A program made the position numbers and the translations under genes. 33,292 bases of DNA from a virus, in IMG/VR virus record IMGVR_UViG_3300028920_000188, positions 1 to 33,292 of that record; one strand, given 5' to 3'. A model generated the notes under the pieces. The model saw only the letters and a list, made by a program, of their open reading frames with translations, ran no database searches and was not told the origin of the DNA. Below are positions 1 through 33,292 of this stretch, in pieces (position 1 is the first letter of the stretch; the number at the start of each line of letters is the position of its first letter).

Positions 1-2
1 TG

Positions 3-983
3 GCCGAGGTCCCGCTAACGGGCATTGGGGATGCGGTGTTCCCTGATGCGGATGACGTTCTTACAGGCAGTGGCCTGTATGGTCCCAGCGGTGACGACTA
101 CACGCCGAGCTATTCGCCGGACTTCCCTGACGTCGGCAACGTGCACGAGGACGACACGGTCGCCGGCGAGGCCGGGACGTTGACTCTGCCGGTCGAGGCG
201 GATGTCAAAGCCGGCCAGCAATACGGCGCCGGCGGTACTGAGTTTACCGGGGCCTACAGCGTCGCGATCCCCTCGACGCCGACGGCGGCGCTGGGCGCGG
301 CCGGCGTCGAGGTCGACGGCGATGACGGGGTCACTAACTACGTTTTTAGCCGGCGCGTGGGCCGGGCGCAGGAGTTCTCCGAGCAGGGCAATGTCGTCGG
401 CGACGGGACGGTCAACTACCCGACCGCGGAGGGCACCTGGCAATTCCTCGCCCAGAGCAAGCTGTCGGACAGCTGGAGCCAGGCGACACTCGAGCTGCTC
501 ACCAAGTACATCGGCGGCTCGACCAGGTCGATCGACGAGCGGGTCATGCGTAACGTCGCCGACGTCCTCGAGGACTTCGCGGCGCTCTCGCACTGCTTTA
601 TCGATCGCGAGGAAAACCGGCTATCGAGTCCCGAGGGGATCGCCGCGCTGCCGGCGCGCAAGCCGGTGTATCTGTGCTTTGAGTGGGGCCAGGTCAAGGA
701 GGAGCCGCGCGCCGAGGCCTATAACGACAGCCGGCGCCGGCTGTATGTCTACCTGGTCCGCGGAGCCCGGGCGCAAAAAAGCGGGTTCGGCGACCTGGCG
801 CGCGACGCGGAGCTCGTCGCCCAGGCGCTCGACGCCGATATCACTCGCGGCGATCTGGTCTACGATTGGGAGTACCGCGGGTGCCGCAACACTCAGGGGA
901 TACTGCCGCCGCCGTGGCGGATCGTGGAAATGAGATTCGAGTACGAGGTCGGTCGCGAGCTCGGCGCCCGCATCTCGACTTAG
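3..983 (+). CDS. Tail terminator/completion-like protein, 5' truncated at window edge
   Basis: The frame is open from base 3 and no stop precedes it, so the gene starts outside the left edge. A GTG at 36 has no ribosome binding site and is unlikely to be the start. The first ~80 residues contain two loose repeats of the type D(V)L-x-G-x-x-Y-G-x-x-G-x-x-Y/F-T, a linker style seen in phage adhesin-like proteins. The last ~145 residues, from the methionine encoded at 546, look like a compact alpha/beta tail-completion domain. The position directly before the tail tube gene fits a tail terminator, which caps the tube and joins it to the head. That function rests on synteny and size, not on a diagnostic motif. 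If the window is circular, this is the C-terminal part of the gene starting at 32911. Confidence 0.6.
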   Translation, partial: AEVPLTGIGDAVFPDADDVLTGSGLYGPSGDDYTPSYSPDFPDVGNVHEDDTVAGEAGTLTLPVEADVKAGQQYGAGGTEFTGAYSVAIPSTPTAALGAAGVEVDGDDGVTNYVFSRRVGRAQEFSEQGNVVGDGTVNYPTAEGTWQFLAQSKLSDSWSQATLELLTKYIGGSTRSIDERVMRNVADVLEDFAALSHCFIDREENRLSSPEGIAALPARKPVYLCFEWGQVKEEPRAEAYNDSRRRLYVYLVRGARAQKSGFGDLARDAELVAQALDADITRGDLVYDWEYRGCRNTQGILPPPWRIVEMRFEYEVGRELGARIST

Positions 984-998
984 AGGAGGTAGAGAGCG

Positions 999-1394
999 AT
1001 GGCATACCAGATCTACACGGGGATCAGTTCGGCGACGATCTGCGGCGACAGCGTGACCGGGATCCAGTCCTACGGATTTGACGACTCGGTCCCGGCGTTG
1101 ACCGACGTCTCGGATGATGACTTATACGCGCAGGGCGCCGAGAAGGGTGCCGGTGGCGTGCGCTTTAACGTGGTCACCGACGACCCGCTGCACGGCCAGG
1201 CCGCAGGGGACACCGGCTCCGGCGGGTTCACCGAGAAGCAGGGCGGCACCAGCAAGGCGCACACGATCGCCAACCAGGTCGTCGAGACCGTCGGCCGCGT
1301 GGCGTCGAGCCGCAAGGGCAAGGGCAGCAGCTCGATCTCGGGAATCGCCTACAGTTCGGACGGGTCGACCAGTCCGGTCGGCTACCCGTCCTAA
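999..1394 (+). CDS. Probable major tail tube protein
   Basis: A 131-residue protein with a strong ribosome binding site (GAGGAGGT, 983-990) placed 8 nt before ATG. It is small, rich in Gly, Ser, Asp and Thr, and predicted to be mostly beta, with an N-terminal pattern (YTGISSATICGDSVTGIQSYG) typical of small tail tube subunits that open with a beta-hairpin and an Asp-rich loop. It lies between the terminator-like gene and the tail assembly chaperones, the standard position of the tube gene in long-tailed phages. A strong hairpin follows at 1417-1445, which fits a highly expressed structural gene whose transcript is cut off downstream. No single residue proves the function. Confidence 0.6.
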   Translation: MAYQIYTGISSATICGDSVTGIQSYGFDDSVPALTDVSDDDLYAQGAEKGAGGVRFNVVTDDPLHGQAAGDTGSGGFTEKQGGTSKAHTIANQVVETVGRVASSRKGKGSSSISGIAYSSDGSTSPVGYPS

Positions 1395-1408
1395 GTCGGC
1401 GGACGATC
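1394..1408 (-). repeat. Dispersed 15-nt motif, copy 1 (13/15)
   Basis: Minus-strand copy with two mismatches to GGTCGTCCGCCGACC. It directly follows the tail tube stop codon, in intergenic DNA. See the finding on the dispersed motif. Confidence 0.45.
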
Positions 1409-1416
1409 AGCGACTA

Positions 1417-1445
1417 CTGCGCCCGGCCAGGGGAGCCGGGCGCAG
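1417..1445 (+). terminator. Hairpin after tail tube gene
   Basis: An 11-bp perfect stem (CTGCGCCCGGC, 1417-1427, with GCCGGGCGCAG, 1435-1445) and a 7-nt loop stand 22 bases after the tube stop. No T-run follows, so it may be a partial terminator or an RNA 3'-end stabiliser that lowers expression of the next genes relative to the tube. Confidence 0.55.
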
Positions 1446-1470
1446 CGACAACTCGAAAAGGAGGCTAGAG

Positions 1471-1842
1471 ATGCCAGAGGCAAAACAGGACGCGCGTCCG
1501 GTTTCGGCCGCGTTGTGGCCGACCAAGGGGCTATTCTTGCGGGCCAAGGAGGCCGGGGAGCTCGACGAGATCCTCGGCGGCAAGGACGGCGATCGCCTGC
1601 GCAGCGTCTGCGCGCGCGGCAGCTTTGTCCGCCGGAACATCGCCGGCGCCGTCTCGGTCGGGGAACGGTTTTTCGACTGGGAGGCGACCGGGTCGAAGTT
1701 CGGCACGATGGTCGGCCGGCTCAAGCCGCAGGCGGAGATCTATAAGCTGATCGGCGGCGCGGCGGCCAAGCACGGGCACGCCGCCGAGATCCTGCTCGAT
1801 TGCGAGGAGTTCCGGGCAGCGGCCGAAAAGGTGAGCAAGTGA
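1471..1842 (+). CDS. Tail assembly protein, upstream chaperone candidate
   Basis: 123 residues, ATG preceded by AAAGGAGG at 1457-1464. It starts with a short polar stretch and continues as an alpha-helical protein with no recognised catalytic motif. It sits between the tail tube and the two-frame chaperone gene that precedes the tape measure, so a role in loading or chaperoning tape measure and tube is likely from position. The stop overlaps the GTG start of the next gene (GTGA, 1839-1842), with an internal AGGTGA at 1829-1834 serving as the next ribosome binding site, which suggests translational coupling. I do not recognise the family. Confidence 0.55.
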   Translation: MPEAKQDARPVSAALWPTKGLFLRAKEAGELDEILGGKDGDRLRSVCARGSFVRRNIAGAVSVGERFFDWEATGSKFGTMVGRLKPQAEIYKLIGGAAAKHGHAAEILLDCEEFRAAAEKVSK

Positions 1843-2162
1843 GCGCGACGATCGCGGTGACTATCGGCGGCCAGGTGATCGGCGTGCCGCCGATGGCCCT
1901 GGACTGGGGCGAGAAGTACCCGCGACTGGTGGAGCTCATCGACTGGTACCGGAGCCTCAAGGTCCTCGGCCAGGAAGATCTGGCGACGGTGGACGAGCTG
2001 GCCAAGCTCCGCGAGTTTATCGCGGAGGTCTGCAAGGCCGCCGGCGCCAGCGAAGAAACCGCGGCCGGCGCCGCGGGGGGCGACTTGGTCGAGGTCGGCA
2101 AGGTCTACGCAGCGCTCCGGGGGGTAGTACCGGCGGACCCTACAGCGTCGGGCAGTGGCTGA
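1839..2162 (+). CDS. Tail assembly chaperone, zero-frame product (G-like)
   Basis: 107 residues starting at GTG, overlapping the previous stop by 4 nt. The protein has an N-terminal beta part (residues 2-16) and then an alpha-helical body with conserved-looking DW and WYRSL segments. It sits just before the tape measure gene, the position of the lambda gpG/gpGT chaperone pair. Near its end a run of six G (2119-2124) lies where the -1 frame opens into a long coding-like frame ending at 2353. The zero-frame tail after the G-run (VVPADPTASGSG) is short and low in complexity, as is usual for the unshifted product. The shifted product would be about 171 residues. Confidence 0.6.
   Translation: MSATIAVTIGGQVIGVPPMALDWGEKYPRLVELIDWYRSLKVLGQEDLATVDELAKLREFIAEVCKAAGASEETAAGAAGGDLVEVGKVYAALRGVVPADPTASGSG
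2117..2124 (+). other. Candidate -1 ribosomal frameshift site (CCGGGGGG)
   Basis: In the zero frame the codons are CTC CGG GGG GTA. A -1 slip on GGG keeps G:G pairing and moves reading into the frame that continues GGT AGT ACC and stays open to 2351. The six-G run lets peptidyl-tRNA-Gly re-pair perfectly. The P-site neighbour CGG would not re-pair perfectly, so it is not a textbook X-XXY-YYZ heptamer. Confidence 0.5.
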
Positions 2163-2353
2163 GGTGGCACGCGGCGATGGCCCGATCGTGCGGAGCTGAC
2201 CCGGCCGGCATGACCGTCGCCGCCGGCGAGGACCTGGCTTTGTACCTCGAGGCCTGCGACTCGCTGGCCAGGCCACTGCGACCGCCGCGACGTTACGCGG
2301 CGATCGAGGATCTGCTGGACGCCGAGGGCGAGGAGGATCTCAACAATGGCTGA
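2123..2353 (+). CDS. Tail assembly chaperone, -1 frame extension (T-like)
   Basis: A frame without its own good start, open from before 2090 to the TGA at 2351-2353. It encodes about 76 residues after the proposed slip, including GGPYSVGQWLRWHAAMARS and a leucine-rich helix, and ends LLDAEGEEDLNNG. The stop overlaps the tape measure ATG by 8 nt, as with the lambda GT arrangement. An independent start at ATG 2177, preceded by GAGGTGG at 2161-2167, is the alternative; it would yield only 58 residues and leave the coding-like part upstream unexplained. The second frame carries the tail-binding half in the lambda model, which I apply here by analogy. Confidence 0.55.
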   Translation, partial: GSTGGPYSVGQWLRWHAAMARSCGADPAGMTVAAGEDLALYLEACDSLARPLRPPRRYAAIEDLLDAEGEEDLNNG

Positions 2354-3644
2354 TGATCTAAACTTCAAGATCGAGGCCGAGGGCGGCGAGGAGGCGCGCC
2401 GCGAGATCCGCAGGACCGCCAGCGCCGGCGAAAGCGCCGGGCGCACGCTGGAGCAGAGCTTCCAGAAAGATCTGGTATCCGCGCAGGCCTTCACGGCAGG
2501 GCTTGGCAGTATGGTCGCTGCAATGGCGATGGTCTCCAAGGAGGCCGACCGCTATCACGCGAAGCAGCAACAGTACATGGAGACCTGGCGGCGCAACCAG
2601 AAGGCTTTTCTGGATACGCTGTTCCTGGGGGACAACCTCAAGGATCCCAAGTTCCGCGAGCGGGTGCGTGATTTCGCGAAGCGCAGCGAGCGGCAATTCC
2701 CGGAGGCGTCCCAGGGCCTCTACACTCTGCAGAGCAAGGGCGGCAAGCTGACCAACCAGCAGCTCGCCGCGCTGCAGTCCGAGATCGAGCAGCAGGCGCC
2801 GACGACGACGATGACGCTGTCGCAGCTCAGCACGCTATACACCAAGCTGGGCGCGATCCCGGGCACCGAGGGCTTTGATGCGAACGTAATCCAGAACATT
2901 GCGACGCAGTTCGCGGAGAAGGCGGCGATCAGCGGGCCGGGCGAGGCTGAGATGATCCTGCCGCGGGCGCTGTCGGTCGGGCTCAAAAGCGGGCTGAGCC
3001 ACCGCCGGATGGCCGGCCTGCTCAGCGAGGCGACGCAAGTCACGGCGACCGGCGAGCAGGCGGCGACGGGTATCGAGCAGCTGGCGCGCAACCTGATGGG
3101 CGGCAAGGGCGAGCAGCGGGGACTAAAGGGCGACCTGCTCGCCAGGATGCAGCAAGTCGCCAAGATGAAGCTAAGCACCGCGGATCTCGACGAGCTGATG
3201 GGCGAGAGCGGCGCGCGCCTGGCTCCGCTGTTGACCGATATCGCGGGCGTGACCCGGCGGGTCGGCGAATTCGAGCGGGCCACTGGCTCCGATCGTGATA
3301 TCGTTGGCCGCAAGCTGGCGCTGGCCAATAAGAATTCGGACTACGTCGCCAACCGGATCCTCAACCGGCAGGAGGTCCAGCGGGATCTCCGGGAGGAAAA
3401 GCGGTTCAACAAGGAGGAGGCGATCGCACTCGGCGGCCAGGAACAAATGTACGATGAGCGCGGCTATGGCGAGACGCACAAGGCGGTGCTCGGTTTCATG
3501 GATCGCATTGCCCTCTGGATGGGCGTGATCACGCCGGAGGCCCTGGCCGGCGGCAAGGAGGATCTCCAGGAGTTGCGGGACGCCCAGCGCGCCGGCGCCG
3601 CGGATGCCGAGCGCGAGCGGGCCAAGCTGGAAACGGGGTTTTAG
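2346..3644 (+). CDS. Tape measure protein (short)
   Basis: 432 residues, almost entirely helical, with ribosome binding site GAGGAGGA (2329-2336) before ATG. The start DDLNFKIEAEGGEEARREIRR and following Ser/Ala/Gly-rich amphipathic helices are typical of tape measure N-termini. A central segment (about residues 175-300) resembles the minor tail region that cycles through LSVGLKSGLSHRRMAG and QLARNLMGGKGE. No lytic domain is present. At about 0.15 nm per residue this predicts a tail of roughly 65 nm, short for a siphovirus. It immediately follows the chaperone frames, and the next ATG abuts its stop with no gap. The identification is by position, length order and composition. Confidence 0.75.
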   Translation: MADDLNFKIEAEGGEEARREIRRTASAGESAGRTLEQSFQKDLVSAQAFTAGLGSMVAAMAMVSKEADRYHAKQQQYMETWRRNQKAFLDTLFLGDNLKDPKFRERVRDFAKRSERQFPEASQGLYTLQSKGGKLTNQQLAALQSEIEQQAPTTTMTLSQLSTLYTKLGAIPGTEGFDANVIQNIATQFAEKAAISGPGEAEMILPRALSVGLKSGLSHRRMAGLLSEATQVTATGEQAATGIEQLARNLMGGKGEQRGLKGDLLARMQQVAKMKLSTADLDELMGESGARLAPLLTDIAGVTRRVGEFERATGSDRDIVGRKLALANKNSDYVANRILNRQEVQRDLREEKRFNKEEAIALGGQEQMYDERGYGETHKAVLGFMDRIALWMGVITPEALAGGKEDLQELRDAQRAGAADAERERAKLETGF

Positions 3645-4043
3645 ATGGCGGCCGGTCACACTTGGGGCAAGCTCAGCTTCGGCACCGCCGCCGTCGTCGG
3701 CGGCATCGAGTTTGTGCGCGAGCTGCGCCAGTTCGCGCACGAGGGGGTCGACGGGGTCGACGTTGTCGACATGGGCGCACGCGGCGCGATGGTGCAGCTG
3801 AGCGGCAAACATCACGCCAGCGACATCGAGGAGCTCCTCGGATGGTTCCGCAGCTGCTGGGCCGCCCAGGATACAACGGCCACGCTGGACCTCTGGGGCG
3901 GTGGCTTCCCGCTCGAGGGAGTGATCCTGCGGCGCTTCCGGTTCCTGGGTCTGCGGCCGGCCGTCGGCGGTGGGTATTACGGGCACTACAGCGCGGCATT
4001 CTTTGTGCCGGTGGGCGCCGCCGGCGACGGCGAACCGCTCTAG
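3645..4043 (+). CDS. Small tail protein, distal-tail candidate
   Basis: 132 residues, ATG abutting the tape measure stop, so probably translated by coupling. The protein is beta-rich, with a Trp-Gly start (HTWGKLSFG), a VDVVDMGARG motif near residues 38-48 and a C-terminal Gly/Tyr-rich strand. Proteins of this size after the tape measure often form the distal tail ring or bind the hub. I do not recognise a named family. Its weak likeness to the short baseplate proteins of the gpU/DNA-circularisation type is only an impression. Confidence 0.5.
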   Translation: MAAGHTWGKLSFGTAAVVGGIEFVRELRQFAHEGVDGVDVVDMGARGAMVQLSGKHHASDIEELLGWFRSCWAAQDTTATLDLWGGGFPLEGVILRRFRFLGLRPAVGGGYYGHYSAAFFVPVGAAGDGEPL

Positions 4044-4058
4044 AGGGAGAGGGAGACA

Positions 4059-4475
4059 ATGGCCAATCTAAGCATTACGGTCAGTCAAGTACAGGCGGCG
4101 GCATCCGCGGCGACCTTTGGCAGTCTGATCGCCGGCGAGGAGATCGATCCCGGAGAGACGGTCTACAAGAAGGCCGCGGACAAAAAGGGCTGGCTCGGCG
4201 GCGCGGCCACCGAGGCCGAGGCCGATGTTGTCGGCATTGCCGTCTGCCACGCCTACGCCGGGCAAAAGGTCGTGTACCAGAAGACCGGCAATGTCAACCT
4301 GGGCGCCGGGGCCAGCGTTGCGCAGGGCCAGGTCTACGTAGCCAGCGCGACCAGCGGCAAGATCGCGGTCGAGTCGGACCTCGGTTCCGGCGAGTACGTG
4401 ACGGTATTGGGCGTCGGTAACGACGCCGACGAGATCGAGCTCGACATCAACGCCAGCGGCATCGCGCACGCATAG
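4059..4475 (+). CDS. DUF2190-like decoration/cement protein
   Basis: 138 residues with ribosome binding site GAGGGAGAGG just before ATG 4059. The sequence is Ala/Gly/Val-rich and beta-stranded: a segment at residues 24-40 sets a parameter (GEEIDPGETVYKKAADKKG), the middle reads VVGIAVCHAYAGQKVVYQKTG, and an AQGQVYVASATSGKIA stretch follows. This is the pattern of capsid cement proteins of the DUF2190 type, where a 'value' loop and a 'GIAL..AAAGQ' strand recur. Such genes usually lie near the coat gene; here it is in the tail module, so it may decorate the tail tip or simply have moved. Confidence 0.5.
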   Translation: MANLSITVSQVQAAASAATFGSLIAGEEIDPGETVYKKAADKKGWLGGAATEAEADVVGIAVCHAYAGQKVVYQKTGNVNLGAGASVAQGQVYVASATSGKIAVESDLGSGEYVTVLGVGNDADEIELDINASGIAHA

Positions 4476-4489
4476 AGAGGGGCCGGCTT

Positions 4490-6490
4490 GTGACGGTATT
4501 GTCGCGCGGTACTCGGGCGGTCGTCTATACGTCCGATCGGTCCGACGCCTACGGCTCGCACGGTTGGGAGGAGCAACCCGGCCTGGATGCCGTAGTCACG
4601 CACAAGCGCGGCGCGCTGCCTTCCGAGTGCTACTTGACAGTGCGGCGCGATCCTGCGGATCCGGGCCCGCTCTATCCGGCCCTGGCCGGCAGCAGCGAGA
4701 TTGACCGGGTACCCAGCGGGGACACCGGCAGGATCCTGCACCCGTTCGGGCTGCGGCGGCATACCTTTGTCAAGGTCCAGGCGCAGGGCTACCTGGACGA
4801 CAAGCCCAGGACGCTGTTTTTGGGCCGTGTCTGGAAGTATCGAGTCCGCGGCCGCAGCGAGGCCGTCACGATCTGCCACGATTACCGCAGGGAGCTGGCT
4901 AGGATCCGCTGCCGGGGATCCCGCTGGCGCCGGCCGGCTGCCGGCGATGAGGTGTTTATCCCGTATCACGGGCCGCACTTCAACGCCGACGGCCGCCCGG
5001 ATCAGCGTTATATCGACGCGACCGAAAAGCGGGATCCCTCATTCATAACGCCGGGATATAACCGATACGATACGGGCCAGATCGATCCGGATTTGGACTG
5101 CGCGGTGTTCTGGCGTTGTGGCGATGCGCTCAACTGCCTGCGGGATCTGTTCAATGCGGATGCCCAGGCCGCCCTCGAGAGTACCGCGGACTTCTTGACC
5201 TGGCCGGAGGCCACCGCCGCCGGCGATTGGGGGTACCTGTTCGAGGATCCTGTGACCGGCGACGAGCGCCGGGTCGTCGATCTCAACTGCCTGGGGCACT
5301 CGCTGGGATGGGCGATCGACCGGGTCGTCACTGCCGCCGGGGATGCCGACTGGTATCTCAGCTATGGCGCGGATGACAAGGCCCGGATCGAGGTCTACAG
5401 CCAGAATACCATCCTGGCCGGCGCGCCCGAGTATATGCTCGAGATGGGCGACCTCGGCAGCCAGGACCCGAAAGCGCCGGATGTGCTGCGCCTGGATCTC
5501 GAATGGGACTGGACCGAGGCCTATGCCTCGGTGCACGCTGTCGGCGCTCGCGAGGTTTACGATGTGACGCTCGACACGTCCGCCGGGACGCCGACGCTGG
5601 CGCCTGGTTGGTCGACGTTGAATGAGTCCGAATGGGAGGCGCTGCCCGAAAGCACCGACGCCCAGAAGCGCGAGAAGCTGGCCGCATATCCGGACGTGTT
5701 CTGCACCTGGGTTGCGCCCAATGCGCAGGACTGGTCCGCGTTCTTTGGCGCGACCGCGAAGTATCGCGAGGGGCCGCGGCGCGCGCTGGGCGAGCTGGCC
5801 AGCTATTCGGTCGACGAGCAGGAGGCCGCCGACCGCCCGATCGGGCTCCGCCTGATCGTGTGGCGGTCGACCGACGGCGGCAGCACCTGGCAGCGCCTGC
5901 CGGGCCAGGTCCAGGCGGTACCTCTGCGCGATCGCGTCGGGTTCCGCCTGCCGACCAGCGTCCGCCAAAGCATGAGCTACGGCGGCGAGGGGGCCTATGT
6001 CCTGAGCCACAACGCGGGCACGGCCTACGATATGCGCGTGACGATCTGCGTCGAGGCCGATGAGCGGCTCACCTACAGCCAGGAGGAGGCCGCGCTGGTC
6101 GACTGGCCTGCCGGCGAGTTGTACCTGCCGGCCGGCACCCGCTACCGGTACGAGGCGCGCCGGAAGTGTGTGGTCCCGACCGATGGCGGATCGCCGGTGC
6201 TCAACTCGCAGACCTTTACCGAGCTGGGCGCGGCCGCCGACGACGTGATCCAAAACGATCTCGACGAGCTGGCGACCTTGTGCCTGCGCCGGCTTGACCA
6301 GGTCTCCCGGCCGATGCTGCGCGGGCGGGTGCCGCTCAAGTACATCCGGACCGAGTACGCGCCCGGCGCGGTGCTCAAGAGTATCAACTTCGGCGGGGCG
6401 ATCGGCGAGATCGATATCGGCCAGTCGATTTCAGAGGTGACCTGGGACTTCCGGGCGCAGACGACCAAGCTGAGCCTGGCGGGGGTGTAG
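4490..6490 (+). CDS. Tail hub / baseplate protein
   Basis: 666 residues, GTG start with AGAGGGG at 4474-4480. It is a large beta-rich protein placed between the small distal-tail genes and the fibre. The part around residues 95-140 (RTLFLGRVWKYRVRG, then SEAVTICHDYRREL) resembles the hub fold in which a tail protein reports a 'path' or 'operator' domain. Two halves can be seen: an N-terminal half to about residue 260 ending in a helix-rich connector, and a C-terminal half with many short beta strands (LRLIVWRSTDGGSTWQRLPG) that may be an immunoglobulin- or FN3-like region. It contains no recognisable peptidase or lysozyme motif. Likely forms the central tail tip that opens on adsorption. Confidence 0.6.
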   Translation: MTVLSRGTRAVVYTSDRSDAYGSHGWEEQPGLDAVVTHKRGALPSECYLTVRRDPADPGPLYPALAGSSEIDRVPSGDTGRILHPFGLRRHTFVKVQAQGYLDDKPRTLFLGRVWKYRVRGRSEAVTICHDYRRELARIRCRGSRWRRPAAGDEVFIPYHGPHFNADGRPDQRYIDATEKRDPSFITPGYNRYDTGQIDPDLDCAVFWRCGDALNCLRDLFNADAQAALESTADFLTWPEATAAGDWGYLFEDPVTGDERRVVDLNCLGHSLGWAIDRVVTAAGDADWYLSYGADDKARIEVYSQNTILAGAPEYMLEMGDLGSQDPKAPDVLRLDLEWDWTEAYASVHAVGAREVYDVTLDTSAGTPTLAPGWSTLNESEWEALPESTDAQKREKLAAYPDVFCTWVAPNAQDWSAFFGATAKYREGPRRALGELASYSVDEQEAADRPIGLRLIVWRSTDGGSTWQRLPGQVQAVPLRDRVGFRLPTSVRQSMSYGGEGAYVLSHNAGTAYDMRVTICVEADERLTYSQEEAALVDWPAGELYLPAGTRYRYEARRKCVVPTDGGSPVLNSQTFTELGAAADDVIQNDLDELATLCLRRLDQVSRPMLRGRVPLKYIRTEYAPGAVLKSINFGGAIGEIDIGQSISEVTWDFRAQTTKLSLAGV

Positions 6491-6492
6491 CT

Positions 6493-7908
6493 GTGGATCC
6501 ATTCGAGCGGGCGAACCTCTGGGAGGAGCTGGCGCGGATCACCGCCGACCTCCGCGCGCTGCAGGCACTGATGCCGGCCGGCGGCGGGACTGCGGCGGCC
6601 GAGGGCGAGACGCCGCCGCAACCTGGCACGCCGGCCGTGCACGTCCAGAAGGAAGGCGACGGGGCGGTCGGCACGAGCTCCGACTTTGTGCCGGCCGATA
6701 CCATCATCGAGCTCCGCCGGCGGGTTGGCGCCGGTCCGGGGACGGCCGTGCCGCATCCCAGCGGCCTCGAGCAGACCGAAGAGGAGGACCGGCTCGGCGT
6801 TATTTGGGAAACCGAATACACCGAGATGGCCGCAATACAGGACAACGTCGGCAGCCAAGGCAGCCGCCGCGCGATCCTGTGCAGTGATCACCATCACGCA
6901 CTCAATCCCGGCGTGGGCCTGCGCTGGAACGGCACCGACCTGGAGGTCTACTTCGCCAACGGGGAGGACCTGACCTGCGAAACGGCCTTCGGCACCGATC
7001 TGTTCAGCGGCGGGACTCCGGGCGGTAACGCATATTTGGGGGAGCGTATTTATCAATACGTAGATGACGACTATGCGCGTCATTTCATGTACCGCTTCAA
7101 CGGCACGATTGGTGCCAAGACCAAGGTGCTCAACGGCGACAACCTCGGTTGGATTGCTTTTGGTGGCTATCATGGTGGCGGTGGATTTGCCGGGAGTGCT
7201 TGGGTTGGCGCAGTAGCCAAAGGAGATTGGGACAGTGCTGGCGTCATACCGGCGGAATTGCAGTTCTACACCGCATCGGACAGTGGAGGGACGCAAAAGG
7301 TCGCCGCGTTCAACAAGGATGGAATTCTAGAGCTACTGCTTGGTGGGCAACTCGCCACCGACAAACAACTTCAGTTCCGCGACTCGGGCATCTTCGCCTA
7401 CAGCCCTGCCGACGGGGTGCTCGGGTTCTCGGCCGACGGTGGGCATTATCGGCTCTATGAGCCAAGCAGTGGTGGAAACTATATCAACGTGGTGGTTCCC
7501 GGTCTTTCCGGGAATTGCAGCTATACACTTCCTTCCGCGCTGCCCGCCTCCGATAAGTTTTTACAGTCCACGTCGGGTGGCGTGATGACATGGGAGACGC
7601 CTGCAGCCGGCGGCGGTTTGTTTTTCACGCCAGTGAACGCCACCAGCCATGCCCTGACCGTAGATGGGGAATGGCACGACTTGGATTTCGGCAACGAGGA
7701 CATCAAAGCGGTGATCCTACAGGTGATCGGCTCTGGTGCCTCGGTGTACTGGCGCAAGGATATGGGCACATCTAGCGGCGGTTCCGGCGCACTGGATAGC
7801 TACGGAGGCATTGTCGTCCCGTGCGTGGATGGGGTCGCTGAGTACAAAGTTGATGCTACTAGCGGCACGTACACCGCATACCTGCATGGGGACTGGTCCT
7901 ACTTGTAG
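6493..7908 (+). CDS. Tail fibre / receptor-binding protein
   Basis: 471 residues, GTG start 2 nt after the hub stop. The N-terminal ~100 residues begin with a helix (FERANLWEELARITADLRALQ), then a Pro/Ala/Gly linker, and probably attach to the hub. The middle (about residues 170-280) carries a typical fibre pattern: LGWIAFGGYHGGGGFAG, then PAELQFYTASDSGG and VAAFNKDGILELL, seen in many trimeric phage fibres. The C-terminal ~100 residues are a Gly/Ser-rich beta domain likely to bind the receptor. Base composition drops in GC from about 6820 onward relative to the 5' part, which fits recombinational exchange of the receptor-binding part. Confidence 0.65.
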   Translation: MDPFERANLWEELARITADLRALQALMPAGGGTAAAEGETPPQPGTPAVHVQKEGDGAVGTSSDFVPADTIIELRRRVGAGPGTAVPHPSGLEQTEEEDRLGVIWETEYTEMAAIQDNVGSQGSRRAILCSDHHHALNPGVGLRWNGTDLEVYFANGEDLTCETAFGTDLFSGGTPGGNAYLGERIYQYVDDDYARHFMYRFNGTIGAKTKVLNGDNLGWIAFGGYHGGGGFAGSAWVGAVAKGDWDSAGVIPAELQFYTASDSGGTQKVAAFNKDGILELLLGGQLATDKQLQFRDSGIFAYSPADGVLGFSADGGHYRLYEPSSGGNYINVVVPGLSGNCSYTLPSALPASDKFLQSTSGGVMTWETPAAGGGLFFTPVNATSHALTVDGEWHDLDFGNEDIKAVILQVIGSGASVYWRKDMGTSSGGSGALDSYGGIVVPCVDGVAEYKVDATSGTYTAYLHGDWSYL

Positions 7909-7930
7909 TAACGGAGGATAGGAGGATAGA

Positions 7931-8380
7931 GTGAAAGACTTACCGGAAAACGAACAAGCCACGCCACGAGTGCCCCGCAAGATAGGGCTGGCCGGTCACG
8001 TGTCTTTGACCCTCGGGCACTACGATGCCGATGGCGAACTAATCGCCGCCTTGCCGCCCGTGAGCGTTCCGGCTGAAGCGTTGCATCCCGACCTGTTCGC
8101 GGCCTTGGAGTCGGCGGCGGTCGAGTTTGTCCACCGCGCAAACGAGGTCAAGCGCATGGAGGCCGAACGCATACGGGCCGAACGCGAGGCGCAGCAGCGG
8201 GTACAGCAGGCGATGGCCGACACTCAGGCGGCGCTGAAGGCCACCCGCGCCGAGATCACCGCCGAGACTGGCCAACACCCGTTGAGCGATGACCCGCGTC
8301 TGGTGGCGCTCAGAGCACGCCGCAAGAAGATCCAAGAGTTACAGGAGGCATTCACGGCTGCCTTGGCTGAAGCCGAGTAA
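7931..8380 (+). CDS. Coiled-coil protein following the fibre gene
   Basis: 149 residues, GTG start preceded by GGAGGATAGGAGG (7915-7927). The first half is a small beta region (KIGLAGHVSLTLGHYDADGEL, residues 18-38). The second half (about 65-145) is a long charged helix rich in Arg, Glu and Ala with heptad-like spacing, predicted coiled coil. Its place directly after the fibre suggests a fibre assembly or accessory protein. I do not recognise the family and can see no catalytic residues. Confidence 0.55.
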   Translation: MKDLPENEQATPRVPRKIGLAGHVSLTLGHYDADGELIAALPPVSVPAEALHPDLFAALESAAVEFVHRANEVKRMEAERIRAEREAQQRVQQAMADTQAALKATRAEITAETGQHPLSDDPRLVALRARRKKIQELQEAFTAALAEAE

Positions 8381-8419
8381 CGCACTCAAGCGCCCGCTGG
8401 GCAAGGAAGGAGGGTCACA

Positions 8420-8704
8420 ATGGCAAAAGAAGGAAAGGACACAACGGAATTCCAGGTCGTCAAGCAGGTCGACTGGTTGGCCAAGGCGGCGATCGTTGTC
8501 GGCTCGCTGCTGGTTGCGCTGCCGGGGATCGTGGAAAAGTTCCCGATCGACAGCAAGGCCGCGATCTGGGGCGGCATCGCCCTCGCCGGCCTGGCACTGG
8601 TGGCCAAGGTGCTGTCGGCGCTGGGTTACACTACCAGCCGCACCCGGCTCAAGGAAGCCGACGCTGCCGCCAAGCTGCCGGACCCGCCGGCCGATGCTGG
8701 CTGA
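8420..8704 (+). CDS. Holin-like two-helix membrane protein
   Basis: 94 residues with a strong ribosome binding site (AAGGAAGGAGGG). Two hydrophobic segments can be seen at about residues 20-41 and 47-70, joined by a short charged turn (EKFPIDSKA), with a charged N-terminus and a basic then Pro-rich C-terminus. This layout, small size and position between fibre and a lipoprotein gene fit a holin, which permeabilises the inner membrane at lysis. The family is not certain from sequence. The 3' end overlaps the next start by 11 nt. Confidence 0.55.
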   Translation: MAKEGKDTTEFQVVKQVDWLAKAAIVVGSLLVALPGIVEKFPIDSKAAIWGGIALAGLALVAKVLSALGYTTSRTRLKEADAAAKLPDPPADAG

Positions 8705-8882
8705 AATCATCGGGCAGGTAGTGCGGGCGATCCTCGAGGCCCTGCTGCCCAACCTGGGGAGGTGGACCAGTGACACGATCGAAGACAGCGCTGCTCCTGC
8801 TACTGCTCGCGAGCGTCTGCTGCGCAGGCTGCGGCACGCGCGTCGTGATTGTGAAGCCAGGCGATCCGGTCCGGCTGCGTGA
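8694..8882 (+). CDS. Small protein overlapping the lysis lipoprotein gene
   Basis: 62 residues starting at the ATG inside the end of the holin-like gene. An amphipathic helix at the start (EIIGQVVRAILEALLP) is followed by a polar linker and an Arg-rich C-terminus. The last 113 nt are shared in another frame with the lipoprotein gene that starts at 8770. Nested or overlapping frames are typical of spanin pairs, in which an inner-membrane protein overlaps an outer-membrane lipoprotein. The N-terminal helix is short and only weakly hydrophobic, so assignment as an inner-membrane spanin is doubtful. Confidence 0.45.
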   Translation: MLAEIIGQVVRAILEALLPNLGRWTSDTIEDSAAPATARERLLRRLRHARRDCEARRSGPAA

Positions 8883-9009
8883 GCCGCTGCGCAACGTCAA
8901 GGTCTGGGCATACGACGGCAAGGGCCAGCTGGTGCCCGGGGTAGCAGACGAGATCGGTGCGGGTTGGTGGTGCATCGATACGATGGAGGCGATGGCGCCG
9001 GCCAAGTAG
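8770..9009 (+). CDS. Small lipoprotein, lysis-associated (outer spanin candidate)
   Basis: 79 residues, GTG start with GGGGAGGTGG (8757-8766) as binding site. A basic N-terminus (TRSK) and a leucine run lead to CCAGC, with Cys21 as the likely lipidated residue; the -3 position is Cys rather than the usual Leu, so the lipobox is near-canonical. The mature part is short and beta-like: VVIVKPGDPVRLREPLRNVKV, then a second strand pair and a WWC motif near the end. Placement after the holin-like gene suggests a role at the outer membrane during lysis. Alternative: a superinfection-related surface lipoprotein. Confidence 0.55.
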   Translation: MTRSKTALLLLLLASVCCAGCGTRVVIVKPGDPVRLREPLRNVKVWAYDGKGQLVPGVADEIGAGWWCIDTMEAMAPAK

Positions 9010-9023
9010 GTCGTCCGCCGACC
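9009..9023 (+). repeat. Dispersed 15-nt motif, copy 2 (exact)
   Basis: Exact GGTCGTCCGCCGACC beginning on the last base of the lipoprotein stop, in the convergent intergenic gap. Confidence 0.6.
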
Positions 9024-9070
9024 GCAATGATGGGAACCGGGTGCCGGGCGGTCCGGCATTCGTGAATGGG

Positions 9071-9104
9071 CAAGAGGCCGGCCTCTACCTGGGCCGGCCT
9101 CTTG
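9071..9104. terminator. Bidirectional terminator hairpin between convergent operons
   Basis: A 13-bp perfect stem: CAAGAGGCCGGCC (9071-9083) pairs with GGCCGGCCTCTTG (9092-9104), loop of 8 nt. It lies between the end of the rightward late genes (9009) and the end of the leftward operon (9131), the position of a shared terminator. No clear T-run flanks it on either side. Confidence 0.7.
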
Positions 9105-9130
9105 ACGTGTGTGGGGTAGGAAGGGCGGGG

Positions 9131-9553
9131 CTATTTCTCGGCGGTGGCCTCGTCGAGTTGCTTCTGCTGCTCCTCGAGCTTCGCGATCTGCTCGCGGAGC
9201 TCCGCGGCTTGGGCCTCGGCGCTCTTGAGCAGCTTGCGGTAGCGCCCGATCTCGAGCTCGGTGCGGGCCAGCTGCTGCCCGAGTCGCCAGGCGTTATATC
9301 CCGGGGTCGGCTTCTGCGGCAGCGGCTGGCCCTTGACCGTCAACCGGTGACCGTGTCCCAGGCAGGTCGGGCACCAGCGTCGGGAGGTGGTCTTGCCGCG
9401 TTTCCAGGTCCGGTAACCCAGGCCGCCGCAGTCGGCGCACTTGACGCGCACCGCCTCGACCGAAACCTTGCGGGCCTGCTCGCCGGCGCCGGCGGCGCAG
9501 ATCAGCACCGCGGCGGCCAGCGCTGCCGCCAGTATCATTCCTGCTCGTCTCAT
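9131..9553 (-). CDS. Secreted DnaJ-type zinc-finger / coiled-coil protein
   Basis: 140 residues on the minus strand, ATG preceded by AAGGAGG. Residues 1-24 form a signal peptide (MRRAGMILAAALAAAVLICA, then AGAGE). Residues 38-75 contain CADCGGLGY and CPTCLGHG, the CxxCxGxG pair that makes one DnaJ-type zinc site. Residues 95-140 form a coiled coil rich in Glu, Gln and Lys. The combination suggests a periplasmic, self-associating zinc protein. The start overlaps the stop of the membrane protein gene upstream (ATGA), so the two are one operon. Function unknown; an envelope role such as superinfection exclusion is a guess from secretion and opposite transcription. Confidence 0.7.
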   Translation of the reverse strand: MRRAGMILAAALAAAVLICAAGAGEQARKVSVEAVRVKCADCGGLGYRTWKRGKTTSRRWCPTCLGHGHRLTVKGQPLPQKPTPGYNAWRLGQQLARTELEIGRYRKLLKSAEAQAAELREQIAKLEEQQKQLDEATAEK

Positions 9554-9768
9554 CGATCGCCTCCTTGTCGAATACGCGAGGAGTCCGGCCGGTCCGGTCG
9601 CACGTCGACCGCGCCGCAGCCTCGCAGCCCTGAGATCACGATCGCGACCAGCGCGACCAGCACCAACAGGATCGCGGTGAGAGTGTGGCGGGTGTGGATC
9701 GTTTCGACCAGCAGCTTGCGCTGCAGGTCGATCTGGATCTCGCACTGTTCCTCGAGGTGCTTGTCCAT
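9550..9768 (-). CDS. Small single-span membrane protein
   Basis: 72 residues on the minus strand. I chose ATG 9768 (MDKHLEEQCE) because GGGAGAGGGA lies just upstream; a start 12 codons earlier lacks a binding site and would overlap the promoter start. A polar helix (residues 1-25) precedes a hydrophobic segment at about 27-46 (LTAILLVLVALVAIVISGL), followed by a polar, Asp/Arg-rich tail. It is the first gene of the leftward two-gene operon and overlaps the next gene by 4 nt. Function unknown. Confidence 0.65.
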   Translation of the reverse strand: MDKHLEEQCEIQIDLQRKLLVETIHTRHTLTAILLVLVALVAIVISGLRGCGAVDVRPDRPDSSRIRQGGDR

Positions 9769-9795
9769 TCCCTCTCCCCAGGTCCTGCCGCAAAC

Positions 9796-9824
9796 AGTAT
9801 ACACGATGCCCGCGGCCTGGCCAA
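9796..9824 (-). promoter_or_regulatory. Leftward sigma-70-type promoter
   Basis: On the minus strand TTGGCC (9824-9819), 17-nt spacer, TATACT (9801-9796). The start of transcription would be near 9788, about 20 nt before the ATG at 9768. It drives the two-gene minus operon. Confidence 0.6.
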
Positions 9825-9826
9825 CC

Positions 9827-9839
9827 GATTACAGGAATC
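9827..9839. promoter_or_regulatory. Possible operator, imperfect palindrome
   Basis: GATTACAGGAATC has GATT/AATC arms plus an inner C:G pair and lies 2 nt upstream of the -35 of the leftward promoter. A regulator site is possible; no copy elsewhere was found by eye. Confidence 0.3.
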
Positions 9840-10005
9840 ACCCGCCGGCGTAATGGCCCGGGCGGTCTGCTGGCTGCCTCCTGGCGCCGCTGTAGTCGCC
9901 CAGGAGCGACGATCGGGGGCCGCCGCGACACTCTGGACCCTCGCCTCCCAGGGCCCTGCGTAACCGGCGCAATAAGGCGGCTTGTCATTTTCGCAAAAAT
10001 AGGGA

Positions 10006-10036
10006 TTGACGGGATCGGTCGCGCCGGTAATATACT
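10006..10036 (+). promoter_or_regulatory. Rightward early sigma-70-type promoter
   Basis: TTGACG (10006-10011), 16-nt spacer, TAATAT (10028-10033); an overlapping TATACT (10031-10036) gives a 19-nt spacer. Transcription would begin near 10040. The -10 abuts one arm of the ACCGGCGC inverted pair, so a repressor could act here. Confidence 0.7.
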
Positions 10037-10040
10037 CCCA

Positions 10041-10143
10041 GCGGGCGAGAGGACAAGAGATGATCAAGGCATACAGCAACGGCAGGGCGGTCTCGGTGGG
10101 GCGTGGTCGCCATAATTGCGCGCAACGCGCACCTCTCGCCCGC
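10041..10143 (+). ncRNA. Structured leader RNA closed by a 12-bp stem
   Basis: GCGGGCGAGAGG (10041-10052) is perfectly complementary to CCTCTCGCCCGC (10132-10143). The first arm begins at the predicted transcription start. Inside lies a hairpin TGCGCG-CAA-CGCGCA (6-bp stem). A segment GGCGTGG just upstream of that hairpin can also pair with CCACGCC at about 10158-10164, which would compete with the closed form. An untranslated regulatory leader is likely; an antitermination RNA or attenuator is inference. Confidence 0.4.
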
Positions 10144-10513
10144 TGCGGGAAGGGGTGGCCACGCCTTGCCGGGCTCGCCTGCCTATCGGACGGCCGAGCG
10201 CTATACAAGCCAGCACTTCCATCCTTGCCAACGCAACATAACATATATTACACACGAGTATATGATATTGGGGTATGCTTTCGCGCGCTGGCGGGGCATA
10301 ACGCACTAAATCGAGGTGTAAATGGTGCACCCGCGCACTGTTGCGGTGCACTTGACTGGGGAGCCCTTGCAGGTCGGCGCCTCCCGGGGTCCGGTGGCCC
10401 GCACGGGGTTGACGGGGTTCCTGGGCTGGCCGGCGCCGGCCTGCAGGGGCGTATCTGTTTCGGGGGCACCTGGCGCGATTGGCGGCGCGCCTGGGCGCTG
10501 CCCGGCTGACCGG

Positions 10514-10542
10514 GGCGAGCTCAGCGTCGAGCTGGGCTCGCC
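10514..10542 (+). terminator. Attenuator-like hairpin before first early gene
   Basis: GGCGAGCTCAGC (10514-10525) pairs with GCTGGGCTCGCC (10531-10542), 12 bp including one G:T wobble, loop GTCGA. It is followed by TCATTACC and then the ribosome binding site of the gene at 10565. It could end the leader transcript or protect the downstream mRNA. Confidence 0.45.
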
Positions 10543-10564
10543 TCATTACCTGGGGAGGCAGCAA

Positions 10565-11050
10565 ATGGACCAGACTACGATGCAGCAGCAGCTGCAACCA
10601 TATCCAGAGGCAGAGGCAGGGAGCGGCGGCACGATCGGGACCAACGAGGAGGAGGACCTGGCCGACCAGGCCCGGCCGCAGCCCGGCGGCGTCCAGCTCC
10701 AGGAGCTACATCGGGCCTATCTGGCTTACCGTGACTCGGAGGTAAAGGTTACGACGACCAGCCCGCAGGACGTCGCGGATATCGCCTTGAGGTTGCAGGC
10801 CGTGGCGACCTTTGTGCATGACGCTCGCGGCGACGCTCCGCCGGAGTACTCGGTCGGCACCGCCGAGACCATTCTGCCCTGGGCCTGCGACCTGCTGCGG
10901 ATGGCGGCGCTGCGGATCGACTCGCTGGCGCCCAGGCGGGGCGCGCCGGCGAAGCTGACCGGGGAGGCGCGCCTGCGCCTGCTGCTCGACGCCCAGCACT
11001 TGATGATCGTGGCCGACCGGCTGCGCGCCGTGGCGGAGGGCCGGGCTTGA
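10565..11050 (+). CDS. First early protein, unknown function
   Basis: 161 residues, ATG preceded by GGGGAGG (10552-10558). The first 50 residues are Gln/Glu/Gly-rich and disordered; the rest is helical, with a segment around residues 60-100 (VKVTTTSPQDVADIALRLQ) and a C-terminal helix pair ending LLLDAQHLMIVADRLRAVAEGRA. No motif is recognised. The stop overlaps the TTG start of the next gene (TTGA). A longer form from ATG 10322 is in frame, but it would run through the hairpin at 10514-10542 and has a poorly spaced binding site. Confidence 0.6.
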   Translation: MDQTTMQQQLQPYPEAEAGSGGTIGTNEEEDLADQARPQPGGVQLQELHRAYLAYRDSEVKVTTTSPQDVADIALRLQAVATFVHDARGDAPPEYSVGTAETILPWACDLLRMAALRIDSLAPRRGAPAKLTGEARLRLLLDAQHLMIVADRLRAVAEGRA

Positions 11051-11295
11051 CCTGCCGGCAGTGCGGCGGCCGACTGACCGAGAGGGAGGCGCGGCTATTC
11101 GGTGAGCAGTGCCAGCACTGCCGCGCGGTCGAGGCCTCGATCGTGCACCAGGTCAAGGCGCCGCGCGACCTGGCCGGCGAGGTCTGCGTCGCGTCGATGG
11201 TTGTCGCCGGGAGCGTCCTGGGCCTGGCCCTGGTTGTGGCCCTGGCGCTCGTGGCCGCCTGGTTGGTCGGCGGCTGTCCGGAGGTGAGCTGGTGA
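11047..11295 (+). CDS. Zinc-ribbon plus one-span membrane protein
   Basis: 82 residues starting at TTG, overlapping the previous stop by 4 nt. Cys3, Cys6, Cys22 and Cys25 (CRQC ... CQHC) form a zinc-ribbon. Residues 47-74 are strongly hydrophobic (VASMVVAGSVLGLALVVALA). The zinc end probably faces the cytoplasm. Function unknown. It overlaps the next gene by 4 nt, so it belongs to the early operon. Confidence 0.6.
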   Translation: MTCRQCGGRLTEREARLFGEQCQHCRAVEASIVHQVKAPRDLAGEVCVASMVVAGSVLGLALVVALALVAAWLVGGCPEVSW

Positions 11296-11687
11296 CAGAG
11301 ATGCTATCCGAGACCTTGACGACCAGGCAGGTCGCGCAGCTGGCGCGGCTCGCCGAGGGAACGGTCCGCTCGCACGTCTGGCAGCACCGGGTGACCGGCG
11401 GCCGGCTCGGCCTGCGCAAGCGCCGGCTGGGCAGCCGGGTGCTACACCTGGCCGACGTCCTGGATTGGTTGGACCGCATCGGGCGCTTGCCGGCAACGCT
11501 GCGGCCGCGGCTGCAGCAGTACCTCGAGGCCGGCGAGGTCGTCCGCCGATCGCAGCGGGGGCGGCCTCGTGAGCTCCGCGGAGATCCAGGAGCTGCGCGA
11601 CGAGCTGGCCAGGCTGCTCGCCTTTGTGGGGCCGGCGCCGTCGAGCGAGAGCCACGCGCATCACATCAACGAGATCCGCGACGATAA
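11292..11687 (+). CDS. Helix-turn-helix DNA-binding protein (MerR/excisionase-like)
   Basis: 131 residues, GTG start with GGAGGTGAG (11279-11287). Residues 10-57 form a compact HTH: LTTRQVAQLARLAEGTVRSH, a wing-like basic turn GLRKRRLGSRV, then LADVLDWLDR, the layout of excisionase or MerR-type HTH_17 domains. The tail after about residue 90 is Arg/Gly-rich and overlaps the next gene by 119 nt, so this tail may be a shadow of that frame and the domain proper is the first ~90 residues. Likely a transcription regulator or excisionase-like accessory protein; no integrase is visible. Confidence 0.55.
   Translation: MTEMLSETLTTRQVAQLARLAEGTVRSHVWQHRVTGGRLGLRKRRLGSRVLHLADVLDWLDRIGRLPATLRPRLQQYLEAGEVVRRSQRGRPRELRGDPGAARRAGQAARLCGAGAVEREPRASHQRDPRR
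11537..11551 (+). repeat. Dispersed 15-nt motif, copy 3 (14/15)
   Basis: GGTCGTCCGCCGATC inside the HTH gene, encoding V-V-R-R-S in that frame. Confidence 0.5.
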
Positions 11688-11793
11688 CCGGCTCGACAAT
11701 CTGCGCTGGGAGAAATCGGTCAACCAGTGGGCGCCCAGCTACTACGAGCGGGAGGCTGAGGTCTACGAGCAGGAGGAGGAGGCTTATGGCTGA
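11569..11793 (+). CDS. HNH-endonuclease remnant
   Basis: 74 residues, GTG start within the HTH gene tail, in another frame. Residues 17-50 read AFVGPAPSSESHAHHINEIR then DDNRLDNLRW, the second half of an HNH_3 domain (HHIN..xDNRxxNLxW). The expected upstream part (an HRLV-type first His region) is missing; in its place is a short helix EIQELRDELARLL. So the active site is likely incomplete and this is probably a decayed homing-type endonuclease or a co-opted DNA-binding scrap. The C-terminus is acidic. It overlaps the next gene by 8 nt, so translation may be preserved. Confidence 0.5.
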   Translation: MSSAEIQELRDELARLLAFVGPAPSSESHAHHINEIRDDNRLDNLRWEKSVNQWAPSYYEREAEVYEQEEEAYG

Positions 11794-11974
11794 GAAGGCA
11801 CGGCGCTGCGCCTGGCCGCGGTGCCGGCAGAGGGACGACGGCGATGGCATAGTCGTCCTGGGGACGTTCCTCTGCAACCGGCACTGGAGCAGATACGCGG
11901 AGCTGCCGATCGGGGAGGGCCGAAAGAAGATCGGCCTGGCGCCGCCGGCCCGGCAGGACCGCAGGGAGGTGTAG
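11786..11974 (+). CDS. Small zinc-finger protein
   Basis: 62 residues, ATG preceded by GGAGGAGGAGG (11772-11782). Cys8 and Cys13 (CAWPRC) with Cys30 and His33 (CNRHW) form a CxxxxC-x16-CxxH zinc site. The remainder is basic. It overlaps the HNH remnant by 8 nt and is followed after 4 nt by the ParB-like gene, so it is in the same operon. Function unknown. Confidence 0.55.
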   Translation: MAEKARRCAWPRCRQRDDGDGIVVLGTFLCNRHWSRYAELPIGEGRKKIGLAPPARQDRREV

Positions 11975-11978
11975 GTTG

Positions 11979-13505
11979 GTGACTCAAGTGCTGCAGGTTG
12001 ATGTCAAGCGATTGCGGAGCAAGAACGTCCGAAAGCATTTCGACCCGGAGCGACTCGAGCAGCTCGCGGCGCAGATCAAGGCGCACGGGGTGCTCGAGCC
12101 GTTGATCGTGCAGAAGGTGAAGGGCAACGGCAGTCTCGAGATCGTCGCCGGGGAGCGGCGCTGGCGCGCTGCGAAGCTGGCCGGCCTGGCCAAGGTGCCG
12201 TGCCTGGACCAGGGTGCTCTGAGCGAGCTGGACCGGCTCCGGATCCAGGCCAGCGAGAACCTGGGCCGCGAGGACCTGACGCCGCTGGAGGAGGGGGAGA
12301 TCTACGAGCAGCTGCTCGGCGCCGGGATGAAGGTCGAGGACCTCTGCAAGGAATTCGGCAGGTCCAAGACCTACGTCAACGATCGGCGCCGCCTGGCGGG
12401 GATGCCGGCGCCGGTGCTCGACCTGGTCAAGCGCGACAAGATCACGATCACGCACGCGCAGGCCCTGGTCGGGCTCGGCGAGCGCCGGCAGACTGAGCTC
12501 GCCCAGAAGGCCGCCGCCGAGCAGCTGACGCCAGGCGAGCTCCGGGAAGTGCTCACGCGGCGCAAGGTCTACCTCCGGCTGCCCGACTTCACCAAGCTCA
12601 AGGCCAAGCTCGGTTCGGGGCACCCGCTGAGCACCTGCGCAACGTGCGAGAAGGTCGTCGCGGGGTGCAAGGTCTCGGGATGGGAGTCCGGTTGTCCCTG
12701 GTCCTGGAACGGGTTTGGCCCGGCGCCGATTAAGTGCCGGGCGCGCAAAAGCAGCTGCAAGACGGTCGCGCTTTGTCCCGATGGCGAGTGCCGGGCGATG
12801 AAGGCCCGCCAACTGGTGCAGGATTACAAGGCGCGGAACCCGGAGCACACCAAGCTGCGCGCAAAGCAGTTTGGCCAGGAGGGCAGGGAGCCCTGGCACA
12901 ACGAGTACAACGGGCGATCGAAGTACTGCCGGCAATGCTCGCACGCCTCGCGATGGTTGGAAGTGGATTGGCGGGGGGTGCATTTGCGCGGCGGGTGCGG
13001 AGCGCAAAACTGTCCTGGGAGCAAGTGCAAGGACCCGGCCAAGTACATCAAGGCAGCCAAGAACGCGGACGAGGTCGGCGAGCTCAATCGGCAGCGCGAG
13101 GCCGAGAGGGAGAAGAAACGCCAGGCGCAGATCCGGGAGCTCTCGGATCAACTGCCCGCGGTTGGCGCGGCAGCGCTGGATCGAGCGTTGACGCCCAACG
13201 ACTGGAAGGCGATAGGCAAGGCATTCCTGGGCTACCAGGAAAAGAAGAGTCCGGAGGCGCGCTTCCTGGCGCGTTTGAAGCTCAAGACCGCGGACCTGGA
13301 AAGCGGGCGCTGGCCGAAGAATTGGAGCGTCGAGAAGCGGATCAAGACGCTGGTCGTCTATCGGGCGATATCGCGCGCCACGCGGGGATGGGACGCAACG
13401 CCAAAGGGCATCGGCAGCTTGATCCGCGAGCTGGGCGGCAAGGCCAAGGCGCCGCCCAAGCCCAAGCCCAGGGCCAGGAAGGCCAAGCTTAGGCTCAAGA
13501 AGTAG
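11979..13505 (+). CDS. ParB-like protein with Cys-rich insertion
   Basis: 508 residues. I chose GTG 11979 over TTG 11976 because AGGGAGGTG (11963-11971) is better spaced. Residues 18-75 are a ParB N-terminal domain; GERRWRAA (58-65) is the box that binds CTP in ParB proteins. ENLGREDLTPLEEGEIYEQL (93-112) leads into an HTH at about 118-138 (KVEDLCKEFGRSKTYVNDRR), the parS-binding unit. Residues ~205-345 contain about 15 Cys and several His in clusters (CATCEKV, CRQCSHA, CGAQNCPGSKC), a probable zinc domain seldom found in chromosomal ParB. The end is Lys/Pro-rich. No ParA is encoded nearby. Possible roles: plasmid-like maintenance, genome compaction or gene regulation. Confidence 0.75.
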   Translation: MTQVLQVDVKRLRSKNVRKHFDPERLEQLAAQIKAHGVLEPLIVQKVKGNGSLEIVAGERRWRAAKLAGLAKVPCLDQGALSELDRLRIQASENLGREDLTPLEEGEIYEQLLGAGMKVEDLCKEFGRSKTYVNDRRRLAGMPAPVLDLVKRDKITITHAQALVGLGERRQTELAQKAAAEQLTPGELREVLTRRKVYLRLPDFTKLKAKLGSGHPLSTCATCEKVVAGCKVSGWESGCPWSWNGFGPAPIKCRARKSSCKTVALCPDGECRAMKARQLVQDYKARNPEHTKLRAKQFGQEGREPWHNEYNGRSKYCRQCSHASRWLEVDWRGVHLRGGCGAQNCPGSKCKDPAKYIKAAKNADEVGELNRQREAEREKKRQAQIRELSDQLPAVGAAALDRALTPNDWKAIGKAFLGYQEKKSPEARFLARLKLKTADLESGRWPKNWSVEKRIKTLVVYRAISRATRGWDATPKGIGSLIRELGGKAKAPPKPKPRARKAKLRLKK

Positions 13506-13519
13506 GTCGGCGGGCGACA
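13505..13519 (-). repeat. Dispersed 15-nt motif, copy 4 (13/15)
   Basis: Minus-strand variant directly at the end of the ParB-like gene, overlapping the last base of its stop codon. Confidence 0.4.
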
Positions 13520-13741
13520 GTGAAGACCGGCGCGCTGGACCTGCCTCCCGATGCGTTCCCGCGGTCGGAGCGGGTGCTCCGGCGCCGGCTGCGCAACGCA
13601 TTCCGCAACATGGGATACCCGGTGCCTCGGGATCTGGCGGAATGGGAGACGGCCAGGATGCGCGCTGTCTGGGTCAAGCTGATCAAGGGGCGGGCGCAGC
13701 GGAGAGAGGAGGATCCAGCTGATGGATACGCGGACGGGTGA
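13520..13741 (+). CDS. Small basic protein, unknown
   Basis: 73 residues, GTG start 14 nt after the ParB-like stop. Two helices with many Arg and Lys (SERVLRRRLRNAFRNMGY and AEWETARMRAVWVKLIKG) may bind nucleic acid. No family recognised. The end overlaps the next gene by 20 nt. Confidence 0.5.
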   Translation: MKTGALDLPPDAFPRSERVLRRRLRNAFRNMGYPVPRDLAEWETARMRAVWVKLIKGRAQRREEDPADGYADG

Positions 13742-14027
13742 AATCTACGGGGACGATGAGAAGCAGAGACTGCTGAAGGCTCTTGGCAAGGATTTCGGGG
13801 AGGCTGTTGCGGCTCGCGAATTGATGCCGATCGACCGGCGCCCGCCTTCCGACTGCAGGGCCTGCGCCGGCAAGGGCTTCCTGGGTTACTACGATAACAG
13901 CAAGGTGATCCCTTGTGTATGCGTGTTCTCAGAGATCGAAAGCTGGTACAAGGCCTGCGAGGAGCAGCGCAACGCACCGAAAGCGACAGCGGACAAGTAT
14001 AGCAAGCGTTTGCGCGGGATCGGGTGA
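13722..14027 (+). CDS. Small CxxC zinc protein
   Basis: 101 residues, ATG preceded by GAGAGGAGG (13704-13712). Residues 44-68 contain CRACAGKGFLGYY and CVCV, a partial DnaJ-like CxxCxGKG plus CxC site that would bind zinc. The rest is helical and charged, ending KYSKRLRGIG. The DnaJ-style CxxCxG repeat resembles that of the secreted protein at 9131, but this one has no signal peptide. Function unknown; probably interacts with the replication or ParB-like proteins encoded around it. Confidence 0.55.
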   Translation: MDTRTGEIYGDDEKQRLLKALGKDFGEAVAARELMPIDRRPPSDCRACAGKGFLGYYDNSKVIPCVCVFSEIESWYKACEEQRNAPKATADKYSKRLRGIG

Positions 14028-14036
14028 GGGTGCCCG

Positions 14037-14273
14037 ATGTCCTGGTCACGCCGACCGGAACCCGCGAGGCCAGAGGAGTCGGCAGAGCAGCTCGTCGGCA
14101 AGGTGTCGCGCATTTTGAACCGGAGCGGGGCTGATTACCTGGTGATCATCCGCGACGGCGAGGAATCCCGGAGCCGCTGCTATGGCGGACACTTGTGGTT
14201 GCTTGGAGCGGCTCGGGCCTGGTGCGTCGACCAGGAGCAAGGCCTTATCCGCGGAACCGAGGAGGTCTACTGA
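14037..14273 (+). CDS. Small protein, unknown
   Basis: 78 residues, ATG 10 nt after the previous stop. After a Pro/Glu-rich start it is a compact alpha/beta segment (LVGKVSRILNRSGADYLVII, then a Cys and a Gly-Gly turn). The stop TGA overlaps the SSB start (TGATG). No family recognised. Confidence 0.5.
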   Translation: MSWSRRPEPARPEESAEQLVGKVSRILNRSGADYLVIIRDGEESRSRCYGGHLWLLGAARAWCVDQEQGLIRGTEEVY

Positions 14274-14617
14274 TGAGATGCACCGGATGGTGCAATTTGG
14301 GGGCTGATCCCCAGATCACAACCAGCCGCGGCCAGGAGGGAGGGCAGGTCAACCATCGGGCCTACTTCCGGGCCGCGTTCAACCATCGGTACAAGTCCGG
14401 CGGCCGAGACATCAAGGAAACGGTCTGGATGAACTGCGTAGCCTGGGGGAGGACGGCGCGGCAGATGGAGGCCGCGAGGCTCGAGAAGGGCCAGCGGATC
14501 TACATCGTCGAGGGCAGGCTAAAGCAGCAGGAGAGGTGCGATGATAATGGCAACCAAACCCTCGCCGCCGAGCTCGTCGTCTACCAGTTCGCGATCTCGC
14601 CGCCCAAGGTCGGCTGA
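14273..14617 (+). CDS. ssb: Single-stranded DNA-binding protein
   Basis: 114 residues, ATG overlapping the previous stop by one base, with GAGGAGGT (14259-14266) as binding site. An OB-fold can be followed: N-terminal strand MRCTGWCNLGADPQI, a variable Gly/Gln loop, RAAFNHRYKSGG, then the diagnostic WMNCVAWGRTARQMEAARLE and GQRIYIVEGRLKQQ (residues ~50-83). This strand-helix-strand order with VxWgrxA...kGxxiyveGrL is the SSB signature. The acidic C-terminal tail of cellular SSBs is missing; the protein ends at the OB-fold (AISPPKVG). It coats DNA during phage replication. The 3' end overlaps the sigma-like gene by 77 nt. Confidence 0.8.
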   Translation: MRCTGWCNLGADPQITTSRGQEGGQVNHRAYFRAAFNHRYKSGGRDIKETVWMNCVAWGRTARQMEAARLEKGQRIYIVEGRLKQQERCDDNGNQTLAAELVVYQFAISPPKVG

Positions 14618-15128
14618 GCGGGAGCAGCTGGCCGCCCGGTACCTGGCGGCCTCGTGCAACCTGGCGAAGTGTATCGCCGCCTCGCTGGCGCCGGACCCGA
14701 CGCCGATCGACTGCGAGGCGATCGGCCAGGAGGCACTGCTGGCGGCGCTCGAGCGCTATGATAAGCGCTGCTCATTCCCAACGCTGCTCTACCTCATCAC
14801 AAAGCGGCGGATCGTCGACGCGATCCGCAAGGCGGCCGGGCGCGGGCGCCAGGCGCGGCCGACGATGCGCAGCCTCGAGGAGATGCGCGAGCGGGCCGGG
14901 CATTGGGCGGATCCCGTCGCGGTCCAGGAGGGAGACACCGGCGCGGTCGAGCGCTGTCGGCGGCTGTTCCGCTGCGGGTTGACTCCGCAGCAGCACGAGC
15001 TGCTATGCGTGCTGTGCCTGTGCGACGGCGATCGCCAGGCCGCCGGCGAGGTCCTGGGGATCGCCGGCACCCGGGTCAGTCAGTTAATCAGCCAGATCCG
15101 CCAGCGGGCGGTCGAGGGAGGTGTGTAG
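14541..15128 (+). CDS. Sigma-70-family (ECF-like) factor
   Basis: 195 residues. ATG 14541 has AGGAGAGG (14529-14536) upstream; ATG 14547 is an alternative. After a Ser/Arg linker, residues ~57-100 match region 2 (EAIGQEALLAALERYDKRC, then FPTLLYLITKRRIVDAIRKA), the part that binds the -10 element. Residues ~146-190 are a region 4 HTH: LTPQQHELLCVLCLCDGDRQ, then AAGEVLGIAGTRVSQLISQI. Regions 1 and 3 are absent, as in ECF factors. A phage-encoded sigma would redirect host RNA polymerase to middle or late promoters. The overlap with ssb (77 nt) couples the two. Confidence 0.65.
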   Translation: MIMATKPSPPSSSSTSSRSRRPRSAEREQLAARYLAASCNLAKCIAASLAPDPTPIDCEAIGQEALLAALERYDKRCSFPTLLYLITKRRIVDAIRKAAGRGRQARPTMRSLEEMRERAGHWADPVAVQEGDTGAVERCRRLFRCGLTPQQHELLCVLCLCDGDRQAAGEVLGIAGTRVSQLISQIRQRAVEGGV

Positions 15129-15169
15129 GTGGTGGCCAGGCTGTCGCTCAATGAGCGGAGGGATCTGGG

Positions 15170-15286
15170 GTGCATCGCCGCATTCATCGGATGTTGTATC
15201 GGGGCTGGCGGTTCGAGTGGCGCAAGGGCAAGGGTTGGCTCCCCAAGACCAGGGAGTGCCTTTTCTACGAAAGGAAGCGGGCATGA
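15170..15286 (+). CDS. Tiny basic protein, unknown
   Basis: 38 residues, GTG start preceded by CGGAGGGA (15156-15163). The sequence is very basic and aromatic: HRRIHRMLYRGWRFEWRKGK then WLPKTRECLFYERKRA. The stop overlaps the next ATG in ATGA (15283-15286), which is good support for a real, coupled gene. Function unknown; the basic, Trp/Tyr-rich make-up suggests RNA or DNA contact. Confidence 0.5.
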   Translation: MHRRIHRMLYRGWRFEWRKGKGWLPKTRECLFYERKRA

Positions 15287-15756
15287 ACGGCATACTTGCA
15301 AACGTCCAGGCCGAGCGCAAGCGGCAGGTCAAGAAGTGGGGCCAGCAGGATCATCATCCGTCTTGGTGGCTGACGATCCTGGCCGAGGAGTTTGGGGAGG
15401 CGGCCAAGGCGATCATCGAGGGCGACTTCCTTCAGTGCCATGAAGAGCTCGTCCAAGTCTCGGCCGTGGCCGCCTCTGCAGCCGAGAGCATCGAGCGTAA
15501 CAACTGGGGTGGAGAAGTCGGACTTGCCTCCCTGCAGCAGGAAGTCAAGGAGCTGGCGCAGTGCCGGAAGGCGCTGGAGTGGTATGCAGACCGGGACAAC
15601 TACAGGGACGGCAGGCCGGGAGCTCCAGATGCCGCTAAGTTGCCAACTGGGGCTGTGACTCCAATGGGCAGCGTGTGGCGCACGGATCGGGGAGATAGAG
15701 CCCGCGCCGCCTTGGAGGCCACGATTGCCGAGCGCGGGGACGGGGATGAAGGGTGA
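15283..15756 (+). CDS. MazG-like nucleotide pyrophosphohydrolase
   Basis: 157 residues, ATG with AAAGGAAG (15270-15277) upstream. The N-terminus reads ERKRQVKKWGQQDHHPSWWL followed by TILAEEFGEAAKAI; Glu35, Glu36 and Glu39 match the EExxE metal-binding motif of the all-alpha MazG superfamily. A second helix EELVQVSAVAASAAESI (about 54-70) gives the ExxD-like site, with Gln58 in place of Asp, a change common in this short phage branch. Phage MazG enzymes hydrolyse (d)NTPs or lower (p)ppGpp. The C-terminal part (75-157) is polar and not recognised. Confidence 0.65.
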   Translation: MNGILANVQAERKRQVKKWGQQDHHPSWWLTILAEEFGEAAKAIIEGDFLQCHEELVQVSAVAASAAESIERNNWGGEVGLASLQQEVKELAQCRKALEWYADRDNYRDGRPGAPDAAKLPTGAVTPMGSVWRTDRGDRARAALEATIAERGDGDEG

Positions 15757-15965
15757 GCATGGCCTATATTCGGAAGTATTACGGGGTTCCTGCCAAACGA
15801 GGCGGTAGGGTTACATGGAAAACTAGAAGCGGGGTACGCCACGGCACAATCACGAGCGCGAGTGCTTATGTGTATGTGCTCTTTGACGGGGAGCGCCGCC
15901 CAGTGCCGCTACACCCAAAAGAGGCGGGACTTGAGTACAAGGCCGAGCGCAAGGACGGTGAGTGA
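15753..15965 (+). CDS. Small conserved-type protein, SH3-like
   Basis: 70 residues; start GTG 15753 overlaps the previous stop, and ATG 15759 is an alternative. Short beta strands are evident: YYGVPAKRGGRVTWKTRSG, HGTITSASAYVYVLFDGE, then HPKEAGLEYKAER. This 'GVPAKRGGRV...G.I....LYVLFDG...HP' layout is a small beta-barrel found in phage and bacterial accessory genes. Function unknown. GC is lower than in the surrounding replication genes. Confidence 0.55.
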   Translation: MSMAYIRKYYGVPAKRGGRVTWKTRSGVRHGTITSASAYVYVLFDGERRPVPLHPKEAGLEYKAERKDGE

Positions 15966-16174
15966 TGCTACGCCGGTTGATGTGTCGTCTAGGCTTACAT
16001 TGGCCGATGATGCGTGTTGAACGCCTTCGCTTTCGAGATATCGTTTCCGGGGAGGCAGTTGGACTGTACCGATGTGCTTGCGGCAGGCACTTGTGGATGG
16101 CGACTGGAGAGTGGGCGACCTTTAGAGTGGAGAAGTCAAGTGCGTACAATCAAAATCGACGTTACTCTAGATAA
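15962..16174 (+). CDS. Small protein with CxC/His site
   Basis: 70 residues; GTG 15962 or ATG 15965, overlapping the previous stop. The start MCRLGLHWPMMRVERLRFRD leads to YRCACGRHLWMATGEWATF, with Cys-Cys-His residues able to bind a metal. It resembles the short 'Cys-Leu-Gly-His ... CxCG' phage proteins of unknown role. The 3' end overlaps the next gene by 35 nt. Lower GC than its neighbours. Confidence 0.5.
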   Translation: MMLRRLMCRLGLHWPMMRVERLRFRDIVSGEAVGLYRCACGRHLWMATGEWATFRVEKSSAYNQNRRYSR

Positions 16175-16346
16175 CGCGGCTCTCATGGCCCGCGCTGTTT
16201 TGCCGACCTTGGAGTGGACACCTGCAGTTAGTGAGTTCGTACCCGGCCTTCGCTATGGTTGGGGTGGTCTTTATCGAATACCCGATCGCCTTCTGTGCCA
16301 GTACGTGCAGCACGTGGCATACTGGATACTGACAGAAGGACGGTGA
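16140..16346 (+). CDS. Small protein, unknown
   Basis: 68 residues, GTG start with TGGAGAAG (16128-16135) upstream. It has an N-terminal strand (RTIKIDVTLDN) and a Trp/Tyr-rich C-terminal helix (LLCQYVQHVAYWILTEG). No family recognised. It overlaps the preceding gene by 35 nt. Confidence 0.4.
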   Translation: MRTIKIDVTLDNAALMARAVLPTLEWTPAVSEFVPGLRYGWGGLYRIPDRLLCQYVQHVAYWILTEGR

Positions 16347-16349
16347 CTC

Positions 16350-16493
16350 GTGATCATCCTCTACGCCTGCGGAGTGCTCATCATCTTAGGCTGTCTTGGC
16401 GGCCTTGCGAAACTGCTCTGGCCGCTGCCGGACGAGGAGCACGCGGAGCACGTGCGACGAGAGGCGTGGCGAAAATGGAGGGGTGGGAAGTGA
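16350..16493 (+). CDS. Tiny single-span membrane protein
   Basis: 47 residues, GTG start. Residues 2-25 are hydrophobic (IILYACGVLIILGCLGGLAK) and the rest is charged (DEEHAEHVRREAWRKW). The stop overlaps the GTG of the next gene (GTGA). Function unknown. Confidence 0.45.
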   Translation: MIILYACGVLIILGCLGGLAKLLWPLPDEEHAEHVRREAWRKWRGGK

Positions 16494-17323
16494 AAGACAG
16501 AGAGGGCAATGAGCGCAAGTGCGCTGCTCCGTGGTGCAAGAATGAAGAGTTCCGTATCGACGGGTACTGCTCAATCTACTGCCGTGATATGCACGACGAA
16601 CGGAAGCTCACCGAAGCCGCCGAGAAGAAGCTTGCCGAGGCGAGGGCGGAGATTGAGGAACTGCGCAAGCTGCCAACGAGGAGGATTCTAGCAAGCGCCG
16701 GGAGAGAGGAATCGGAAATGCATAGCACTGTGATCTACGACTGCGAGATCGAGAAGGCGATTGCGAAGAATGGCGAAGAACGCTTTCCAGACATCCTGTA
16801 TTGCGATGGCTGGCGGGACTTCGAGGGCATGGGCATAAGCCTGATCGGCGCATTCGACTACGTTGAGGACCGATACCGCGTCTTCTGCAAGGACAACTTC
16901 GCGGTATTCCGGGAGCTGGTGAACAATCGGCGGTGCATCGTCGGGTTCAACAGCCTGGGGTTCGACAACCCGTTGTGCAGGGCCAACGGCCTGGAGGTGT
17001 CTGACGAGCGGTCCTACGATCTGCTGAGCCAGGTATGGCAGGGGGCGGGTCTGGGTCCGAAGTGGGGTGGGCCTGCGTACATGGGGTTCAGCCTGGACGC
17101 CTGCTGCGAAGCCAACTTCGGGACCAACAAGAGCGGGCACGGGGCGATGGCACCCGTGGACTGGCAGCGGGGGAACATCGGGGCGGTAGCCGACTACTGC
17201 CTGAACGATGTGCGGTTGACCAAACTGCTGTTCGACATGGCCTGCGAGCACGGGGGCATCCGTGACCCGCGTGATCCGAGCCGGTGGCTACCGATAGCCC
17301 ATCCGGCGAAGGTGGTCTTCTGA
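16490..17323 (+). CDS. Zinc-finger / coiled-coil / 3'-5' exonuclease fusion
   Basis: 277 residues, GTG start with GGAGGGG (16477-16483); ATG 16475 is an alternative. Residues 11-31 contain CAAPWC and CSIYC, a zinc site; residues 35-60 form a charged coiled coil; residues 80-260 are an RNase H-like 3'-5' exonuclease: DxE (Asp84, Glu86), VGFNSLGFDNPL (151-162, Asp159) and YCLNDVRLT (about 236-244, Asp240). The four acidic residues of the DEDD family are therefore in place. An internal ATG at 16717 (residue 77) has a weak binding site and would give the exonuclease alone. The enzyme may proofread or degrade host DNA. Confidence 0.7.
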   Translation: MKDREGNERKCAAPWCKNEEFRIDGYCSIYCRDMHDERKLTEAAEKKLAEARAEIEELRKLPTRRILASAGREESEMHSTVIYDCEIEKAIAKNGEERFPDILYCDGWRDFEGMGISLIGAFDYVEDRYRVFCKDNFAVFRELVNNRRCIVGFNSLGFDNPLCRANGLEVSDERSYDLLSQVWQGAGLGPKWGGPAYMGFSLDACCEANFGTNKSGHGAMAPVDWQRGNIGAVADYCLNDVRLTKLLFDMACEHGGIRDPRDPSRWLPIAHPAKVVF

Positions 17324-17329
17324 TTCCTG

Positions 17330-17461
17330 ATGCTGGGCGGGACGGTGAGCCTGATCTGCATTGCCCTGGCTTTGACGCAGATTGCCAAGGCCCTGGAGGC
17401 CCAGGCCGAGCCGGGCGATGTGGAGCTCATAGAGCCGGAGCGCGAGAAGGGCGGAGCATGA
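17330..17461 (+). CDS. Tiny membrane-type protein
   Basis: 43 residues, ATG after the exonuclease. A short hydrophobic stretch (VSLICIALALTQIAKALEA) is followed by an acidic tail. Its TGA overlaps the ATG of the next gene (ATGA, 17458-17461). Function unknown. Confidence 0.4.
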   Translation: MLGGTVSLICIALALTQIAKALEAQAEPGDVELIEPEREKGGA

Positions 17462-17577
17462 TCTGGCCCTGGCAGCTGGTGCTGATCGTCGTCGACCGGA
17501 TCTGGTACCGCCTGGTATGGCGGCGCCGTAACCGGGCGCAATATAGAGAGGCCTACGGTACTCGATGGAGAATGTAG
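17458..17577 (+). CDS. Tiny basic membrane-type protein
   Basis: 39 residues, ATG overlapping the previous stop, with GGGCGGAG (17449-17456) upstream. A Trp/Leu/Val-rich start (IWPWQLVLIVVDRIWYRLVW) is followed by an Arg-rich tail. It overlaps the helicase start by 13 nt, so it is in the replication operon. Function unknown. Confidence 0.45.
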   Translation: MIWPWQLVLIVVDRIWYRLVWRRRNRAQYREAYGTRWRM

Positions 17578-18953
17578 AGCAGCTGCCGCCGCAGGATGTA
17601 GATCTCGAGTCCCAGATCCTGGGATGCTGCCTGGTCGAGCCCGAGGCCCGGGAGACGGTCTGCCGGCAGCTGGCGCCGCCGGATTTCTACCGGAGCGCAC
17701 ACCAGAAGATCTATTCCGCGCTGCTGGCGATGCACCTGGAAGGGGCCGCGATCGACGTCGGCCTGCTGCGCGTGCGGCTCCAGGAAGCCGGCAACCTCGA
17801 GGAGGTCGGCGGGGTCTGGTACTTGGCGCAGCTGATGTCCGGAGTCGCGACGACGGCGCACGTCGAGCAGTACTGCGACCGGGTGCGGGACCGGGCGCTG
17901 CGCCGGCGGGCGATCCAGGCGGCGACCGCCGTCGCCCGCAGGAGCTTCGAGGAAGGGGTGTCAACCTCTGAGATCCTCGACGGGCTGCGGGACCTGGTCC
18001 AGGACCTGGAGCGCGATCGCGACGTCGGGGGGCGCCGGCGGATGAGCGACGCCTACGCCGAGCTCGAGGAGCTCCTGGAGGGCCGGCGTAAGGATCTGAT
18101 GCACCCGACGGGCTTCGAGGCCCTGCTCGAGCTGTTGCCGGCGGGAGCGTTCTGGCCGGGCATGTACGTCCTGGGCGGGCCTCCGGGGGTTGGCAAGACG
18201 ACGTTTGCGATGCAGCTGGTCGAGGCCTGCCTGGATGATCGGCCGGAGCTCCAGGTCCTTTACGTCTCGGGCGAGATGTCCGCGGCGGACCTCTATCTCA
18301 GCTGCGCCTGCCGGCAGGCCGAGATGGACCAGGCCAGGGTGCTCTCTGGCGCGTTTTCCGAGGCCGACAAAATCGCCTTCCATCACTCATTGACAACGGT
18401 CGGGGAGCGACTGCGGCGCGTGGCCTTCTCGACCGACTTGCGCGTCTCGGAGATCCGCAGGGCGGTGCGGGAGCAACAGCCCGGCTTATTGGTCGTCGAC
18501 TACCTGCAGCTGCTCAAGCCGGACAAGGATTTCCAAATGGCCAAGGACCGGATCGATGCGGTGGCCCGGGGCATGATGGATATCCGCGAGGAGTTCCGGC
18601 GGATGCCGATCCTGCTGCTGGCCAGCCATAACCGCGGCGACGCGCGCAACCCGTACCAACCAGGGCGGGGCCTCGGCGCCTACAAGGAGACCGGTGATAT
18701 TGAGTACTCCGCGGACCGCTGCCTCAACCTCGAGTACACCAAGGACGAGTGGCAGCGCTGGAAATCGGGAGAGATTGAGTCGATCGTCGAGCTCAATCTC
18801 GTCCTCGTCAAGAACCGGCTATCGAGGCCTGGCCGGGTCGGCGTGACCTTCAACGGGGCGTTGCAGAAGTTCGTGCTCGGCAATGCCCAGCAGTACGGGC
18901 ACAAGCTGATCGACCAGGCCGCGGCGGAGGGGATCCAGGGGGAGGAGGACTGA
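17565..18953 (+). CDS. dnaB: DnaB-type replicative helicase
   Basis: 462 residues, ATG start. Residues 1-110 match the DnaB N-terminal domain (DVDLESQILGCCLVEPEARE, then YRSAHQKIYSALLAMHLEG). Residues 180-450 are the RecA-like domain: Walker A GGPPGVGKTT (204-213), the following VLYVSGEMSAADL segment, and Walker B LLVVDYLQLL (308-317), then SHNRGD and the C-terminal KNRLSRPG/VGVTFNG strand. It would unwind DNA ahead of the replication fork, working with the SSB and winged-helix protein encoded nearby. No DNA polymerase or primase is visible, so host enzymes are probably used. Confidence 0.85.
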   Translation: MENVEQLPPQDVDLESQILGCCLVEPEARETVCRQLAPPDFYRSAHQKIYSALLAMHLEGAAIDVGLLRVRLQEAGNLEEVGGVWYLAQLMSGVATTAHVEQYCDRVRDRALRRRAIQAATAVARRSFEEGVSTSEILDGLRDLVQDLERDRDVGGRRRMSDAYAELEELLEGRRKDLMHPTGFEALLELLPAGAFWPGMYVLGGPPGVGKTTFAMQLVEACLDDRPELQVLYVSGEMSAADLYLSCACRQAEMDQARVLSGAFSEADKIAFHHSLTTVGERLRRVAFSTDLRVSEIRRAVREQQPGLLVVDYLQLLKPDKDFQMAKDRIDAVARGMMDIREEFRRMPILLLASHNRGDARNPYQPGRGLGAYKETGDIEYSADRCLNLEYTKDEWQRWKSGEIESIVELNLVLVKNRLSRPGRVGVTFNGALQKFVLGNAQQYGHKLIDQAAAEGIQGEED

Positions 18954-18954
18954 T

Positions 18955-19506
18955 ATGGGCAAGGCAGAGGAGCAGATCGCGGCCTACAAGGCCAGGAGAG
19001 CGGCAGAGGCCGCGGCCAGGGCCTCGAGGCCTGCGCGGTCGTCCGCCGACCGTACCAAGTCGGTCAAGGGCAAGCGCAAGCCCGGGCCGGTCCGCGGTTG
19101 GTGGGATCTGCTCAAGCGCTGGATAGAGCACGGGGGATACGGGCGGCTGCCGGGCAAGTCGGCCAAGCTCTACGTCGTCCTGCTCAAGCTCACCAGGCGC
19201 TGCCGGCGGGCCAAGGGCGACGTCGTCGGCGAGTACAAGGGCGGGTACAGCCGCCTGGCCGCGCTATGCGGCGGGGTGCACAATGACACGGTCGGGCGCT
19301 GGATGTGGGCGCTGGTGCAGCAGGGGATGATCCGCAAGCGCCAGGTCAAGAGGGCCGTCGCCGGCGGAATGACGAGCTCGGTGATCGTCGAGGTCCTCAA
19401 CGCACCAGAGGCCAAGCCGGGCGACGATTCTGCGGGCCTGTTCGCCGGCGAGGATACACCGCAGGACAGTAGGCCTAGCGCTGCAGCTGAGTCCGAGAGC
19501 GGATAA
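18955..19506 (+). CDS. Winged-helix DNA-binding protein, replication-associated
   Basis: 183 residues, ATG with GGGGGAGGAGG just before it. After a basic Ala/Arg/Ser N-terminus, residues ~58-150 form a winged helix: KSAKLYVVLLKLTRRC, YSRLAALCGGVHNDTVGRWM, WALVQQGMIRKRQVKR and a beta wing. The fold resembles DnaD/replication-initiator or GntR-like wHTH modules. It lies directly after the helicase and directly before the candidate origin, which favours an origin-binding or helicase-loading role, though a repressor is possible. Confidence 0.6.
   Translation: MGKAEEQIAAYKARRAAEAAARASRPARSSADRTKSVKGKRKPGPVRGWWDLLKRWIEHGGYGRLPGKSAKLYVVLLKLTRRCRRAKGDVVGEYKGGYSRLAALCGGVHNDTVGRWMWALVQQGMIRKRQVKRAVAGGMTSSVIVEVLNAPEAKPGDDSAGLFAGEDTPQDSRPSAAAESESG
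19037..19051 (+). repeat. Dispersed 15-nt motif, copy 5 (exact)
   Basis: Exact GGTCGTCCGCCGACC within the winged-helix gene, encoding R-S-S-A-D-R there. Confidence 0.6.
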
Positions 19507-19574
19507 GGAGGGTAGATCTGTGGTCCTGTACGTAGGGGAGAATCGTGTCGCGCTTGACCGGCGGAATCGCCGGC

Positions 19575-19589
19575 CGGAAAAACGCGCGC
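19575..19589 (+). repeat. A-tract short repeat, copy 1
   Basis: CGGAAAAACGCGCGC; its 11-nt core GAAAAACGCGC recurs at 19950-19960 and 19963-19973. Confidence 0.45.
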
Positions 19590-19613
19590 TAGGGCGGCGA
19601 TCGCGTGGGCCTT

Positions 19614-19634
19614 CTCTCTCTCTTAGAGAGAGAG
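19614..19634. repeat. CT/AG palindromic tract
   Basis: CTCTCTCT pairs with AGAGAGAG around a CTTAG loop (8 bp). Confidence 0.5.
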
Positions 19635-19639
19635 TCCCT

Positions 19640-19666
19640 GCGAAGCTGGACGATGTCCTGCTTCGC
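19640..19666. other. Strong hairpin
   Basis: GCGAAGC-T-GGAC-GAT-GTCC-T-GCTTCGC: 7 bp plus 4 bp around one T:T mismatch, with a 3-nt loop. Confidence 0.55.
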
Positions 19667-19807
19667 GGGGGTTGGTGTTGGTCGGGAGGTGTCCTGGAGA
19701 GGGCGAGGCCTGGGTGTGCGTGTGGGGTTGGTCGGTGGGGGAAGGGTTTAGTACAAGGGGTTGTGGTTCGGTGGTTCGGGGCGGTCGATATAACGCGCCC
19801 GAATACC

Positions 19808-19845
19808 GCATCCAACCAGCTGGCAGGCGCTTGCGGGTTGGATGC
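19808..19845. other. Inverted repeat with inner pairing
   Basis: GCATCCAACC (19808-19817) pairs with GGTTGGATGC (19836-19845), 10 bp; inner bases 19818-19835 allow further short pairing. Confidence 0.5.
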
Positions 19846-19947
19846 AACGCAACATACCGTTGATTATCGGACGTTGGGGCCAGACCCCCAGCGCTGCCTG
19901 GCTGCGCGCGTGCACTCCCGGCCTTTTGTGCGTGAGATTTCAGCGAT

Positions 19948-19974
19948 CGGAAAAACGCGCGCGAAAAACGCGCC
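19948..19974 (+). repeat. A-tract short repeats, copies 2 and 3
   Basis: Two adjacent copies of GAAAAACGCGC with starts 13 nt apart, about 30 nt before the small terminase start. Confidence 0.45.
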
Positions 19975-20001
19975 GGAAGGCCGCGCCCTGGGGGCCCGGC
20001 T

Positions 20002-20616
20002 GTGAGCGCCCGCAAGCCGCGCTCGGACAAGGGCGGTACGCACGATATGACGCCGGCCGGCCGCGAGCAGTGCGCCCTGGGGGCCACAAAGCACGGGGTG
20101 TACGCATTCCTCCGGAGCGGCATGTTGCCCGGCTGCCAGCAGTGCCCGCTGGGCGAGGAGTGCGACAGCTACCACATCGAGCACTTGAGCTGTCCGGTGA
20201 TGAGCCAGCAGATGGAGGCGGTCGTCCAGGCGGTAACGCGCGAGAGCTGGATCAAGGACGCCGATAGTCCCCTCGTGATCGAGTACGTCAAGACGACGAT
20301 GGTCCTGGCCCTCATCGACCGCGCGGTCGGGATCGACGGGCCGCTGCTCACATACAAGGGCGTGCAGGCCAAGGAGCCCAAGAAGCCCGGCGAGGCCTAC
20401 GAGGTGCCCTGCGTTTTGCACGACGTACACCCGCTGCTCAAGCTCAAGGCCGGGTACACCAAGGCCCTCGCAGCGCTCAGCGAGCAGCTGGGCTTGAGTC
20501 CCAAGGCCCGCAAGATGCTCGGCACATTCAAGCCCGACGAGAATGCCAAAGAGGCCGATTACGAGGAGATCGCCGGCGAGCAGTCGGCGGACGACCAGGA
20601 GGAGGATGCCAAGTGA
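20002..20616 (+). CDS. Small terminase subunit candidate
   Basis: 204 residues, GTG start. Residues 32-65 contain GVYAFLRSGMLPGCQQCPLG and further Cys/His residues (CQQCPLGEEC, then CPV), probably a zinc site. Residues ~55-115 are helical and 145-175 form a helix LKLKAGYTKALAALSEQLGL followed by SPKARKML, a segment common in P27-type small terminases. The C-terminus is acidic. It precedes the large terminase by one small gene, the usual order, and would recognise the packaging site for DNA loading. The remaining doubt comes from the absence of a clear HTH. Confidence 0.55.
   Translation: MSARKPRSDKGGTHDMTPAGREQCALGATKHGVYAFLRSGMLPGCQQCPLGEECDSYHIEHLSCPVMSQQMEAVVQAVTRESWIKDADSPLVIEYVKTTMVLALIDRAVGIDGPLLTYKGVQAKEPKKPGEAYEVPCVLHDVHPLLKLKAGYTKALAALSEQLGLSPKARKMLGTFKPDENAKEADYEEIAGEQSADDQEEDAK
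20582..20596 (-). repeat. Dispersed 15-nt motif, copy 6 (14/15)
   Basis: Minus-strand copy inside the 3' end of the small terminase-like gene, encoding S-A-D-D there. Confidence 0.55.
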
Positions 20617-20963
20617 GTCGGAGACCTTGCGTAAAGAGCACGATGGAGGGGACGGTCGAGCTGGTGCTCCAGGAGGCCCGGGACCAGGTCCTGCAGGGCA
20701 AGGGCGAGCAGCGGCACGGCCGCGGCCGGCGTTTCGAGGAGCAGGCCACGCCGAAGATCCTGGACCTGTTCGGGCCGGGTTACGCTGCCGGCCAGGCCGC
20801 CAAGAAGGTCGAGGAGGCGCTCGGCCTGCTCGAGGTGCAGCCGGCGATCGCAAAGCGCAATGAGCTGGATGAGATCTTCGCGCGCGCCGACCGCGACCTG
20901 CTGGGCGCGATCGGCTACCTGGCGATCCTGGCCGCCTGGCTCCGGGAGAGGCGGGTGCGCTGA
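20613..20963 (+). CDS. Small helical protein between terminase genes
   Basis: 116 residues, GTG start overlapping the previous stop by 4 nt; ATG 20643 is an alternative. The sequence is helical, with a segment QARDQVLQGKGEQRHGRG-like followed by FEEQATPKILDLFGPGYAAG and a final hydrophobic helix LLGAIGYLAILAAWLRE. This layout recalls short phage proteins of the MazG/dUTPase-like helical class, but no metal-binding Glu cluster is clear. Its stop overlaps the large terminase start (ATGA-type junction at 20963). Function unknown. Confidence 0.5.
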   Translation: MSRRPCVKSTMEGTVELVLQEARDQVLQGKGEQRHGRGRRFEEQATPKILDLFGPGYAAGQAAKKVEEALGLLEVQPAIAKRNELDEIFARADRDLLGAIGYLAILAAWLRERRVR

Positions 20964-22453
20964 TGGTTCGCCCGGCTCCCCGCCTGGATGTTATCAAGTT
21001 CTGCGAGGATCCTCGCCTGCTCAACTTCCGGCCCTGGCCGGTCCAGGAGGTGATCCTGCGGGCGCAGTTCGGCCTGGAGATGCCCGAGCGCCTGCTGCCC
21101 TTGTGGAAAGAGATTGTTTTGCCCAGGGGGATCCCCTACCGGCCGCGCTGGTATACTCAGCTGGTCCTGGCGATCGGCCGGCGGGGCGGCAAGACGCGAA
21201 TCACGCGCGCGGCCAAGGCCTACGAGGCGATCGAGCACAACCCGGCGCAGTACGTGCCCGCAAGCGAGCATTGTATCCTGCCGATCGTGGCGACCAGTCA
21301 AGGCATCGCGCGCGACGTGTTTGTGGCGACCGCGCTGCGCGAGCTCAAGCAATCAAAGGCGCTCCGCGCCCAGATTGTATGGGACGATTACAAGGTCCGG
21401 CACGGTCGAGAGGTCACCAATCGGGATCAGATCGTATTTAAGAACCGCACAATTCTGCGGGCTTTTCCCTGCACCTCGACGGCCGTGCTGGGATACGAGG
21501 GCGCGAGCCCGACATATGACGAGATCGCGAAGTACTCGCTGGAGACCTCGTCCCCCCGCGGCGATCTGGAGGTGATGCGGAACCTGCAACCAGTGACGCT
21601 CAACCTGACCAACCGGGGAGTGAGCCAGGTGTCTATGATCTCGAGCGTTCGGGCCAAGGAAGGGCAGTTTTTCGAGGCGGTAAGCAAGGCCGAGCAGCGC
21701 ATCGACTGGCAGCTCACTATCCTCTGTCCCAGCTGGGTCGCCAACCCCAATTGGAATTGGGATGTAATGCGCCAGGAGCAGGAGCGCGACCCGCTGGGCT
21801 TCTCGATGGAGTACGGCAGCGAGTTCGCCGAGCAGGTCGAGGGCCTATTTACCGTCGAGCAGATCAACCGCGCGCTAGTCGACCGCGGGCCGCTGCTGCC
21901 GATCCCCGGAGTGGTCTATTGGGGCCGGGTGGATCCGGCATTCGTGGGGGACAACTTCGGCCTCGGGGTCGGTCACGCCGAGGGCGAGACGACCCGCATC
22001 GACGCCCTCGAGGCGATCGAGCCGCCGAAAAAGGGAGCGATCAGCGTCGAGAAGGTGCTGGACCGCTGGGAGGCCCTGCACAAGCAATACAGGGTGCGCA
22101 AGTGGCGAATCGACCAGTATGCCGGCGAGGTCCTGGCGCAGGCGGCGAGGGCCAGGGGGATCCCGGTCGACGTCGAGCCCTGGAGCCAGGGCTACAAAAA
22201 GACGATTTACTCAACCTTGACGAGTCAAATGCGCAGCGGGCACTTTGAGGCGGCCGAGCACCCGATCCTGCGCCGCGAGCTGCTCCGCCTGCAGCAGCGG
22301 ACGACCAAGAGCGGCCAGGTTTCGATCGGCCACCCGCCAGGGCGGGGCGAGACCGACGACCTGGCCGACGTATCCGCTGGATTATCACACGATTGCGCAA
22401 CCGGCCGGCGCACCGGCAAGCGCCGGAAATGGAATTCCCGCGCGATTCGGTGA
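20963..22453 (+). CDS. terL: Terminase large subunit
   Basis: 496 residues, ATG start overlapping the previous stop. The N-terminal ATPase has Walker A GRRGGKTR (72-79) and an acidic pair Asp186-Glu187 (SPTYDEIAK) as Walker B. The C-terminal RNase H-like nuclease shows Asp324 (GRVDPAF), Asp384 (WRIDQYAG) and Asp466/Asp469 (DDLADVSAG). It would drive DNA into the empty head and cut it. The last ~25 residues are Arg/Lys-rich and may be a tail extension. Confidence 0.85.
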   Translation: MVRPAPRLDVIKFCEDPRLLNFRPWPVQEVILRAQFGLEMPERLLPLWKEIVLPRGIPYRPRWYTQLVLAIGRRGGKTRITRAAKAYEAIEHNPAQYVPASEHCILPIVATSQGIARDVFVATALRELKQSKALRAQIVWDDYKVRHGREVTNRDQIVFKNRTILRAFPCTSTAVLGYEGASPTYDEIAKYSLETSSPRGDLEVMRNLQPVTLNLTNRGVSQVSMISSVRAKEGQFFEAVSKAEQRIDWQLTILCPSWVANPNWNWDVMRQEQERDPLGFSMEYGSEFAEQVEGLFTVEQINRALVDRGPLLPIPGVVYWGRVDPAFVGDNFGLGVGHAEGETTRIDALEAIEPPKKGAISVEKVLDRWEALHKQYRVRKWRIDQYAGEVLAQAARARGIPVDVEPWSQGYKKTIYSTLTSQMRSGHFEAAEHPILRRELLRLQQRTTKSGQVSIGHPPGRGETDDLADVSAGLSHDCATGRRTGKRRKWNSRAIR

Positions 22454-22533
22454 TTTTACGTGCAACTTACGCTGTTTCAGTCCGAAAAACACTCAGCCAG
22501 CCCGGGGAACCGCTGCCGCGTGCATCCGCGAGG

Positions 22534-24057
22534 ATGCCAGTGTCAGTCAGTACTGAGGATCTCACCAAGTTCATCAAGACCAACGTCCTCGGCGAGTCCG
22601 CGCGGCGCTCCAGCGCCAAGAAGTGGCTCGAGTACTACGAGGGCGACCAGGTCAAGCACATACCCAAGAACCCGCACGAGGACACCGGTCACTTTAACGC
22701 GCGTCCCAAGTTTACTTTCAACGTCACGCGCCGCATCATCGACCTCAAGGAAACGCTCTACGCCGAGGATCCGGTCCGCGAGACCGCCGACCAGGACGTC
22801 CGGCAATTCTGGGAGCAGGTCGGGATCAGCGAGCGCCTCCGCGAGATCCGGCCGGCGCGTCGCCTATGCGGTACCGTGTTCGCGTTCCCGGACTATGTCA
22901 CGCCCAAGCGCGCCTGGTGGAAGCGGCTGTCGTCCTGGCTGTTTGCGCTGCCCAAGGAAGGGCATTTTGTGCTGCGCACCTATACGCCCAATCAGGTCGA
23001 GGTGATGCTGGATCCGTATGACCCGGAGATCCCGCTGGCTGTCTGCCTGATCTCCGGCGGAGTCACGGGCGACGGCAAGAGTATCACTGTCACGCAGGCC
23101 TGGAGCGCCGAGAAGTACTGGCGCTACGAGGGGGACAAGGTCGTCGACGAAAAGGATCATCCCTTCCGGCGGATCCCGCTGGTATGCCTGCGGCACTCTC
23201 CGAGCTACCTGCGCAATTTCTGGGGCCGCGGCGAGGGCGATAACATCGTCGACGACAACCAGGAAATAAACGTCATGCTCAGCTCGATGCTCTGGCTGGT
23301 AAAGTGCCAGAGTCACGGGCAGCTGGTCGCCAAGAACGCGCCCGAAAACTGGCAGCCCGAGCTGGGGCCGGACACGATCGTCACGATCTACGAGGACCCG
23401 AGCCTCGAGGGCGACGTCGACCTCAAGATCCTTGAACCGGCCAGCGACGCCAAAGGCGTAATGGAGGTGATCAACAATCTGCTTGATGTGCTGTGCATGG
23501 CCAACGATGTCCCGGCCGGGACCTATCGCCTGGGCATCAACCGCGAGAGCGGCCTGGCCATCACCGCCAAGCAGACCGATATCCGTGACGAGCGCAAGCG
23601 CAACCGCCCGACCGCGCTGGCCGAGGAGCGCCAGCTCGCGGCAATGGCCCGCATCGTCAAGGCCGGCCGGCTCAATAAGCCGCTGCCGACCGACATGCCG
23701 GAGATCCGGATCAACTACCGCGAGCCCGCGCGCGTGCTGGCGGCGTCCGAGGAGGTCCAGGTCGAGACGCACGAGCTGGCGACCGGCCAGGCGACAGTGC
23801 CGCAGCTGCTGATGCGCAAGGACCCGGATCTCACCGAGGAGGAGGCCAAGGCGCGGCACGCCGCGAACCTGGCTTACAACCGAGAGCACGCCGCGGCCGG
23901 CGTCGAGTCCTCGCTGGCGGCTGCGCCGGCGACTCCGGCGGCCAGGCAGACGGCCGACGCGATTCTCGGCGCCCTTAATGAGGGCGGGACACCCGGGGAG
24001 GGCGAGGTGCAGAACCCGCAGCCGATACTCGAGCCCGGTGAGGACGGTGTAGCTTGA
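22534..24057 (+). CDS. Portal protein
   Basis: 507 residues from ATG 22534; GTG 22450, overlapping the large terminase stop, is an in-frame alternative 28 codons upstream, and neither has a strong binding site. The order of features is typical of SPP1-type portals: an N-terminal helix, KFTFNVTRRIIDLKETLYAE, a central region with RRIPLVCLRHSPSY and DNQEINVMLSSML (stem/clip), and a long C-terminal acidic tail. It forms the dodecameric DNA channel of the head. Called from position after terL and from size, with motif likeness. Confidence 0.75.
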   Translation: MPVSVSTEDLTKFIKTNVLGESARRSSAKKWLEYYEGDQVKHIPKNPHEDTGHFNARPKFTFNVTRRIIDLKETLYAEDPVRETADQDVRQFWEQVGISERLREIRPARRLCGTVFAFPDYVTPKRAWWKRLSSWLFALPKEGHFVLRTYTPNQVEVMLDPYDPEIPLAVCLISGGVTGDGKSITVTQAWSAEKYWRYEGDKVVDEKDHPFRRIPLVCLRHSPSYLRNFWGRGEGDNIVDDNQEINVMLSSMLWLVKCQSHGQLVAKNAPENWQPELGPDTIVTIYEDPSLEGDVDLKILEPASDAKGVMEVINNLLDVLCMANDVPAGTYRLGINRESGLAITAKQTDIRDERKRNRPTALAEERQLAAMARIVKAGRLNKPLPTDMPEIRINYREPARVLAASEEVQVETHELATGQATVPQLLMRKDPDLTEEEAKARHAANLAYNREHAAAGVESSLAAAPATPAARQTADAILGALNEGGTPGEGEVQNPQPILEPGEDGVA

Positions 24058-25034
24058 GCAACGAGCAGCAGCTCGACGAGCTCGCCGAAATGATGGCCCG
24101 CGAGGCCGCTAGCCTGCAGGCCGGCGGCGTCCAGGCGCAGGCGATAGTGCGCAGCCATGCCGAGGTCATGCTCCAGCAGGCTCGGAGCGTGGCGCTGGGA
24201 TCCCCGACGCCGGCGGAGCTCACCGCGCTGCGCGCCGAGCTGCACCGCACCGCGAGACAGATGGCCTGGCAGTTGGCCGGCGCAGGCAATACGCAGAGCT
24301 GGGCCTTCGGCGAGATCGTGGCCGCGATCCGCGCGGCGGAGCGCACCTCCGCGCCGCTGCTGGCCCTGGCCGGCGTCCAGGCGGTGCCGGTCGACCGCGA
24401 CGCCCTGGCGGCCGCGGTCCAGGCGCTTGATACATACTTCACCAGGTTCGGCCGCGAGACGGCCGAGCTGGTCCAGCGGGAGACGACCCGGATGGTCACC
24501 GCCGGCCAGAGTGCCAAGCAGATGGCCGACGAGCTGGTCGAGTCGCGGCTCCTGGATCCGGTGAGCAACTTGTCGCCGGCAGCGCGGGCCGAGGTGATCG
24601 CCAGGACCGAGACGATGCGCGTCTATAGGCAGGCGGTACACCAGAAGGCGCAGCGCGCCGGCCTGGTGCATTACCGGATGGTCGGACCGGTGACTCCCAA
24701 GACCTCGAAGGTCTGCCGCAGTTTCGTCGGGCGCGTGCTCCCCGCCGAAGACTGGAAACTCGTTATGGGCGACCGCTGGGGGGCGGGAGAGCACGCTGGC
24801 CGCGGCTTCCATCCCAAATGTCGCCATTTGTGGCAACCGGTCAAGCCGGCCTGGCTCGACCAGCAGGAGGGCGACTACGGTCGCACCGGCGCCTTTAATA
24901 CGCAGGTTGCTCGCGAGCACGATGCCGACGAGTCTCTCCCGGTGTTTTCGCTTCGGGATATCCGGAAAATGCCGGACAGCGAGCGCCGGGAGCTATTCGG
25001 GCGATCCGAGAATGGGATCCGGTTGGTGGCATGA
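24054..25034 (+). CDS. Head morphogenesis protein (SPP1 gp7 / Mu F-like)
   Basis: 326 residues, TTG start overlapping the portal stop by 4 nt (TTGA). The first 180 residues are helical. Residues 183-225 carry the family core ARTETMRVYRQAVHQKA, then GPVTPKTSKVCRSFVG, followed by HPKCRHLW at 253-260, the Cys/His motif of the minor head protein family. These proteins enter the procapsid with the portal. The stop TGA is followed in the same frame by a 71-codon open stretch (see 25035). Confidence 0.75.
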   Translation: MSNEQQLDELAEMMAREAASLQAGGVQAQAIVRSHAEVMLQQARSVALGSPTPAELTALRAELHRTARQMAWQLAGAGNTQSWAFGEIVAAIRAAERTSAPLLALAGVQAVPVDRDALAAAVQALDTYFTRFGRETAELVQRETTRMVTAGQSAKQMADELVESRLLDPVSNLSPAARAEVIARTETMRVYRQAVHQKAQRAGLVHYRMVGPVTPKTSKVCRSFVGRVLPAEDWKLVMGDRWGAGEHAGRGFHPKCRHLWQPVKPAWLDQQEGDYGRTGAFNTQVAREHDADESLPVFSLRDIRKMPDSERRELFGRSENGIRLVA

Positions 25035-25250
25035 TGGGCGAGCAGCTCTACGATCGCGCCGGAGCTCGGATGCGACGACGTCCCCGACTGGTACCGGCGC
25101 AACGTGTTTCTCTACGAGCTCGCGACTCCCGTAGAGTCGCGATCGGAGGGCGAGAGGCCCTCCGGGGTTGGCCCCTCGCCGCGTGAGGGTCAGGATCCGG
25201 ACGGGGGTGGTCTCGCCTCCACTGGGGGAAAGGAGATAGGCAGTGCCTAA
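25035..25250 (+). pseudogene. Frame-disrupted or readthrough small reading frame
   Basis: The frame of the head morphogenesis gene stays open after its TGA for 71 codons up to TAA 25248. Its middle looks coding: ELGCDDVPDWYRRNVFLYEL then ATPVE. No ATG or well-placed GTG starts this frame. ATG 25031/25034 open a different frame (MGEQLYDRA...) that would join the coding-like part after a 1-nt shift near 25055 (GCCGGAG). So this may be a small gene broken by one base, or a readthrough tail. Hairpins at 25120-25163 overlap it. Confidence 0.35.
25120..25163 (+). terminator. Tandem hairpins before scaffold gene
   Basis: TCGCGACTC (25120-25128) pairs with GAGTCGCGA (25134-25142), loop CCGTA; then GGAGGGC (25145-25151) pairs with GCCCTCC (25157-25163), loop GAGAG. 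Two stacked hairpins ahead of the strongly expressed scaffold/coat genes may separate transcripts or process RNA. No T-run is seen. Confidence 0.5.
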
Positions 25251-25818
25251 GTTCGAGAAGCTGGAGGAGGCGCAAGCGGCGCACGATAGGCTCGAGGGCG
25301 ACGTGTCCGAATTGAAAAAAACGGTAGCGAAGCTCAACAGCGAGAACGCGCAGCGCCGCAAGCACGAGGACGACTTGACGGGAGAGTTGGACCAGCTCCG
25401 CAAGTCCGGCCAGAACGCCGCCGAAAAGGCCGCCGAGGAGAAGCTCGCCGCGCAGCACAAGGAGGAGCTCGCCAAGGTGAAGGCAGAAGGCGACGAGAAG
25501 GTCCGGCAGCTCACTCTCGAGAGAGCTGCCCTGGCTGCGGGTGTCAAGTCCGACGAGATCGAGGCAGCGGTCAAGCTGTTACCCGGCGACGTCAAGCCCG
25601 GCGAGGAGCGGGGTGCTTTCGCGGAAATCGTCAAGAAGCACCCGACATTTGCCGGCGATCCTCCGGCGGCAGGTCCGGACGACGACCCGGGAGGCAAGGG
25701 CGCGCCGGACGGGTTTGCCCTCAAAAGCGGCAAGCCGGTCGACCTGGACAAGTACCGGGAGAACCGCGGGCAGGTTTTCGAGGCTGCCCAGAGGAAGAAG
25801 GCGGATACAGGCAAGTAG
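25243..25818 (+). CDS. Head scaffolding protein
   Basis: 191 residues, GTG start with AAAGGAGA (25230-25237). Residues 1-95 form a long charged coiled coil (EEAQAAHDRLEGDVSELKKT and onward) with few aromatic residues; then a proline-rich acidic linker and a basic C-terminal segment that would bind the coat. This pattern and its position just before the coat gene are typical of phage scaffolds, which guide assembly and leave the head. Confidence 0.75.
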   Translation: MPKFEKLEEAQAAHDRLEGDVSELKKTVAKLNSENAQRRKHEDDLTGELDQLRKSGQNAAEKAAEEKLAAQHKEELAKVKAEGDEKVRQLTLERAALAAGVKSDEIEAAVKLLPGDVKPGEERGAFAEIVKKHPTFAGDPPAAGPDDDPGGKGAPDGFALKSGKPVDLDKYRENRGQVFEAAQRKKADTGK

Positions 25819-25878
25819 CGCGCCGGGACTGCAAAGCACGCGCGGGCGCACCAGGCAGGGTCACCAGAGGGAAGAATC

Positions 25879-26829
25879 ATGGCGACAGGCGTAATCAGAG
25901 CAACCGACGTAAGTGACGGCATCATCGAGATCCTCGCGATGGAAGCCCTGCTCAGTCTCACCGAGAACCTCAAGGCCCTCGAGCTCTGCAAGAAGGCCTC
26001 GGACCTGGATCCGGAAGCCACCCGCGAGAAGGGCGATACCATCAACGTCTTTGTCCCGGGTAGCTTCACCGCCCAGGACAAGACCGACGGCAATGACTAC
26101 ACCTTCCAGCGGCCGAGCTCGACGCAGGTGCAGATCTCGGTGAACAAGCACAAGGAAGTGTCATTCCGGCTCAGCAACAAGAGCAAGACCTTCTCCAAGC
26201 TGCAGCTCGTGAAGCAGTTTGGCGCGGAGGCCGGAATCGCCCTGGCCAAGAAGGCCGACACCGACATCCTCGCCGAGTATGCCAACGCGGGCAGCTCGGT
26301 CGGTGCGTTCGACAACGGTGCCCTCGCCAAGGCGGACTTCCAGTCGCTGATGACCGCGATGGACAACGCCGAGGTCTCGGAGGATAACCGCTTCGTCTGC
26401 CTGCACACCGCGGTATATCCGGACGTGCTGGCAATTTCCGAGTTCACCGAGGCCGCCAAGATCGGCAACGACACGCAGGCGCTCCGGAAGGGCGTGGTCG
26501 GTGAGGTGTTCGGGTTCAACGTCGTCAAGGATCCGCGGGTCTACTCGACCGAGGTCTCCTCGGCCAACCGGTACAGCAACCTGGCCTGGCAGTACGATTG
26601 CCTGGTCTACGCTCCGGTACTGCCGGAGCTGCCGGACGAGCCCAACGTGATGGCCGCGATCGCGTCCATCGCCGACGACGAGGGGAACCCGACCGGGTTC
26701 TCGGTGCTGGTAACCCGCAGCTATAACCACAACAAGGGCGCCAGCCAGATCACCTACGAGATCCTCTACGGGACCAAGGTCCTGCGGAGCGACGGGGTGA
26801 TCGAGGTCAAGCGCTCGGCCGCGGCGTAA
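25879..26829 (+). CDS. Major capsid (coat) protein, P22/N4-gp56-like
   Basis: 316 residues, ATG with AGAGGGAAG (25867-25875). N-terminal residues form a helix (DVSDGIIEILAMEALLSL), followed by a region with KKASDLDPEATREKGDTINV, the P-domain-like segment with NKHKEVSFRLSNKSK, and a C-terminal part rich in Val/Tyr strands (SYNHNKGASQITYEILYGTK). Its order and size match the P22/N4-gp56-like HK97-fold coat class. It follows the scaffold and precedes a strong RNA structure. Confidence 0.8.
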   Translation: MATGVIRATDVSDGIIEILAMEALLSLTENLKALELCKKASDLDPEATREKGDTINVFVPGSFTAQDKTDGNDYTFQRPSSTQVQISVNKHKEVSFRLSNKSKTFSKLQLVKQFGAEAGIALAKKADTDILAEYANAGSSVGAFDNGALAKADFQSLMTAMDNAEVSEDNRFVCLHTAVYPDVLAISEFTEAAKIGNDTQALRKGVVGEVFGFNVVKDPRVYSTEVSSANRYSNLAWQYDCLVYAPVLPELPDEPNVMAAIASIADDEGNPTGFSVLVTRSYNHNKGASQITYEILYGTKVLRSDGVIEVKRSAAA

Positions 26830-26886
26830 GCAGTCCCGGCCGACAGCGCCGGTGGCGTGACCCGCCGGAGGTTGTCGACCGTGCTC

Positions 26887-26939
26887 GGAGGGGGTCCAGG
26901 TTCTCCCCAGGGCCTGGCCCCCTCCCAAGCCCTGGGGAG
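26887..26939 (+). promoter_or_regulatory. Two overlapping hairpins hiding a ribosome binding site
   Basis: Stem 1: GGAGGGGGTCCAGG (26887-26900) with CCTGGCCCCCTCC (26913-26925), 13 bp with one bulged T. Stem 2: CTCCCCAGGGC (26903-26913) with GCCCTGGGGAG (26929-26939), 11 bp. Each 5' or 3' arm lies in the loop of the other, so they exclude each other or form an H-type pseudoknot. Stem 2 contains most of the GGGGAGG ribosome binding site (26934-26940) of the glycosyltransferase at 26947. Likely a terminator and translation switch after the coat gene. Confidence 0.65.
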
Positions 26940-26946
26940 GGACCAC

Positions 26947-29082
26947 ATGGCCAAGAGAGACCGCAGTCCAGTCTACATGATCAACTCGGCGGGCCGGGAA
27001 GTGTGCTTTCCGGCCTACATTGCCGAGGAGAAGCTCGCCGAGGGGTTCCGCCGTGTAGAGCAGGAACCCGCCGGCGAGTCTCCCCTCGGCGCTGCCGTGT
27101 CCGCGGCGGTCGCCGGGCTGCCGGAGCCCAGGGTCGTCCGCCGACCTCGCCGCGAGCGGCCGGTCCTGCTGGCCTTCCTGGAGCGCATCGACGCCCAGGG
27201 CGGCGGCGGCGAGATGTCCAAGGCCGCTATCCTGGCCGGCTGTGCCGTGGCCGGCTTTGACGTGCACCTGGCGGTCGTCGCGGATCCTGGCGACGTCTCG
27301 CTCGCGTGCCTCAAGAGCCTGCGGCACCTCCCGCAGCCCGACGGGCCGCTCGAGGACCTGCTGCGAGAGCTGGATCCGGACGTCGCGGTCAGTGGCGCCG
27401 AGGCGCTCGAGACCTTGACGCCGGTCGCCGGCAAGCTGGGGATCCCGGTGCTGGCCCTGGTGCAGTTCTGGCGCAACATCCTGCCGACCTGCTCGCCGGA
27501 GGAGTGCGAGCACCTCCCGCGGCTCGCCGACCGGTCGGAGATCTACGAGCACGGCCTCCGGGTCCTGGCCGGCGCCGCCGGCGTGATGGCCAACAGCAGC
27601 TTTTCGGCCGAAGTGGTGCAAAGCGCGCTGGGCCGGCCGCCCGATGTGATCTGCCGCCCGACGATCGACGCCGCGCTATTTACCGCCGCGGCGAAGCGGC
27701 GCGCCAAGTACCGCGGGAAAAAGGTTGTCCTGCTGCCCAGCGGACAGAAGGCCAAGGGCGCGGAGATCTTCCTGGCGCTGGCCAAACGCTTTCCGCGGGA
27801 GAAGTTCCTAATTCTGGCACCGCGCGACCTGCCGGCCGACCTGCCCGAGAACGTCTCGACGCTCGAGTGGCTCGACGATATGCCGGCGTGCCTGGCGCGC
27901 TGCAAGGCTGTCTTTGTCGGCACGCAGACCGCCGAGAGTTTCTGCCGCAGTGCGGCGGAGGCGCGGGCGGTTGGCGTGCCGCTGCTGGTCAGTGACGCCG
28001 GGCACTTGCCGATGTTTGTGGGCAACGGCGGCGGCCTGGTCGTCCCCAAGGGCGCGCCGCTCGACGAGTGGGCGGACGCTTTCGCGCAGGTCCTCAAGCT
28101 CAAGCCCGAGCCGGATCCCAGCTGGTGCGTCAACGAGACCGGCCGGGTGGCGCGCCTGGCGCTCGAGCTGGCGGCCTGCCGGCGCGTGCGCCTGGTCCTG
28201 GGCGGCGGGCCTGGCAGCCGCGAGGCCGCCCGCCAGCTGGCCGCCTGCACCGGCGCCCAGCTCGGCCGGGCCGGCGACAGCCTCGCCGGGTCCGACCTGG
28301 TCGTCATGGTCGGCAGCGTCGAGCAGGGCGTGCTCCGCAGCTGCCTCGAGAAGGGCGTGCGGGTCGCGACCTGGTGGTGCAGCCACCTGGCGCAGATGGA
28401 CACCAGTCCCGAGGAGCAGCAGCGATTCCTCGAGGCGCTGCACCTGCTCAAAAGCGGCCACCTCTGGCGCCTGCTGGTGACCAGCGAGCACATGCCCGAC
28501 CTCGAGGGCGTTGTGCACTTGCCCAACCCGTTCCGGCCGGCGGTGCGCCCGCTGGTGCCGGATCCTGCCAGGTTCAAGGTCCGGACCGTGGCGATTGTCG
28601 GCCCGGCCAGGCCCGGCAAAAATCTCTGGGCCGCGGCCGAGGCGGTGCGCCGGTTCGGAGCGCGCCTGGCGCTCTCGCCCTCGCTGGCGAAGCGCGGCCA
28701 GCTCGTCGAGTACTGCGAGGCGATCGGCCTGGAGACGATCCAGCTCGAGCCCACGCCGGCCAACCTGGCGCAGTGCCACGCCGGGATCTGTGCGTCACTC
28801 ACCGAGACATTCTGCTTCGGCGCCGCCGAGCTGCTGGCGGCAGGTCTGCCGGTCGCCGGTAGTACGCTGGTTCCCGCGTTGTGGGGCGACGGCGAGGTCT
28901 ATCCGATCCGGACCGCTGCGGATCCAACAGATCCCGGCGAGCTCGCCAAGTGTCTCGAGGCCTGCCTGGCGGAGTTCAGTGATCCGGGATACGCGCGGCA
29001 TTACGCGGCCGCGCTCAGCTGCGAGACGACCAGCACCGCGCGATCGGCGCTGTCGGCGATCGCGCAGGAGGCGGTGCGGTGA
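26947..29082 (+). CDS. Two-module GT-B glycosyltransferase
   Basis: 711 residues, ATG 26947 with GGGGAGG 6 nt upstream. Residues 1-40 form a short beta motif (VYMINSAGREVCFPAYIAEE). From about residue 60 a Rossmann-type GT-B fold begins (LLAFLERIDAQGGGGEMSKA), with its nucleotide-sugar half near 260-400: VLLPSGQKAKGAEIFLALAK, LEWLDDMPACLARCKAVFVG, then ESFCRSAAEARAVGVPLLVS. A second GT-B pair starts near 415 (RLVLGGGPGSREAARQLAA) and ends with ETFCFGAAELLAAGLPVAGS, a donor-binding E-x7-E-type segment. So two GT4-like modules may be fused. It may glycosylate the virion or the host surface. Confidence 0.7.
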   Translation: MAKRDRSPVYMINSAGREVCFPAYIAEEKLAEGFRRVEQEPAGESPLGAAVSAAVAGLPEPRVVRRPRRERPVLLAFLERIDAQGGGGEMSKAAILAGCAVAGFDVHLAVVADPGDVSLACLKSLRHLPQPDGPLEDLLRELDPDVAVSGAEALETLTPVAGKLGIPVLALVQFWRNILPTCSPEECEHLPRLADRSEIYEHGLRVLAGAAGVMANSSFSAEVVQSALGRPPDVICRPTIDAALFTAAAKRRAKYRGKKVVLLPSGQKAKGAEIFLALAKRFPREKFLILAPRDLPADLPENVSTLEWLDDMPACLARCKAVFVGTQTAESFCRSAAEARAVGVPLLVSDAGHLPMFVGNGGGLVVPKGAPLDEWADAFAQVLKLKPEPDPSWCVNETGRVARLALELAACRRVRLVLGGGPGSREAARQLAACTGAQLGRAGDSLAGSDLVVMVGSVEQGVLRSCLEKGVRVATWWCSHLAQMDTSPEEQQRFLEALHLLKSGHLWRLLVTSEHMPDLEGVVHLPNPFRPAVRPLVPDPARFKVRTVAIVGPARPGKNLWAAAEAVRRFGARLALSPSLAKRGQLVEYCEAIGLETIQLEPTPANLAQCHAGICASLTETFCFGAAELLAAGLPVAGSTLVPALWGDGEVYPIRTAADPTDPGELAKCLEACLAEFSDPGYARHYAAALSCETTSTARSALSAIAQEAVR
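27132..27146 (+). repeat. Dispersed 15-nt motif, copy 7 (exact)
   Basis: Exact GGTCGTCCGCCGACC inside the first glycosyltransferase gene, encoding V-V-R-R-P there. Confidence 0.6.
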
Positions 29083-30071
29083 AAATCCTGGTAGCCGGCG
29101 GTAACTGCGCGGTCGAAAGCCTGGGGATCATCGTCCGGGAGCTCGAGCGCAGCGAGCACCTGGCCGCCTACGTGCCGACGCGCCGGATCCGCAAGGCGGG
29201 GGGCCTCGAGGCTGCGGCCCAGGCTGTGACCGATGTCCTGGCCTCTGGTTGGGATTGCCTGCTGCTTTGGAACGTGAAGGGAGACCTGCCGGCCGACTTC
29301 CTGAAGCGCGATCAGGTCAAGGGCAAGGTCGCGCGGGCCTGGTGGACGATCGACGACCCGTATCTGCTCGATACCGAAAACAACCCGCACCGCCTGGCGG
29401 CGGACATCGTCCTCAGCTGCAGCACGCAGGCAGTCGAGGAGGCCCGGGTCCGCGGCCAGGCCGCCGAGCTCACCTACCCGCCGGTAGACATCGGTTTGCA
29501 CGATGTAGTTCTCGACCCGGAGCTTGAGGACGATATCTGCGTCGACGCGCACAACTGTTACACCCGCGACGACTATCCGCACATACTGGCGGAGCGTCGC
29601 GAGATCGCCCGGGCCGTGGCGCCGCTGGGCCGGTTAGGGATCTGGGGCCGCTGGGAGGGCTCCCGCGGTTGGGGCACTCGGCAGTACGGCGCGCCCGAGC
29701 TCGTCAATTGCTACCGCGGAGACGTCACCTATGCCCAGATGCTGCCGGTCTACGGGTCCGCCAGGATCTCGATCGGCAGCCACGTCCGGCCGGACGCCAG
29801 CGGGTACCTCAACCAGCGGGTGAGCGACGTGATGGCCACTGGCGGATTCCTGCTGGCCGACGCGGCCAAGGGGATCCTCGAGCACTTCACGCCCGGGGTG
29901 CACCTGGATGTGTGGCACAACCTCGATGAGCTGCGCGAAAAGGCCACCTACTGGCTCGCGCACGGCAGCGAGCGCGAGCAGATCGCCCTGGCCGGCCGCA
30001 AGCTCGTGCGGCAGCAGTGGTCCTCTGAGAGGTGGGTTGCCCGCCTGGTCCGCCTTGTGGAGGGCCTGTAA
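29079..30071 (+). CDS. CgeB-like glycosyltransferase
   Basis: 330 residues, GTG start overlapping the previous stop by 4 nt. N-terminal Rossmann half: KILVAGGNCAVESLGIIVRE, WDCLLLWNVKGDLPADF, then ARAWWTIDDPYLLD. C-terminal half: SARISIGSHVRPDASGYLNQ, RVSDVMATGGFLLAD, GILEHFTPGVHLDVWHNLDE and a final LREKATYWLAHGSEREQIAL. This is the layout of the spore-maturation CgeB / glycosyl_trans_1_2 class. It belongs to the three-gene glycosyltransferase cluster. Confidence 0.7.
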   Translation: MKILVAGGNCAVESLGIIVRELERSEHLAAYVPTRRIRKAGGLEAAAQAVTDVLASGWDCLLLWNVKGDLPADFLKRDQVKGKVARAWWTIDDPYLLDTENNPHRLAADIVLSCSTQAVEEARVRGQAAELTYPPVDIGLHDVVLDPELEDDICVDAHNCYTRDDYPHILAERREIARAVAPLGRLGIWGRWEGSRGWGTRQYGAPELVNCYRGDVTYAQMLPVYGSARISIGSHVRPDASGYLNQRVSDVMATGGFLLADAAKGILEHFTPGVHLDVWHNLDELREKATYWLAHGSEREQIALAGRKLVRQQWSSERWVARLVRLVEGL

Positions 30072-30974
30072 ATGGACTGGGGCGTCGACGTGATCAACCG
30101 GCACGGGGTGCGCCTTACCGTGCGGCGTAGCATGTTGCCGGAGGTGTACGAGCAGGGCGCGTACCTGGTCGACCAGCGCCGCACGGGCCGGCCTGGCGGG
30201 CCTACCCTTGTCGACCTGGGCGAGTGCGGGATCGGCGACTGCGTCGCCGCGCTGCCGGCGGTCGAGTGGCTGGCCTCGCCCGGCGAGGGCCGCGATCATT
30301 CGGTGTGGGTCCGCTGCCCGGCGGGCTGCGCGTTCATGTTCGCGGGCCTGGCCGCGCGCGTAATCACCGGCCGCGAGATCCCCGAGGGCTGGGGCCTGCT
30401 GCTGGATTGCATGGCCGCGCTCCAGCAGGCCGGCGCGCAGACCAAGGACAAGTACTGCGCAGTAGAGGTTCTCTGCGAGCTGGCCGGCTGCCGGCCGGCG
30501 ACGCCGCGCCTGGACGTCGAGGACGTCGAGGTCGACCGCCGCCCGCTGGTGCTGATACAGCCCAAGAGCGCGCTGGCCGGCAAGGACTGGCCGCTCGACA
30601 ACTGGCTGGCCCTGGTCTGCCGGCTGCAGGATGCCGGCGCAAAAGTGGTCTACGCGCACCGCGAGCTCGTCGACTGGCCTGGCCCGGCGCGCGGGTATAC
30701 GCGGATGGATGCGGTGCTCGGCTCGGTCCAGGAGATGGCCGCGCACGTCGCGGCCGCCGACCTGGTCGTCGCACCCGATAGCGCCTGCTTCCACCTGGCG
30801 GCGGCACTGTCGACGCCGTCGGTCGGGCTGTTCGGGCCGACCGACGGGGCGGCGATGGCCTCGCACTACCCGCTGGCCCGGGTGATCCAGTCTCCGGATC
30901 CGGATGATATGGGCCGGATCGGGATCGCCCTGGTCGAGACGTACTGCCGGGAGGAGCTCAGCAATGGCAACTGA
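30072..30974 (+). CDS. GT9-type glycosyltransferase (heptosyltransferase-like)
   Basis: 300 residues, ATG abutting the previous stop. N-terminal half: LVDLGECGIGDCVAALPAVE. C-terminal half: LVLIQPKSALAGKDWPLDNW and MAAHVAAADLVVAPDSACFH then LAAALSTPSVGLFGPTDGAA, the ADP-heptose-binding pattern of GT9 enzymes. Expected to move a heptose-like sugar. The 3' end overlaps the connector gene by 11 nt. Confidence 0.75.
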   Translation: MDWGVDVINRHGVRLTVRRSMLPEVYEQGAYLVDQRRTGRPGGPTLVDLGECGIGDCVAALPAVEWLASPGEGRDHSVWVRCPAGCAFMFAGLAARVITGREIPEGWGLLLDCMAALQQAGAQTKDKYCAVEVLCELAGCRPATPRLDVEDVEVDRRPLVLIQPKSALAGKDWPLDNWLALVCRLQDAGAKVVYAHRELVDWPGPARGYTRMDAVLGSVQEMAAHVAAADLVVAPDSACFHLAAALSTPSVGLFGPTDGAAMASHYPLARVIQSPDPDDMGRIGIALVETYCREELSNGN

Positions 30975-31638
30975 TCAGATCTGGTCCGACGACGGCGACC
31001 TCTACCTGCGCGAGCCCGGCATTTTTAATGCCCTGCCGGCCGGCGAGGAGGTGCTGGTCTCGGGTACCGACGGCGCGACCGACGCGACCGGCAAGGTCGT
31101 CACGAGCGCGACGGTGGCCGCGGGTTTCACTGTCGCCGGCGTAGGCAAGGACAGCGAGGACGTCGACTGCACGCACTTCCTCGAGATCCTCTCCGGCGGG
31201 TACCAGGGCCTTTATCGCATCGCCTCGGTCTCGGCCGGCGGCGACGAGCTCAACCTCGACCGCCCGATCGCGGCCAGCCAGTCCTCGCTGCCCTTCCAGG
31301 TGCGGACCTTCAACCGCTGGCACGCCGAGGCGCACCTCCATTACCAGGACTATATCAAGCGGATCGAGTCTGATGAGGACTGGGACGACAGCGAGCTGCA
31401 CGCGCGATCGAAGCGCGACCTGCGCGACCTGTGCGTCGCGCGCGTCCTGGCGATCATTTGCGGCGGCGCCAGCCGGGCCAAGGAGGACCTCTGGGACGAA
31501 AAGGCCCGCAAGTATCTGGCGATGGAGCAGCGGGCGCTGCAGTCAATGCCGCCGCTGGAAAAGGACACCGACGGCGACGGCGAGAGCGACGAGGACACAA
31601 CGCGCAAGCCTGGCAGCTTGAGGGCGAGGATAGTCTAG
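30964..31638 (+). CDS. Head-tail connector protein candidate
   Basis: 224 residues, ATG with GGGAGGAG (30950-30957). The N-terminal ~115 residues are beta-rich (LVSGTDGATDATGKVVTSAT, then GGYQGLYRIASVS). The C-terminal half, about 117-200, is an HK97 gp6-like helical bundle: WHAEAHLHYQDYIKRIES, SKRDLRDLCVARVLAIICGG and KARKYLAMEQRALQSM. This places it between head and tail as an adaptor. The end is acidic and disordered. The stop overlaps the next GTG. Confidence 0.6.
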   Translation: MATDQIWSDDGDLYLREPGIFNALPAGEEVLVSGTDGATDATGKVVTSATVAAGFTVAGVGKDSEDVDCTHFLEILSGGYQGLYRIASVSAGGDELNLDRPIAASQSSLPFQVRTFNRWHAEAHLHYQDYIKRIESDEDWDDSELHARSKRDLRDLCVARVLAIICGGASRAKEDLWDEKARKYLAMEQRALQSMPPLEKDTDGDGESDEDTTRKPGSLRARIV

Positions 31639-32126
31639 TGCGGGTGACTGTTTCGGTCGACGGTGCTCGGTTCGCGGTGCGGCTGCGCCGCGCTGCCGAT
31701 CGCGTCGGCGATCCCTCGCCGGGCCTCGAGCGGGCCGGGTTCTACATGCTGCTGCAGCTCTGGGAGCGGATCGTCCGCCGACCGGTGCAGGTGTACTCGG
31801 CCAGATATCTGCGCTGGCTGTCCCGCAACGGTGAGCTCTCCGGCAAGCTCTGGGGGATCCTGACCGGCGACCTCCTGGGCCAGAGTGCGCCGATCGACGG
31901 CGCGCCCTCGAGTGCCGATATGGGCGCCGAGCTGCACCAGGCGGGCACCTCGATAACCGTCGGGCACCTCAACCCGGCCAGCGAGCCCAAGGCGCGCGGG
32001 TTCGGCGAGATCTATCGCTCAAAGTTCCGGGAGTGGCCCTACGCGCCCAGGCCCGGCGACGAGAGCGACGTCGGCGAGGTGCTGCAGGAGTGGCTGGCCG
32101 AAGCGCTGAGCAGGGAGGAATCGTGA
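31638..32126 (+). CDS. Tail-completion / virion morphogenesis protein
   Basis: 162 residues, GTG start overlapping the previous stop (TAGTG). An alpha/beta protein with N-terminal strands (VTVSVDGARFAVRLRRAADR), a helix (GFYMLLQLWERIVRRP), and a C-terminal motif GFGEIYRSKFREWPYAPRPG like the 'proximal tail/gpG-type' morphogenesis proteins. Position after the connector supports a neck or tail-completion role. Low-GC accessory genes follow. Confidence 0.6.
   Translation: MRVTVSVDGARFAVRLRRAADRVGDPSPGLERAGFYMLLQLWERIVRRPVQVYSARYLRWLSRNGELSGKLWGILTGDLLGQSAPIDGAPSSADMGAELHQAGTSITVGHLNPASEPKARGFGEIYRSKFREWPYAPRPGDESDVGEVLQEWLAEALSREES
31769..31783 (+). repeat. Dispersed 15-nt motif, copy 8 (14/15)
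   Basis: GATCGTCCGCCGACC inside the tail-completion gene, encoding I-V-R-R-P there. Confidence 0.5.
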
Positions 32127-32164
32127 GATGTCAATCGGTGCGGACATAGATAGGAAGGCCGACG

Positions 32165-32542
32165 ATGCCGGAAAACGTCCATGACACCAAGCCCCTCGAT
32201 CCCGTAGGGGATCCTCCGAGGCTGGACGAGATTCCCGGCTTCTCGGCTCTCCCGCCCGAAACGCAGATGCTCTTTCGCGCCTGCTCCCAGGACCAACCGA
32301 CCGTGAATGTCTACATGATGACCCAGCTCCATGCGGTGCAGGGTCACTCGGAGGGCGTGGTGGTCAGGTGCCGGGAGGCGCGGGAGGCCATTAACAAGCG
32401 CTTCTCGGAGCTGGAGCACCGGCCCCTCCAGCGGCACTTGCCGCTCTGGGCCAAGATCGCCTTCCCGGTCCTGGGCTCGCCGATCATCTTCTTGATGATT
32501 CTGGGCGGCATTTACTGGCTCAAAAAAAATGGGTGGCTCTGA
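32165..32542 (+). CDS. Tail-anchored membrane protein
   Basis: 125 residues, ATG start; GGAAGG (32152-32157) lies upstream. A soluble part with a helical stretch (GHSEGVVVRCREAREAINKR) ends in a hydrophobic segment at about 97-118 (KIAFPVLGSPIIFLMILGGI) and a short basic end. Not recognised. Base composition is lower in GC than the tail genes on either side, so this and the next two genes may be an insertion. A second holin-like role is possible but unproven. Confidence 0.55.
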   Translation: MPENVHDTKPLDPVGDPPRLDEIPGFSALPPETQMLFRACSQDQPTVNVYMMTQLHAVQGHSEGVVVRCREAREAINKRFSELEHRPLQRHLPLWAKIAFPVLGSPIIFLMILGGIYWLKKNGWL

Positions 32543-32910
32543 TGGACCCCGACAAAATCCGCAAGCTGCGGGCCTACTGTGACGCGCTGCTGGAAGCCAT
32601 CGACATAGCGGACGAGTCTGGCCCCTCGCAGCAGGACCCGCAGGATGTTCTGGACGACTGGCGCACCGATAGCTCTAATCGCGTGCTTGGCGGGTCTGGC
32701 TTCAAGGCTGAGATAATCGGCGGCTACGCCACAGCCCCAACAGTCACAAGCGCGGACTTAGAAGCGTTGGGGGTGTCTAAGTCAGTAGCGGCCGAGATGA
32801 TTGTCGAGCGCGACCGCGTGCGTACTGAGGCAATCCGCCGCAGAGACGCTATCGGCGACCCGCCGACCACTGGCGAATTCAACCCGGCGGCCGCTCCCGA
32901 GGAGAGGTAG
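32542..32910 (+). CDS. Small helical protein, unknown
   Basis: 122 residues from ATG 32542, overlapping the previous stop by one base (TGATG) with GGGTGG upstream; GTG 32533 is an alternative. The sequence has helices (KIRKLRAYCDALLEAIDIAD and VAAEMIVERDRVRTEAIRRR) and a Ser/Asp-rich middle. No family recognised. Confidence 0.5.
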   Translation: MDPDKIRKLRAYCDALLEAIDIADESGPSQQDPQDVLDDWRTDSSNRVLGGSGFKAEIIGGYATAPTVTSADLEALGVSKSVAAEMIVERDRVRTEAIRRRDAIGDPPTTGEFNPAAAPEER

Positions 32911-33292
32911 ATGGGCACGCGCTGGTTCAAGGACGTTCTGACCCTTTCTGACTCCGATAAGCTGGAGCATGTTCCCGGCTCTGGTGGTCGCACGTGTCGG
33001 CTGAAGCTCCAGCAGTCGTGGCAGGATGACAACTTTACTGATTTCGGCCACCTTACTGAAGTGGACAGCGGAACAAACGTTACTGTTGATAGTGGCGTTA
33101 TCAAGTTCAAGGGCGCGGGCGGATGGGACGCCAACGGTGTCCGCACCGCATTAGTTTCGACCACTAACCCCGGCGCATTCCGCGCGCGTATAAAGATGAA
33201 CGAAAAGGGATATTGCGGGATTGGGTTCACGCGGGATGCCTCTGGTCTTGACTACAACGATGAAGTGCCAAAGGTGTTTTTCGATGGATCGG
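32911..33292 (+). CDS. Beta-sandwich adhesin-like protein, 3' truncated
   Basis: ATG directly after the previous stop, with GAGGAGAGG (32899-32907). 127 residues are visible before the right edge: a beta-rich start with FTDFGHLTEVDSGTNVTVDS, VIKFKGAGGWDANGV, then FRARIKMNEKGYCGIGFTR, a concanavalin/LamG-like jelly-roll pattern. The frame leaves one base over at 33292. Joined to base 1 of the window it continues as GTG GCC GAG, in frame with the open gene at the left edge, which would make a 454-residue adhesin-tail fusion. Confidence 0.6.
   Translation, partial: MGTRWFKDVLTLSDSDKLEHVPGSGGRTCRLKLQQSWQDDNFTDFGHLTEVDSGTNVTVDSGVIKFKGAGGWDANGVRTALVSTTNPGAFRARIKMNEKGYCGIGFTRDASGLDYNDEVPKVFFDGS

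Follow-up and report, generated by a model that had tools for sequence, protein, structure and literature searches.

The 15-mer GGTCGTCCGCCGACC is scattered in about eight copies across the genome of an uncultivated phage. There are more copies than expected, and three have orthologous counterparts in a relative, preserved as islands in diverged DNA. Judging from these sequence comparisons, the 15-mer is very likely a real protein-binding site. The reading tentatively favored here over binding by ParB, though at somewhat less than even probability, is that the copies are dispersed candidate operator or roadblock ("stoperator-like") sites, to be bound by a regulator that both phages would encode. 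The lineage has no cultured member, and it illustrates clearly how dispersed DNA sites can stay in place as the genome around them diverges. The comparison yields a defined 15-mer and a few proteins as candidate readers.

Copies of the 15-mer in the virus record

The window is the full 33,292-base IMG/VR virus record IMGVR_UViG_3300028920_000188, positions 1 to 33,292. It is mostly forward-coded, has a GC content of 66%, and includes genes for a DnaB-like helicase, SSB, an SPP1-like portal, a terminase, and the major capsid protein. A search of the whole window found no ParA-type ATPase, tyrosine integrase, or HTH_3 repressor. A second record, IMGVR_UViG_3300031111_000090 (L062, 6.9 kb), is 100% identical to window positions 19599-26514.

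A first-pass annotation had listed eight copies of the motif, and a recount agrees with it on every position, strand, and mismatch tally. Three copies are exact (9009, 19037, and 27132), three have one mismatch (11537(+), 20582(-), and 31769(+)), and two have two mismatches (1394(-) and 13505(-)). The sites are as follows, with G001 denoting the relative described in the next section.

1394..1408, minus strand: site GATCGTCCGCCGACT, two mismatches; last stop base of gene 999-1394 and the non-coding DNA after it; ortholog at G001:23082(-)
9009..9023, plus strand: exact site; last stop base of gene 8770-9009; the relative has no homologous region
11537..11551, plus strand: one-mismatch site; in a small HTH_17-like gene (about 11298-11687; weak HTH_17 match), in its 3' part
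13505..13519, minus strand: site TGTCGCCCGCCGACC, two mismatches; last base of the parB stop
19037..19051, plus strand: exact site; in gene 18955-19506 (winged-helix-like protein), close to the 5' end; ortholog at G001:5256(+)
20582..20596, minus strand: one-mismatch site; in the small terminase gene, close to its 3' end; the ortholog is an exact site, G001:6797(-)
27132..27146, plus strand: exact site; in glycosyltransferase gene 26857-29082, which is missing in the relative
31769..31783, plus strand: one-mismatch site; in gene 31431-32126; the orthologous stretch of G001 reads CATCGCCGGCCGCCC and holds no site

The least certain of the eight is the site at 13505. The consensus is GRTCGTCCGCCGACC, in which the core, CG[TC]CCGCCGA, is invariant and the arms are nearly symmetric (6/7 pairs). 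This decamer occurs eight times in the window, always within the sites, where 1.4 occurrences are expected. A further two-mismatch copy, at 30530(+), is probably a chance match because it lacks the core.

Codon-preserving shuffles, a check proposed in the first-pass annotation, give mean counts of 0.003, 0.09, and 0.94 at ≤0, ≤1, and ≤2 mismatches, against 3, 6, and 9 observed. Markov models were run up to order 5, and the order-5 model expects 0.004 exact copies and 0.10 at ≤1 mismatch. In a look-elsewhere test, the best 15-mer of 23 codon shuffles reached at most four copies at ≤1 mismatch, compared with six for the window 15-mer. At ≤3 mismatches there are 16 matches in the window versus 4.4 in dinucleotide shuffles, and the three-mismatch copies are at background level. 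The 15-mer also ranks first among all 14-17 bp near-palindromes of the window, with a log10 p of -8.4 (-3.5 for the runner-up; -2.4 at the lowest in window shuffles).

The sites are single copies spaced 1.5-7.6 kb apart, and several are inside genes. Five are on the plus strand and three on the minus strand along mostly forward genes, so both orientations relative to transcription are used. The window has no cluster of sites marking a promoter and no iteron-like array or clustered copies at one place. Read by eye, the site flanks contain no conserved upstream element for a bipartite promoter.

Within genes, the motif had been said to fall in different reading frames. Three distinct readings are present, V/I-V-R-R (11537, 27132, and 31769), S-S-A-D (19037), and Q-S-A-D-D (20582), but V-V-R-R and I-V-R-R, given earlier as separate cases, are the same frame. 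The description of three copies at stop codons is accurate: the sites at 1394, 9009, and 13505 each begin precisely at the final stop-codon base. Two of these (1394 and 13505) are two-mismatch copies. The overlap with the stop codon is not conserved, since the relative's counterpart of 1394 is located about 11 nt beyond the stop.

Conservation in a relative without ParB

An exact-motif scan of IMG/VR returned 53 stretches with one exact copy each, and L043 is the only true relative of the window among these contigs. This relative, G001, is IMGVR_UViG_3300029267_003811 (35,659 bases). It has matches to 20 window proteins, mostly at 31-52% identity and in largely the same order. Its ends carry a 134-bp direct terminal repeat and are thus consistent with a complete genome.

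G001 contains three copies of the 15-mer at ≤1 mismatch, where 0.07 are expected. The first-pass annotation had called for comparing site positions in related phages, and each of the three copies has a window ortholog on the same strand: 23082(-) pairs with 1394(-), 5256(+) with 19037(+), and 6797(-) with 20582(-). The annotation had named absence of the sites from related phages as a refutation, and this outcome was not seen. The motif is 14/15 identical in each pair, while the flanks are 26-49% identical (23/90 at 1394, 44/90 at 19037, and 38/90 at 20582). The chance of three such orthologous coincidences is roughly 1e-8, for conservation seen in one independent relative. One of the three conserved sites, the counterpart of 1394, is in non-coding DNA after a tail gene. 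The earlier proposal of selection on DNA rather than protein is borne out, because the 15-mer is a conserved island between diverged flanks and one copy is non-coding. The remaining comparable site, 31769, has not been kept in G001.

Two further observations concern the capsid region. A bare core, CGTCCGCCGAC, is present at G001:13756(+), about 45 nt past the relative's major capsid gene, and is perhaps a degenerate additional site. In the window, positions 26857-30071, between the capsid gene and the later structural genes, hold two adjacent glycosyltransferase-like genes for which no counterpart was found in the relative.

The two phages also differ in gene content. The window carries ParB (11976-13505) and no tyrosine integrase or HTH_3 protein, whereas the relative carries a tyrosine integrase and two HTH_3 proteins; the regions concerned are the 9131-9988 region and 11976-13505 of the window and G001:30409-31548. 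No ParB_N domain, HTH_ParB domain, or meaningful tblastn match to the window ParB is present in G001. Cluster A mycobacteriophages offer a precedent for this difference, since related phages there have the integrase swapped for partition genes, parABS (PMC7157519).

Searches of IMG/VR with patterns of the window proteins (ParB, TerL, and helicase), and of GTDB with ParB, found no close relative except the identical 6.9-kb fragment. Distant MCP and TerL sets are 22-33% identical, and the MCP set served as control loci. A TerL prophage search of ~720 genomes of two phyla gave matches of only 23-28% identity, without the motif, and TerL had no close relative in plasmid and phage records.

Candidate readers of the sites

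Four proteins of the window are considered as readers:

11976..13505, plus strand: ParB-like protein of 509 aa with ParB_N, HTH_ParB, a Cys-rich region, and a Lys-rich tail; the binder proposed in the first-pass annotation
14541..15128, plus strand: sigma-like protein, common to the window and the relative; candidate reader
18955..19506, plus strand: winged-helix-like protein; HTH_36 weakly matches its homologue in the relative; the gene holds a conserved site; candidate reader
20002..20616, plus strand: small terminase (TerS), common to the window and the relative; the gene holds a conserved site; candidate reader

In the favored explanation, a DNA-binding protein encoded by both phages would read the sites. 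This regulator may occupy positions 1.5-7.6 kb apart on a mostly forward-transcribed genome, and once bound would block or meter transcription in the fashion of stoperators. Candidates are the sigma-like protein (14541-15128), the winged-helix-like protein (18955-19506), TerS, or a repressor outside the family models. An operator or roadblock function is suited by the near-symmetry (6/7 pairs), the three stop-codon sites, and the wide spacing. Against it stand the mixed orientation, which is unlike stoperators, the genic sites, the lack of a promoter cluster in the window, and the single independent relative. A shared repressor is hypothetical, since the window lacks an equivalent of the one HTH_3-type repressor gene pair in G001.

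Stoperators of cluster A mycobacteriophages, e.g., L5, resemble the window sites in being short, conserved, and scattered over the genome, and they are often in short intergenic spaces, much as the window sites are frequently at gene ends (PMC6550527, PMC9283540). The 1.5-7.6 kb spacing of the window sites is a further point of resemblance. They are kept in related phages with an integrase or with parABS (PMC7157519); the sites described here are kept in one relative, with eight dispersed copies in the window and three in G001, all three orthologous. A stoperator is 13 bp long and asymmetric; each genome has >20 of them, and nearly all point the same way relative to transcription (PMC6550527, PMC9283540). 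In contrast, the window sites are 15 bp, nearly symmetric, about eight in number (three in the relative), in both orientations (five plus, three minus), and several are genic, with no recognized repressor.

The first-pass annotation had considered binding by the encoded ParB-like protein a natural hypothesis. The window does encode such a protein with an HTH, and its ParB_N and HTH_ParB domains are intact. Its sequence matches structures of Spo0J, Noc, and KorB, and predicted CTP binding is plausible because the GERRWRA and ENLGRE stretches are retained. The consensus ParA-binding motif is absent from it. At Caulobacter positions 173, 179, 184, and 201 it has K, R, G, and T, where Caulobacter ParB has R, T, A, and G and Noc has Q, K, K, and R (PMC7383237). 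The parS and NBS sites of ParB and Noc, like the palindromes of the surveyed phage ParBs described in the last section, are 14-16 bp, often dispersed, and often have one copy inside parB. Unlike these systems, the window has neither a match to canonical parS, TGTTTCACGTGAAACA, within 3 mismatches nor a copy of the palindrome GTGCAGACGTCTGCAC.

The 15-mers could be putative parS- or KorB-operator-like loading sites of this ParB. Multi-site loading and sliding of a CTP clamp would then serve partition or long-range regulation, with recent loss of ParB in the relative. This is possible, though rather unlikely. In addition to the two domains, it draws on analogy with the many phage ParB loci that have dispersed palindromes, one copy in parB, and a site class that tracks the recognition helix; phage VarioGold, for example, has six palindrome copies, one of them in parB. 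The 15-mer is the best dispersed near-palindrome of the window, no better one is found near the window parB, and a copy adjoins the parB stop. A partition function would also make sense in a window without an integrase. The strongest evidence against ParB as the reader is that G001, which has no ParB, keeps three nearly intact orthologous sites, so that in this one relative site and ParB do not co-occur. If ParB were the reader, the G001 lineage would have lost it very recently, because only 1 of the 45 site bases in G001 is outside the variants seen in the window. Furthermore, the copy at parB has two mismatches, and the chance that one of eight sites falls in or at parB is ~1/3. The window has no ParA, and the asymmetric core and odd-centered dyad are unlike the even palindromes of 14-16 bp found for other surveyed phage ParBs. 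The case for ParB is weakened, and the reader is probably another protein, given a site-bearing relative without ParB.

The 13-bp core of the KorB operator is TTTAGCSGCTAAA, and the window sites differ from it in sequence. Like the window sites, the operators of plasmid RK2 are dispersed odd-centered dyads on a small replicon (PMC11790492). KorB, which the window ParB matches by sequence, is a long-range repressor and a CTP clamp of the ParB type (PMC11790492), and work cited in that paper gives 12 operators per RK2 plasmid. The window has neither KorA nor ParA, and the relative has sites without ParB. On a broader view that is unlikely, the sites would be where a sliding clamp, a phage protein of the ParB type, loads to regulate or organize the whole genome. 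The site network would outlast the ParB-integrase exchange, and orphan phage ParBs would be widespread genome-wide clamps with their own dispersed site codes.

Replication or packaging is an improbable role, in which the copies would be putative sites of the winged-helix-like (initiator-like) protein or of the small terminase. The iterons of lambda O are within gene O, and the pac site of P22 is within the small terminase gene. Two of the three conserved sites are within exactly these two genes, at the same place and on the same strand in both phages. However, the copies are single, with no iteron array near either gene, and an origin or pac has no need of about six more dispersed sites, one of them conserved after a tail gene.

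A host DNA-binding protein as the reader is less probable still. It would require no phage gene and would fit sites kept by both phages, but among the matches listed in GTDB, and in IMG/VR, the motif occurs as scattered single copies, with no motif-rich organism.

The motif could instead act as RNA, in the form of a small hairpin (a terminator or mRNA element), since the GGTCG/CGACC arms allow a 5-bp stem and three copies come after a stop codon. This is very improbable and was rejected: arm variation is uncompensated, the surrounding folds are no stabler than background, both strands are used, and there is no T-run and no match to an Rfam family. Chance or codon usage has almost no probability; GC-rich low-complexity words are likewise over-represented in this genome of 66% GC, but the codon shuffles, the Markov models, and above all the orthologous conservation in the relative refute it.

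Palindromes of phage ParBs

Orphan phage ParBs are largely uncharacterized (PMC12704722). A survey covered 80 IMG/VR loci with ParB relatives (L213-L292), with ParB-less phage loci as controls. The 16-bp palindrome GTGCAGACGTCTGCAC, at ≤3 mismatches, has 116 matches in 1,238 kb of ParB loci versus 4 in 1,014 kb of controls, counts that are not independent because many of the ParB loci are related to one another. It is present in the locus of 39 of the 48 ParBs with Tyr/Phe 175 and Arg/Val 179, in 36 cases inside parB, and in none of 13 canonical-helix ParB loci. The ParBs paired with it have a GKS[RK]xYxY helix (GKS[RK]xYxYxRLKL type), e.g., at L248:10719, L251:10731, and L264:9305. The cultured phage VarioGold (L500) has its six copies at 5756, 15561, 21002, 29452, 31899, and 37753, and the cultured phage Aval has the palindrome at L499:5488. 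GTGCAGACGTCTGCAC probably serves as parS for a widespread group of orphan phage ParBs.

The palindrome signal is specific to the recognition-helix class. An unspecific palindrome excess in ParB contigs over controls is not significant (12/75 vs 3/46, Fisher p 0.16). About half of the canonical-helix ParBs carry parS/NBS-like sites instead. Under the published ParB/Noc specificity rule, Gln173 specifies adenine 1 and Arg201 specifies cytosine 6 (PMC7383237), and several canonical-helix ParB sites agree with it. The survey suggests that the sites of orphan phage ParBs are readable from genomes, and it points to VarioGold and Aval as cultured examples.

Three observations concern individual loci. 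The L282 parB (6930-8906) has the Noc residues Q173, K184, and R201, and four NBS-like sites, ATTTCCGGGGAAAT, are found at 3345, 7680, 10799, and 17742, one of them within parB, as the published specificity code predicts. The L221 ParB (Q173, S201) has the site TATTTCACGTGGAATA, with sites at L221:3189 and 12013. The canonical-helix ParBs with Gln173 (L221, L213, L220, L222, L223, and L271) have an A1 variant of parS (ATTTCAC-GTGRAAT type) inside parB.
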